A stretch of 45,712 nucleotides of DNA from a virus: the IMG/VR virus record IMGVR_UViG_3300032322_002184, positions 1 to 45,712 of that record. One strand, 5' to 3'. Below the pieces are notes generated by a model. The model was not told where the DNA came from, did not search any database, and saw nothing but the letters and a program-made list of their open reading frames with translations. This document shows, piece after piece, positions 1 through 45,712 of the stretch; within the stretch, counting starts at the first letter, position 1; every line of letters starts with the position of its first letter. A program made the translations under genes and the position numbers.

Positions 1-27
1 AAGCACATTTATGTAAAGAACTACTGA
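1..27 (+). CDS. Possible 3' end of an upstream gene (partial)
   Basis: Frame 1 is open from the window edge to a TGA at 25-27. The stop lies four bases before the first 69-bp regulatory module, which is about the spacing seen between the preceding gene and the module at 1131 and 2913. Only eight codons are visible, so nothing can be said about function. Weak call. Confidence 0.2.
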   Translation, partial: KHIYVKNY

Positions 28-31
28 GGGG

Positions 32-100
32 TGTGACAGTTGGCAGACTGTCCACCAAACCCCCCATGGGCGGATCTGCCGTGCTATTGTATGTTTATAC
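32..100 (+). promoter_or_regulatory. 69-bp regulatory module, copy 1
   Basis: First of four modules that are each exactly 69 bp from TGTG to ATAC. It starts with a perfect dyad, GACAGT (35-40) and ACTGTC (47-52). A C-rich block CCACCAAACCCCCC and a diverged spacer follow. It ends with GTGCTATTGTAT and a second dyad, GTAT (89-92) and ATAC (97-100) around a 4-base loop. TGCTATTGT resembles an extended -10 box, but no TTGACA-like -35 lies at the usual distance. An activator-dependent early promoter or operator is therefore likely (inference). It heads the genes that start at 115. Confidence 0.6.
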
Positions 101-114
101 AAATGAGAAATGAC

Positions 115-279
115 ATGCGAATTGATGTGAAATGCTACGGTGCTCCCTGGGAGAACACTACTACTGATCTCGATAAAGCATACGATCTCGCATACAATTT
201 GAGTGAAGAATACCAGTGTGATGTTGATCTTCGTTATAACGAGACTGGCATCATCTTCACCACTGTTTCTAACTACTGA
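115..279 (+). CDS. Small unknown protein, first gene of operon 1
   Basis: This is a 54-aa protein starting MRIDVKCYG and ending TTVSNY. It is acidic, with no signal peptide or membrane segment, and I do not recognise a family. The frame stays open upstream to an ATG at 40, but that stretch is the 69-bp regulatory module, so the long reading is rejected. An in-frame ATG at 103 is possible. The one at 115 is preferred because it sits at a distance from the module similar to copies 3 and 4. Its stop shares one base with the next start (TGATG), which suggests translational coupling. Confidence 0.55.
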   Translation: MRIDVKCYGAPWENTTTDLDKAYDLAYNLSEEYQCDVDLRYNETGIIFTTVSNY

Positions 280-542
280 TGCAGTATTCTAATCTATCAA
301 AGATTCGTCCTAAACTTAGAACCAGTGGCAATGTGACTGGTAACTTTGGACGCCCAAAGTCTAGAGCAGGTTCTACACTTAATGGCATTGGAGTTACTAA
401 TGCTGAGACTGTCAAATGTGTGACGCAAGATGAGTATCTTGCTCGTCTACATTATGCTTTTGATAACACTGACGATCCTAAACTTCGCCAGTTCATTTAC
501 ACTCAAATCCGTAACATTCACATTCAACGAGGTACATGGTGA
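279..542 (+). CDS. Small basic unknown protein (87 aa)
   Basis: The 87-aa protein has a basic, Ser/Gly-rich N-terminus (NLSKIRPKLRTSGNVTGNFG) and a more acidic helical C-terminal part with DEYLARLHYAF. There is no recognisable domain. The ATG overlaps the previous TGA in a TGATG junction, and the same junction type joins it to the gene at 542, so three genes are translationally coupled in one operon. The basic half could bind nucleic acid, but this is only a guess from composition. Confidence 0.6.
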   Translation: MQYSNLSKIRPKLRTSGNVTGNFGRPKSRAGSTLNGIGVTNAETVKCVTQDEYLARLHYAFDNTDDPKLRQFIYTQIRNIHIQRGTW

Positions 543-946
543 TGACTACACTAACGACTGAAAAAGTGCTTGATTTTTGTGAAGAATACTGTGCAGTTCT
601 TCGCAGTAAGATGATCCAATGGCGGATCAATTTGCATCGAGAATCGATCGGAAAGGGTGACAATGATAAGTATCACCTGGAGAAGATTGATGGATTGGTG
701 AATGGAACTGATCCCAACATTCCTGAGTATCAGATACAAACGGGCAAGAAGTATGCTCGGATTGTTATGAATGATGGTGGACGATCTGTTCATTCATTTG
801 TTAATCTGAGCAACGGAGATGTCTACAAACCAGCATCATGGCAAGCACCAGTTAAGGATGCGCGTTATAACTTAATGCTGGATGATGCACGCGCAGTGTT
901 ATTCAATTCTGTTGATCCTTTCGGTAGTTATCTTTACAAACGATGA
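542..946 (+). CDS. Unknown cytoplasmic protein (134 aa)
   Basis: The 134-aa protein starts MTTLTTEKVLDFCEEYC. The N-terminal third is predicted helical. The C-terminal half carries YARIVMNDGGRSVHSFVN and GDVYKPASWQAP, a beta-rich stretch seen in small phage proteins of unknown role. The start is set at 542 because the GAGG at 529-532 is well spaced from it and it forms a TGATG overlap with the previous stop. ATG 536 or GTG 539 are alternatives. The stop overlaps the following ATG (ATGA). No catalytic motif was recognised. Confidence 0.65.
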   Translation: MTTLTTEKVLDFCEEYCAVLRSKMIQWRINLHRESIGKGDNDKYHLEKIDGLVNGTDPNIPEYQIQTGKKYARIVMNDGGRSVHSFVNLSNGDVYKPASWQAPVKDARYNLMLDDARAVLFNSVDPFGSYLYKR

Positions 947-1122
947 AAAAAGTTGGCAATTATTACATCAGCGAGAACCTGATTGGTGATCCTGTGATTG
1001 AAATGGTGATGAAATCGTATGATCTACGATTACAACAAGAGGCAGTCAATCGTGATCGAATTAGACAAGGCAAGACGCCATTAGTTCCTTATACAGTCTG
1101 GAACATTTCAGATCGGGATTGA
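943..1122 (+). CDS. Small unknown protein (59 aa), last gene of operon 1
   Basis: The frame encodes MKKVGNYYISENLIGDPV and ends WNISDRD. Its start overlaps the preceding stop by four bases (ATGA), the standard coupling in this region. The middle is rich in charged residues (LRLQQEAVNRDRIRQGK) and probably helical. It has no known motif. The stop falls eight bases before regulatory module copy 2, so this is the last gene of the first operon. Confidence 0.55.
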   Translation: MKKVGNYYISENLIGDPVIEMVMKSYDLRLQQEAVNRDRIRQGKTPLVPYTVWNISDRD

Positions 1123-1130
1123 AGAGAAAT

Positions 1131-1199
1131 TGTGCCAGTCTATGAACTGGTACACTAAACTCCCACAGCACCCGATCCCGTGCTATGGTATATCCATAC
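1131..1199 (+). promoter_or_regulatory. 69-bp regulatory module, copy 2
   Basis: Same architecture and exact length as copy 1. The first dyad is GCCAGT (1134-1139) with ACTGG (1146-1150). Compared with copy 1, both arms changed together (GACAGT/ACTGTC to CCAGT/ACTGG), so pairing is kept by compensation. The second dyad is GTAT (1188-1191) and ATAC (1196-1199) with a different 4-base loop. GTGCTATGG precedes it. It heads the operon that starts at 1223. Confidence 0.6.
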
Positions 1200-1222
1200 A
1201 AATGAAAAACGCAATCTGATTG

Positions 1223-1348
1223 ATGCCTGACTTCTACACATTCACTGGCGACGGTGTTACTTTTCTCGGTTTAGTTGGTGTTATTAGCACTTCCATTATT
1301 GTTGTTACTGCTTTTCGCCGTCATTACAATTCTCCTTTGAACAAATGA
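1223..1348 (+). CDS. Small single-pass membrane protein (41 aa)
   Basis: The 41-aa protein has a short polar N-terminus (MPDFYTFTGDG), one hydrophobic span of about 20 residues (VTFLGLVGVISTSIIVVTAF) and a basic tail (RRHYNSPLNK). That pattern fits a single transmembrane helix with the tail in the cytoplasm. It follows regulatory module copy 2 directly. An earlier ATG at 1202 reads only five codons and is rejected. The stop overlaps the next start (ATGA). Function unknown; small phage membrane proteins often interfere with host envelope processes, but no motif says so here. Confidence 0.5.
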   Translation: MPDFYTFTGDGVTFLGLVGVISTSIIVVTAFRRHYNSPLNK

Positions 1349-1533
1349 GCACACAACATCGCATCGACAACATCATCGAAGCACTGCAAGAAGCACTTAC
1401 TAAGTGTCAAGCAGTCAACTATCATGATGGTGCAAAGAGTGAAGAATCTGCACCGTATGCAATCGGTTGGACTACATCAACCATCAAAAATGCACTGATT
1501 GATCTCAACCAACTCAAGCAAGATCTGAACTGA
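1345..1533 (+). CDS. Small helical unknown protein (62 aa)
   Basis: The 62-aa protein starts MSTQHRIDNIIEALQEALTK and ends LNQLKQDLN. It looks like two amphipathic helices joined by a polar stretch, with no signal or membrane segment. Its ATG overlaps the stop of the membrane protein upstream. Two bases separate its stop from the next ATG. No family was recognised, although short proteins of this kind are common in cyanophage early regions. Confidence 0.65.
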   Translation: MSTQHRIDNIIEALQEALTKCQAVNYHDGAKSEESAPYAIGWTTSTIKNALIDLNQLKQDLN

Positions 1534-1535
1534 TT

Positions 1536-1724
1536 ATGACTTACAATCAACTGCTTCAACAACTGCAACAACTTTCTGAAGAACAACTCAATCAACGTGT
1601 TGTTCTTTATGATACCTTTGGTGAAGATGGATGCGGAGAGTATTACTCTAAGAGCATCGAGTTTGTGTTTGCGAGCGAGGAATCTTGTGTTCTCGATGTT
1701 GATCATCCTATCATTCGTTTCTGA
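1536..1724 (+). CDS. Small acidic unknown protein (62 aa)
   Basis: The 62-aa protein starts MTYNQLLQQLQQLSEEQLNQ, a Gln-rich amphipathic helix. The second half is beta-like (VVLYDTFGEDGCGEYY) and ends VDHPIIRF. The pattern of a helix followed by a property or value strand also occurs in many phage and plasmid small proteins of unknown role. It is in an operon with the genes on both sides, two bases from each. Confidence 0.65.
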   Translation: MTYNQLLQQLQQLSEEQLNQRVVLYDTFGEDGCGEYYSKSIEFVFASEESCVLDVDHPIIRF

Positions 1725-1726
1725 TC

Positions 1727-1924
1727 ATGCAATACCAAGTCACCTACATTGAGTTCGATTGTGATGATGATGACACAATGACTGCCTATGATAAAGATGA
1801 ACTTCATGCTGAATTGATTGGTACAATTTGGGAAGCATGTGATGATGAGGATCTAGTCGAAGAGATCACATGTGCAACAGGTTGGTGTATTAAATCCATT
1901 GATTATCGTCACATTCTGCGATGA
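1727..1924 (+). CDS. Small very acidic unknown protein (65 aa)
   Basis: The 65-aa protein starts MQYQVTYIEFDCDDDDTMTA. It has a high content of Asp and Glu and two Cys in the C-terminal half (ITCATGWCIKSID). The acidic surface could mimic DNA or bind a basic partner, but this rests on composition only. The stop overlaps the next start (ATGA). No recognised domain. Confidence 0.65.
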   Translation: MQYQVTYIEFDCDDDDTMTAYDKDELHAELIGTIWEACDDEDLVEEITCATGWCIKSIDYRHILR

Positions 1925-2079
1925 CTAACCGAACCGAACTTGAGTGGTTTCTGAAAGAAAAGTGTCGGGAAGATGCTGACCTTTTGGATACAGTTATCAG
2001 TGAGTATGTTTGGAACTTGAGTGAATCCAAACTAACTGAACTTGAAGATTTTATGGTGAACAACTTTGGGGATGATTGA
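1921..2079 (+). CDS. Small helical unknown protein (52 aa), end of operon 2
   Basis: The frame encodes MTNRTELEWFLKEKCREDAD and ends MVNNFGDD, 52 aa, largely helical and charged. Its ATG overlaps the previous stop by four bases. About 50 bases separate it from regulatory module copy 3, so it is the last gene of the second operon. No function can be assigned. Confidence 0.55.
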   Translation: MTNRTELEWFLKEKCREDADLLDTVISEYVWNLSESKLTELEDFMVNNFGDD

Positions 2080-2130
2080 TTATAATCAACGCCCACAATA
2101 CGCTAGAAGGTAAAGAGAAATGGTTTGGGG

Positions 2131-2199
2131 TGTGCCAGTCTGGGAACCGTCCACCAAACCGCCTACCTGCCATCCTGGCGTGCTATTGTATTCACATAC
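2131..2199 (+). promoter_or_regulatory. 69-bp regulatory module, copy 3
   Basis: It has the same 69-bp length. The first half reads TGTGCCAGT then ACCGTCCACCAAACC; the inverted arms are imperfect here. The second dyad is GTAT (2188-2191) and ATAC (2196-2199). GTGCTATTG precedes it, exactly 49 bases from the TGTG, as in all copies. The ribosome binding site AGGGAG of the next gene begins eight bases after the module. Confidence 0.6.
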
Positions 2200-2216
2200 A
2201 AACAAAGGGAGACGAA

Positions 2217-2444
2217 ATGCACCCCATTCACACAATGAACTTCGCTGATCGTGAGATGTTTGCTTACAATTCATACCGCGAAAAGCAGAAAGCAGAGATA
2301 GATCGTATTCTGTCACATCCTGAGCAAAGAATGAAGTATTGCTTCTCATTCATGCAGGGTGCTGATGAACAAACCCGTAAAAAATGTTTCGATAAAATTG
2401 CAGAATACTCTGCTCAACTTGACTGGTCCGAAGCACACTTCTGA
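2217..2444 (+). CDS. Small unknown protein (75 aa)
   Basis: The 75-aa protein starts MHPIHTMNFADREMFAYNSY and ends DWSEAHF. It is mostly charged and helical. The frame is open 141 bases further upstream, but that part is the regulatory module; the ATG at 2217 has a clear AGGGAGACG ribosome site and is the real start. First gene of operon 3. No domain recognised. Confidence 0.65.
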   Translation: MHPIHTMNFADREMFAYNSYREKQKAEIDRILSHPEQRMKYCFSFMQGADEQTRKKCFDKIAEYSAQLDWSEAHF

Positions 2445-2451
2445 GGAATTG

Positions 2452-2646
2452 ATGATGAGAAACACCACCAAAGTTCAAGCACTTCAGCAATTCAATTACA
2501 ACTGGAAAGTGCTTATTAAGCAACAACCAAAGTGGAAAGGTGATGTGATTGCCAAACGCGAAAGTTGGAACAATTTTGTTGACGCACTGAACAAAGAGGG
2601 ATACATTAGTGACAGACAAGCGATGACATGGGATAATCCTTTCTAA
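2452..2646 (+). CDS. Small basic unknown protein (64 aa)
   Basis: The 64-aa protein starts MMRNTTKVQALQQFNYNWKV and ends QAMTWDNPF. It is basic and aromatic (WKVLIKQQPKWKG, RESWNNFVDAL). The frame is open back to 2359, inside the previous gene. The ATG pair at 2452/2455 follows TGAGGAATT, a good ribosome site, so the short form is chosen. ATG 2455 is equally possible. Function unknown. Confidence 0.6.
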   Translation: MMRNTTKVQALQQFNYNWKVLIKQQPKWKGDVIAKRESWNNFVDALNKEGYISDRQAMTWDNPF

Positions 2647-2689
2647 AGAGATTGACGCTTCCAAAGTATAAACCACTCCAAGACACACA

Positions 2690-2902
2690 ATGACACTGAC
2701 AGAAGAACAACTACAGTCCCTGATTGCAACTTATGCTGAGCGAGTTGTTGATGGAATGGATGTGCGCGATTTGTGTGCATTTGCCATCGACACGATTTGT
2801 GATAATATGGACGGCATGAGTGAGGAAGATGTGCTCAAAGAAATTGAGTTCTATTATGATGCTGAGGAGATGAAAGATCTTATCGAAAGTATAAAGAAAT
2901 AG
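2690..2902 (+). CDS. Small acidic helical unknown protein (70 aa)
   Basis: The 70-aa protein starts MTLTEEQLQSLIATYAERVV and ends DLIESIKK. It is acidic and almost entirely helical, with a repeated pattern of MDG/MS-type turns (DGMDVRDLC, NMDGMSEEDV). No known catalytic or binding motif was seen. It is the last gene of operon 3; its stop lies ten bases before module copy 4. Confidence 0.65.
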   Translation: MTLTEEQLQSLIATYAERVVDGMDVRDLCAFAIDTICDNMDGMSEEDVLKEIEFYYDAEEMKDLIESIKK

Positions 2903-2912
2903 CACCTAGGGC

Positions 2913-2981
2913 TGTGCCAGTTGCCAAACCGTCCACCAAACCCCCAGAACCCCCCGAACCCGTGCTATGGTATACACATAC
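2913..2981 (+). promoter_or_regulatory. 69-bp regulatory module, copy 4
   Basis: Fourth copy with identical length. TGTGCCAGT is followed by ACCGTCCACCAAACCCCC, as in copies 1 and 3. GTGCTATGG begins 49 bases after TGTG. The second dyad is GTAT (2970-2973) and ATAC (2978-2981), with loop ACAC. The C-rich spacer differs from the other copies in sequence but not in length. It heads the gene at 3001. Confidence 0.6.
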
Positions 2982-3000
2982 CAAACAAGGGAACACCCCA

Positions 3001-3315
3001 ATGCGTAAGATTGAACTCCAGATGATTGCTGCTATCAAAGATAGCAAGGATCTCAAAGTTGCTAACACCGAAGTTGTGTCATGTTCGCACGTTTCTGATG
3101 TTTATCTGCACGGCAATCTGATTGCTCGGATTGGCGAAACCTGGATCGAATTGTTCGATGGTGGTTATCAATCCAAAACCACAAAGTCTCGCCTCAATGC
3201 TATTCTTTCTGCCTTCGGAATGGATGGTGAGAAAGTGTTTGCCAAGAACTTTCAGTGGTTTGTTAACTACAACGGTTCGCCTATTCCTTTCTTCTCTGGT
3301 ATGCGTTTGGCATGA
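3001..3315 (+). CDS. Unknown protein (104 aa)
   Basis: The 104-aa protein starts MRKIELQMIAAIKDSKDLKV and ends FFSGMRLA. The centre is beta-rich and reads SDVYLHGNLIARIGETWIEL, then KTTKSRLNAILSAFGMDG. The pattern of a small beta sheet plus one helix is seen in many short cyanophage proteins without assigned function. The frame extends upstream through module copy 4. The start at 3001, after AAGGGAACACCCC, is preferred. The stop overlaps the next ATG. It does not resemble a HicB antitoxin. Confidence 0.7.
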   Translation: MRKIELQMIAAIKDSKDLKVANTEVVSCSHVSDVYLHGNLIARIGETWIELFDGGYQSKTTKSRLNAILSAFGMDGEKVFAKNFQWFVNYNGSPIPFFSGMRLA

Positions 3316-3494
3316 TGAAGTATAAAACTTTCATCCTTTATCTGAAAGACAAAGGATGCACATTGCATCGCACATCTGGCAAGCATCACATCTACACACA
3401 CCCTAAGATCAACCGTAACATTGTAATTCCCAAGCAGAAAGAAATCTCCCAAGGCGTTATCTACCACACCCAAAAACTACTCGCAAATGTCTAA
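3312..3494 (+). CDS. HicA-like mRNA interferase toxin family protein (orphan)
   Basis: The 60-aa protein matches the small HicA/YcfA fold in length and layout: an N-terminal helix (FILYLKDKGC), then TSGKHHIYTH with the conserved Gly-x-His strand (His25 or His26 as the catalytic residue), then NIVIPKQKEISQGVIYHTQK. This follows the family pattern of a basic strand, proline, and a Gly-containing final helix. HicA proteins fold like double-stranded-RNA-binding domains and cleave mRNA. The usual partner HicB is absent: the neighbours at 3001 and 3487 do not look like it. It may act against the host, or be an RNA-binding relative without toxicity. ATG 3315 is an alternative start. Confidence 0.6.
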   Translation: MMKYKTFILYLKDKGCTLHRTSGKHHIYTHPKINRNIVIPKQKEISQGVIYHTQKLLANV

Positions 3495-3642
3495 CCAAAT
3501 CCGCATCATTGACAAAGTTGGATTGTTTCCAGAAACCAAAGGTAAAGCACGTTGGGTGACAGTTAAGTCCTACAATCATGCAATGGAAATCATTGCTGAG
3601 CAAACCAAACTTGGCAATGAAGCAGTCATCGTATTCTGGTAA
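3487..3642 (+). CDS. Small unknown protein (51 aa)
   Basis: The frame encodes MSNQIRIIDKVGLFPETKGK and ends NEAVIVFW. It overlaps the end of the HicA-like gene by eight bases, so the two are probably translated together. It has mixed beta and alpha character. It is shorter than typical HicB and lacks its N-terminal partial-RNase-H pattern, so it is not called an antitoxin, but its coupled position would suit one. Confidence 0.5.
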   Translation: MSNQIRIIDKVGLFPETKGKARWVTVKSYNHAMEIIAEQTKLGNEAVIVFW

Positions 3643-3645
3643 ATC

Positions 3646-3783
3646 ATGAACGAACTTGACTACCAACCCGACTTCGATTATAATCAAACAGAATGGCAAG
3701 ATGACATTCTGAGCATACTCAACGAAGAAACAATCACCGAAAATCTTGACTACCAAACCCATGAACTTCTCAAAAGTTTCTGA
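3646..3783 (+). CDS. Small acidic unknown protein (45 aa)
   Basis: The frame encodes MNELDYQPDFDYNQTEWQDD and ends HELLKSF, 45 aa, strongly acidic. The start is three bases after the preceding stop and the 3' end overlaps the next gene by 23 bases. No domain. Its reality rests on operon position and tight packing. Confidence 0.4.
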   Translation: MNELDYQPDFDYNQTEWQDDILSILNEETITENLDYQTHELLKSF

Positions 3784-4057
3784 TACGTTTCCCAAACGAT
3801 TTGTCGATGATCTTGATGACATGCTGACAGATAGTACCTCCAATGGATGTACTGATTTACTTGATGATCTGCTGCAACTTATCAGCGAACGACTGGTAGA
3901 ATTGAACGACTATTATACAACCAATCTCAATAGCGTGCAACACTACCAACGCCAAATCATGGAACGCAAAGTAAAGTCTCCAGTGCAGCAAGATCGTTAT
4001 ACTGATGTGGTGAAGTTTCTGGATGATGATACCCAAGTCGCACCAGATTATTGTTAG
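3761..4057 (+). CDS. Unknown acidic protein (98 aa), end of operon 4
   Basis: The 98-aa protein starts MNFSKVSDTFPKRFVDDLDD and ends DDTQVAPDYC. It is acidic, with a Leu-rich helical core (DLLDDLLQLISERLVELNDYY). The frame opens at a TTG at 3746, but the ATG at 3761 is the likely start. It is the last gene before the long non-coding region with the DnaA-type boxes. No recognisable function. Confidence 0.6.
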   Translation: MNFSKVSDTFPKRFVDDLDDMLTDSTSNGCTDLLDDLLQLISERLVELNDYYTTNLNSVQHYQRQIMERKVKSPVQQDRYTDVVKFLDDDTQVAPDYC

Positions 4058-4108
4058 TATGCTGAAAAGCGCATAGTATAATAAATGTTAAAATAAATGT
4101 TGTTAAGT

Positions 4109-4388
4109 TGTGGAAAAAGTGTTGTGGAAATTGTGGAAAACTCTGTGTTCTCTGAATGACTTCTAAATGCCTTATAATGCCCGCTGCCGTTGTCACCTTA
4201 GCGGTCGCACTATAAGACACACACAGTCTCACAGATCCCCCCCGTCCAGTTATAAGAACCACAGCACACTTTTCCACAGCAAACTTATAAGTTTTCCACA
4301 CGTTTTCCACAGTTTCTTATAAGTTTTCCACAAGCAGTTCGTTATACTTATAGTGACAGACTGCGATCTCGTTATAACCTGTGGAAAA
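4109..4388. other. Cluster of DnaA-type boxes; candidate replication origin or DnaA-binding locus
   Basis: Within 280 non-coding bases there are seven exact TTTTCCACA nonamers: minus-strand copies at 4109-4117, 4132-4140 and 4380-4388, plus-strand copies at 4270-4278, 4292-4300, 4303-4311 and 4324-4332. One near match lies at 4123-4131. TTTTCCACA is the DnaA box described for cyanobacterial chromosomes. TTATAAG or TTATAG motifs alternate with the boxes, at 4250, 4285, 4317 and 4348, spaced roughly 31-35 bases apart. A hairpin CCGCT/AGCGG (4181-4204) lies between the two groups. The whole gap 4058-4462 holds no convincing gene. The role is inferred: origin, DnaA titration or DnaA-controlled promoter. 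Confidence 0.6.
4284..4332 (+). repeat. 17-bp direct repeat, two copies, each containing a DnaA box
   Basis: CTTATAAGTTTTCCACA occurs at 4284-4300 and again at 4316-4332, a period of 32 bases or about three helical turns. An extra TTTTCCACA box at 4303-4311 lies between them. The regular phasing would place bound proteins on the same face of the DNA. Confidence 0.8.
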
Positions 4389-4462
4389 CTTTCGTTATCA
4401 TTGATGGGAATGTGTTCGCCCTTATAGTTACACACCATCCACACAGTTCCTAACAGTAACTC

Positions 4463-4639
4463 ATGAGCACTTCGTTGATGATCAATGCACTTCGCCTCGG
4501 TAACACTGGGCACGAGATCTTGAACATTCTAGATGCACTCGTGTCTGATGACAAGTCTACCACATCTGACAGTGATTGTCAAGTCGTTTATAATGCTGCT
4601 GGCAAACAGTTGGCAACAGTGGAGACTGTGCAGTTCTAA
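4463..4639 (+). CDS. Small unknown protein (58 aa)
   Basis: The frame encodes MSTSLMINALRLGNTGHEIL and ends ATVETVQF, 58 aa, after the DnaA-box region. The first half is an amphipathic helix and the second is polar with a short strand. It has base composition like the upstream small genes, not like the AT-rich island downstream. No family recognised. It is the last gene of the early block. Confidence 0.5.
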   Translation: MSTSLMINALRLGNTGHEILNILDALVSDDKSTTSDSDCQVVYNAAGKQLATVETVQF

Positions 4640-4658
4640 GCAGTTCTTATAGTTATTC

Positions 4659-4710
4659 ACCCCGTTCGTTCATTGTCACTTATTGACAGTGTTTGGGCGG
4701 GGTTTCTTAT
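4659..4710 (+). terminator. Possible terminator after the early small-gene block
   Basis: ACCCCG (4659-4664) can pair with CGGGGT (4698-4703), with an inner hairpin TGTCA/TGACA (4674-4678 and 4684-4688), followed by a short T-rich tract. The stem has unpaired internal stretches and the T tract is interrupted, so this is a weak call. Confidence 0.35.
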
Positions 4711-4785
4711 AGCCCTGGCGGGCGATGCCTAAAGCTAAAAACGCTAACTACCCTAACCTACAACGAACCAAAAACGCGAAAGAGA

Positions 4786-4916
4786 TATAAGGTGTTTCAA
4801 AAAATTTTTCAGGTATAAGAAATTCGTAGAGGTATTATAAGGTATTTCAAAAAATTTTTCAGGTATATATACTACTATAGGGATTTCAATAAATCACAAA
4901 TTTTTTTTCGAGGTAT
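4786..4916 (+). repeat. Triplicated leader repeat ahead of the SGNH gene cassette
   Basis: A 31-bp unit, TATAAGGTGTTTCAA followed by AAAATTTTTCAGGTATA, occurs at 4786-4816 and again at 4836-4866 with one mismatch, exactly 50 bases apart. A third, diverged unit runs from TATAGGG (4876) to AGGTATAAA. Its AGGTAT (4911-4916) is again exactly 50 bases after the previous one and serves as the ribosome binding region of the gene at 4919. Each unit holds an A-tract/T-tract junction, probably bent DNA. It could be a promoter or protein-binding array; the rest of the 4640-4785 gap shows nothing else clear. Confidence 0.7.
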
Positions 4917-4918
4917 AA

Positions 4919-5698
4919 ATGCATTATAACATTTTATTCAATGGGTGTAGTTTTACCGATGGTTCAGAGCTCGAAGGAATTGATAACGATTTAGAGCATA
5001 AAAAAACTCATAGGTTTTCTCATTTGGTTGCTGAACACTATGGTAAGACTTATATAAATATGGCATTAGCTGGAAAAAGTAATGATTGGATTATAGAGCA
5101 AACTATAAATTGGCTTGAAGATGGAAATACTTGTGATTTGGCAGTCATTCAATTTACAGATGAACGAAGATTTCTGTTATATTATGATGATGATGATCAT
5201 AAAAAAGATATACGACCAAAACAATATGATGTTATGGGACCAATGAGACAATATAAGAACCCTATCTTGCAGCAGGTATTAAATTCTAGTGAGGTTAATG
5301 AAAAACGTTTAGTAGCAAACATATATTTTAAAAATATATACACTAGATTTATGGGACAACAACAATATTATAAAAATTTATTTTTTGTTAATAATTATTT
5401 TAAAAGTAAAAATATTCCTATAATTTTTTTAAAAATGAAAGAAGAAGTAAGTAAAGATTTTGGATGGAAACTTCTTTGCAAAGATATAAAAATAAAAAAT
5501 ATGGGAGGAGATATTCTACCGTCTTGGTCTAGTGATAAAGAAGAAAAAAAATATTATTGTATGGATTATACTCACAAATACAACCATAACAAAGAACAGC
5601 GGTTTGTACATTTAAGTGGAGCTCATCCAAACGAATTAGGACATCAAAAAATTGCAGATTATATTATTTCAGAAATAAACAATGCAAATCTCATATGA
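4919..5698 (+). CDS. SGNH/GDSL-hydrolase-like protein, paralogue 1 (259 aa)
   Basis: Block I is NGCSFTDG with the nucleophile Ser11. Block III is GKSNDWI with Asn55. The C-terminal block V is AHPNELGHQKIADYI with His236. These are the landmarks of SGNH hydrolases, which cleave or transfer acyl esters on lipids and glycans. The Asp normally three residues before the His is Ser233 here, so a Ser-His dyad or altered chemistry is implied. No signal peptide, so it acts in the infected cell's cytoplasm. It is first in a cassette of five paralogues, starts right after AGGTATAA, and is very AT-rich compared with the genes upstream. Closest paralogue here is 8154-8927 (shared SELEGI motif). Confidence 0.75.
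   Translation: MHYNILFNGCSFTDGSELEGIDNDLEHKKTHRFSHLVAEHYGKTYINMALAGKSNDWIIEQTINWLEDGNTCDLAVIQFTDERRFLLYYDDDDHKKDIRPKQYDVMGPMRQYKNPILQQVLNSSEVNEKRLVANIYFKNIYTRFMGQQQYYKNLFFVNNYFKSKNIPIIFLKMKEEVSKDFGWKLLCKDIKIKNMGGDILPSWSSDKEEKKYYCMDYTHKYNHNKEQRFVHLSGAHPNELGHQKIADYIISEINNANLI
5632..5671 (+). repeat. 40-bp direct repeat, copy 1 (3' end of SGNH paralogue 1)
   Basis: The 40 bases from CGAATTAGGACATC onward, coding ELGHQKIADYIIS, are identical to 6361-6400 in the next paralogue. The interval is 729 bases, close to one gene length. Confidence 0.9.
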
Positions 5699-5704
5699 AG
5701 ATTG

Positions 5705-6415
5705 ATGCATTATAATTTATTATTTTGCGGTTGTAGTTTTACTGAAGGACTATTTCCTGATAGTCGATTTTCCCATTTAGTATCGGATCATTTTAAATAT
5801 ACTCACGATAATATTGCGAAACATGGAATAAGTAATGATAAAATTGTAGAAAAAACAGTTGAATGGTTTGAAGCAGACAACACTGCAGATATTGCCATCA
5901 TACAATTTACACACAAAGCAAGAATAACTTGGTATAATACGTTTGAAGAAGAATTTGATTTTGCACCTGGAATTTTAAAAAACAAACAATACTTAAATAT
6001 ACCAGAAGTGTTTGATTACTTTTTGATCAATAATATTTGGAATGTTATTAGACAATATTATGAATTAATTTACTCTGAATATATGGGAGATCAAAATTTT
6101 TATAAAAACTTATTTGTCTTAGATAATTATTTTAAACAAAAAAATATAATACCCATTTACTTAACAATATGCAAAGCACCTCTACCAAATAAAGGTTGGT
6201 ATAAATTTTGTAAAGATATTAATATTCAACACATTATTCATGGAGGAACAACTGGGCATCCTGTATTAAATCCTGATAATAATAGTTTGATTGGTAATCC
6301 ACAAACAAATCCAGAAAATTTTGATGCTGAGTTATCAAAAATATCAAGAATTGGTCCAAGCGAATTAGGACATCAAAAAATTGCAGATTATATTATTTCA
6401 AAAATTAAAATTTAG
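5705..6415 (+). CDS. SGNH-like protein, paralogue 2, catalytic His replaced (236 aa)
   Basis: Block I is CGCSFTEG with Ser11, and a GISNDKIVEKT block III follows. In block V the family's HP is GP: the protein reads RIGPSELGHQKIAD with Gly217 where paralogues have the catalytic His. A later His (GH) remains. It is therefore probably inactive as a classical hydrolase, or uses another residue. The gene starts seven bases after paralogue 1; ATG 5705 is preferred over TTG 5702. The last 40 coding bases around ELGHQKIADYIIS are identical at DNA level to paralogue 1, which indicates recent duplication or gene conversion. Confidence 0.7.
   Translation: MHYNLLFCGCSFTEGLFPDSRFSHLVSDHFKYTHDNIAKHGISNDKIVEKTVEWFEADNTADIAIIQFTHKARITWYNTFEEEFDFAPGILKNKQYLNIPEVFDYFLINNIWNVIRQYYELIYSEYMGDQNFYKNLFVLDNYFKQKNIIPIYLTICKAPLPNKGWYKFCKDINIQHIIHGGTTGHPVLNPDNNSLIGNPQTNPENFDAELSKISRIGPSELGHQKIADYIISKIKI
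6361..6400 (+). repeat. 40-bp direct repeat, copy 2 (3' end of SGNH paralogue 2)
   Basis: Identical to 5632-5671. The rest of the two genes differs widely at DNA level, so the perfect identity is local. Confidence 0.9.
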
Positions 6416-6429
6416 AACTTGTATAGATT

Positions 6430-7452
6430 ATGAGTAATAGTAAAAAACCATTTATATTTGGTTGTGGTGCTGGGTGGTGTGGAACAACTTCACTGTACAT
6501 GACTTTGGTTGAGAATGGATATCTTCATGGAGGATTTACAAAAGAAGATACATTTTTAAGTAATCTCTTTAGAGAACCTCAATTAAATGATAGAGATTAT
6601 AATAAATTTTTGAAGCTCATTACGTATAGTGAAGAAATTCGATTTGGAGCACCATATACAAGAATTCAAGATGGAGTTGTTGTTGATGTATGTAATACCG
6701 AAAAATATTTAAGTCCATTACGCAAATTTACTAAATCCCAATTAGAATATATTTTTTCATTACCATTGACAGCAGAAAAATATATTGAGTACCATACCTT
6801 ACTGTCTGAGTATAGTGATGATTTTTTTGCTGCCACTGGAGATTTCAATAATACAAATTTCATCGATTTATGGGAATATGAGCAACAATGTGATTTGATT
6901 ATTAATAAATTAAGTGAAACTCATAATATTAAATTTTTGATGATATTAAGAGATCCGATCAGAGCTTTCTTTTCTGTTGCCAATTCACAATTTTACAGGG
7001 AAAAAATACCTAATATTACTAAGTATAACTCCGTTAAAGAATATATGTGGGAACAAGCGGATGTTTATTTAAACAATCCAATCAATCCTTGGCATGATTA
7101 TGGGAAGGTTGCAAAAAAATTTAAAGATAAATTTGGAAACAATTTCCATTATGTCATTATGGAAGATTTTTTTAGTTCTCAAAATAATGAAGTGCAGCGA
7201 TTAGAGAAATTTCTTAATACAAAGATTACTAGCATTTATCCTTGTAGCTTTGTTCCAGATAAAGGGGTACACGCTTTAAGAGACGGGAGAAAGTCAGTAT
7301 TAGTAGATCAGTGGAATAATGATAAAGAAAAATTATCTGATGAGTTGTATCTATTCATTAAAAGACATATGCAAGAAGTCTATGATGAATTTGAAGACTT
7401 ACATGGAGGTTTACCTAACGATTGGGGAATACCAATTGATTATGGATACTAA
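6430..7452 (+). CDS. Sulfotransferase family protein, copy A (340 aa)
   Basis: Near the N-terminus FGCGAGWCGTTSLYMTL (residues 10-26) forms the PAPS 5'-phosphosulfate loop. The KE pair at 38-39 follows at the position typical of the heparan-sulfate-type family. RDPIRAFFS, with Arg174-Asp175-Pro176, is the PAPS 3'-phosphate motif. Such enzymes move sulfate from PAPS to a sugar, lipid or tyrosine hydroxyl. The C-terminus ends HGGLPNDWGIPIDYGY and is nearly shared with the minus-strand paralogue 10798-11769. There is no signal or membrane anchor, unlike Golgi enzymes, so it is cytosolic. It sits between SGNH paralogues 2 and 3, so it probably works on the same substrate (inference). Confidence 0.8.
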   Translation: MSNSKKPFIFGCGAGWCGTTSLYMTLVENGYLHGGFTKEDTFLSNLFREPQLNDRDYNKFLKLITYSEEIRFGAPYTRIQDGVVVDVCNTEKYLSPLRKFTKSQLEYIFSLPLTAEKYIEYHTLLSEYSDDFFAATGDFNNTNFIDLWEYEQQCDLIINKLSETHNIKFLMILRDPIRAFFSVANSQFYREKIPNITKYNSVKEYMWEQADVYLNNPINPWHDYGKVAKKFKDKFGNNFHYVIMEDFFSSQNNEVQRLEKFLNTKITSIYPCSFVPDKGVHALRDGRKSVLVDQWNNDKEKLSDELYLFIKRHMQEVYDEFEDLHGGLPNDWGIPIDYGY

Positions 7453-7528
7453 AATGAAAATATAATGATGAGGTTCCAGATTTCATTAAACCAGGACATA
7501 TAACTAAAAGAGGTTTCATAAGATTATA

Positions 7529-8164
7529 ATGCACATATTATTTAATGGATGTTCATACACCTGGGGAGATGAATTAGAGAATAGACTTGAAGATCGTTTT
7601 AGTACACTTGTTGCTAATCATTATCAAGCAGAACATGCTAACATTTCTGATTGTGGACGAAGCAATGATGCAATCGCTCGCACAACAATGGAATGGTTTG
7701 CAGATGGTAATACGACAGATTTAGCAATTATTCAATGGACGATCATTTCTAGATTTGAAGGTTATGATGATTTAAACAAACATTACTTTCATGTAACTGT
7801 TGATAAAAAAAGCAAATGGGAACATTTTTATAAGAATTATTATTATGATCAATTAGGAGTTGATTGTTTATTTAAAAACTATTATTTGTTAGAGCAGTTT
7901 TTTATAGCAAATAAGATTAAATATATTTTTATATTTCACGATTGTTGGAGTAATACGATTATAAATTTAGATAATGTATGGAAAAAATTTATTGTTAAGA
8001 AAGATTTTCATTTCTTAAGAGGAATGTTTTCTCAAAATTGCATCTTAATAAATCCATTGATTGATGATTGTCATTTTAAAGGAACCAAAGGTGGGCATCC
8101 AAACACATTAGGACATCAAGCAATTTCTAATTACCTCATCAAGGAGATAAACAATGCATTATAA
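7529..8164 (+). CDS. SGNH/GDSL-hydrolase-like protein, paralogue 3 (211 aa)
   Basis: Starts MHILFNGCSYTWGDELE, with nucleophile Ser9 in the GCSYT block. GRSNDAIARTT is block III and GGHPNTLGHQAISNYL is block V with His190. The residue three before the His is Lys, not Asp. It is the shortest of the intact members. The 3' end overlaps the next paralogue by 11 bases. The 76 bases before it hold no clear promoter. AGAGG at 7509-7513 is rather far from the ATG for a ribosome site. Confidence 0.75.
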   Translation: MHILFNGCSYTWGDELENRLEDRFSTLVANHYQAEHANISDCGRSNDAIARTTMEWFADGNTTDLAIIQWTIISRFEGYDDLNKHYFHVTVDKKSKWEHFYKNYYYDQLGVDCLFKNYYLLEQFFIANKIKYIFIFHDCWSNTIINLDNVWKKFIVKKDFHFLRGMFSQNCILINPLIDDCHFKGTKGGHPNTLGHQAISNYLIKEINNAL

Positions 8165-8927
8165 TCTATTATTCAATGGGTGTAGTTATACTCAAGGATC
8201 AGAACTTGAAGGAATTAATAAGGATTATGAGTATCGTAATCGTCATCGTTATAGTCATATTATAAGTGAAAGATTAGGAAAAACTTATGATAATATTAGT
8301 GTTGGAGGTGGTAGTAATGATCGTATTGTAAGAGAAACACTACATTGGTTTAATTCAGGAAATACATGCGATTTGGCAATTATCCAATGGACAGAAATTA
8401 CTAGAATAGAATACATATCCGCATATGCTGAACACCCTGTTAGTTTCAATCCTGAGTTCGTTGTTACTGAATGGAAGGGATGGGACAATGACACACCAAA
8501 AATCAAAAAAGATCATGAAGAAACTAAACTAGCACATGAGCATTTTTATAAGTACTTTTATAATTCTGCACTGGGAATTCATAATTTTTATAAAAACTTG
8601 TATATATTAGAACAATTTTTTGAAAAAAATAATATTAATTACTATATGATAAAATTATCACCAATTTTTTTGTGGGGGCGGAGGTTGAATCATAGCATAT
8701 GTCCAAGTGATAATCCAAATCACTATACAAATTTTTTTTGGGAAACTTTATGCAAACATGATTTTTTTAGTATTTCTTCCATTAGAAATACTATGATTAA
8801 TATTCAGGATAAAGAAAATTTTACTCCAAAACATTTAGGACATCGATTTTTAACTGGAACACATCCTAGTGAACTGGGACATCAAAGAATAGCAGATTTT
8901 ATTATCAATAAAATTGACACTAAATAA
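8154..8927 (+). CDS. SGNH/GDSL-hydrolase-like protein, paralogue 4 (257 aa)
   Basis: Starts MHYNLLFNGCSYTQGSELEG with Ser11. GGGSNDRIVRET is block III (Asn55). THPSELGHQRIADFI is block V with His237, and Thr replaces the usual Asp. It aligns with paralogue 1 with identical spacing over the first 60 residues. Of the five it keeps the most classical layout together with paralogue 1. It overlaps paralogue 3 by 11 bases, so they are translationally coupled. A Trp-rich middle (EWKGWDND) differs from the others and may shape substrate choice. Confidence 0.75.
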   Translation: MHYNLLFNGCSYTQGSELEGINKDYEYRNRHRYSHIISERLGKTYDNISVGGGSNDRIVRETLHWFNSGNTCDLAIIQWTEITRIEYISAYAEHPVSFNPEFVVTEWKGWDNDTPKIKKDHEETKLAHEHFYKYFYNSALGIHNFYKNLYILEQFFEKNNINYYMIKLSPIFLWGRRLNHSICPSDNPNHYTNFFWETLCKHDFFSISSIRNTMINIQDKENFTPKHLGHRFLTGTHPSELGHQRIADFIINKIDTK

Positions 8928-8947
8928 ATTTACTTATTACAGATATT

Positions 8948-9589
8948 ATGCACGTCAATATTTTTTCTAATGGTGATCAAGCTTTACATTGTGGTGGATG
9001 CGATGCTGAGATTGAAAAGGAAGATCACTATATTACACTAATTGGAAAAGCATTGAATAAGACTTATGAAGATATTTCTTTTAATGCTGCTTCAAATGAT
9101 CAAATAGTAAGAACAACAATCGATTGGTTTGAAAGTGGCAATACAGCAGACTTTGCAATCATTCACTTTACAGAAGATTTTAGAGTTGAATATATTGCAG
9201 GATATGATGATTATCAAACATGCACTCCATTTGGAGTAAAAAATCATCAATGGCCACTTGATAAGTATAAAGACCTTGATTATTATTATGAAAACATCTA
9301 TAATCCATTTATAGGTAGTGATAACTTTTATAAAAATCAATTTCTTTTAGAACTTTATTTTGAAAAGAAAAATATTCCATATTTCTTTTTAAAATTGATG
9401 AACTTTCCTACACCATCACCATGGAAAACTTGGTGTAAAATTGAACGTTTAACCGCAACTTGCTATGCTGGTGGATTGATTGATAGTGTGGAAAATAAAC
9501 CAGAAAATTATCACCATCATCATCCATCAGAAAAGGGACATCAAATTATTGCAGATTATATTTTAGATAATATTAGAGATCAATTTTAA
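8948..9589 (+). CDS. SGNH-like protein, paralogue 5, nucleophile lost (213 aa)
   Basis: The N-terminus aligns with the other four (MHVNIFSNG), but the GCS of block I reads GDQ, so the nucleophile Ser11 is Gln. The rest of the fold is kept: AASNDQIVRTTIDWFESGNT for block III and HHHHPSEKGHQIIADYIL for block V, with a run of four His. This is best read as a pseudoenzyme or binding subunit. It has no frameshift and is in tandem, so it seems maintained. The His run might bind metal (speculation). It is four bases before the radical SAM gene at 9593. Confidence 0.7.
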   Translation: MHVNIFSNGDQALHCGGCDAEIEKEDHYITLIGKALNKTYEDISFNAASNDQIVRTTIDWFESGNTADFAIIHFTEDFRVEYIAGYDDYQTCTPFGVKNHQWPLDKYKDLDYYYENIYNPFIGSDNFYKNQFLLELYFEKKNIPYFFLKLMNFPTPSPWKTWCKIERLTATCYAGGLIDSVENKPENYHHHHPSEKGHQIIADYILDNIRDQF

Positions 9590-9592
9590 GTC

Positions 9593-10801
9593 ATGGAAAA
9601 CAAAGTAATTTGTCCAATGCCTTTTATGAAGATCTATAATAACTTAGATGCTTCTGCATATACTCCATGCTGTTGGTCAAATCATTGGACTGATGAAACC
9701 AATGATATTACAAATACTTTGCCATTAGAACATTTTACTGGTGAAGTGTTTAGTCGTATTAGAAAAGAAATGTTAGAAGGTGAAAAAACAGAACTTTTAA
9801 AAGAATATTGTAATACCTGTTGGATGAGAGAAAAAGACTTTGGACATTCTCCTAGAATGAAGTTTAATGAATTTATTGATTATGATGTTTATCAAAATTT
9901 TGATCACAATGGAAGAATAATTGATAATGATGAAAGATTTATTCAAGTAGGAATAAATGTTTATGGAAATCATTGCAATTTAGAATGTTATGAGTGTTTG
10001 CCAGATAATTCTTCTTCTAGATGTGCTGTAATGAACAAACTTGATGATCCCAAATTAAATGAACAGTTTGTTTATGATCCTAAACGTGTAAAATCTTTTA
10101 ATAAATTATCTAAAGAACATTTTAGAAATATTGTTGATGAAATCGTATCTTACGGCAAAAAAATTCGCAGTATCGATGTTGTTGGTGGAGAACCGATGCT
10201 TATGAAAGATCACTTTTATCTTTTAGACAAATTGATCGAAAGTGGACATTCTAAAAATATAGAAATCAACTATACATCAAATATGACACTAATGACAGTA
10301 TCAAAAATGAAAAAATATTTTGATAATTTTTGTCACATTAGAATTCAATGGAGTATTGATGCATTGAAAGAAAGAAATTACTGGTTAAGATATCCTACTA
10401 ATTGGGATCAAACTATACAAAATTGTGAGGAAGTAAGAGATTATTTGATTAAGACTGGAAAGGGAACAATTCAAGGCACACTTACGCCAAGTTTGTTTAG
10501 TATAATCACTCTTAAAGAAACATATGATTGGTTACTGGTCAACGATTATGTTCTTCTCGATCAAATGCCTATGAATACGATTGATAATCCAAATTTCTTA
10601 AGTCCTCAACACTTACCACAGGAACTAAAAGAAAAGATTGCTCCAAAGATTTCAACATTATCAAAGATACATTATAATCAATTGATGTCTGAACGAGATG
10701 AAGATTGTTTTGAACTAGCCATTCAATATGCAGATAATTTAGATAACATGAGAGGAACTGACTGGAAAACAACTTTTCCAGAAATAGCACAATACGCTTA
10801 A
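9593..10801 (+). CDS. Radical SAM protein, copy A (402 aa)
   Basis: The CxxxCxxC cluster CNLECYEC (Cys128, 132, 135) binds the 4Fe-4S cluster that cleaves S-adenosylmethionine. VVGGEPMLMKDH matches the GGEP SAM-binding strand. An N-terminal Cys set (Cys7, Cys26-Cys27, Cys73, Cys76) looks like an auxiliary cluster domain of the twitch/SPASM sort, placed before the core. The C-terminus ends RGTDWKTTFPEIAQYA. Proteins of this kind occur in cyanophages without a known substrate. It is a full-length paralogue of 13865-15076. It converges with and overlaps by four bases the minus-strand sulfotransferase. Confidence 0.8.
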   Translation: MENKVICPMPFMKIYNNLDASAYTPCCWSNHWTDETNDITNTLPLEHFTGEVFSRIRKEMLEGEKTELLKEYCNTCWMREKDFGHSPRMKFNEFIDYDVYQNFDHNGRIIDNDERFIQVGINVYGNHCNLECYECLPDNSSSRCAVMNKLDDPKLNEQFVYDPKRVKSFNKLSKEHFRNIVDEIVSYGKKIRSIDVVGGEPMLMKDHFYLLDKLIESGHSKNIEINYTSNMTLMTVSKMKKYFDNFCHIRIQWSIDALKERNYWLRYPTNWDQTIQNCEEVRDYLIKTGKGTIQGTLTPSLFSIITLKETYDWLLVNDYVLLDQMPMNTIDNPNFLSPQHLPQELKEKIAPKISTLSKIHYNQLMSERDEDCFELAIQYADNLDNMRGTDWKTTFPEIAQYA

Positions 10802-11769
10802 TATCCATAATCGATAGGTGATCCCCAATCTGCAGGTAAACTACCATGAAAATTTTCAAATTCTAAGTATTCCTTCTTAAAATCTTCTCTTTCTCTATAC
10901 CTGTTGTACATTTCTGAAGTTAAAATATGATGATCAGAATCCCATTGATCTTTCAAGTATTGGTCATCCTTTGGTGCATTAATTCCTTTATCTGGTACAT
11001 AGCAGCAAGGATACATTTGATCTATTTTAATACTCAAAAAATTTTCTAATTTTTCCTTTTCTTTTTGATTATTTGGATTATATAAATCTTCCATAATTAA
11101 ATAACAAACATTTTCTTTACCAAAAACTTTGTAATAAGTATTAATTTTAGATACAAAATTCATAATGGCAGATTTTTCAAATGACTTAATTATATCACCT
11201 GTTGTGTATTTAAAATTGAAAGAGTGTCTTGCTGTAAGATAGTAAAAATTTCTTGTTTCATCTAGATTAGTAAAAGATCCTGCATGTGACCATGCTCTTC
11301 TAATAGGATCTCTTAAAGAAACAAGACACTTAATCTCAAAATATTTTGACATTTTATTCACTATTTCTATAAGATTTTGTTCACTCAACGTCATTGATAT
11401 GTTAGAAAAATCTCCAACTGCTTGGTAATTTCCTTCAAGATATTGATATAAATTTAAATAATATTTAATATACTTTTCTAAAGACTTTGATGGTCCGAGA
11501 ATATAATTAAAATCTTTCTCAGTAATTTTGTTTAGTACCCCATGAGGATCTCTTTTATCATCAAAATTTCCGCATAATAATAATTTTTCCAAAAAAGAAT
11601 TATAAGTATCTAATTTTACATTATTAGTTTCATTAATATAAAAAGTATGCAACGCTTGAATTTCTTTAGTTGGTCCTGTATGGACATACTTCATATTTTT
11701 TAACGTATGATAAAGTGATGTAGTTCCAGACCATCCAATACCCAAAGAAAAAATAAATTTAGGTTTCAT
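10798..11769 (-). CDS. Sulfotransferase family protein, copy B, minus strand (323 aa)
   Basis: SLGIGWSGTTSLYHTL (residues 8-23) is the PAPS 5'-loop and TGPTKEI contains the KE pair (35-36). LRDPIRRAWSHAGSF (Arg153-Asp154-Pro155) is the 3'-phosphate motif. The C-terminus HGSLPADWGSPIDYGY nearly equals that of the + strand copy. It is the only minus-strand gene in the window. It converges on the radical SAM gene with a 4-base overlap and diverges from the HNH gene across 68 bases (11770-11837), which must hold promoters for both. Inversion or separate insertion would explain the orientation. Tandem or inverted paralogues could sulfate different acceptors. Confidence 0.8.
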   Translation of the reverse strand: MKPKFIFSLGIGWSGTTSLYHTLKNMKYVHTGPTKEIQALHTFYINETNNVKLDTYNSFLEKLLLCGNFDDKRDPHGVLNKITEKDFNYILGPSKSLEKYIKYYLNLYQYLEGNYQAVGDFSNISMTLSEQNLIEIVNKMSKYFEIKCLVSLRDPIRRAWSHAGSFTNLDETRNFYYLTARHSFNFKYTTGDIIKSFEKSAIMNFVSKINTYYKVFGKENVCYLIMEDLYNPNNQKEKEKLENFLSIKIDQMYPCCYVPDKGINAPKDDQYLKDQWDSDHHILTSEMYNRYREREDFKKEYLEFENFHGSLPADWGSPIDYGY

Positions 11770-11837
11770 TTATATCCATCTATTGTCCCATTTAAAATTT
11801 ATTTATAGATACTATTGGAACTCTCCATTAGAAATAA

Positions 11838-12227
11838 ATGCTACTCTCTTCCCCAGATGAGTATCTTTATCAATTACAAGCGAGCAGTAAGGCAGACGCA
11901 ATAAGATTATGGAGAAAAGCGATCAAGGAAGCATGGAATAACTGTTGTGCATATTGTGGACAAAATAAAGATCAGATGACAATTGATCATGTCATCCCAC
12001 AATCATTAGGTGGCACAGACGAATTAATGAATGTAGTTTGTTGCTGTGAAGATTGCAACCGCGATAAGTCACATACTGAAGTTGAAATTTGGTATTTTCA
12101 ACAATACTTTTTTTCTCAAGAAAGATGGGATATAATAGAACAGTGGCGAACACCAAAATCAAATGGTTCAAAAAAAAGATATATAAGAGGTAAGAATGGT
12201 ATTCCAACAAAATCAGTGGTACAATGA
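11838..12227 (+). CDS. HNH endonuclease (129 aa)
   Basis: CAYCG (Cys37, Cys40) and CEDCNRDKS (Cys70, Cys73) form the zinc ribs. TIDHVIPQSLGGTDELMNVV carries the Asp50-His51 catalytic pair and the Asn of the HNH finger. The basic C-terminus (SNGSKKRYIRGKNG) may add DNA contacts. Free-standing HNH nucleases in T4-like phages often act as homing enzymes that spread themselves and flanking DNA. It lies in the island at the switch in gene direction. The stop overlaps the next ATG. Confidence 0.8.
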   Translation: MLLSSPDEYLYQLQASSKADAIRLWRKAIKEAWNNCCAYCGQNKDQMTIDHVIPQSLGGTDELMNVVCCCEDCNRDKSHTEVEIWYFQQYFFSQERWDIIEQWRTPKSNGSKKRYIRGKNGIPTKSVVQ

Positions 12228-12382
12228 CATATAACGTATACATTGATCAAATGATTGCATTTGAAAATCTTACAAAAGAGGATGCTGAAGATCGCGCAAA
12301 ACAAATTCAACAAATGATTTCTGCTGGTATTCCAACTCACTACACTACTGAACAAATTAAAGTATTGGAGATTAAACAATGA
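12224..12382 (+). CDS. Small unknown protein (52 aa)
   Basis: The frame encodes MTYNVYIDQMIAFENLTKED and ends IKVLEIKQ, mostly helical and charged. Start and stop overlap the genes on each side by four bases (ATGA), so it is part of a coupled chain HNH - this - next small gene. No family recognised. Confidence 0.5.
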   Translation: MTYNVYIDQMIAFENLTKEDAEDRAKQIQQMISAGIPTHYTTEQIKVLEIKQ

Positions 12383-12477
12383 ACCCGATTGCAAAACTAA
12401 TTAGATGGATTAAAGGTGAATACAAATTGTGGAAACTTAGGCAGCAAGATCCTTACATTTATGAAGATGAAGATTGA
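12379..12477 (+). CDS. Very small basic/acidic protein (32 aa)
   Basis: The frame encodes MNPIAKLIRWIKGEYKLWKL, an amphipathic basic helix with Trp residues, and an acidic tail ending IYEDED. The helix could lie on a membrane surface. The start overlaps the preceding stop and the gene ends two bases before the carbamoyltransferase start, so translation coupling is plausible. It is short enough that the call relies on packing and composition. Confidence 0.45.
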   Translation: MNPIAKLIRWIKGEYKLWKLRQQDPYIYEDED

Positions 12478-12479
12478 AC

Positions 12480-13865
12480 ATGATTGGTATAAGTGAAGGA
12501 TTTCATGATGCTGCAATATCAGTAGTAAATGCTGGTAAGATTAAGTTTGCTGCTCATGCAGAACGATATTCTAGAGTAAAGCATGATAAACATCTAAATC
12601 TATCAGTATGTGCAGAAGCACTGCTTCATACTGAAGATGATGTTGTTGCATTCTATGAACGTCCTTGGTTGAAGCGTACTCGTCAATTGTTTGCTGGACA
12701 ATATAAGAGTGCATTTAAAGAAAGAAATATCTACATCACTCCTAATCATTATTACTCACATCATCTCTCCCATGCTGCTGCAGCATTTCAGACATCACCC
12801 TATCCAGAAGCTGCATGTGTTGTCGTAGACAGTATTGGTGAATGGGATACTGCTTCAATCTGGCACGCTCAGATGGTGGAGGGATGTGCTAAGTATAAAA
12901 AAGTATGGTCACAGAAGTATCCTAAGTCTATAGGATTGTGGTATTCTTCTTATACGAAATGGGCAGGTTTGAGACCCTTAGACGAAGAATACATCTTTAT
13001 GGGTATGGCAGCGTTTGGGAAACCCTTATACGTCGAACAAGCGCGTAACTTGCTCTCTAGAAATAACCACAAGGGCTTTTCCACCTCTCTTGAAGGAAAT
13101 CCAGAAGACAACTCTAAGAGTGCAGAGGTTGTTCTTTATGGGGCACTGAAAAAAATTTTCAATAGAGCAAGGCAATATAGTAATAATATTTGTTATGGAG
13201 GAGGGGTTGCTTTAAATTGCGTCGTAAACGCTAAGCTACAAAACGAGCATCCGTTCATGTGGATTATGCCTAATCCTGGAGATGCTGGAGCTTCCTTAGG
13301 GGCAGCTTTATTGTCCTATGGTGGTAAAGTCATCTTCACCCCATATTTGGGTGAAAACATTCAAAAAACGATTGACCCAAAAGAAGTTGTTGACGCATTA
13401 CTTCACAAAGGCATGTGTGGGGTTGCGAATGGTCCTGCTGAGTTTGGACCACGGGCTTTGGGTAATAGAAGTCTTCTAGCGGATCCTAGAACTCTTAGGA
13501 TGAAAGATTTAGTTAACACAGTAAAGAAGAGACAAAAGTTTCGTCCATTTGCTCCTGCCATATTAGAAGAACATTGTCAGGACTATTTTCGTATGCCACC
13601 AGACAGTCGTTATATGTCATTTGTATACGACTGTAAGCGTCCTGATGAGATCCCAGCATGTGTACACGTAGATAATACTGCTAGGGTTCAAACAGTTCCC
13701 ACATGGTCTTCTAGTATTCTTAGAGAAATACTTGAGTGTTGGTACGAACGTACAGGTTGCCCAGTTCTTTTAAATACGTCTTTAAATATTCGCGGAATGC
13801 CTATCGTCAATACTTGGCAAGATGCAGAACAGTTTTCAGAAAAGTATGATGTTGAGGTTTTTTAA
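12480..13865 (+). CDS. Carbamoyltransferase, NodU/CmcH family (461 aa)
   Basis: Transfers a carbamoyl group from carbamoyl phosphate, via carbamoyl-adenylate, to a hydroxyl on a sugar or small molecule. Family landmarks are MIGISEGFHDAAISVV, AERYSRVKHDK, HHLSHAAAAFQ, a GGGVALNCVVNAKL strand, MPNPGDAGASLGAAL, then the C-terminal domain FGPRALGNRSLLADPR and KKRQKFRPFAPAIL, ending in LLNTSLNIRGMPIVNT. It is shorter than most NodU or TobZ proteins, chiefly in the middle. The frame opens at TTG 12474 but ATG 12480 matches the family start. Its base composition is less AT-rich than the SGNH and radical SAM genes on either side, so it may have a separate origin. Stop and next start share one base (TAATG). 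Confidence 0.88.
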   Translation: MIGISEGFHDAAISVVNAGKIKFAAHAERYSRVKHDKHLNLSVCAEALLHTEDDVVAFYERPWLKRTRQLFAGQYKSAFKERNIYITPNHYYSHHLSHAAAAFQTSPYPEAACVVVDSIGEWDTASIWHAQMVEGCAKYKKVWSQKYPKSIGLWYSSYTKWAGLRPLDEEYIFMGMAAFGKPLYVEQARNLLSRNNHKGFSTSLEGNPEDNSKSAEVVLYGALKKIFNRARQYSNNICYGGGVALNCVVNAKLQNEHPFMWIMPNPGDAGASLGAALLSYGGKVIFTPYLGENIQKTIDPKEVVDALLHKGMCGVANGPAEFGPRALGNRSLLADPRTLRMKDLVNTVKKRQKFRPFAPAILEEHCQDYFRMPPDSRYMSFVYDCKRPDEIPACVHVDNTARVQTVPTWSSSILREILECWYERTGCPVLLNTSLNIRGMPIVNTWQDAEQFSEKYDVEVF

Positions 13866-15076
13866 TGGAAAATAAAGTTTTTTGTTCAAAACCATTTAAA
13901 GAAATATTCAATCATCCAGAATTAAATTATGCTCCTTGTTGTTGGGCTTATCCTGCGTCTAAAGAAAATCCAAATACTCGTTTACCAATCGATCATTTTA
14001 ATGGTGAAGATTTCAAAAGGCTTAGAAGAGAAATGCTTCAGGGCAAAAAAACAGATTTTCTATGTTCTTACTGCAAATATTGTTATGATAGAGAAGATGA
14101 AAATATAGAATCTCCAAGAATGAAAAATGCCAATATTAGTAAGACTATATTGGATAGTTTTAATGCTGATGGATCATTAAAACCTAATCAAAATAAATTT
14201 ATTAATATTGCAATAAATGCGTATGGTGACAATTGCAATTTAGAATGTTACGGATGCAACCCACTTGTATCCACCTCCAGAAAAAGTGCAATGGATAAAT
14301 TGCACAATCAAATTATTGACAACAATATTGATATTTTAGATTTTTATGGTAATCTTAAATACAAATGTTTTGATAAAAGTGAAAGTGTTAAATTTGAAGA
14401 TATTGTAGATCAGATAGTAGAATATGCTGACAATATTTCCTCGTTGACAATTGTTGGTGGAGAACCAATGTTAATGAAAAAGCATTTTATATTATTGGAC
14501 AAATTAATAGAAGTTAATAAATCTAGAAACATTACTTTAAATTATGTTTCAAATATGACTTTGATGAATTTAAATAATATGAAAATTTATTTTGAAAATT
14601 TTTCAAAAACAAATATTCAATGGAGTGTTGATGCATTAGGAGAAAGGAACTATTGGTTAAGATATCCAACCAATTGGGAACAAACAACAAAAAATGTTTT
14701 TGAAATTGAAAAATATTTTAATACTTATAAAAAAGGATCTATTTTTGCAACTATTACTCCAAGTATGCTTGGAATTATAACTTTGAGAAAAACTTATAAT
14801 TGGTTGTTGACTAGGAATTTAATTAATAAAAAAGATCCAATTATTAATTTAATGGTTAAACCAGAACTATTAAGAACAAGAAATTTACCAGAAGAAATAA
14901 AAAATAATATAAAATATGATATAAAGATTATTTCAGAATTACATTATGAGGATTTAATTAAACCAAGAAATGACACCCAATTTAAATTAGCAATAAAATA
15001 TTTTGATTTATTGGATAAATCTAGAGGAACAGATTGGAGATCCACATTTCCAGAAGTTGCAAAGTATGCAAATTGA
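13865..15076 (+). CDS. Radical SAM protein, copy B (403 aa)
   Basis: Paralogue of 9593-10801 along its whole length. CNLECYGC (Cys124, 128, 131) is the SAM cluster site and VGGEPMLMKKH the SAM-binding strand. N-terminal Cys7, Cys25-Cys26, Cys67, Cys70 and Cys73 form the auxiliary cluster region. Its end, RGTDWRSTFPEVAKYAN, mirrors copy A. It is coupled to the carbamoyltransferase by a one-base overlap. Two copies within about 3 kb, separated by unrelated genes, suggest duplication with functional split. DNA is far more AT-rich than the carbamoyltransferase it follows. Substrate unknown. Confidence 0.8.
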   Translation: MENKVFCSKPFKEIFNHPELNYAPCCWAYPASKENPNTRLPIDHFNGEDFKRLRREMLQGKKTDFLCSYCKYCYDREDENIESPRMKNANISKTILDSFNADGSLKPNQNKFINIAINAYGDNCNLECYGCNPLVSTSRKSAMDKLHNQIIDNNIDILDFYGNLKYKCFDKSESVKFEDIVDQIVEYADNISSLTIVGGEPMLMKKHFILLDKLIEVNKSRNITLNYVSNMTLMNLNNMKIYFENFSKTNIQWSVDALGERNYWLRYPTNWEQTTKNVFEIEKYFNTYKKGSIFATITPSMLGIITLRKTYNWLLTRNLINKKDPIINLMVKPELLRTRNLPEEIKNNIKYDIKIISELHYEDLIKPRNDTQFKLAIKYFDLLDKSRGTDWRSTFPEVAKYAN

Positions 15077-15093
15077 CATTATCTAAATAACGT

Positions 15094-15117
15094 GGTATCA
15101 TGCCTTTGGGTGATACC
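15094..15117 (+). promoter_or_regulatory. Hairpin ahead of the glycosyltransferase gene
   Basis: GGTATCA (15094-15100) and TGATACC (15111-15117) form a perfect 7-bp stem with a 10-base loop. No T tract follows, so it is not a classic terminator. It lies in the 75-base gap before the gene at 15152 and could be a processing or regulatory structure. Confidence 0.4.
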
Positions 15118-15151
15118 CGTTTACGTAAACAAATCAAATTGAAGTATATTC

Positions 15152-15913
15152 ATGGCAAAAGGTTTTAAAGTGGTTACAAAACCACCCACATCATCTTCTA
15201 ATAATTCAGACGGTTTTAATTTAGAAGAAACAAAAAAAATGATTAAAGACAAAAGTATTGTCTTTTGTCTTCCTGGTAGAGGAGTTTCATATACATATCT
15301 TAAAAATTTTGTACAACTTTGTTTTGATCTGGTTCAGAATGGTGCTTCGATCCAGATCTCACAAGACTATTCTTCGATGGTCAACTTTGCCCGCTGTAAG
15401 TGTCTTGGTGCTAATGTCCTTCGTGGTCCTGATCAACTTCCTTGGGATGGTAAACTAAAGTACGATTACCAACTTTGGATCGATAGTGATATTGTATTCA
15501 ACACAGAATCGTTCTACCGTCTTGTATGGATGGATAAAGATATTTCCTGTGGTTGGTATGCGACCGAAGATGGAGTAACAACATCAGTTGCACATTGGCT
15601 TGAAGAAGACGATTTCAAGAACAATGGTGGTGTTATGAACCATGAAATGGTTGATGGCATTCAAAAGCGTCGTAAACCATTTACTGTAGATTATACAGGG
15701 TTTGGTTGGACACTGATCAAACATGGCGTCTTTGAACATCCAGAGATGAAATATCCTTGGTTTGCACCTCAGATGCAAGTTTTTGAATCGGGAGAAGTTC
15801 AAGATATGTGCGGTGAAGATGTTTCATTCTGTCTAGATGCTATCAAGGCAGGATTTGAAATTTGGTGTGATCCAGTCTGTCGAGTTGGACACGAGAAGAC
15901 ACGAGTAATCTAA
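15152..15913 (+). CDS. GT-A type glycosyltransferase (253 aa)
   Basis: A cytosolic glycosyltransferase with a nucleotide-sugar-binding alpha/beta fold. The DxD metal motif is LWIDSDIVF (Asp111, Asp113). SIVFCLPGRGVSYTYLKNF begins the first strand and a conserved Ser/Asp-rich loop ISQDYSSMVNFARCKC follows. The C-terminal CGEDVSFCLDAIKAGFEIW and RVGHEKT supply the acidic and His residues common in this fold. The first 30 residues are a low-complexity polar tail. It is less AT-rich than copy B upstream. Cyanophages often carry one such gene. It probably glycosylates a surface polymer or phage protein; the acceptor is not visible. Confidence 0.75.
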   Translation: MAKGFKVVTKPPTSSSNNSDGFNLEETKKMIKDKSIVFCLPGRGVSYTYLKNFVQLCFDLVQNGASIQISQDYSSMVNFARCKCLGANVLRGPDQLPWDGKLKYDYQLWIDSDIVFNTESFYRLVWMDKDISCGWYATEDGVTTSVAHWLEEDDFKNNGGVMNHEMVDGIQKRRKPFTVDYTGFGWTLIKHGVFEHPEMKYPWFAPQMQVFESGEVQDMCGEDVSFCLDAIKAGFEIWCDPVCRVGHEKTRVI

Positions 15914-15945
15914 TATAATAAGTAGTATTTTGTGTCGAATTACAC

Positions 15946-16110
15946 ATGGAGAAATACGATATATATTGTCAGGGGAGAAAAATTTACTCTTCCGTAACGG
16001 AAGAAGAAATGTTGGATATCACGCAAGAACTTGCTGATCAATTCTATACAAATGGTACTCCCCATCCTGACGATATTGTGGTAGAATATCTTGGTTACGA
16101 CGTTGAATAA
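15946..16110 (+). CDS. Small conserved-type unknown protein (54 aa)
   Basis: The frame encodes MEKYDIYCQGRKIYSSVTEE and ends VEYLGYDVE, acidic with an alpha/beta outline. The layout of short strand, helix (EEEMLDITQELADQFY) and strand is the sort of small protein commonly seen in cyanophages next to the baseplate genes. It precedes the basic protein at 16114 by three bases. Function unknown. Confidence 0.55.
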   Translation: MEKYDIYCQGRKIYSSVTEEEMLDITQELADQFYTNGTPHPDDIVVEYLGYDVE

Positions 16111-16113
16111 ACT

Positions 16114-16257
16114 ATGGCATTGAAAAAATCTTTGAGTGGTTCAAAAATTATTGAATCATCTCCAAAAAATACTCGTCAGGGACGCTCTAAAAACACAAAA
16201 ATTTCTGCGACAAGTAGAAATTGTGCTAAAAAGCGTTACAGAGGTCAAGGAAAATAA
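16114..16257 (+). CDS. Small highly basic protein (47 aa)
   Basis: The frame encodes MALKKSLSGSKIIESSPKNT and ends CAKKRYRGQGK. Roughly a quarter of its residues are Lys or Arg, with many Ser and Gly. It is a likely nucleic-acid binder or virion-associated peptide, by composition only. Immediately downstream of 15946-16110 in the same direction. No membrane segment. Confidence 0.55.
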   Translation: MALKKSLSGSKIIESSPKNTRQGRSKNTKISATSRNCAKKRYRGQGK

Positions 16258-16307
16258 TTCGTAATTAATAAGTTGGTTTGAATTCCACTTCACATCATTT
16301 ATCGAAG

Positions 16308-16442
16308 ATGGAGTTTATCCATACAGACAATAGAATATGCTTATCAACAGTATTAATGTCCTTGATGGTAACATCAGCAGTGATAAAATTGACTGATGCT
16401 TCTATCACTATAGATAAATTATTATCAACATATAAAAAATAA
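16308..16442 (+). CDS. Possible small hydrophobic peptide (44 aa)
   Basis: The frame encodes MEFIHTDNRICLSTVLMSLM and ends KLLSTYKK, with one hydrophobic stretch (LSTVLMSLMVTSAVIKL) that could span a membrane. The ribosome site is weak. It ends ten bases before the strong terminator. The call depends on size and the hydrophobic run, so it may not be real. Confidence 0.35.
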   Translation: MEFIHTDNRICLSTVLMSLMVTSAVIKLTDASITIDKLLSTYKK

Positions 16443-16452
16443 GGTATACATA

Positions 16453-16480
16453 AGACAGGAGATATCTCCTGTCTTTTTTT
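16453..16480 (+). terminator. Strong intrinsic terminator before the 207-aa gene
   Basis: A perfect palindrome spans 16453-16474 (AGACAGGAGAT and its complement) and is followed by a run of seven T (16474-16480). It should end transcripts that come from the island and small genes, separating them from the tail module. Confidence 0.8.
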
Positions 16481-16486
16481 ATTTTT

Positions 16487-17110
16487 ATGGCATATCTAAA
16501 TCACAATCTACCTACGTTTACTTGTTATATCCGCAATGAATTTCTTTTTAATCATACAAAAGGATTTGGAGAAGTAACTTTATGCGATGTGCATTCAGTT
16601 GCCTCGTTAGAAAAGCATGTTCCTCTTTTTGAAGCATATCTAGAAAATGGTGTAAATTGGACAAGAAGACCAATACATGCTTTCTGCTGGAAACCAGACG
16701 CACCTGTTCCAAAACTTGAAGAGTGTATGTGGTGGGATTGTTTTTCTCCATATATCGACGTACAAGTTCGTTCAAGACTTGCAAACTTACGTGCTGACCT
16801 TATTAATTTTCGTGGAGAAAAAAATCAAGGAACATATATGTTTACATTGGATTGGTCATGGGAATCAAAATCTACTTTGAATACTAATTTTAGTGAAACC
16901 CCAGAGCATAAATGTGCCCATTTCTTTAAAATGGATAATGGAAATTTTTATGCTTATCCAAATAACAAAATTATTTGGTATGATGATGCATGGACAAAAA
17001 ATAGAATTACTAAAAATCCAGGATATATAATTGATCTAACTGAATATTCAGTTGAAAATTTAAGAAAAATTGAAACTTCAGATGATTTCATGTATGAAGT
17101 GAAAAATTGA
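16487..17110 (+). CDS. Unknown protein before the baseplate genes (207 aa)
   Basis: The 207-aa protein starts MAYLNHNLPTFTCYIRNEFL and ends SDDFMYEVKN. It is rich in Trp and Cys (CMWWDCFSPYIDV, FTLDWSW), with a beta-strand-rich centre (GTYMFTLDWSWES) and no membrane span. I recognise no catalytic motif. Its position just before gp25, after a strong terminator, is typical of conserved cyanophage proteins of unknown role. The ATG lies only six bases after the T tract, so its mRNA start must be internal or read-through. Confidence 0.7.
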   Translation: MAYLNHNLPTFTCYIRNEFLFNHTKGFGEVTLCDVHSVASLEKHVPLFEAYLENGVNWTRRPIHAFCWKPDAPVPKLEECMWWDCFSPYIDVQVRSRLANLRADLINFRGEKNQGTYMFTLDWSWESKSTLNTNFSETPEHKCAHFFKMDNGNFYAYPNNKIIWYDDAWTKNRITKNPGYIIDLTEYSVENLRKIETSDDFMYEVKN

Positions 17111-17132
17111 GCGATAGAAACCGCTATAAAAG

Positions 17133-17154
17133 TTCTGATTAATCACAATCAGAA
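17133..17154. promoter_or_regulatory. Short hairpin between small genes
   Basis: TTCTGATT (17133-17140) and AATCAGAA (17147-17154) form a perfect 8-bp stem around a 6-base loop. No T tract follows on the plus strand. It sits seven bases before the start at 17162 and may affect its translation. Confidence 0.4.
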
Positions 17155-17161
17155 TACTAAA

Positions 17162-17302
17162 ATGGAATTTCAGGAGCAAAAAACTCACAATTTAATTATT
17201 CAGAACAAACTTCATGAAAAAATTCGTAATGATGAGGATTATGATGACTGGGAATATGGAACAGAACCCAGTTATGGAATGCCTATAAATACGAATAAAT
17301 AA
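17162..17302 (+). CDS. Small acidic unknown protein (46 aa)
   Basis: The frame encodes MEFQEQKTHNLIIQNKLHEK and ends GMPINTNK, 46 aa. It begins with a helix and has an acidic, aromatic middle (DEDYDDWEYG). The end of the gene contains the TATAAATA late box that serves gp25. No family recognised. Confidence 0.5.
   Translation: MEFQEQKTHNLIIQNKLHEKIRNDEDYDDWEYGTEPSYGMPINTNK
17284..17291 (+). promoter_or_regulatory. T4-type late promoter box before gp25
   Basis: TATAAATA is the exact T4 late promoter core. It lies 30 bases before the gp25 start and overlaps the 3' end of the small gene at 17162. No -35 is expected in this class, since the phage-encoded sigma factor and sliding clamp act instead. 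Confidence 0.55.
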
Positions 17303-17320
17303 ACGAAGATCCTATAAAAA

Positions 17321-17725
17321 GTGCCTCTTCAAAAAATTTCTAGAGGTTTCAAAGACATTTCATTGTCAATGAAACGTCATCCAGTTACAAATGATATCCT
17401 TCCTCTAAAAAATGAGGATGCAATCAAGCGTTCTGTTCAAAATTTAGTAAGAATTCAAGTTGGAGAGGTCTTTTTTAACAATCTAATTGGCACTAGAATT
17501 AGTGGAGCACTATTTGAATTAGCAACAAGCGATTTTACTGCTCCAATAAAAACCGAAATTGAAACTGTTATTACAAACTTTGAGCCAAGAGTTGTACTAA
17601 AAAGCGTTGAAGTTGATCCAGATCCTGATAATAATGCTCTAGAAGTCACAATATCTTATGACATAGTTGGTTTATCAACGCCTACACAGACAGTTACCTT
17701 CATCTTAGAACCAACTAGACTATAA
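17321..17725 (+). CDS. gp25: Baseplate wedge protein gp25 (134 aa)
   Basis: Contains the gp25/lysozyme-like baseplate fold: GFKDISLSMKRHPVTNDI, the IKRSVQNLVRIQVGEVFFN helix and the beta-rich second half ending TQTVTFILEPTRL. T4 gp25 has a similar length. It joins the wedge core that triggers sheath assembly and is related to the T6SS wedge protein TssE. The start is a GTG at 17321 without a strong ribosome site. The stop overlaps the gp6 start by one base (TAATG). The order gp25 - gp6 is conserved in T4-like phages. Confidence 0.9.
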   Translation: MPLQKISRGFKDISLSMKRHPVTNDILPLKNEDAIKRSVQNLVRIQVGEVFFNNLIGTRISGALFELATSDFTAPIKTEIETVITNFEPRVVLKSVEVDPDPDNNALEVTISYDIVGLSTPTQTVTFILEPTRL

Positions 17726-19605
17726 TGGCACTAACACAATTTACAAATTTAAATTTTGAGGATATAAAATCCTCAATTAAGGATTATCTAAGAGCAAATA
17801 CAAACTTTACAGACTATGACTTTGAAGGATCTAATCTTTCAGTCATCATAAATTTGCTTGCATATAATTCTTATATCACCGCCTACAATACAAACATGGT
17901 GGTGAATGAAACTTTTATTGATTCTGCAACATTGCGTGAGAATGTTGTATCTCTTGCACGCAATATTGGATATGTACCACGATCAAAACGTGCTGCAAAA
18001 GCAACTGTAGACTTTTTTGTTAGTGGAATTTCTACAACAACAGATACAATTTCATTCCAACCAGGGGTTGTTGCGAATGGAAGTGTTTCGGATGTCAATT
18101 TTATCTTTTCTCTACCAGAAAAAGTTACTGTAGCAGCGCAAAATGGGTCTTCTTTTGGTAGTTTAGAAATTTATCAAGGTCAATATTTAGAAAATTCTTG
18201 GACAGTTAATAATTCTCAACCAAATCAGCGTTATATTATCCCAAATGATAGTGTTGATACTTCAACTTTGCGCGTAAAAGTAAAAAATACGTCTACAGAT
18301 ACAACTTTTACCGAGTATCAACTCGTCGATAATATCCTTGGTATCACTTCTACATCAAATATTTACTTAATTCAAGAAACTACAGACGAAAAATACGAAA
18401 TTTTGTTTGGTGATGGTATTTTTGGTAAGAAATTACAATCAGGAAACGTAATTACTGCATCTTATATTAAGACAAATGGCAAAGATGGTAATGGAGTAAC
18501 TGATTTTAGGTTTGCTGGAACAATTTTTGATGAAAATAACGCAAATATAACCTCATTTACCGCTGATTTAACAGCACAAGTACCATCTGAAAACGGAGAT
18601 GAGATAGAACCTGTCGAAAGTGTCAAATACTTTGCCCCTAGACTGTATTCATCTCAGCATAGAGCAGTAACTGCAAGTGATTATGAGGCAATTTTACCAA
18701 CATTGTATCCAAATATTGAAAGTGTGAGTGCTTATGGTGGAGAAGATCTAACTCAACCCCAATATGGACGAGTTTTTATTGCTGCTAAACCAAGAAATGG
18801 ATCTTTCTTATCAGATTTCACTAAAAAGCAACTTTTACAATCCTTAAAAAACTATTCTGTTGCTGGAATTGTTCCTCAGTTTGAGGACTTAAAGTATCTT
18901 TATGTAGAAATTGACAGTTATGTTTACTATAACGCAAATTTTGTTGGTGATCCAAATAATCTGAAAACTGATGTTATTTCTGCAATTACTTCTTATGCTA
19001 GAAGTTCAGAAATGAACCAATTTGGGGGAAGATTTAAATATAGTAAAACCTGTTCACTGATTGATAACGTCAATACTGCTATTACTTCAAATATTACAAC
19101 AGTAAGGATTAGAAGAGATCTTGTTGCACGTATAAATCAACCCGCACAATATGAATTGTGTTTTGATAATGAATTCTATACAGGTAAGAAAAATTATAAT
19201 GTTAAGAGTACAGGATTTAGCGTATTTGGTATAGATGGTACATGTTATTTTTCTGATGAAGTCGTAAATGGATCTAATATCGGAAATCTTTTCCTTTTCC
19301 AAATTCTTTCCGATGAAGAGACGAATATTTTATCAACCAAATTTGGAACAGTCAATTATAGCACTGGTGAAATCCTTATAGATACTGTAAATATTACATC
19401 AACCAGTTTAGCAGACAATATTATTGAAGTTCAAGCAATTCCACTATCAAATGATGTTTTAGCGAGAAAGGAATTGTATTTGCAATTAGATGTTTCTAAG
19501 AGCAATTTCTACATGAAGCAAGATAGCATCTCTTCAGGTGCAAATACTTCAGGAACAAGATTTGATATTCAATCAAGCTATCAAAACGGTAAGAAAACAA
19601 GATAA
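17725..19605 (+). CDS. gp6: Baseplate wedge protein gp6 (626 aa)
   Basis: Starts MALTQFTNLNFEDIKSSIKD and includes GSNLSVIINLLAYNSYITAY, the N-terminal wedge domain, and the long VPRSKRAAKATVDFFV region. Two gp6 copies form the inner ring of each T4 wedge; the J-like family has a similar order. Length is close to T4 gp6 (660 aa). The middle (FAPRLYSSQHRAVTASDYE) matches the J-like conserved segment. It is coupled to gp25 and followed after three bases by the next structural gene. High certainty from sequence and position. Confidence 0.92.
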   Translation: MALTQFTNLNFEDIKSSIKDYLRANTNFTDYDFEGSNLSVIINLLAYNSYITAYNTNMVVNETFIDSATLRENVVSLARNIGYVPRSKRAAKATVDFFVSGISTTTDTISFQPGVVANGSVSDVNFIFSLPEKVTVAAQNGSSFGSLEIYQGQYLENSWTVNNSQPNQRYIIPNDSVDTSTLRVKVKNTSTDTTFTEYQLVDNILGITSTSNIYLIQETTDEKYEILFGDGIFGKKLQSGNVITASYIKTNGKDGNGVTDFRFAGTIFDENNANITSFTADLTAQVPSENGDEIEPVESVKYFAPRLYSSQHRAVTASDYEAILPTLYPNIESVSAYGGEDLTQPQYGRVFIAAKPRNGSFLSDFTKKQLLQSLKNYSVAGIVPQFEDLKYLYVEIDSYVYYNANFVGDPNNLKTDVISAITSYARSSEMNQFGGRFKYSKTCSLIDNVNTAITSNITTVRIRRDLVARINQPAQYELCFDNEFYTGKKNYNVKSTGFSVFGIDGTCYFSDEVVNGSNIGNLFLFQILSDEETNILSTKFGTVNYSTGEILIDTVNITSTSLADNIIEVQAIPLSNDVLARKELYLQLDVSKSNFYMKQDSISSGANTSGTRFDIQSSYQNGKKTR

Positions 19606-19608
19606 CAG

Positions 19609-22600
19609 ATGATCGAAACCTCCCTATCCAAAGTCAAAATCAATGAAATTATTCAGAGCCAAATCCCTGAATACATTGATGTCGAAAATCCTTATTTTGG
19701 AGAATTTTTAAGGCAATATTATTACTCGCAGGAGTATCAGGGAGGTCCTGTTGATATTGCAGACAATCTAGTCGAATATAAAGGATTAGATTATCTAAAC
19801 ACAAGAAATTTAATTGGATTTACATCCCTAACATCATACATCAGTGGCGTTGATGAAACCATTTATGTAAAATCAACAGATGGTTGGCCAGCACAATGGG
19901 GTCTACTAAAAATTGATGATGAAATCATCACTTATACTGGTATTGGGTCTACATCATTTACTGGGTGTGTTCGTGGATTTAGTGGTATTGAAAAAAATAC
20001 CAAAACCAATCAACCAGAGTATCTAACATTCACTTCTAGTGGTATTTCAACCCATGCATCAAATGCACGAGTTGAAAATCTCAGTAATGTCTTTCTTAAT
20101 GAATTTTTAAAAAAATTAAAGACATTAGTTCTTCCAGGATTTGAAAATAGAAATTTATATGGCGATTTAAACGAAAGCAATTTCATTAGACAAGCAAAAG
20201 ATTTCTATAAATCTAAAGGAACAGAAGAAGCATTTAAAATTCTCTTCAAAGCATTGTATGCTGAACAGGTTGAAATGGTTCAACCTCAAAAATTTGTAAT
20301 TAAACCGTCAGATGCTGATTATATTAAAAATGATGTATTAGTTTGTGAAGTTGTCAGTGGTAACCCAATTAAAATTGAAGGACAAACACTATTTCAAAAT
20401 ACAACACCACTTCAAACTAGTGGATCAATTTATAATGTTGAAAAGGCAATCATAGATGGTAAAACATACTATAAAATTGCCATTTCTAAAGGAACTACAC
20501 TCGGGAAGTTTCTCCAGGTAGGAAAAACATTTGTTACTAAAGCATCTGGTACTGGATCTACAATCATCAATGTTGATAGTACAGTCGGATTTGGTACAAC
20601 AGGAGATCTTACATATAAAGACTTACAGTTAAGTTACACAGATAAAAACTATACCCAATTCTTAGGTGTTTCTGGTATTACAACATCAGTAGGCATTGGG
20701 TCTACTGTTTTTGCGTATGGTCTTCAAGCATATTCTTACGAAGATGGAAATCTAGATAATCCAGTTTATCTAAACATTGTAGGAACAATTAATAATTTTA
20801 ATGGTAGTGCATTAAATCAACAAGAAGGAAGCAGCATTAATGTATCTACTCTAGGTATAGAGCAAAAAGATACAAGATTTACTTCATGGATATACAACAC
20901 ATCAACAAAGTATATTATTGATAAAATCAATTCTTTGGGTTCTAATGTATATGAGTTTACTTTCTTCTCAACTCATGTTCTTTATGTTGGAGATACTCTT
21001 GATATTGTAGATGAAGACAATAATATTACTGTAGGCACAATATTACAAATTATTAATAATAAAACTATCCAAGTTAATTGTGCATCTTTAGATTTATCCA
21101 AAAAATATTTTATAAGAAGGCAATTAAAGACAAACAAAGATTATACAGCAGATATTCAAAATACATATTCATCTGGTGACACTGTTTATGTTGCTTCTAA
21201 TAGCATCCCACATTGGAATATAAATCCTCAAAAGAGAATTAGAAATTTCACCACATCTGGAGTTACAACATTTACAGAAATTTCAGTTACTGATCATCAT
21301 TTTAATGATGGTGAACTTGTAGTATATAAACCATCGGGTACAAATGGTGCAGTATCTGGATTAAGCACTAATCAGTCATATTATATTCGTAAGATTGATG
21401 ACAATACAATTTCTCTTGCATATTCATTAGAGAATGCTCGTAGGGGTCAATATATTTCTATATTTGGATCTACAGATTTATCTGGAATTACTACACATTC
21501 ATTAACACCATACAATGTAGGGTTTTCTACAATTGGAGCACAAAAGTTATTAAGAAAGTTTCCTGTTCCTGAGTATAGTGAGACTAAATCTGAAACTATT
21601 CAAGGAGGAATTGGATTATTTGTTAACGGTGTTGAAATTTATTCTTATAAGTCAACAGACAAAGTTTATTATGGTCCAATTCAATCAGTTAGTGTCCTCA
21701 ATGAAGGTGGTAATTTTGACGTAATTAATCCACCAAGACTTTCAGTTTATCAAGATGGACACTCTGGTGCTGGTTCTTCAGTAATTGCACACGTATCTGG
21801 ATCAATTCAAGAAATTCTTGTCGATACTGAAGGTTTAGATTATACTACCACGCCAACTGTCTATATCTCTGGAGGGAATGGTTCTGCTAGTGCAGAAGCA
21901 AAGATGAAATTAGTCTCCCATCAGGTAGACTTTGATAGCACTAGCACTGGTGGAATTGTAGATACTGTTACTGACAAAATTACCTTCCCAGAAGCACATG
22001 GATTTAAGCATGGTGAGGAAATCATTTACAATACTCGTGGAACAACTCCAATCGGTCTTGGAACCACTCCAGGGACGCTTATTAATGGGTCTTCGTATTA
22101 TGTTATAAAGAACAATGACTATACCATTTCATTGGCGGAAACAAGGCAAAAAGCCCTTGCTGGAATTGCAACATTAGATATCACTTCTAATGGTCAAGGT
22201 TTCCATGCATTTTCGACAAAGGAAAGAAGACTAAAAGTAGATAAAGTTTATATTATTGAAAACGGCACATTTTATAACAGAGAAAATACAACAACTCCTG
22301 TTGGTATTAATACCTTTACGGATGTAATTACAATCAATAATCATGGATATAGTTCTGGAGAAGAGTTAAAGTATTCTACAACAGGTCTATCAATTGGTGG
22401 ATTGAGTACAACAACCAAATACTATGCAATAAAAATCAATGAAGATCAGTTTAGAGTTTCTATCTCTACCAGTCTAACAAATTATGTTGGACTAAGTAGT
22501 GTTGGATCTGGATATCATGTATTCAATTATCCGCCAATTTTAGTCACTCTAAATGGTCCACAAGGTATAACTACAGCAAATGCTACTGTAACACCAATCG

Positions 22601-25600
22601 TTAGAGGATCTATATCTGCGGTCCATGTAAAGAATGGTGGTAGTGATTTTGGATCGACAATCATCAATGATAACTATAAACCAGAAATCAGAATTATTGA
22701 AGGTTCTAATGCTTCACTAAAACCATTAATTATAAATGGTAGACTTGATAGTATTATTGTAAAAAGTGGTGGATCAAACTATTTTAGTGTTCCTGATATT
22801 ATTATTGTAGGTGATGGTGTTGGTGCAAAGGCAAAGGCAAATGTTTCAAATGGTCAAATTGTAAGCGTTGATATTATTGACCAAGGAGCAGGATATACTA
22901 CTAATGGAACAACAGTTACTGCATCTACTCCAGGACAAGGTGCAATATTCTCATCAAATTTAAACGAGTGGACAGTTAATCAAGTTGAAAGATATGCAAA
23001 GATTGGTGATGTTAAATCTGATGACGGTTTTTATGAGACAGTAAGAAATACTAAACTCGGCAATCCTTACGTCAACTATTATGTTCCAAGAAATTTAAGA
23101 TCTTTCTTAAATGACAGTGGAATTCAGCATTCTCCAATTTTAGGATATGCATATGATGGAAGTCCTATCTATGGTCCATATGCTTTTACAAATTATGATG
23201 GAACTGGATCATTAAAGTACTTACAGTCAAGTTATGCAAAAATTTCTGGATCAAGGGTTGATGGTCCAAACATTTCACAATATCCAGCTGGATTTTTCGT
23301 CGAGGACTTTAATTATGTCCAGGGTAGTGGTGATTTAGATGAGTACAATGGTCGCTTTGCAATAACACCAGAGTATCCAAATGGTGTATATGCATACTAT
23401 ACAACAGTTTCATCATCTGTCGTTAATGATAATGGAAGTCCTTTTAATGGAGTAAGACAACCAGTATTCCCATATGTGATTGGCAATTACTATAACTTTA
23501 CTCCAAGTGTTTTCAATTATGCATACAATTCAACTCAAGATATTGATCCACTTTCATTGAATTTGGTCAGAAATACTGATGTATATAAAATTAATAATGG
23601 ATATGAATTTATTTCAAATTCCAATAAAAATACCACTACACAATCTAAAATCTTAAATGTAAAGAGTGGTAGTGTTGAAAAAATTAATATTGTAGAAAGT
23701 GGTGTTGATTATAACATTGGAGATAGAGTTGTATTCAATAACAAAAATACCTCTGGGTTTGGTGCTATTGCCAAAGTATCAAAAATTGTTGGCGTAGCTG
23801 TAACAAATATTACTTCTTCTATAACAACTTTAAGTAATATTACTTTAGTATGCAATAATAACTCAGTAACTGCGATATCAACAGTTCCACATAATTTGGT
23901 TGATGGATCTTATGTAAGTGTTGTTGGTATATCATCTACATCATTCAACGATTTAACTGGAACATTTAGAATTAATGTAAATCGTCTTACATCAGGTCTA
24001 GCAACATCTATGCTAGCGACTGGTCTTACAACTAGTATTCAAATTACAGATCTTGCATCCAAGTTTTCTGTAAATGATATTTTGAAGATTGATAGTGAGC
24101 AATTCCTAATTATGGGAATTGATAATGCAAATAATAAATTAAACTTATTGAGAAATTATAATGGAACAACAGGTGCTGCACATACAAATCGTGCTGAGAT
24201 TGTTCGTCTTGAAAAAGAATTTACTTATGAACTTGATAAGATAGTTTCATTATCGACGCCAAAAAATGAAGTTGTATTTTTTGATGCTTCATCTTCTGTT
24301 GGTGTTGGATTATCTTATGGCGTTGGTATTGGTACAACCATTTCTTACATTGGTGCGGGAAATAGTCAAAAATCAATTTTTATTCCAACTAGAAGTATTT
24401 TCTTACCCGATAATCCATTAATCCATGGTGAGGAGATATTTTATAGTCCTGGAGCTGGTACTTCATTAACATATTCATTGGATGGAAGCACGACTTCTCC
24501 AATGCCATCTAAAATGTATGTGCAAAAACTTACAAAAGATTTAATTGCACTTACAAATGCAAAAACTGGTATTAATTCTGATTTGTCAAGGATTTTCTTT
24601 AATGGAAATATTGGTATCGGAAATAGTCATTCATTTACAACAAGAAGAAATACTGTTTCATCTAGTGTAAAGACAGTAGATGTTATTGTATCTACAGGTT
24701 CTTCTCATAAATTAAGACCAGATGATGTAATTGATTTAACAGTTGTTTCTACTGCCACAAGTTCAGTATCTGCTTTATATGATCTTGTTACTAGATTTGT
24801 AAGTATTGGATCATCGACCAACCCAAGACTTGATGTAACTGCTGGAGATTACTTAGAATTTGATGTATCTCATGCAAGTCTATTAAACTCTAAATTAGAA
24901 TTTTTCTTAGATAAAGATTACAATAAGAAATTTGTTGGATCGGGTGTTTCATCATTAGAAATTACAAATCAATTTGCACCAGGAATTACGTCCGCAAAAA
25001 CAACTATTCACTTTACGGAACAAGTTCCACCAATTCTATATTATAAATTCACATCACAAACACCAACAAAAATAATTGAAATTGATAAAGATGTTAATGA
25101 ATATTCAAAAATAGTTGTTAATGCAAGTAAGTTTACTGGCACTCATTCATTAACAACCACTACAAATCAGTCATTTACATTTAATGTATTTGAAATACCA
25201 GAAAGAGTGGGTTATACTAGTGCTTCTCATATTAATTACACTACCAATTCAACAAATACAAAAGGATCAATTGCAAAAATTGATATTTTAGATGGTGGAA
25301 AAAATTATAAATCAGTACCAACGTTATCAGTAGCATCTACAACAGGTTCTGCTGCTGTACTAAGATCATATGGATCAAATATTGGTGCTATTGATAGTGT
25401 ACAAATTCTTGATTTTGGATATGATTATCCATCAGATAAAACACTACAACCACAAGCATCAGTTCCACAAATAATACTATTAAAAGATAATTACAGTGTT
25501 GATACTGTTGCAATCACTTCAACTGGTTCAAAATACTTAACTGCTCCAGATGTGATTGTTTATAATAGAGAAACAGACACTATTAATACTCAAGTAAGTA

Positions 25601-27807
25601 TTGTTGCTTCTTTATTTGGAAGTAGTGTTGGTTCTGCAAGTATTATTAATTCGGGTGGAAATCTTAAGAGCACTGACAATTATGCCATTGCAGTTAATAA
25701 TACAAATGGTGTTGGAATTATTAGTGCTACTTATTCATCTCCAAACGTTACATTAAGACTTCAAACACCTACATCAGGATTTACTACAAGCAATCCTTTG
25801 CCATTTGCAGTTGGAGATCAAATATTTGTAGAAAATGTTGGAGTATCTACTGGTAAGGGATATAATTCTTCAGAATATGGATATCGATATTGGACTATTA
25901 CTGGCGTTAATACTGCATTTGGTCTAATTAATCAGGCAACAATTTCATACTCAGTAGATGAAAATCCAGGCATTCATGATGGACAGCAATATGGAACAGT
26001 ATCTAATGTAAAAAATCTAGCTACATTCAATATTACTCTCAAAGAGGGTGAATTTTTTAACGGTGAAGAAGTCTATACAAACAGTTCATCTGTAAATGTC
26101 ATTGCTGGAAATACTCCAGTAACTAATGTTTTAAGAGTTGATAGTCTTGTTGGTCTAAACACTGGAGATTTATTAAAAGGAAGAACTTCTGGTTCTTCTG
26201 GCATCATTGAAAGTATGCAAAATTACTCTGGATACTTTGATGTCAATTCAACAATATCGAAAGATTTTGGATGGGAAAGAGACACTGGCAAACTCAATGA
26301 CTTTTTCCAAAGAATACAAGACAGTGATTATTATCAACAGTTTGCATATTCATTAAAGAGTAAAATTGGAATTAGTAGTTGGAGTGAACCTGTTGATAGT
26401 TTAGCACATATTGCTGGTTTCAAAAAACATTCAGATTTATTAATACCATCTGATAGTCTTGCTGGACTTGGTAGTACTAGTATTTTAACTGGAATTGGAA
26501 CTCAATCAAGTACAGTCGTATTAGTAAATCCAAATCCTGTAAAAGTGTATTGTAAACATGACTGGGATCTTGTTTATGAAAAAACAAACGATGATGCGAC
26601 GATCAGTGATGAAATTGTTTTTAAATCAAATAGATTTGGTGATGCTTTAATTTGTAAATCAAATAGAGTTCTTGAAATTGATGATATTAGTCCACAGTTC
26701 TATTCAGATCCTAATATTAGTAGATCTTTAGAACTTGATAGTTTTGATATTACTTCTTCATCAGCTATCAAGTATTATGCTCAAGTGGTTCTTGATACTT
26801 CTTTAGGTATTACATTTAATGAAACTCAATATACAGAATTTGTGGTGTCCCATGATGGAACGATTTCATTCAACAATCAATATTCTGATATATCTGATGC
26901 ATTTGATTTAGGCGATTTTAGCACTTCAATTTCTGGAACAACTGTCTCAATATTATTCTCACCATATAATACAACTTATACCTACGATCTTACTTTCTAT
27001 AAAGAAAAAATTGAACCTGGCGTTGGAATTGGAACTACTTCATTTGGGCATGTCCAAAAAGTTGGTGTAGCATCTTTCATTGCTGCTTCTGGATCCCCAT
27101 CATCACAAATAATTCAATCTATTGATGCAAATCAATTTAAGAGTGGTAGTGTAATTGTTTCTGTCATTGGTCCTAATCAAAAGAATATTACTGAAGTTTC
27201 ATTCTTAGGAATAGGATCTACAGCACAGTACATTGAATTTGGAAAAATGGAAAGTGGTGTTGGTCTTGGAACATTTAGTGTAGATATGACTGCTACCAAT
27301 AATTTACAATTAAAATGGTTGCCAGCAGCTGGAGTTGGAGTTACTGTTGCAATGCTTTCTACTTTAGTTGGAGTTGCTACAACAGTTTCAACAGGAATTC
27401 CTGGTACAAGTTATGAAGTTGGAGATGCATCTTTAAATTGCACTAGAACTGCAATCATTTCTTCTCCTACACCATCAGCAGAAACAATTTCTACAATTTC
27501 TTCTAATAATTATGTTTCAGTAAAATATTTGATAGAAATTCATAACACAACAGATGGAGAATACTCTTTCTTCCATGTAGCAGCAAATATTTACGGCGAT
27601 GTGGTTAACTACATAAAATATAACAATATTTCAACATCTTCAGATTATAGAAGAGATATTCAAAATACTGACATGATTGTCTCTGGAGCAAATGGTTTAT
27701 TGAGATTTACTCCAAAAGCAAACAAAGCATATATTGTGAGAACTTCAGAAATAAGAATTGATAAACCTGATGATACGGCAAGTGATGTCATCATAACCCT
27801 TCCATAA
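19609..27807 (+). CDS. Giant baseplate-associated structural protein with YHYH domain (2732 aa)
   Basis: Sits where T4 has gene 7; cyanophages have a giant structural protein here, so it is likely part of the wedge or baseplate periphery. Residues 1-250 form a conserved N-terminus (IPEYIDVENPYFGEFLRQYY, SKGTEEAFKILFKALYAEQ). Repeated beta modules follow. One type has HGxxxGEE(I/L)xY and ends in a YYxI...ISLA strand (from nt 21291, 21991 and 22336). The other is a glycine turn, GGxxY..xPxVxIxGG (nt 21700-22930, 25290-25560). A YHYH domain is inserted near residues 1174-1300 (GYAYDGSPIYGPYAF ... DLDEYNGRFAITPEYPNGVY). The end is ASDVIITLP. No transmembrane or signal sequence. Confidence 0.78.
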   Translation: MIETSLSKVKINEIIQSQIPEYIDVENPYFGEFLRQYYYSQEYQGGPVDIADNLVEYKGLDYLNTRNLIGFTSLTSYISGVDETIYVKSTDGWPAQWGLLKIDDEIITYTGIGSTSFTGCVRGFSGIEKNTKTNQPEYLTFTSSGISTHASNARVENLSNVFLNEFLKKLKTLVLPGFENRNLYGDLNESNFIRQAKDFYKSKGTEEAFKILFKALYAEQVEMVQPQKFVIKPSDADYIKNDVLVCEVVSGNPIKIEGQTLFQNTTPLQTSGSIYNVEKAIIDGKTYYKIAISKGTTLGKFLQVGKTFVTKASGTGSTIINVDSTVGFGTTGDLTYKDLQLSYTDKNYTQFLGVSGITTSVGIGSTVFAYGLQAYSYEDGNLDNPVYLNIVGTINNFNGSALNQQEGSSINVSTLGIEQKDTRFTSWIYNTSTKYIIDKINSLGSNVYEFTFFSTHVLYVGDTLDIVDEDNNITVGTILQIINNKTIQVNCASLDLSKKYFIRRQLKTNKDYTADIQNTYSSGDTVYVASNSIPHWNINPQKRIRNFTTSGVTTFTEISVTDHHFNDGELVVYKPSGTNGAVSGLSTNQSYYIRKIDDNTISLAYSLENARRGQYISIFGSTDLSGITTHSLTPYNVGFSTIGAQKLLRKFPVPEYSETKSETIQGGIGLFVNGVEIYSYKSTDKVYYGPIQSVSVLNEGGNFDVINPPRLSVYQDGHSGAGSSVIAHVSGSIQEILVDTEGLDYTTTPTVYISGGNGSASAEAKMKLVSHQVDFDSTSTGGIVDTVTDKITFPEAHGFKHGEEIIYNTRGTTPIGLGTTPGTLINGSSYYVIKNNDYTISLAETRQKALAGIATLDITSNGQGFHAFSTKERRLKVDKVYIIENGTFYNRENTTTPVGINTFTDVITINNHGYSSGEELKYSTTGLSIGGLSTTTKYYAIKINEDQFRVSISTSLTNYVGLSSVGSGYHVFNYPPILVTLNGPQGITTANATVTPIVRGSISAVHVKNGGSDFGSTIINDNYKPEIRIIEGSNASLKPLIINGRLDSIIVKSGGSNYFSVPDIIIVGDGVGAKAKANVSNGQIVSVDIIDQGAGYTTNGTTVTASTPGQGAIFSSNLNEWTVNQVERYAKIGDVKSDDGFYETVRNTKLGNPYVNYYVPRNLRSFLNDSGIQHSPILGYAYDGSPIYGPYAFTNYDGTGSLKYLQSSYAKISGSRVDGPNISQYPAGFFVEDFNYVQGSGDLDEYNGRFAITPEYPNGVYAYYTTVSSSVVNDNGSPFNGVRQPVFPYVIGNYYNFTPSVFNYAYNSTQDIDPLSLNLVRNTDVYKINNGYEFISNSNKNTTTQSKILNVKSGSVEKINIVESGVDYNIGDRVVFNNKNTSGFGAIAKVSKIVGVAVTNITSSITTLSNITLVCNNNSVTAISTVPHNLVDGSYVSVVGISSTSFNDLTGTFRINVNRLTSGLATSMLATGLTTSIQITDLASKFSVNDILKIDSEQFLIMGIDNANNKLNLLRNYNGTTGAAHTNRAEIVRLEKEFTYELDKIVSLSTPKNEVVFFDASSSVGVGLSYGVGIGTTISYIGAGNSQKSIFIPTRSIFLPDNPLIHGEEIFYSPGAGTSLTYSLDGSTTSPMPSKMYVQKLTKDLIALTNAKTGINSDLSRIFFNGNIGIGNSHSFTTRRNTVSSSVKTVDVIVSTGSSHKLRPDDVIDLTVVSTATSSVSALYDLVTRFVSIGSSTNPRLDVTAGDYLEFDVSHASLLNSKLEFFLDKDYNKKFVGSGVSSLEITNQFAPGITSAKTTIHFTEQVPPILYYKFTSQTPTKIIEIDKDVNEYSKIVVNASKFTGTHSLTTTTNQSFTFNVFEIPERVGYTSASHINYTTNSTNTKGSIAKIDILDGGKNYKSVPTLSVASTTGSAAVLRSYGSNIGAIDSVQILDFGYDYPSDKTLQPQASVPQIILLKDNYSVDTVAITSTGSKYLTAPDVIVYNRETDTINTQVSIVASLFGSSVGSASIINSGGNLKSTDNYAIAVNNTNGVGIISATYSSPNVTLRLQTPTSGFTTSNPLPFAVGDQIFVENVGVSTGKGYNSSEYGYRYWTITGVNTAFGLINQATISYSVDENPGIHDGQQYGTVSNVKNLATFNITLKEGEFFNGEEVYTNSSSVNVIAGNTPVTNVLRVDSLVGLNTGDLLKGRTSGSSGIIESMQNYSGYFDVNSTISKDFGWERDTGKLNDFFQRIQDSDYYQQFAYSLKSKIGISSWSEPVDSLAHIAGFKKHSDLLIPSDSLAGLGSTSILTGIGTQSSTVVLVNPNPVKVYCKHDWDLVYEKTNDDATISDEIVFKSNRFGDALICKSNRVLEIDDISPQFYSDPNISRSLELDSFDITSSSAIKYYAQVVLDTSLGITFNETQYTEFVVSHDGTISFNNQYSDISDAFDLGDFSTSISGTTVSILFSPYNTTYTYDLTFYKEKIEPGVGIGTTSFGHVQKVGVASFIAASGSPSSQIIQSIDANQFKSGSVIVSVIGPNQKNITEVSFLGIGSTAQYIEFGKMESGVGLGTFSVDMTATNNLQLKWLPAAGVGVTVAMLSTLVGVATTVSTGIPGTSYEVGDASLNCTRTAIISSPTPSAETISTISSNNYVSVKYLIEIHNTTDGEYSFFHVAANIYGDVVNYIKYNNISTSSDYRRDIQNTDMIVSGANGLLRFTPKANKAYIVRTSEIRIDKPDDTASDVIITLP

Positions 27808-27810
27808 ATA
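27803..27810 (+). promoter_or_regulatory. Late promoter box (NATAAATA)
   Basis: CATAAATA overlaps the stop of the giant gene and lies 14 bases ahead of the next start. It fits the relaxed cyanophage late box, though the core also coincides with a TAA stop followed by ATA. Confidence 0.4.
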
Positions 27811-27823
27811 TTCCAAAAACAAT

Positions 27824-30800
27824 ATGGGATTTCAGTTAGGATCCGTAAATAAACAATATAATTCTGCAACGGAAACCTTCAGGTATTCGTTTAATTTGAC
27901 GCACGAAGGAGATCCTATCTTCCATAAAGTTTTTGATGGTTCGAATACATCATCAGTTTTACTTGGGGCTGATACATTTGTTATTGATAATCATTTTTTT
28001 GTAACTGGCGAACCTTTATATTATAATGCTGGACCAGGAAATACTGCTATTAGTATAAATCCATCGAGTACTGGTGTCGGTGGAGCTACAACTTTACCGC
28101 AACGAGTATTTGCAATTAAAATAGCAGAAAATAAATTTAAGGTTGCTGCTGCAGCAACTCTTGCTTTTGCTGGAGATGCAATTGATTTAACTTCTGTTGG
28201 AATAGGAACAACACATTCATTCACAGCAGAAAAACAAAATAGCAAGTGTATTATTGCTTTAGATAATATTATTCAGTCTCCAATTTATAAAAGAATTGGT
28301 GCAACTACTACACTTTCATCCATTAATAATAGAATATTAGAAGTCAGTGATATTAGTATATTTAAAAATTATGATCTAATTCAAATAAATGACGAAATTA
28401 TGAGGATCCAAGTAATTGGATTTAATGGAGTTTCAAATCAAATGTTAGTTGATAGACGTTGGATGGGAACTTCATTTGGAGGTCATTCAGCTGGAGACAC
28501 TGTTCAACTTGTTTTTGGTGACTATAATATCATTAATGATGTAATTACTTTTGCAGATGTTCCATTTGGCGGATTACGTTATACTGTGGGATTTTCTTCT
28601 GAAAATGTAAATTTAACATCAAGCAGTTTTACTGCTTTATCAGATATTTTTACAACAGGATCTCAGGTTTTAATAAGAAGTCTTACTCCACCTTCTCCAC
28701 TACAATCTAATCAGAACTATTATTTAATAAAAAATTCTGAAAATAATTATTCATTTTCATCGTCTCTAGACAATGCCAATGTTGGCATAGCGATTACTTT
28801 AACATCTGCTGGTATTGGAACTCATAATTTGGTTTATGTAGACGTTACTAATGGAAGTTCATTCCAAGGTAGATCTTTTATCAGATCAAATTATGATGGT
28901 AACCTTATTATTGATGATATTTCCCAAAACTTTACTGGTATAGCAAAAACATTCACTATTAAGAGTTCTGGTGTAAATACAACAGGCATTACCAGTGATT
29001 TTGGAGTAATATTAGTTAATAATATTTTCCAGAAACCAGATGTTGATTATAATTTTATTGGAGGATCATCCACTGGTATAACATCTATAAGATTTACTGG
29101 CAATAGCGATGCAACTGTAGAAGCATATAGTACTTCAGATGTAAACGCTAATAAACTTCCAAGAAAAGGTCTTATTGTTTCTTTAGCAAATTCTGAAGGT
29201 TATGGATATCAACCACAATATGTCGGAACAGGAACCGCAGTGGTATCTGGATTTGGAACGATCACAGTCGCATTGGGATACTCTGGCAGCGGATACAGAA
29301 ACGGTCCAACTACTTATAGAGTTTATGTCAATGGCGGAAATCCTACGACTGGAGCTGCTGGCACGTTCACTGTCTTAAATGGAAATATTAATAGAATTTT
29401 TATGAATACTCCAGGTGTAGGATATACCTGGACAAATGTTCCTGTAGTTTCTTTTGATGCTCCAATTCCATATGATGATATTAGATTAATTAGTTCTTCA
29501 ACTGGAATTGGCGCTTCAGCGTCTATTGTTGTTGGTTCTGGTTTAAGTATAACATCTTTCCAACTTAATAATATTGGTTATGGGTTTACTGTCGGTGAAC
29601 AATTAAGAATTGCTGGAATTCCTACAGTTACGAGTATTGGATCAACGTTTGCCAATGCAATATTTACAGTAAAAGAAACCAGAGATGATGAATTTGCTGG
29701 ATGGGTACTTGGAAAACTTCAAGTCCTTGATGATTTTTCATCTGAATTTAATGGAACTAAAACCACATTTACAATTACTGAAAATGGTGTTCCATTAAGT
29801 ATTGAAAAAACATCAGGATCTCCAATCAATTTAGAGGATGTTTTATTAATATTCATTAATGATGTTCTTCAGAAACCAGGAGATGCTTATACCTTTGAGG
29901 GTGGAACTCAAATAGTATTTGCCGAACCTCCAGTAGCAGGATCTTCGTTACAGATATTATTTTATAGAGGAACAGACGCTGATATTGATACTGCTACTGC
30001 ACTTGATACTATTAAGATTGGTGATGGAGTAACAATTCTTAAAAATCCAAATCAAATTATTCCAATTGAACAAAGTGAAAGAATTGTTAGAGCAATTGTT
30101 TCCAGAGATACTATTCAAACAAATAATTATAAGGGTCAAGGAATTAGTCAATCAACGTCACCACTTAGACCAGTTGTTTGGTGTCAACAGCAAGAAGATT
30201 TATTTGTGAATGGTATTAAAGTAAGCAAATCTAGAGTTGAGTATGCTGCAAAAATTAAACCAACAGCAAAAATTATTAAAAGTATTACTACAACTGATAA
30301 TATTTTTTACGCTGACGGTGGAAGTTTAATTTTTAGTAGAACTGAAGATCCAAATACCACATCATTTGATGTTCAAATTATCGATGGCGATAAAGATAAT
30401 ACTGGATTTGGCACAACAACATTTATAAAACCAGTTGAAACAGTTTCATCAGTTTCAGTTGTTGGTGATGAAGGAGTTATTACTGGAATTGGAACTACCA
30501 GTCAAGGACTTCAATTTAACTTCTATATCCCATTAAATTCACCACTAAGAGATGCACCTTTTGGTAATATTACTGTGACTGGAATTTCAACTGGAGATTA
30601 TTTTGTTATTTCTAGATCAAATGTTGGTAATGGCGTAACAGCGTTATCACAAAATAGATTAAGTACAGTTGGTATTGCAACTCAATTCTTAGATGGTGTT
30701 TATCAGGTAAGTCATATCAGTCCAGTTGGAACTGGATTATCAATGAGAGTTCACGTCAATATTGCAACTAATCATGGATTAAGATTTACTGGTCTTGGAT

Positions 30801-30961
30801 CTGGTGGTGGTAATTTCTATGGTGAATATAGTTGGGCTAAATTTACATCAGGAAGATCATCTGGATTAGCGTTTACTTGCAACCCTTTAAATGGATTAAC
30901 TGGTATTTCAACTGCACCACAAATTGTTAGAACTACAAAGTTATCTTTAGATTACTCATAA
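27824..30961 (+). CDS. Large structural protein with the same beta modules (1045 aa)
   Basis: Starts MGFQLGSVNKQYNSATETFR. The early segment NHFFVTGEPLYYNAGPG and VFAIKIAENKFKVAAAA repeats a module type found in the giant protein upstream. A tandem GYGYQPQYVGTG / GYTWTNVPVVSFD glycine-turn pattern follows, then EFNGTKTTFTITENGVPL and FINDVLQKPGDAY, a duplicated strand motif (compare IFQKPDVDYNFIGG earlier). This is consistent with an extended tail-peripheral or fibre-like structural protein. Ends RTTKLSLDYS. Starts 16 bases after the previous gene. Function inferred from position and repeats. Confidence 0.7.
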   Translation: MGFQLGSVNKQYNSATETFRYSFNLTHEGDPIFHKVFDGSNTSSVLLGADTFVIDNHFFVTGEPLYYNAGPGNTAISINPSSTGVGGATTLPQRVFAIKIAENKFKVAAAATLAFAGDAIDLTSVGIGTTHSFTAEKQNSKCIIALDNIIQSPIYKRIGATTTLSSINNRILEVSDISIFKNYDLIQINDEIMRIQVIGFNGVSNQMLVDRRWMGTSFGGHSAGDTVQLVFGDYNIINDVITFADVPFGGLRYTVGFSSENVNLTSSSFTALSDIFTTGSQVLIRSLTPPSPLQSNQNYYLIKNSENNYSFSSSLDNANVGIAITLTSAGIGTHNLVYVDVTNGSSFQGRSFIRSNYDGNLIIDDISQNFTGIAKTFTIKSSGVNTTGITSDFGVILVNNIFQKPDVDYNFIGGSSTGITSIRFTGNSDATVEAYSTSDVNANKLPRKGLIVSLANSEGYGYQPQYVGTGTAVVSGFGTITVALGYSGSGYRNGPTTYRVYVNGGNPTTGAAGTFTVLNGNINRIFMNTPGVGYTWTNVPVVSFDAPIPYDDIRLISSSTGIGASASIVVGSGLSITSFQLNNIGYGFTVGEQLRIAGIPTVTSIGSTFANAIFTVKETRDDEFAGWVLGKLQVLDDFSSEFNGTKTTFTITENGVPLSIEKTSGSPINLEDVLLIFINDVLQKPGDAYTFEGGTQIVFAEPPVAGSSLQILFYRGTDADIDTATALDTIKIGDGVTILKNPNQIIPIEQSERIVRAIVSRDTIQTNNYKGQGISQSTSPLRPVVWCQQQEDLFVNGIKVSKSRVEYAAKIKPTAKIIKSITTTDNIFYADGGSLIFSRTEDPNTTSFDVQIIDGDKDNTGFGTTTFIKPVETVSSVSVVGDEGVITGIGTTSQGLQFNFYIPLNSPLRDAPFGNITVTGISTGDYFVISRSNVGNGVTALSQNRLSTVGIATQFLDGVYQVSHISPVGTGLSMRVHVNIATNHGLRFTGLGSGGGNFYGEYSWAKFTSGRSSGLAFTCNPLNGLTGISTAPQIVRTTKLSLDYS

Positions 30962-30964
30962 ATA
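30957..30964 (+). promoter_or_regulatory. Late promoter box (NATAAATA) before gp8
   Basis: CATAAATA overlaps the stop of the upstream gene and lies 22 bases before the gp8 start. Confidence 0.45.
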
Positions 30965-30985
30965 AAACAAAAAGTCTAGAAAATA

Positions 30986-32524
30986 ATGCCCGCGATCATT
31001 ACTGATCAGATCAGAGTATTGAATGCATCTAACTTTGTCAGTGGTATTTCGACCTCTGATAACAGTTATTATGTGTTTATTGGTCTACCAAATGCCACTG
31101 AAGTAAGTGCAGATTGGAATACTAATACACCATATCCAATTGATAGTTTCGATCAATATAGTGACATATATGATACTCTAATTTCTGCAAAGAAAATTAC
31201 ATCAAGTGATGTCCTAAAAGTTATCAGAAAAATTTCTTGGACATCAGGTACGATTTATGAAATGTACCGACATGATTATAGTATTAATAGAACTTCGCCC
31301 CAAACTAGTGCAACTAGTTTGTATCGAACAAATTTTTATGTAATGAACTCTGACTATAGAGTTTATGAATGCATTTATAATGGTGCTGCTCCGTCAAATA
31401 GCGGAAAAGGAATTATTTCCTTGGAAGAACCAACTCATACGGATCTCCAACCAAGATTAGAAAGTGACGGGTATATTTGGAAGTATCTATTCTCCATCAA
31501 ACCAAGTGATATTATAAAATTTGATAGTGTGGAATATATTCCAGTTCCTGCAAACTGGAAAACAAATTCTGATGTTGCCAATGTTAGAAATGCTGCAGTT
31601 AATGGGAGAATTGAAGTTGTTGTTATTGAAAGTGTAAGTTCCGCTTCATATCAATATAGTGGTGCAAAAAATAATGTGCCAATAAAAGGTGATGGACAAG
31701 ATGGATTAGCATCTGTTACCTTTATTGATGGAAAACCGACAGCAGTAACAGTCACTAATGGAGGAACTGGATATACTTTTGCTACATTAGATCTTGATAG
31801 TGTTGTAACTGGATCTGGAGCAAGTTTTTCCGTTATTATTCCTCCACCTGGAGGACATGGTGCAGATATTGATAAAGAACTTGGTGCAAATCGAGTTTTA
31901 ATTTATTCAAGAATTGAAAACAGTGATGTAACAAATCCAGATTTTCCAACAGGAAATCAATTTGCAAGAATTGGCATTATTAAAAATCCATTAGTCAATG
32001 GAACATCTAACTTATTAACAGCATCTTCAGCGTCTGGTGTTTATGGTCTTCGCTTGACTGGTGCTGCTACAACGACAATGAGTGTGTCAGTTGATGGGCA
32101 AGTTAGACAAACAATTGGTGTTGGATCGACTGCAGTTGGAAAAATTATTTCATATGATCCAATAACAAAAATTTTGAGGTACTGGCAAGATAGGGATCTT
32201 GCTACTGATAGTTCTACTGGATCAAAACCAACCTATGGATACCGTCTAAATAAATTTACAAGTTCTCCAGGGACAGGAGGAAGTGTGAATGTAGTTGTAA
32301 CAACGACTACTGGCACTGAAACCGTAGGTATTGAAACAACATTTACTGGAGTTTCAACAACGGTCAACTCAAGAACTTATTACTTCGGACAATCATTTAA
32401 TAATGGTATTGCACAACCAGAAATTCAAAAGTATTCTGGAGAAATTATTTACGTCGATAACCGACCAGAAGTAACAAGAGCTACAAACCAAAGAGAAGAT
32501 ATTAAAATTGTTTTAGAATTCTGA
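30986..32524 (+). CDS. gp8: Baseplate wedge protein gp8 (512 aa)
   Basis: The opening MPAIITDQIRVLNASNFVSG and the following SYYVFIGLPNATE match gp8 proteins of cyanophages. IYEMYRHDYSINRTS, then FYVMNSDYRVYECIYNG and LESDGYIWKYLFSIKPSDI are the conserved core shared with T4 gp8. T4 gp8 is 334 aa; the longer form with an inserted glycine-turn repeat (VTVTNGGTGYTFATLDL) is normal in cyanophages. gp8 dimers bridge the wedge between gp6/gp7/gp10. Ends QREDIKIVLEF, four bases before the next gene. Confidence 0.85.
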   Translation: MPAIITDQIRVLNASNFVSGISTSDNSYYVFIGLPNATEVSADWNTNTPYPIDSFDQYSDIYDTLISAKKITSSDVLKVIRKISWTSGTIYEMYRHDYSINRTSPQTSATSLYRTNFYVMNSDYRVYECIYNGAAPSNSGKGIISLEEPTHTDLQPRLESDGYIWKYLFSIKPSDIIKFDSVEYIPVPANWKTNSDVANVRNAAVNGRIEVVVIESVSSASYQYSGAKNNVPIKGDGQDGLASVTFIDGKPTAVTVTNGGTGYTFATLDLDSVVTGSGASFSVIIPPPGGHGADIDKELGANRVLIYSRIENSDVTNPDFPTGNQFARIGIIKNPLVNGTSNLLTASSASGVYGLRLTGAATTTMSVSVDGQVRQTIGVGSTAVGKIISYDPITKILRYWQDRDLATDSSTGSKPTYGYRLNKFTSSPGTGGSVNVVVTTTTGTETVGIETTFTGVSTTVNSRTYYFGQSFNNGIAQPEIQKYSGEIIYVDNRPEVTRATNQREDIKIVLEF

Positions 32525-32528
32525 TCCG

Positions 32529-35500
32529 ATGCCACAAAACACTAACCTCAACACTAATCCATATTATGATGACTTTGATCAGGCAAAGAATTACAATAGA
32601 GTTCTTTTCAAACCTGGTGTGCCAATTCAGGCAAGAGAACTAACAACCTTACAGTCAATTCTTCAAGATCAAGTTGAAAAATTTGGTAAACATTTTTTCA
32701 AAGAAGGTTCTGTAGTAATTCCTGGTTCTATTGCATATGATGACAGATATTATGCAGTAAAATTAGAGCCCACTTTTTTTGGTGTTTCGGTTGAGGTTTA
32801 TTATGATCAGTTAATTGGACTAACTATCCAAGGAAAAACTTCTGGTATTACTGCGGTAGTAAAAAAAGTAATATCTAGAAATCAATCTATCGAAGGTGTT
32901 ACTACATTATATGTAAAATATCAAAAATCATCAGATCAAGATTATAGTACAGATCAGTTTTTAGATGGTGAAAATCTAGTAACTCTTACAGATTTTACTT
33001 ATGGATCTACAACAATTGCTTCTGGATCTGACTTTGCAACGTGTGTTCTTACAAATGCTACTGCAACTGGATCTTCATTCTCTGTAACTGAAGGTGTATT
33101 TTTTGCAAGAGGTGCATTCATTGCAGTAAATGATGAAACAATTATCCTAGATCAATATTCAAATACTCCATCGTACAGAGTTGGATTTTTCGTAAACGAA
33201 GAAATCATTAATGCTGTTGATGACCCATCACTTTATGACAATGCTCAAGGATATTCAAACTATACTGCACCTGGTGCAGATAGGTTAAAGATTAGTTTAT
33301 CTTTAATTAAAAAAGATTTAGAAGATTATCAAGATGAAAACTTCATTGAACTTTTCAGAGTAAAGAATGGTGAAGTTAAAAAAATTGTTACAAAAACCGT
33401 TTACAGCGAAATTGCTAAGGAATTGGCAAGAAGAACTTATGATGAAAGCGGCGATTATTATGTTAAGCAATTTGATATTCAAGCAAAAGAAAGTTTAAAC
33501 GATAGATATTCAACTTTTGGAGTTTTCTTCCCAGAGGAAAATACTGATCAGGGTAATAAACCATCTAAAGATTTACTTGAAATTCAAGTTGGTCCAGGAA
33601 AAGCATATGTAAAAGGATATGAAGTAGAAACTTTTGGAACAACCTTCTTGGATGTAGAAAAACCAAGAGAAACTACGTCTGTTTTGGGTGCAGGAATTCC
33701 ATTTCAGGCAGGCAATCTTTTACGTGTAAACAATGTATACGGCGGTGCTAGTGTTGGATTAGCAACAACTGGATTTGTAGATCTTCGCAGTCAAAGACTT
33801 GGATCTAATAAAGCTTCTGCTGTAGGACAAAGTGTTGGTAGAGCACGAGTATATGATTACAAGAGTACAAATACAGATTATACTAATAATGCATCTCAGT
33901 TTGATTTATATCTCTATGATATTCAAACTGACACAGAAATTACTCTAAACCAATCGTTATCAATTAGTGCTCCTGCCTTGATTGAAGGTAAAAATTCTGG
34001 TGCTAAAGGATATCTAAGATCTGTATCTGGAAGTATTCTAACTCTTCATCAAACGTCTGGTAACTTCATTGTTGATGAAGCAATTCTTGTCAATGGAATT
34101 GAAAATGGTAGAGTTATTACTAAAGTACTAGAGTTTGATATTACTGATGTGAGATCAGTGAGATCTGAAGTTGGTGTTACAACTTTTAGTGCAGATACAG
34201 TTTTAGATCCAAAGATCAACTTTGGAGCAAAACCATTTACAATTACTTCTGGATCAGGCGGTGTTTCGACTGTTACCAGCTCTACAAGTGGTTGGACTGT
34301 AGGTATCAAGACTGGTGATATTGTTTCATATGCTAGAACTGATGTATCAGGAACTGTTTATAATAGAGTAAAAACTATTACATCAACAGCACAAAGTTTG
34401 ACTGTTGAAGCAGTAACCAATGTTGTTGGAGTTGCAACTGGAACTTTACCTCCTGCATCAGTCAGTGTTTCTGGTCTTCTTGTTGTTGCGCCAAAGATCA
34501 GAAATTCAAACTCTGGGTTTATGTATGCAGAGTTTCCAAATAGAAATATTGAAAGTGTAGATCTGACAACTTCTGATATCTTTATTAGAAAAGAATATAG
34601 AGATAGAAGTTCATCATCTTTAGGATCACTAGATTTACCATCTTTAGCAGGAACTGATTTTGTTTATGCTCCATTTGATGAAGAAAGATATTCAATCTTC
34701 TACATGGACGGAACAGTTGAACCACTAACTTCAGATCAATTCCAACTAACAAATGGTGGTAAGGGTGCAACTATTTCTGGATTATCTAAAACAAGTCAGA
34801 CTGGAGTGGTTGCAGTAACAACTCAACAAAAATCAAAAGTTACATCTAAGAATAAAGTTCTAAATCGTGCAGCGTCAGTTACAGTTACTGGTTCAAAATA
34901 CAATTACTCTGGTATTTCAACTGGAGTTAGTGATGGTCTAAGTCATAATAACGCTTATGGTAAGCGTGTTCAAGACAAAGAAATTTCTCTAGATGTTGCT
35001 GATGTTGTCAATGTTCATGCAGTATTTCAGTCATCAACGAATAGTGCTCCAACAGTTCCAAGTTTAGTTCTTTCATCATTAAATGGTCCAAATGGAACTA
35101 ATCTGGACTTAATTGTTGGTGAAATTCTAATTGGTAATACTTCTGGTGCTTCGGCAATGGTTCTTGGTAAAACAGGCACCAATGAAATTTACTATATTAC
35201 CAAAAATATTCAGAGTTTTATTGAAACTGAACAAGTCATATTCCAAGAAAGTGGAGTAACTGCTAATATTTCACAAATCAATCTAGGAGATCCAAACATC
35301 TTAGATAATTTCAGTTTTGATACAGGTCAGCGACTTGAATATTATGATTTTGGTAGACTAATCAGAAAGTCTGGATCACAAGAACCATCGAGACAACTCA
35401 AGGTATATTTTGATTATTTTACCATCAATTCTAGTGATAATGGTGAAATTATTACAACCAATAGTTATCCAGATTATAATGAAAATATTCAAAGTTTCAA

Positions 35501-38500
35501 TAATATAAGAAATACTGATGTTATTGACTTTAGACCACGAGTAGCAGACTATAGTGGAACATTATCACCATTTGAATTCTCATCAAGAAACTTTGGTGGA
35601 TCTGGACAAACTGTTCCAAATGTGATTGTTTCTGATGAAAATATTGTTTTAGACTATAGTTTCTATACGGGAAGAATTGATAGACTATTCCTCAATCAGG
35701 ACAATACATTTACTATTGCAAAGGGTGTTTCTTCAGAACGTCCAGTTCTACCAGAAGCAATTGATGGATCTTTTGAACTAGCAACAATTACATATGCACC
35801 ATATGTCTATGATGTAGATACTGATGTAACGATTGAGTTCAGGGCTAACAAGCGTTATACAATGCTTGATATTGGAAAACTTGAAGATAGAATTGCTGGT
35901 TTAGAGTACTATACAAGTCTATCCTTACTTGAAGCAAAAACATCAAGTTTAGTCATTCAAGACCCAGATACAGGACTTGATAAATTCAAGTCTGGATTTG
36001 TTGTTGATAACTTTAGTACCTTTGATGTTGCGGATAAAACACTTCCAGTTCTAAAATATGATATTGACAATAATGAAATGATTGCAAGATCATATTATGA
36101 TAACATTGATCTTTTAGTTGGATCTGAAGCACTTATTGGTACAAATGGAGCACCAAATCTAAGTATTGATGCGCGATACACAAATGATCTTGGATCTGCT
36201 AATATCAAAAAATCAAAGAATATTGTAACTCTAAACTATTCTGAGGTAGAAGATTTCAATCAACCATTTGCAAGCAGAGCAGTAAACGTCAATCCATTTG
36301 ATGTTGTTACCTGGCGTGGTAGTATGAGTTTAGATCCAAAACAAGATATTTGGATCGAAAGAGAATATAAAACTATTGATGGTGGTTTTGGAACAACTGA
36401 AGTTATTACATCTTCAACGGCAATTCCAAATCTAAGATCACAGAATATTGAATTCAAAGCATCTAGACTAAAACCATCAACTAAGTTCTTTAGTTTCTTT
36501 TCAAGAACAGATATGTCTGATAATAGGACACTAACTGTTCCTAAGTTATTAGAAGTAACCCCAGTTCAAGGATCATTCCAAGTTGGAGAAACTGTTGTTG
36601 GAAGACTTCTTTCCAATCAAAATACAACAGCAAATCCAGAAGTTAGATTTAGACTTGCACAGGCAAATCATAAAGATGGTCCATATAATGCTCCAACAGC
36701 AGTATATACCAACAGCCCATATTCATCTGTTGGATTGAGTTCTTTCTATAGTGATACTACCGAAGTATTGAATATTGATACTTCATCACTCAATCAAAAA
36801 TCAGACGAAAGATTTTTTGGGTATGTGTCTGTTGGTATGAAACTTGTTGGAGAAACAAGTAATGCAGAAGCAACTGTAAAAGATATTAGATTGATTAGCG
36901 ATGCAAATGGTGTTCTAATTGGAAGCATCAATATTCCAAACACAGATCCAAAATTTGCGAATGGAACAAATACTGTTGAAGTATCTGCAGAAAAAACACC
37001 TTCAAATATTCCTGGTATCACTGTAAGTGGAGCAGATGCAAACTTCTTCTCACAAGGAACATTAGAAACACAAACAACTATTGTTCGTCGTCCTCCACCA
37101 CCACCTCCAGCCCCAGCAGATCCATTAGCACAATCGTTCTTTGTTGAAGAAGATCCTGGTGTTTACTATACATCTGTTGATTTATTCTTTGGAACAAAGA
37201 GTTCATCAATTCCTGTGGAACTTAGAATTGTAAATGTTGTAAATGGTTTTCCTTCTGGAAATATTATTGAGGGATCTAGTGTTGTAAAATATCCAAATGA
37301 GATTACAACTTCAAGTACTGGATCAACAGCAACAACATTTACATTTGATGCTCCAGTATATCTACCAAAAGGAGAGTATGCATTTGTGATTTTAGCTGAT
37401 ACTGATGCATATAATGTGTGGATTTCTCGTGTAGGTGAGGAAGATATTTCAACTGCCAACTTACCAGAAATTCAAAAAATTATTATCAACAAGCAACCAT
37501 CATTAGGATCACTATTTAAGTCACAAAATGCATCTACTTGGGAAGCATCGCAACTTGAGGATCTAAAGTATGTTGCACGTAAGGCAAAGTTCACTACACA
37601 AAAAGGAACCTTCAAGTTCTATAATCCAGAACTAAGAACATATAATTCTAGAAATATTCTACAAACTAATCCAATTGAAGTTTATGCTAAGAAAGTAACT
37701 CTTGGGTTATCTTCTGCAGTTACCTCCCCATTTGTTGTTGTAGGATCTCAAATTAAACAAGATAATAGAACTTCTAGTGGATTTGTAGAAAGTCTACGTG
37801 GTGCTGTTGGACTTGCCAACACTGGATTGACTGTTACTAATGTTGGTGTTGGTTATTCTAATGGTACATTCCAGGGTGTAAACTTCACTTCAGTTACTGG
37901 ATCTGGAACTGGTGCTATTGGCATTGTTACTGTTAGTGGTGGTGCAATTGCTAACGTATGCGTAACTGCTAGTGGTCGTGGATATGCTGTGGGTGATACA
38001 CTAACAGCCACACTTGGTAGTAACACGTTAGGTCAAAATCTAACCTTTACTGTAGGTGTTGTTACTTCAACAAATACTCTTGTTCTAACCAACGTAACTG
38101 GACAAGACTTTAATACATCAGATCAAATCCAGTATGTGCCAACTGCAGGTGCTGGTGTTGGCGTTGGATCAACTTTATTCTCGATTGTTCCTTCTACTGC
38201 TACAATTAATACAGACCAATATGACGGCACTTATTTCAAGGTAAATCATAAGAACCATGGAATGCACGCTGATAATAACATTGTTACATTAACTGGAGTA
38301 AGTGGTGATACTGTTCCAACTGCAATTCAAGTGGGATATGCAGTAAGTTCTATTGATAATATTAGTATTGCAAGTAGCACAAACTTCAATCTATTTGAAG
38401 GTGCTCAAGTTTCTGCAGCAAACCCTGGATTTGCTTTGATTGGCGATGAGATTATTGCATATACTGGTGTAGGAAATAATATCCTAACTGGTATTACAAC

Positions 38501-39521
38501 TAGAGGAATTGATGGAACAATCCCAAGAACTTATACTGCAAATACACCAATTCAAAAATATGAGTTTGCTGGTGTTTCTCTAAGAAAGGTCAATACAACA
38601 CATAATTTAATCAATGCATCCAATACAATTCAAGATAAAGTAACTCTTGATCAATATCATGTAAAAATTTCTGGAGCAGCGGTATTTAACTCTAGTAAAA
38701 TTGGTGGTGGATCAAATGCTAAGGCAACCCAAAATATTCAATTTGAAAGTATTATTCCTTATATTGATTATAATCTTCCAAATGGAACATCTATTAGTGC
38801 TCAGGTAAGAACAACATCTGGAACAAGTATTGACGGAAGTGAAGTATCATTCCAAGATAAAGGATATGAATCAGTTTCACTAACAAATAAAACTACTTTT
38901 AAAGATCCAAGAATAATTGCTTCTAGACCAAATGAAGAAACGAAACTGCTTGCTCTTCCTGGTGCTAAATCATTTACTTTTGAATTAGAGTTAAGTACAA
39001 CTAATGAAAATGTGTCTCCAAGCATAAATGCATTTGAAAGTTTTGTTACTACAGAATCACATAGAGTAAATAGTCCAATCACAAATTATGCTGCTGACAG
39101 AAGAGCAAATCTTCTTGTAGAAGATCCGCATGATTTCTCATATCTAACTAAGGTAATTAGTCTAGAAACACCTGCAACATCATTGAAAGTTTTACTTGAC
39201 GCTTATAGACCAACAGATGCTGATATTAGAATTCTATACAGACTGTTTAGAGTTGATGGGGCAGAGCTTGATAAAGTATTTGAACTATTCCCTGGGTATG
39301 ACAATCTTGATGCTAACCAACAAGTAATTAATATTAAAAATAATAGCGGAAGATCTGATAGAAATATTTCTGCAAGTCTTGATAATCAATTTGTTGAGTA
39401 TACTTGGACTGCAAATAATCTTCCTCAGTTTAGTGCATACCAAATCAAAGTTGAAAATACAACAACAAATCAAGCACAATCACCAAAAATTAGAAACTTT
39501 AGAGCAATTGCATTGGCATGA
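32529..39521 (+). CDS. Giant DUF4815-type structural protein (2330 aa)
   Basis: The N-terminal ~400 residues match the DUF4815 phage structural domain: LFKPGVPIQARELTTLQSIL, GKHFFKEGSVVIPGSIAY, then RLKISLSLIKKDLEDYQDEN and GPGKAYVKGYEVETFGTTFL. This domain is found in large tail proteins that follow gp8. A run of prolines (RRPPPPPPAPAD near residue 1520) marks a hinge. After it PLAQSFFVEEDPGVYYTSVD starts a second beta-rich half that contains glycine-turn repeats. The end is IRNFRAIALA. Likely baseplate peripheral or fibre-attachment protein (inference). The stop overlaps the next small gene. Confidence 0.78.
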   Translation: MPQNTNLNTNPYYDDFDQAKNYNRVLFKPGVPIQARELTTLQSILQDQVEKFGKHFFKEGSVVIPGSIAYDDRYYAVKLEPTFFGVSVEVYYDQLIGLTIQGKTSGITAVVKKVISRNQSIEGVTTLYVKYQKSSDQDYSTDQFLDGENLVTLTDFTYGSTTIASGSDFATCVLTNATATGSSFSVTEGVFFARGAFIAVNDETIILDQYSNTPSYRVGFFVNEEIINAVDDPSLYDNAQGYSNYTAPGADRLKISLSLIKKDLEDYQDENFIELFRVKNGEVKKIVTKTVYSEIAKELARRTYDESGDYYVKQFDIQAKESLNDRYSTFGVFFPEENTDQGNKPSKDLLEIQVGPGKAYVKGYEVETFGTTFLDVEKPRETTSVLGAGIPFQAGNLLRVNNVYGGASVGLATTGFVDLRSQRLGSNKASAVGQSVGRARVYDYKSTNTDYTNNASQFDLYLYDIQTDTEITLNQSLSISAPALIEGKNSGAKGYLRSVSGSILTLHQTSGNFIVDEAILVNGIENGRVITKVLEFDITDVRSVRSEVGVTTFSADTVLDPKINFGAKPFTITSGSGGVSTVTSSTSGWTVGIKTGDIVSYARTDVSGTVYNRVKTITSTAQSLTVEAVTNVVGVATGTLPPASVSVSGLLVVAPKIRNSNSGFMYAEFPNRNIESVDLTTSDIFIRKEYRDRSSSSLGSLDLPSLAGTDFVYAPFDEERYSIFYMDGTVEPLTSDQFQLTNGGKGATISGLSKTSQTGVVAVTTQQKSKVTSKNKVLNRAASVTVTGSKYNYSGISTGVSDGLSHNNAYGKRVQDKEISLDVADVVNVHAVFQSSTNSAPTVPSLVLSSLNGPNGTNLDLIVGEILIGNTSGASAMVLGKTGTNEIYYITKNIQSFIETEQVIFQESGVTANISQINLGDPNILDNFSFDTGQRLEYYDFGRLIRKSGSQEPSRQLKVYFDYFTINSSDNGEIITTNSYPDYNENIQSFNNIRNTDVIDFRPRVADYSGTLSPFEFSSRNFGGSGQTVPNVIVSDENIVLDYSFYTGRIDRLFLNQDNTFTIAKGVSSERPVLPEAIDGSFELATITYAPYVYDVDTDVTIEFRANKRYTMLDIGKLEDRIAGLEYYTSLSLLEAKTSSLVIQDPDTGLDKFKSGFVVDNFSTFDVADKTLPVLKYDIDNNEMIARSYYDNIDLLVGSEALIGTNGAPNLSIDARYTNDLGSANIKKSKNIVTLNYSEVEDFNQPFASRAVNVNPFDVVTWRGSMSLDPKQDIWIEREYKTIDGGFGTTEVITSSTAIPNLRSQNIEFKASRLKPSTKFFSFFSRTDMSDNRTLTVPKLLEVTPVQGSFQVGETVVGRLLSNQNTTANPEVRFRLAQANHKDGPYNAPTAVYTNSPYSSVGLSSFYSDTTEVLNIDTSSLNQKSDERFFGYVSVGMKLVGETSNAEATVKDIRLISDANGVLIGSINIPNTDPKFANGTNTVEVSAEKTPSNIPGITVSGADANFFSQGTLETQTTIVRRPPPPPPAPADPLAQSFFVEEDPGVYYTSVDLFFGTKSSSIPVELRIVNVVNGFPSGNIIEGSSVVKYPNEITTSSTGSTATTFTFDAPVYLPKGEYAFVILADTDAYNVWISRVGEEDISTANLPEIQKIIINKQPSLGSLFKSQNASTWEASQLEDLKYVARKAKFTTQKGTFKFYNPELRTYNSRNILQTNPIEVYAKKVTLGLSSAVTSPFVVVGSQIKQDNRTSSGFVESLRGAVGLANTGLTVTNVGVGYSNGTFQGVNFTSVTGSGTGAIGIVTVSGGAIANVCVTASGRGYAVGDTLTATLGSNTLGQNLTFTVGVVTSTNTLVLTNVTGQDFNTSDQIQYVPTAGAGVGVGSTLFSIVPSTATINTDQYDGTYFKVNHKNHGMHADNNIVTLTGVSGDTVPTAIQVGYAVSSIDNISIASSTNFNLFEGAQVSAANPGFALIGDEIIAYTGVGNNILTGITTRGIDGTIPRTYTANTPIQKYEFAGVSLRKVNTTHNLINASNTIQDKVTLDQYHVKISGAAVFNSSKIGGGSNAKATQNIQFESIIPYIDYNLPNGTSISAQVRTTSGTSIDGSEVSFQDKGYESVSLTNKTTFKDPRIIASRPNEETKLLALPGAKSFTFELELSTTNENVSPSINAFESFVTTESHRVNSPITNYAADRRANLLVEDPHDFSYLTKVISLETPATSLKVLLDAYRPTDADIRILYRLFRVDGAELDKVFELFPGYDNLDANQQVINIKNNSGRSDRNISASLDNQFVEYTWTANNLPQFSAYQIKVENTTTNQAQSPKIRNFRAIALA

Positions 39522-39712
39522 TAAAACGAGCAAAAGTAGAAGATCATTCAAATCTTGAAAGAGACTTACATACACAAGCAATCATAAACACAGATATGGT
39601 TGCTTACGAGAAATATATCAATGAAAGAAATACTCGTTTACGTTATGAAACAGAACTTAAAGAACTGAGATCTGAAATCGAAGTTCTAAAGTCTTTAATT
39701 CTCAATAAATAA
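39518..39712 (+). CDS. Small coiled-coil protein after the giant gene (64 aa)
   Basis: Starts MIKRAKVEDHSNLERDLHTQ and ends in a strong heptad stretch (YETELKELRSEIEVLKSLIL). Four-base overlap with the DUF4815 gene. Its C-terminal coiled coil would drive oligomerisation. It could be a chaperone or accessory of the adjacent tail protein. The protein at 44434 also follows a giant fibre gene and has a coiled coil, so the arrangement recurs. Confidence 0.65.
   Translation: MIKRAKVEDHSNLERDLHTQAIINTDMVAYEKYINERNTRLRYETELKELRSEIEVLKSLILNK
39704..39711 (+). promoter_or_regulatory. Late promoter box (NATAAATA) before 39733
   Basis: AATAAATA overlaps the end of the small coiled-coil gene. The next start is 22 bases on, with AGGTGGGAG as ribosome site. 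Confidence 0.45.
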
Positions 39713-39732
39713 TTATAGTATAAAGGTGGGAG

Positions 39733-40074
39733 ATGGCAGTTCCAGTAGTCAACCTGGTAATTGAACAGGGAGCTGATTTTACAAGGACTTTTAATTTGAA
39801 AAAGTCCGATGGATCTCCATTGGATTTGTCACCTTATAATTTTTCGGTAAAAATGAGGAAGTGGAGTGGTTCTGCTGGATTTATTAGTTTTGCAACAACA
39901 TATAATGGAAATCCAACTTTAGGAAATTTGACAATATCACTAACAAATTCTCAAACTGGAATTATTACTTCGGGTAGATATAATTATGATGTAATTATTA
40001 CAAACACATCTGCAAGTAGTACTAAAACTAAAGTAATTACTGGACAGATAACTGTAAATTCTACCGTTTCCTAA
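39733..40074 (+). CDS. Small virion structural protein, Ig-like type (113 aa)
   Basis: Starts MAVPVVNLVIEQGADFTRTF. The pattern QGADFTRTFNLKKSDGSPLDLSPY, strand by strand, is that of small phage beta-sandwich proteins at baseplate or fibre bases. The C-terminus TKVITGQITVNSTVS is a final strand pair. A clear GGTGGGAG ribosome site precedes it. One base separates it from the next start. Probably a fibre-attachment or head-tail decoration protein; exact role unknown. Confidence 0.65.
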   Translation: MAVPVVNLVIEQGADFTRTFNLKKSDGSPLDLSPYNFSVKMRKWSGSAGFISFATTYNGNPTLGNLTISLTNSQTGIITSGRYNYDVIITNTSASSTKTKVITGQITVNSTVS

Positions 40075-40075
40075 A

Positions 40076-40456
40076 ATGTCGGACATAGTTGTTTCTACTG
40101 AGGGAAATGGTTCTTTAGTTTCTTCAGTTGTATCACTAGATATTGCAGCAGATTCCGATATTGGTACAGGACAAATAGAAGTAATTGTTGCATCAGCAGG
40201 AGGAGGAGGAGTGGCAAATCTATCAGATATTTTAGACGTAGACACTTCAAATCTTAGTGCATCTACAAACAAATATATTATGGTGTATGATGCACAAACT
40301 TCAAAATATAAGTTTATAAATCCAGATGATATTTTAGATGCTTCTGTTGGAATAACAACAACTGATCCTACTCCTGTAGGAATGTCAACAGCAACCATAA
40401 ATTACTTGGATGATGTATTGGATAATAAAATAGATTTAGATGCTGGAGAGTGGTAG
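40076..40456 (+). CDS. Tail-fibre-associated protein (126 aa)
   Basis: Starts MSDIVVSTEGNGSLVSSVVS and contains a poly-Gly turn (AGGGGVANLSDILDVD), then NKYIMVYDAQTSKYKFINPD. The last motif resembles phage fibre N-termini, which bear repeats like LSDVDT...KYVLVYDATTGKY. Ends DLDAGEW. It lies directly ahead of the large fibre gene and may connect it to the baseplate. Confidence 0.6.
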   Translation: MSDIVVSTEGNGSLVSSVVSLDIAADSDIGTGQIEVIVASAGGGGVANLSDILDVDTSNLSASTNKYIMVYDAQTSKYKFINPDDILDASVGITTTDPTPVGMSTATINYLDDVLDNKIDLDAGEW

Positions 40457-40501
40457 TTTCTAAATAATTGGGAACGAAAAAAATAATTACCCATAATTCC
40501 T

Positions 40502-43500
40502 ATGGCTGCTCCAGTTATTCAGTTTAAAAGAGGTCTGTTTAGTAACTTACCTGGTCTTAGAGCAGGTGAACCAGGTTTTACTACGGACAAATATGATCTT
40601 TATGTAGGTATTGATAGTACCACAAACGGAAATAAATTCTTTGGTTCTCATCGTTATTGGACAAAAGAAACAACATCAGCAGGTTCTGGTTTAAATCTTG
40701 TTGAAGGAACAGAAAATGGTGAAAATACTATTACTTTAAAAGCACCAGCAAGTATTCCTGCAAATTATACAATTACTTTTCCAAGTGCTATTGTAACCGA
40801 TGGTTATTTAAAGGTTGCAAGTGATGGAACTCTTTCTTGGGCACCAAATCTTACATCATCAACACTATCAATTAGCGGAATTTCAACGCTAGGTCAAGCA
40901 CTTGCTACAACAGTAAGTGCTACTGGTATTATTACCGCATCCTCATTCTCTGGTTCTGGTTCAGGACTAACTGCAGGAACAGTTCCAGTATCTGCTTTAG
41001 ATATTGATGGTGCTACTGCAGCAACAGGATTGACATCAGATGACTTATTCATCATTGATGATGGTGCTGGTGGTACTAATAAGAAATTAACAGCACAGCA
41101 ACTTTCAGATTATGTTCTAGGTGGTTCTGGCGGTGCTACCTTCCCTGCAATTACTGTAACAGGTATTGCTACAATCAATACCTTAAAGGCAACTACATCA
41201 ACAACCACAGGTATTGCAACAGCATCTTCATTTAGAGGTTCTGATTTCCGCGATACTGATGGATCATTAGTTCCTCTTGTTGGTGTTTCTTCTGCTTCTG
41301 CTCATACTGGACTAGTTACTGCATTCAAATTTACTGGAACAGGTCTTGAAGAGTATACAGTAGCAAATGAAATTGCAACAATTAAGATTTCTGGTGTTGC
41401 TGCTTCAACTTATACAACGAATGAAGTCTTTACTGCAACTCAAGGTCAGACATCATTTAACTTTACTGCTGGTTATGATGATGGATTTGTTGATGTATAC
41501 TTAAATGGTATTCGTCTAATCAATGGAACAGACTTCACTGCTAGCAATGGTGCAGATGTTGTTTTAACATCGGGAGCAACTGCTGGTGATGAACTAGAAG
41601 TTGTTTCATTCAAAGAACTTGGCGATGTATTCTCACTAAACAACCTAAGACTTGCTGGTGGTTTAAGAGTAACTGGAGTTGTAACTGCTACTAGTTTTAA
41701 TGGTGCATTAAATCAAACTGCAGGTGTTTCTACTGTTGGACAACTTTCAGCAGTTACAGTAAATGCTTCAGGCATCGTTACAGCATCTTCGTTCAGTGGT
41801 TCTGGTTCAGGTCTATCTGCTGGTACAGTTCCTGCTTCAGCAATTGATATTGATGGAGCTACTGCTGCTACTGCTCTAACATCAGACGATCTATTCCTAA
41901 TTGACGATGGTGCTGGTGGTACTAATAAGAAACTAACGGCACAACAACTATCTAACTTTGTCCTCGGTGGTTCTGGCGGTGCTACCTTCCCTGCAATTAA
42001 TGTAACTGGTGTAGGTACAGTTTCTCAACTCCAAGCAACTACAGCAACCGTAGGTGCTGGTTTAACGGTTACTGGAGCAACTGATCTAAATGGTGGATTG
42101 GATGTTTCTGGTGGTGAAACAACCCTATCATCGGCAACAGTAAGTGATCTAACTTCAGGTCGTGTTGTCTTAGCAGGTACTTCTGGTGCTCTTGAAGATA
42201 GTGCTAACTTAACATTCGGTGCTAATGGACTAAGAGTAACTGGTAGTACTAACGTTTCAGGTATTGTTACTTCTTCTGCAGGATTTAGTGGAAATATCAA
42301 TGCTACTGGTGTTTCAACAATTGGTTTCTTAACAGCAACCACATTAAATGTTGCAGGTGTTGTAACAGCATCTTCTTTCCGTCCGACCAGTGGTTATTAC
42401 CAATCTGCAAACGGAACTAACAGTTTCTTTGTTTTTGATACAACAGGAAATGTAGCATTCCAAGGAACGATTGGTGCAAGTCAACTTAATTCTGCAAGTG
42501 GTAATAAAGTTATTGGACTTCTTGCCAATGATGCGGCATTTGAGCGTCATGTTACCGTAACTGGTATTGCAACAGCATCTTCGTTCTCTGGTCCACTAAC
42601 TGGAAATGTAACAGGTAACGTAACTGGAAATATCAATGCTACTGGTATTTCTACTGCTTCATTCCTACAGGCAACTACAGTAAACGCTTCAGGAATCGTT
42701 ACAGCATCTTCATTCAGTGGTTCTGGTTCAGGTTTATCTGCTGGTACAGTTCCAGTATCTGCTTTAGATATTGATGGTGCTACTGCAGCAACTGCCTTGA
42801 CTTCCGATGACTTATTCATCATCGATGACGGAGCTGGTGGTACTAATAAGAAACTAACAGCACAACAATTATCCGATTATGTTTTAGGTGGTTCTGGCGG
42901 TGCTACCTTCCCTGCAATCAATGTTACGGGTATTGGTACTATTACAACTTTAAAGGCAACTACAGCAACCGTAGGTGCTGGTTTAACCGTTACTGGATCA
43001 ACCGATCTAAACGGTGGTTTAGACGTTTCTGGTAGTGCAACTATTGATCAACTAACAGTTTCTGGTGTTACAACTTCAACTGGAGGTTTTGTTGGTGCTT
43101 TAACTGGCAATTCTAGTACTGCTACAGCACTTCAAAATGCTCGCAATTTCCAAGTTACTGGTGATGCTGCTTCTGCTTCAGTATCATTTGATGGAACTGC
43201 TAACGTTGGTCTTGCAGTAACATTAGCAACTGTTAATAGTAACGTTGGAACATTTGGTTCACAAACACAAATTCCTGTTGTTACTGTTAACGCTAAAGGT
43301 CTTGTTACTGCCGTATCAACGGCTTCAGTTGGTACTGCTTTAACGGTAACTGGTGATAGTGGATCAGAAAATATCAATTTACTTTCAGAAGCTTTAACAA
43401 TTTCTGGTGGTACAAACCTGACTTCTTCAGCTGCTTCTAATACAGTTACAATTAATCTCGATCCAAACATTTCACTAACAAGCGTTGTTACTTCAGGTAT

Positions 43501-44377
43501 TATAACTGCTACTGGTGGTTTCTCTGGAAACGTAACTGGAAACCTAAATTCAACTGGAGTTTCTACGGTTTCGTTCCTACAAGCAACCACAGTAAACGTA
43601 TCTGCTGCTGCTACAATTCCAACTCTAAGTGGAACAACAGCAACCTTTACTAATATAACTGCTAATGGTGGATTTACTGGTAATATCAATACTTCTGGTA
43701 TTGGTACTATTGCAACACTAAAAGCAACTACAGCGACTGTAGGTGCTGGTCTAACGGTTACTGGAGCAACTGATCTTAATGGTGGTCTAGATGTTTCTGG
43801 TGGTGAAACAGTTCTATCTTCCGCAACAGTTTCTGATCTAACTTCTGGTCGTGTTGTTCTTGCTGGAACAAGTGGTGCTCTTGAAGATAGTGCTAACTTA
43901 ACGTTTGGCGTTAACGGTCTAAGAGTAACTGGTGGTGCTAACGTTTCTGCTGCTTCTACATTCGGAAGCAACTTAAATGTTTCTGGTAATGTAGTTGTCT
44001 CTGGCGATCTAACGGTTAACGGCACAACAACTCAAATCAATACAGTCACAATGACTGTTGAAGATACATTACTTGAATTACAAATGATTGATGGGTCCGC
44101 TCCAGGATCTGATACCAACAAGGATGTTGGTATTGTAATGAACTACTTCACATCATCTGCTAAAAAAGCTGCATTCTATTGGGATGATTCGGCAAGCAGA
44201 ATGGTTGCTGCAAGTGATGTAAGTGAAAGTAGTGGAGTTCTATCAGCATCAACGTTTGCTGGATTAGAAATTGGATCACTATTTGTAAATGACTGTGCAG
44301 GTGCTTCACAAGTCATTTCTTGCAGTGGCACTACAAGATCTCTTGAGAACATTACAATTGATGGTGGATCGTTCTGA
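40502..44377 (+). CDS. Tail fibre protein with internal repeats (1291 aa)
   Basis: The N-terminus (MAAPVIQFKRGLFSNLPGLR, then GEPGFTTDKYDLYVGID) is the attachment domain of phage fibre proteins with the GE/Y-x-G-D patterns. The rest is built from short GxxTA/S motifs of repeated beta strands. It contains three near-identical DNA modules that code SGSGSGLSAGTVPVSALDID and DDLFIIDDGAGGTNKKLTAQ, with other units between. The C-terminus holds GDLTVNGTTTQINTVTMTVE, common in cyanophage fibres, and ends ENITIDGGSF. Followed by a strong terminator. It probably contacts the host surface; repeats allow length change by recombination. Confidence 0.82.
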   Translation: MAAPVIQFKRGLFSNLPGLRAGEPGFTTDKYDLYVGIDSTTNGNKFFGSHRYWTKETTSAGSGLNLVEGTENGENTITLKAPASIPANYTITFPSAIVTDGYLKVASDGTLSWAPNLTSSTLSISGISTLGQALATTVSATGIITASSFSGSGSGLTAGTVPVSALDIDGATAATGLTSDDLFIIDDGAGGTNKKLTAQQLSDYVLGGSGGATFPAITVTGIATINTLKATTSTTTGIATASSFRGSDFRDTDGSLVPLVGVSSASAHTGLVTAFKFTGTGLEEYTVANEIATIKISGVAASTYTTNEVFTATQGQTSFNFTAGYDDGFVDVYLNGIRLINGTDFTASNGADVVLTSGATAGDELEVVSFKELGDVFSLNNLRLAGGLRVTGVVTATSFNGALNQTAGVSTVGQLSAVTVNASGIVTASSFSGSGSGLSAGTVPASAIDIDGATAATALTSDDLFLIDDGAGGTNKKLTAQQLSNFVLGGSGGATFPAINVTGVGTVSQLQATTATVGAGLTVTGATDLNGGLDVSGGETTLSSATVSDLTSGRVVLAGTSGALEDSANLTFGANGLRVTGSTNVSGIVTSSAGFSGNINATGVSTIGFLTATTLNVAGVVTASSFRPTSGYYQSANGTNSFFVFDTTGNVAFQGTIGASQLNSASGNKVIGLLANDAAFERHVTVTGIATASSFSGPLTGNVTGNVTGNINATGISTASFLQATTVNASGIVTASSFSGSGSGLSAGTVPVSALDIDGATAATALTSDDLFIIDDGAGGTNKKLTAQQLSDYVLGGSGGATFPAINVTGIGTITTLKATTATVGAGLTVTGSTDLNGGLDVSGSATIDQLTVSGVTTSTGGFVGALTGNSSTATALQNARNFQVTGDAASASVSFDGTANVGLAVTLATVNSNVGTFGSQTQIPVVTVNAKGLVTAVSTASVGTALTVTGDSGSENINLLSEALTISGGTNLTSSAASNTVTINLDPNISLTSVVTSGIITATGGFSGNVTGNLNSTGVSTVSFLQATTVNVSAAATIPTLSGTTATFTNITANGGFTGNINTSGIGTIATLKATTATVGAGLTVTGATDLNGGLDVSGGETVLSSATVSDLTSGRVVLAGTSGALEDSANLTFGVNGLRVTGGANVSAASTFGSNLNVSGNVVVSGDLTVNGTTTQINTVTMTVEDTLLELQMIDGSAPGSDTNKDVGIVMNYFTSSAKKAAFYWDDSASRMVAASDVSESSGVLSASTFAGLEIGSLFVNDCAGASQVISCSGTTRSLENITIDGGSF
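40938..42931 (+). repeat. Three ~225-bp direct repeats inside the fibre gene
   Basis: The module coding SSFSGSGSGL to GGSGGATFPAI occurs at about 40938-41164, 41780-42010 and 42700-42931. Many third positions differ, but the amino acids are nearly the same, so the repeats have been kept at protein level. A second unit, coding ATTATVGAGLTVTGATDLNG onward, occurs at 42034-42255 and 43724-43945, with a partial copy at 42956-43035. Confidence 0.85.
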
Positions 44378-44392
44378 TCCCAATTAAAATTA

Positions 44393-44400
44393 AATAAATA
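44393..44400 (+). promoter_or_regulatory. Late promoter box (NATAAATA) just before a terminator
   Basis: AATAAATA lies immediately before the terminator stem at 44402. If active, its transcripts would start just inside or after the stem and run into the genes at 44434 and 44622. Confidence 0.35.
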
Positions 44401-44401
44401 G

Positions 44402-44427
44402 GGGGAGTTAGAAACTCCCCTTTTTTT
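44402..44427 (+). terminator. Intrinsic terminator after the fibre gene
   Basis: GGGGAGTT (44402-44409) pairs with AACTCCCC (44413-44420) around a 3-base loop, followed by seven T (44421-44427). The classic form ends the structural operon. Confidence 0.85.
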
Positions 44428-44433
44428 GTGACT

Positions 44434-44622
44434 ATGAATGAACAAGAGTTGAAAGTGTTGGTAAGTGTTTATCAAAGAAGATTAACAGATGCTTATGCAC
44501 AAGCAATTGCGCTTGAAGCAAAGTCTTTAGTTCAGCAAGAAATAATTAATAATTTGCAGCAACAATTGCAAGAACAAATTCCTAAAAAAATTACAAAAAA
44601 ACCAGATGCTGGAGAATTTTAA
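44434..44622 (+). CDS. Small coiled-coil protein after the fibre gene (62 aa)
   Basis: Starts MNEQELKVLVSVYQRRLTDA and has a heptad-rich middle (LVQQEIINNLQQQLQEQIP) with a basic tail. The frame opens at GTG 44428, but ATG 44434 is preferred. No clear ribosome site is visible because the terminator T tract is adjacent. It ends in a one-base overlap with the methyltransferase (TAATG). The parallel with 39518-39712 suggests an accessory of fibre assembly. Confidence 0.6.
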   Translation: MNEQELKVLVSVYQRRLTDAYAQAIALEAKSLVQQEIINNLQQQLQEQIPKKITKKPDAGEF

Positions 44623-45140
44623 TGCAAGAATACTTTAGTGGTATTTGGCAAGATGAAAATTTTGAAAATTTAAAGTATTCTGGATATCAACTAGTTGATT
44701 ATGTAAACTTAAAAAATCCAAAAAGAGTTTTAGATGTTGGTTGTGGATTTAATCGATTTAAAGGAAAAATCAATTACCTTTGGGGCATAGATCCATATAA
44801 TAGTTGTGCGGATCATCAAATATCTTTGGAAAATTACAAAGGACCAAAAGTTGATATTGCTTTATGTTTAGGATCTATAAATTTTGGCGATGAAAAAAAT
44901 ATTGATAACCAAATAAAAATTCTTGATAATATATGGACTAAAGAGTGTATTTTTAGAGTTAATCCTGGGTTAAAACATACTTGGAGACGTGAAGAAGATT
45001 ATAAAAATATTATTTGGTATCCATGGACAATTGAAAAAATACATAGTATAAAAACCAAATACAATTACACATTAAAATGTTTAGAAGAAGAATACACTAC
45101 TTATGGTCATTTAAGATACTTTTTTATTTTTAATAAATAA
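44622..45140 (+). CDS. Class I SAM-dependent methyltransferase (172 aa)
   Basis: Motif I VLDVGCGFN (residues 36-44) binds S-adenosylmethionine; GIDPYN (55-60) supplies the acidic residue for the ribose hydroxyls. VDIALCLGSINFGDEKN is the motif IV region. No DNA-target recognition domain, so a small molecule, protein or glycan is the likely acceptor rather than DNA. Short for the family. Adjacent to the fibre gene and coupled to the coiled-coil protein, so fibre methylation or glycan methylation is possible (inference). Confidence 0.75.
   Translation: MQEYFSGIWQDENFENLKYSGYQLVDYVNLKNPKRVLDVGCGFNRFKGKINYLWGIDPYNSCADHQISLENYKGPKVDIALCLGSINFGDEKNIDNQIKILDNIWTKECIFRVNPGLKHTWRREEDYKNIIWYPWTIEKIHSIKTKYNYTLKCLEEEYTTYGHLRYFFIFNK
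45132..45139 (+). promoter_or_regulatory. Late promoter box (NATAAATA) before the ferritin-like gene
   Basis: AATAAATA overlaps the end of the methyltransferase gene, 41 bases ahead of the next start. A TATAGGGAG stretch in between may act as the ribosome binding region. Confidence 0.4.
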
Positions 45141-45179
45141 AATTGTAAACGATAAAAAAAATAATATAGGGAGTTTACA

Positions 45180-45712
45180 ATGCTTTCTGGAAAGGAATTT
45201 GTAGCAAAGATTAAAGAAGAGAATGCTTCTCTCTTTGCTGAATCGCGTAAAAATGTTCGTAACTTCTTTGCTTCAAATCCAAGCAAAGAGTTTATGCTTG
45301 AGCATTTTCGTGGACGTATGGTTAACGAAGCGTTGAACATGAAGGCAATATCTGCTGAGATCGCTTCTGCTTCACCTTCAATGGATGTAACAGAACTTGA
45401 GCTTCTAACCAAACAAGCACAAGATGAAGCTAAGCACTTCCGTATGGTTAAGGAAGTTCTTGAGCATATCTCTGGCGAGCAGGTTGATGTTGAGGCTGCT
45501 TTTGCTGCTGAAGCTGCCACTCCACAAGCAAAAGGTGCTTCTCTTCTAGAGAAATATGGTGCTTCTCAAGATCCTGCTGCTCTTGCTGCATATCAGTTAG
45601 TTGCTGAAGGTCGTGCAGAAGCAGTTTGGGCAGAAATGGCAGAGTGTGTAGAAGATCAGTTTATCTCCTCACGCTACGCTGCTATTGCTAAGGATGAAGG
45701 TTTCCACGCTAA
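45180..45712 (+). CDS. Ferritin-like di-iron protein (partial, C-terminus beyond window)
   Basis: The visible 177 residues are helical and show two ExxH motifs, DEAKHFR (Glu83, His86) and DEGFHA (Glu173, His176). Glu50 and Glu143/147 are candidate partner ligands on the first and third helices. That is the four-helix di-iron pattern of the ferritin/rubrerythrin superfamily. An Ala-rich link (VEAAFAAEAATPQAKGA) separates the two helix pairs. Such proteins store iron, scavenge peroxide or oxygenate substrates. It lies outside the structural module, has its own upstream late-type box, and is cut by the window end. The exact function cannot be settled here. Confidence 0.6.
   Translation, partial: MLSGKEFVAKIKEENASLFAESRKNVRNFFASNPSKEFMLEHFRGRMVNEALNMKAISAEIASASPSMDVTELELLTKQAQDEAKHFRMVKEVLEHISGEQVDVEAAFAAEAATPQAKGASLLEKYGASQDPAALAAYQLVAEGRAEAVWAEMAECVEDQFISSRYAAIAKDEGFHA

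Follow-up and report, generated by a model that had tools for sequence, protein, structure and literature searches.

An array of DnaA boxes of the cyanobacterial type lies at positions 4109-4388 of the window, the whole 45,712-nucleotide stretch of viral DNA analysed here. To judge by its sequence, it is very probably a DnaA assembly site. The preferred reading is that host DnaA assembles there, most likely as part of the phage replication origin (probability about 0.5).

The DnaA-box array and its probable ligand

The array comprises seven exact TTTTCCACA nonamers and one copy with a single mismatch, in both orientations (Table 1). The initial annotation had placed this cluster in 280 bases of non-coding DNA and had recognized the nonamer as the cyanobacterial DnaA box, and all of this holds. 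The array lies between two plus-strand ORFs, of 103 aa (3746-4057) and 58 aa, and is overlapped only by unsupported minus-strand ORFs and one 51-aa plus-strand ORF. TTTTCCACA is documented as the DnaA box of S. elongatus, Anabaena, Cyanothece and most cyanobacteria surveyed, and the DnaA-origin interaction has been tested in vitro for cyanobacteria (PMC4674748). Taking the counts together with that consensus, the array has one feature expected of a DnaA-dependent origin of the oriC type, a cluster of boxes of the host consensus.

Table 1. Positions of the DnaA boxes and neighbouring features in the window.
Feature	Position	Strand	Remarks
DnaA box 1, TTTTCCACA	4109-4117	-	exact match
Near-match box, ATTTCCACA	4123-4131	-	one mismatch
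DnaA box 2, TTTTCCACA	4132-4140	-	exact match
DnaA box 3, TTTTCCACA	4270-4278	+	exact match; 22 bp to next box
DnaA box 4, TTTTCCACA	4292-4300	+	exact match; intact in 4/4 aligned relatives; 11 bp to next box
DnaA box 5, TTTTCCACA	4303-4311	+	exact match; lost in L576, L577 and L010; 21 bp to next box
DnaA box 6, TTTTCCACA	4324-4332	+	exact match; intact in 4/4 aligned relatives
DnaA box 7, TTTTCCACA	4380-4388	-	exact match; intact in 4/4 aligned relatives; convergent with box 6, 56 bp
CTTATAAG repeats between boxes 3-6	4284-4323		CTTATAAGTTTTCCACA twice, 32 bp apart
Intergenic region with DnaA-box array	4058-4462		between + ORFs 3746-4057 and 4463-4639
Small ORF, 58 aa, next downstream of array	4463-4639	+	partial matches in 5 viral contigs
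Conserved element of T4-like cyanophages, AAAAACGCTAACTACCCTAACCTACAACGAACC..., AACTACCCTAACCTACA	4733-4790	+	core in 18/20 complete genomes
AT-rich repeats, TATAAGGTrTTTCAAAAAATTTTTCAGGTATA (4786, 4836) and TTTTCGAGGTATAA (4905)	4786-4918	+	50 bp apart

Such a density of boxes is confined to this place. Whole-window shuffles give an expectation of 1.1 copies of TTTTCCACA, and the remainder of the 45.7 kb holds a single further exact copy, within an ORF (9487-9495, minus strand). In the local intergenic stretch of 406 bp seven copies were seen against about 0.009 expected, with a maximum of one to two in 20,000 random sequences. The reversed-pattern control had no matches in the window. The nonamer is therefore not equally dense elsewhere, either here or in the box-bearing complete genomes, which were also checked.

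The window represents part of a T4-like cyanomyovirus genome and carries the gp25-gp6-gp7-gp8 cassette of baseplate wedge genes, with gp25 at 17321, gp6 at 17725, further wedge genes after them and small ORFs upstream. Its gp6 is 69% identical to that of a marine single-cell virus and 47% to that of cyanophage ACG-2014f. Judged from this gene content, the host is cyanobacterial. Two very large ORFs occupy 19609-27807 and 32529-39521 (2732 and 2330 aa); the first comes after gp6 and is a candidate gp7. A low-GC island (5000-12000, 27-31%) lies between the array and the structural genes and contains a radical SAM protein, an HNH endonuclease and ORFs with no PHROG matches; a Nol-like carbamoyltransferase and a second radical SAM protein follow at 12474-15076. 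Rfam and tRNA searches gave no matches in the window, so the region is not explained by a known RNA family, and no simple terminators were found at 3600-5100.

The DnaA C-terminal domain was not found in any of the 20 phage genomes searched, whereas control genomes score. A phage-encoded DnaA was thus rejected for these 20 genomes, and host DnaA is the likely ligand. Upstream of dnaN, small AT-rich picocyanobacterium-like genomes have TTTTCCACA or the 8-mer TTTCCACA, with TTTTCCACA in some, and one larger genome has six exact copies of TTTTCCACA there, like S. elongatus. It is very unlikely that the boxes instead bind another phage or host protein preferring TTTTCCACA, with DnaA uninvolved. 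Although the lack of boxes in most Prochlorococcus phages examined would fit such a protein, both the exact 9-mer and the spacing phase match cyanobacterial DnaA arrays. A literature search, which covered few subscription journals, found nothing coupling cyanophages with DnaA boxes.

Distribution and conservation of the boxes

At least two exact boxes within 60 bp were found in 11 of 20 complete T4-like cyanophage genomes, at one locus per genome (S-PM2, Syn9, S-SM1, S-SM2, S-ShM2, Syn19, P-SSM7, S-CAM1, Syn1, S-SSM5 and DSL-LC02). At a density of roughly four boxes in 180 kb, boxes less than 60 bp apart are estimated to arise by chance in well under 1 in 100 genomes. The place is conserved as well, since the locus lies 0.5 to 3.7 kb upstream of a conserved non-coding element in ten of the 11; no exact match to the element core turned up in the eleventh, S-PM2. 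The array first noticed in this phage is real but not peculiar to this contig, as it recurs in about half of the T4-like cyanophages examined. Most boxed cultured relatives have only two to four boxes at the site.

No box pair was found in the other nine genomes (P-SSM2, P-SSM4, P-HM2, P-RSM4, P-TIM40, S-SSM7, Bellamy, Sf-FS3 and ACG-2014f). With about half of the relatives lacking it, the array cannot be indispensable for replication in the family. Box pairs occur in 10 of 14 Synechococcus phages versus one of six Prochlorococcus phages, a difference that is suggestive only (Fisher p = 0.05), the genomes being related. P-RSM4 retains the conserved block that follows the boxes in other phages, with a one-mismatch box, TTTTCCGCA, beside it.

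Three boxes of S-PM2 (19231-19264; 3732-3765 of the corresponding locus, L480) overlap annotated tRNA-Asn and tRNA-Leu genes. These tRNA calls may be doubtful. That the boxes are an accident of tRNA genes was judged unlikely; the conserved block follows the boxes in S-PM2 too.

Among four relatives aligned with the window (L573, L576, L577 and L010), identity within the boxes is 86-97% versus 63-88% outside, and in the most distant relative 86% versus 63%. The boxes at 4292, 4324 and 4380 are intact in all four. Three of them have lost the box at 4303, and in L010 two boxes 12 bp apart near 4109-4132 are present instead. This loss and the alternative pair in L010 appear to be a sign of turnover with function retained.

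Box phasing and conserved sequences downstream

In phage loci that had not been fetched by their boxes, spacing between same-orientation neighbours peaks at 11-12, 20-22, 42-43 and 52-53 bp and that between convergent neighbours at 13, 23-24, 34 and 56 bp. Relative to a 10.5-bp turn, the phase of same-orientation pairs is 0.28 bp in phages and 0.30 bp in cyanobacterial genome arrays, the latter set having been fetched with gaps of up to 30 bp. When each distinct distance was counted once, the phasing remained (p = 0.04 for phage same-orientation pairs, 0.0001 for phage convergent pairs and 0.0001 for the host). Similar peaks are seen in non-cyanobacterial bacteria that share the 9-mer; phasing is thus a mark of DnaA arrays generally and not of those of cyanobacteria alone. 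By this spacing analysis the phage arrays have a second feature expected of an origin, boxes phased for cooperative DnaA assembly.

In most boxed cultured phages TGTGGAAAA forms the last box, after which come AT-rich DNA and a conserved block around TTGTAGTCTTAGCACGC. Across 43 box-bearing loci with the conserved block, AT content is on average highest 20-40 bp from the start of the last box (0.73 vs 0.63). A profile of the block that excludes the boxes matched 88 distinct places among the loci examined, and at 52 of them an exact box lies no more than about 150 bp away (some of these loci had been retrieved through their boxes). The window's own copy of the block is degenerate, too diverged for this profile to detect at E 0.01.

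The conserved element begins about 350 bp beyond the array. It is non-coding and is followed by AT-rich repeats spaced at 50 bp. Of 20 complete cyanomyovirus genomes, 18 contain its core, CTAACCTACA: 16 have one copy, S-ShM2 and P-TIM40 two. The consensus of the element, derived from 168 sequences, is TTTaAAAAacgctAACTACCCTAACCTACAaaG. In the annotated regions read, the element lies upstream of baseplate wedge genes, in most cases gp25-gp6. Six single-sequence folds of the AACTACCC element revealed no common RNA fold. The element is possibly a late promoter, part of an origin or a packaging site. The three AT-rich repeats directly precede the ORF at 4919 and lie about 400 bp from the boxes; they are a possible unwinding element or possible promoters. 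The 259-aa ORF itself (4919-5698) found no relatives when used as a query.

The link between element and boxes also emerged from metagenomic contigs fetched by the element only, with DnaA not consulted (126 contigs, non-redundant and with sufficient sequence upstream). In a blind k-mer test of the 1.5 kb preceding the element, TTTTCCACA came out as the most enriched 9-mer, with 103 copies in 166 kb there versus 30 in 884 kb elsewhere, while the reversed-pattern control was nearly flat. At least two copies were present upstream of the element in 28 of the 126 contigs. In box-free contigs no replacement motif as strong as TTTTCCACA was found upstream of the element. Weaker enriched motifs there, AGTGTTAGT and GTATAAAGAAT, were seen in L132-L340.

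Origin, promoter or decoy

Three things favour an origin: the phasing of the array, the AT-rich DNA next to it in relatives, and an earlier prediction of a single theta origin for Syn9 (PMC2984593), a phage that itself carries a box pair. Cyanobacterial DnaA would bind the TTTTCCACA boxes on one face of the helix, and the complex would help to open nearby AT-rich DNA. The phage's own T4-type replisome could then start an early round of copying at the opened DNA, ahead of the switch to recombination-driven replication. That DnaA binds the array, that the strands open and that the site acts as an origin is what we infer from this arrangement. Against an origin stand the nine of 20 relatives with no box pair, the divergence of the block that follows the window's own boxes, and the fact that cyanomyoviruses encode a T4-type helicase and primase (PMC2984593) and have an annotated gp59 helicase loader, so that DnaA is not needed for helicase loading. 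No GC-skew switch was found at the site in six complete genomes, where the detrended extremes fall off the boxes, although the test is weak as nearly all genes are on one strand.

The main rival to an origin is a DnaA-responsive early promoter; a decoy is less likely. In the former case the DnaA-bound array would activate or repress an early promoter just downstream, acting as a switch that reads the state of host DnaA, and replication would perhaps be affected only via the transcript, as at the lambda origin. Behind the box pair of cultured phages come the conserved block, sequences resembling sigma-70 promoters and, in several, a similar small ORF (judged by eye), much as the 58-aa ORF follows the array in the window, and promoter-like sites at 3600-5100 exceed those in shuffles (10 vs 4.4). 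Lambda provides a precedent, with DnaA-box-like sites downstream of pO and stimulation of origin transcription by DnaA (PMC3985674). However, the promoter matches are to the consensus only, the distance from boxes to element varies (0.5 to 3.7 kb) and up to seven phased boxes exceed the needs of a simple switch, making a promoter unlikely as the main role of the array.

Multiple perfect consensus boxes, multiplied by phage copy number, might instead soak up host DnaA and halt host initiation, and titration sites such as E. coli datA are a precedent for DnaA-box decoys. Such a role is improbable. The two to four boxes of most boxed cultured relatives are few for the purpose, neither helical phasing nor fixed orientation patterns are needed for simple titration, and the sites stay at a single place in the genome. 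Moreover, when lytic T4-like phages shut down the host, they usually do so by other means.

Taking the array as part of an origin, the reading becomes more tentative when extended to the family. Many T4-like cyanophages might start replication at a conserved origin fired by host DnaA, on an oriC-like phased array that was captured or is a mimic and that some lineages, mostly of Prochlorococcus phages, have lost; this is put at a little under even odds. T4-like phages are a textbook case of self-sufficient replication. The sharing of the array by many relatives suggests that cyanophages borrow a host replication switch, although phages of the T4 type are believed to do without it. As the picocyanobacterial cell cycle follows the day-night cycle, a conserved host-initiator array would tie replication or early gene control of these abundant ocean phages to the host cell cycle, which could help to explain light-dependent infection. 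The loci of Syn9, S-SM1, S-SSM5, Syn19, P-SSM7 and S-ShM2 offer specific sites for studying how cyanomyoviruses begin replication.

Among known systems, E. coli datA is also a DnaA-box cluster outside the origin. Unlike datA, the cyanophage array is phage-borne, helically phased and conserved beside another element. The T4 origins oriA, oriF and oriG, from a related phage, resemble the array in their non-coding, AT-rich and promoter-like surroundings. T4 origins, whose hallmarks are a middle promoter with a MotA box and an unwinding element, use that promoter and an R-loop and are not known to contain DnaA boxes, unlike the cyanophage array. For middle-mode transcription, cyanomyoviruses are thought to rely on overlapping early and late promoters rather than on MotA (PMC2984593). 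In the lambda origin region, too, a phage carries DnaA boxes of its host close to putative early transcription (PMC3985674). Lambda, however, encodes an initiator of its own, O, and its sites are only box-like (PMC3985674), whereas the cyanophage boxes are perfect consensus copies with no known phage initiator. In sequence the array resembles chromosomal oriC of cyanobacteria (S. elongatus PCC 7942, Anabaena PCC 7120 and Cyanothece 51142), which carries several copies of the same 9-mer (PMC4674748), and arrays of TTTTCCACA in cyanobacterial genomes have the same helical spacing as the phage arrays (11-12 and 20-22 bp). Unlike cyanobacterial oriC, the phage array is found in a lytic phage, is not beside dnaN or dnaA, and has only a candidate unwinding element.

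Follow-up and report, generated by a model that had tools for sequence, protein, structure and literature searches.

The locus described here raises the question of why a marine T4-like (cyanophage-type) virus would carry a row of sulfotransferase, SGNH, radical SAM and carbamoyltransferase genes, and whether their products decorate a glycan. The sequence is a 45.7-kb IMG/VR fragment (IMGVR_UViG_3300032322_002184), all 45,712 nucleotides of which are referred to below as the window.

Gene content of the island

The island spans positions 4919 to 15076 and holds five SGNH paralogues, two sulfotransferase paralogues, two twitch-domain radical SAM paralogues, an HNH endonuclease and a carbamoyltransferase (CARB). 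Each has a complete open reading frame, from start to stop codon, and the genes are tightly packed, with a median same-strand gap of 20 nt in the array and 43% overlapping. The island adjoins tail genes, directly beside the baseplate operon and just upstream of GT and gp25. The co-occurrence of these families, reported in an earlier note made from the sequence, was borne out by the reading frames, by profiles and by two structure models. That note had also counted a glycosyltransferase as a member. The gene in question (GT, 15152 to 15913, plus strand; PHROG 1574, T4-GC 102) is a possible glycosyltransferase with a DSD motif, and a search against solved structures found no relative of it. It is 79-81% identical beside gp25 in cyanophages without the island; it is thus a core gene of the flank, and the island ends at about 15076.

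The sulfotransferase-family genes lie at 6430 to 7452 (plus strand) and 10798 to 11769 (minus strand). Searched singly, both proteins score below the Pfam cut-off. The family profile, however, matched sulfotransferase 3rnl at 8e-8, and the predicted structure of the second protein (pLDDT 86.7) retrieved only sulfotransferases among its best 28 PDB matches (E down to 8e-6), with heparan sulfate 3-O-sulfotransferases among its fold neighbours. As far as a predicted structure allows, this confirms a PAPS-dependent sulfotransferase superfamily fold in the island proteins. The 3′-phosphate-binding Arg-x7-Ser motif, RDPIRAFFS in the first protein, is kept across the family (R153 in 146 of 153 sequences, S161 in 144). 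At what we take, from motif reading, to be the usual lysine position of the 5′-phosphosulfate loop, where Lys (or Arg) was looked for, 115 of the 153 sequences have Trp and three have Lys. The Trp at this position of the putative sulfotransferases was counted against the glycan-decoration reading. A pattern scan of bacterial genomes found no bacterial relatives, so, as far as these patterns reach, nothing supports a host origin of the family.

The five SGNH proteins (4919 to 5698, 5705 to 6415, 7529 to 8164, 8154 to 8927 and 8948 to 9589, all on the plus strand) are weak by sequence (DUF6071), and nowhere in their alignment was conservation high enough to support a pattern scan. The predicted structure of the fourth (pLDDT 89.1) matched SGNH/GDSL carbohydrate esterases and TesA in the PDB, CE2 and acetyl-xylan esterases being among the fold neighbours; the model confirms the SGNH fold for the family, the first copy included. 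The block I Ser and block V His are both found in 183 of 200 SGNH sequences and in three of the five in the window (the first, third and fourth). Arg84 (196/200) lies about where the block III GxND is expected, and Asn55 is near-invariant (195/200). Judged by the block I and block V residues, the second copy, with Gly for the block V His, and the fifth, without a Ser at the nucleophile position, look catalytically impaired. That two of five copies are missing a catalytic residue was also counted against the glycan-decoration reading.

CARB (12480 to 13865, plus strand) has both Pfam carbamoyltransferase domains above cut-off (171.6 and 102.4 bits against 27 and 24), matches PHROG 1601 at 1.7e-90 and aligns with solved NodU/TobZ-type members at E-values of 3e-33 to 2e-42. 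It shares both domains and the HHxSH motif with the O-carbamoyltransferases NodU and TobZ/GdmN, but at 461 aa it is shorter, and it scores 122 bits, far under the NodU equivalog cut-off of 1000. The radical SAM proteins (9593 to 10801 and 13865 to 15076, both plus strand) match NF033640 (N_Twi_rSAM) at 250 and 244 bits (cut-off 170) and carry the cluster motif CxxxCxxC as CNLECYEC and CNLECYGC. An antiviral role of the viperin type was dismissed for the pair, whose scores of 29 and 27 bits fall far below the cut-off of 180. The HNH endonuclease (11838 to 12227, plus strand) matches PF14279 at 2.2e-13.

Exchange of cassettes at a fixed site

Single-protein scans of viral contigs found no relatives, and alignment-based searches were needed. 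The synteny search proposed in the earlier note then proved productive: dozens of independent contigs have the same gene families at this position, upstream of GT-gp25-gp6, with varying content. This recurrence indicates that the composition of the island is beyond chance. A tree was built from gp6, which lies outside the island; in it the island clade comprises 68 rows (support 100), most of them from fragmentary records. CARB was found near GT in 57, only SGNH or sulfotransferase genes in four, and seven were too short; every row that could be read has SGNH or sulfotransferase genes at the site. No island genes were seen in the 36 rows outside the clade, 17 of which are readable.

The content of the array differs even between near-identical phages. 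The contigs L014 and L090 have 100% identical gp6 genes and have none of seven array genes in common at 80% identity or above. The window and contig L015 likewise share none of seven at that level, with identities of 99.2% for gp6, 98% for GT and 93% for CARB. Relative to a sister contig, L160, the segment from 5.16 to 11.8 kb is replaced between flanks whose nucleotide identities are 93% and 84%. The exchanged part thus covers about 5160 to 11800, with the HNH gene near its right border and HNH, CARB, the second radical SAM gene and GT on the better conserved right side. Clustering at 60% identity gave 98 SGNH and 59 sulfotransferase clusters, whereas CARB was near-constant. The locus is a fixed-site array of exchangeable cassettes, with CARB as the anchor and the SGNH and sulfotransferase genes hypervariable, and not the single combined pathway that had been suggested.

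The HNH gene near the exchange border and the two SGNH copies without catalytic residues could also mean that the array is mainly a collecting site for mobile genes in partial decay (a homing HNH and duplicated cassettes) with no common function. We regard this as very improbable, since Ser and His are kept in 183/200 SGNH sequences and the 3′-phosphate-binding Arg and Ser in 146/153 and 144/153 sulfotransferases. Further, CARB has been retained by almost every readable member of the clade, and its pairing with SGNH genes recurs in other phyla.

The island also differs from its right flank in promoter content. In the window, the late-promoter motifs TATAAATA and AATAAATA (17284 to 17301, plus strand) open the late operon of the conserved gp25 and gp6 baseplate genes (17321 to 19605, plus strand), and across contigs the motif was found upstream of gp25 in 98 of 110 cases (7.5 expected). 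The corresponding counts were 15 of 179 for SGNH genes (7.1 expected), 5 of 137 for sulfotransferase genes (4.9 expected) and 4 of 60 for CARB (2.7 expected). One TATAAATA motif occurs within the island at 11807 (minus strand), 38 nt upstream of the second sulfotransferase start. Island genes are thus mostly without the late promoter that marks gp25.

Proposed decoration of a surface glycan and its alternatives

We propose, with about an even chance of being correct, that the island enzymes decorate a glycan, with the surface polysaccharide of the infected cell as the most likely target, and that rival phages are excluded in this way. A glycan target is suggested by the fold neighbours, which include glycan-acting enzymes (3-O-sulfotransferases, CE2 and acetyl-xylan esterases). 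The cell surface is suggested by the content swapping between near-identical phages, the near-absence of late promoters and the nucleotide-sugar genes in the clade. Five clade records have a CMP-sugar synthetase gene and, nearby, a GmhA-like gene, and no CMP-sugar synthetase was found in the five non-island phages searched; epimerase/dehydratase genes occur in four clade records, and in the SAG virus AG-345-D19 a sulfotransferase gene overlaps a gene for a CMP-sugar synthetase. Domain and family annotation of the window found no nucleotide-sugar, flippase or export genes in the island itself, which was counted against the proposal. Remodelling of the cell surface against competing phages, one of the options in the earlier note, fits the data best and is still an inferred role.

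Under this proposal, cytosolic PAPS-type sulfotransferases, SGNH acyl-esterases or acyltransferases, the NodU-type carbamoyltransferase and the twitch radical SAM enzymes would act on a carbohydrate, most likely a precursor of the O-antigen or capsule, before late gene expression. CARB would supply the shared step, and SGNH and sulfotransferase cassettes would be swapped by recombination between the conserved flanks, perhaps with the help of the HNH endonuclease. Rival phages could then no longer bind the changed surface. More tentatively, the constant CARB, together with a stock of freely exchanged sulfotransferase, SGNH and radical SAM cassettes, may form a combinatorial locus. Each strain would then leave its own chemical mark on the cell (or virion), and phages that are nearly identical would keep out different competitors.

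The baseplate operon and the glycosyltransferase-like core gene GT are close neighbours of the island, which raises the alternative that a virion glycan, on tail fibre or baseplate, is decorated, changing adsorption or shielding the particle. In distant phages, radical SAM, SGNH and CARB genes adjoin tail-fibre-like and baseplate-like genes and putative glycosyltransferases. However, island genes mostly have no gp25-type late promoter, GT is present in phages without the island, and the cassettes are exchanged between phages with near-identical baseplate genes. We therefore consider a virion target unlikely.

The bacterial relatives of CARB bear on a third explanation, like a virion glycan an option in the earlier note, in which the enzymes produce or modify a small molecule derived from a sugar or an amino acid that acts on competitors or host physiology. 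In bacterial genomes these relatives usually adjoin an SGNH gene, a pairing found across several phyla; it extends to actinomycetes, where two cases lie near NRPS-type genes, a small-molecule setting. The actinomycete cases were counted against the surface-glycan reading. A secondary metabolite has also been named as an option for other cyanophage carbamoyltransferase clusters (Iyer et al., PMC7824862), and the sxt cluster unites a carbamoyltransferase, a GDSL hydrolase, a sulfotransferase and an amidinotransferase (PMC2679770). Against this, no match to a ketosynthase, the polyketide core gene looked for, was found in 14 clade records (many of them fragments), no exporter was recognised in the 45.7-kb window, and paralogues are rapidly exchanged, which is more in keeping with antigenic variation than with a fixed pathway. 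A small-molecule product thus seems doubtful to us.

If decoration of the infected cell's surface is correct, part of the marine T4-like phages competes for host cells by means of swappable decorations (sulfate, acyl and carbamoyl groups), and cell-surface superinfection exclusion becomes testable in these phages. The array would also be a natural library from which new sulfotransferases and SGNH enzymes could be drawn, and it would define a carbamoyltransferase-SGNH gene pair common to phages and several bacterial phyla.

Comparison with known systems

The earlier note knew of no combined phage pathway of this kind. In the literature searched, sulfate, acyl and carbamoyl chemistry is indeed not described together in cyanophages, but the general idea of phage carbamoyltransferase clusters that act on the capsule or yield a metabolite is published (PMC7824862), as are phage surface-remodelling islands (PMC7029224; PMC2984593). 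Jumbo cyanophages such as S-SSM6a carry a carbamoyltransferase/2OG-oxygenase/halogenase cluster (Iyer et al. 2021, PMC7824862), like the island a carbamoyltransferase-centred set, with capsule decoration or a metabolite as its proposed role. The S-SSM6a carbamoyltransferase belongs to another branch than CARB (60% of the query covered at 36%), and an array of sulfotransferase, SGNH and radical SAM genes is not described there. The saxitoxin cluster has a similar gene pairing, SxtI and SxtL being a carbamoyltransferase and a nearby GDSL hydrolase with proposed roles in carbamoyl addition and removal (PMC2679770); the likeness is one of description. No ketosynthase was found in the 14 clade records, and the likeness is not evidence of a toxin. 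The possibility of toxin synthesis came up solely through the resemblance of the enzyme set to the sxt tailoring genes, and it is unsupported.

The gp46-gp25 hot spot of cyanomyoviruses (2010, PMC3037559) shares the gp25-side insertion neighbourhood, but holds small, mostly hypothetical genes in place of tailoring enzymes, and no gp46 was seen in the window; at the gp25 site of S-SSM7 we found only small genes. Pelagimyophages have a hypervariable host recognition cluster that includes radical SAM cassettes and glycosyltransferases and has been read as changing the host surface (PMC7029224). It lies between VrlC (gp7) and gp14 and holds tail fibres, whereas the island precedes gp25, gp6 and gp7 and has none; identity with that cluster was rejected on position. 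For the LPS clusters of P-SSM2-type cyanophages, a role in changing the host surface to the disadvantage of other phages has been suggested (PMC2984593, PMC7824862). These clusters synthesise and transfer sugars, whereas the island only tailors: the nucleotide-sugar genes and several glycosyltransferases that mark an LPS cluster are absent from it, and nucleotide-sugar genes lie elsewhere in clade genomes. A combinatorial locus of the kind suggested above would have an outcome comparable to serotype conversion, but would reach it by small-group chemistry instead of sugar transfer.

Position and content of the island

The window, which spans an entire IMG/VR virus record (45,712 bases), encodes from 17,321 on gp25, gp6, gp7-like, gp8 and further baseplate proteins of the T4-like cyanophage type. 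Its nearest named relative is the single-cell virus Marine virus AG-345-D19 (protein identity 72% for gp8, 69% for gp6 and 70% for gp25). Related loci were collected by scanning viral contigs with a radical SAM alignment, a sulfotransferase alignment and the core gene at 15152-15913, the last giving a less biased sample, and were mapped with iterated profiles. An earlier note had proposed a synteny search for the gene set, and the same families were indeed found at the same site in related contigs. The order is an array of SGNH and sulfotransferase genes, often with an HNH gene, followed by the carbamoyltransferase (12480-13865 in the window), SGNH and/or radical SAM genes, the core gene, gp25 and gp6. 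The gp6 tree has 104 distinct rows, of which 68 form a clade with a support of 100. The carbamoyltransferase lies near the core gene in 57 of these, 4 have SGNH/sulfotransferase genes only and 7 are too short upstream, a proportion biased by the seeding of two of the three scans with island genes. None of the 36 rows outside the clade (17 readable) has island genes, an absence that rests on the core-gene scan and reference phages. Since two clade members other than the window encode photosystem reaction-centre proteins, cyanobacteria are probably the hosts of at least part of the clade.

The putative glycosyltransferase at 15152-15913, which the earlier note placed in the island, proved to be a core gene that adjoins gp25 also where the island is absent. 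Its protein is PHROG 1574 (T4-GC 102 in S-SSM7); it is 84% identical in AG-345-D19 and 79-81% identical, again adjoining gp25, in cyanophages where small genes fill the upstream region. The glycosyltransferase label is weak, and a search for a solved relative found none.

Array genes are packed tightly (median gap 20 nt, 43% overlapping). At 60% identity, the carbamoyltransferase forms 6 clusters (67 unique sequences, remote phages included), versus 98 for SGNH and 59 for the sulfotransferases. Close relatives carry different arrays. Nucleotide identity between the window and its sister contig L160 is 93% at 12,224-25,912 and 84% at 3,565-5,161, and 5.16-11.8 kb gives only short paralogous matches (66-80%). 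In protein comparisons with contig L015, gp6 is 99.2%, the core protein 98% and the carbamoyltransferase 93% identical, and none of seven array genes reaches 80%. Two further contig pairs have identical gp6; L014 and L090 share none of seven array genes, and L012 and L010 about a quarter. Conserved flanks thus bracket the replacement of whole cassettes. From its position, we would guess that the HNH nuclease is involved in the exchange.

Several other features were seen at these loci. G+C drops sharply at the left border, from about 42% (1-4900) to 28% (5000-12000). Just left of the island, 280 bases (4109-4388) hold seven copies of the DnaA-box-like TTTTCCACA, of which the whole window has 8 (1.1 expected; reached by 0 of 100 shuffles); similar clusters occupy the corresponding place in L010, L012, L160, L162 and L163. 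These repeats may mark a site where replication starts or DnaA binds. Some islands carry amidinotransferase-like genes (L001:2585-3904 in AG-345-D19, L024, L025, L029, L113, L153; phmmer 4e-9 to arginine:glycine amidinotransferase) or HpcH/HpaI aldolase-like genes (L142:12187-12942, L144, L145, L099, L105), several of the latter close to cupin/2OG-oxygenase-like genes. An apparent frameshift splits the AG-345-D19 carbamoyltransferase (L001:5819-7196) and probably reflects a fault of amplification or assembly. At 44622-45140, a small methyltransferase-like gene, which adjoins a large fibre-like gene, resembles one beside the AG-345-D19 island.

Enzyme families

All of the enzyme families listed for the island at 4919-15076 are present. 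The radical SAM, carbamoyltransferase and HNH assignments are secure from sequence. Those of the sulfotransferases and SGNH proteins are weak at that level, so both families were modelled from alignments of the window with IMG/VR relatives. For the sulfotransferases, the model (pLDDT 86.7) matched a bacterial sulfotransferase, tyrosylprotein sulfotransferases and heparan sulfate 3-O-sulfotransferases, and the family profile matched 3rnl (8e-8). Among 153 sulfotransferases, the 3′-phosphate-binding Arg and Ser are present in 146 and 144; because 115 have Trp where the 5′-loop Lys is expected, the predicted activity is graded only as probable. The SGNH model (pLDDT 89.1) matched GDSL lipases, CE2 carbohydrate esterases and TesA. 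Ser11 and His237 occur together in 183 of 200 unique sequences; two of the five window copies lack one of them. Hydropathy revealed no transmembrane or signal-like stretch in the island proteins (highest 19-residue averages about 0.5-1.1), and they are therefore taken as cytosolic.

Promoters and predicted function

The cyanophage late promoter motif is NATAAATA (PMC2984593), which we counted within 120 bases upstream of each gene. It precedes gp25 in 98 of 110 loci (7.5 expected), is about at expectation before sulfotransferase (5/137; 4.9), carbamoyltransferase (4/60; 2.7) and core (4/119; 7.0) genes, and slightly exceeds it before SGNH (15/179; 7.1) and radical SAM (4/29; 1.2) genes. This distribution suggests that the late operon begins downstream of the island. 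Exceptions are possible, since the window has one motif 38 nt upstream of the sulfotransferase gene at 10798-11769 (minus strand) and another within the SGNH gene at 4919-5698 (plus strand). The less likely reading that the island acts on a virion glycan gains support from the adjoining baseplate operon and loses it through the late-promoter evidence.

In the best reading, the enzymes would work in the cytosol of the infected cell and tailor a glycan precursor there, most likely one of the host surface. This reading further draws on a CMP-sugar synthetase with a nearby GmhA-like gene in five clade records (a search for the synthetase in five non-island phages found none), epimerase/dehydratase genes in four, the overlap of a sulfotransferase gene with the CMP-sugar synthetase gene in AG-345-D19, and a search of 14 clade records, many of them fragments, that gave no ketosynthase match. 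Surface remodelling, as proposed earlier, fits the cassette exchange, sugar-gene context and promoter evidence best, with virion-glycan and small-molecule readings as alternatives.

The carbamoyltransferase-SGNH pair and known systems

The second of two bacterial genome scans found 16 loci with carbamoyltransferase relatives, some on MAG contigs that may be phage, and an SGNH-family gene adjoins the carbamoyltransferase in 14. Such neighbours occur in Actinomycetota, Reyranella, Verrucomicrobiota, Collimonas and others. In the carbamoyltransferase tree, phage and bacterial rows mix in a subfamily of 36 (98/98), and the SGNH neighbourhood is widespread and not clade-pure. Judged from these sequences, the pair predates the clade. 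Actinomycete contexts, with a condensation/AMP-binding protein and a P450 close by in Streptomyces hoynatensis and an AMP-binding/PP-binding/thioesterase protein in Antrihabitans, would suit an island that makes or tailors a small molecule, as would a published proposal for another cyanophage carbamoyltransferase cluster; we consider this less likely than glycan tailoring. On contig L237, radical SAM, SGNH, carbamoyltransferase and Sulfotransfer_2 genes are followed by epimerase and RmlC-type genes, with a galactosyltransferase-type gene upstream.

Remoter phage groups (L042-L089, e.g. L042:4659-12470, L057, L075) have up to eight tandem twitch radical SAM genes, often with carbamoyltransferase and SGNH genes, near tail genes in L057. 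In L075, a 251-kb phage contig, an APS kinase gene (L075:15265-15696; PF01583, 4e-17) adjoins the array, with a sulfotransferase-like gene downstream; phage-supplied PAPS is possible.

The earlier note knew of no such combined phage pathway. An open-access literature search, with most subscription journals outside its scope, found no paper joining sulfotransferase, carbamoyltransferase and cyanophage, but the kind of system is not new. Surface-remodelling islands are already known in T4-like marine phages, and that role has also been suggested for a carbamoyltransferase cluster of another cyanophage group (PMC7824862). What appears to be new is the composition of the array, its constant carbamoyltransferase anchor, the exchange among near-identical phages and the carbamoyltransferase-SGNH pair.
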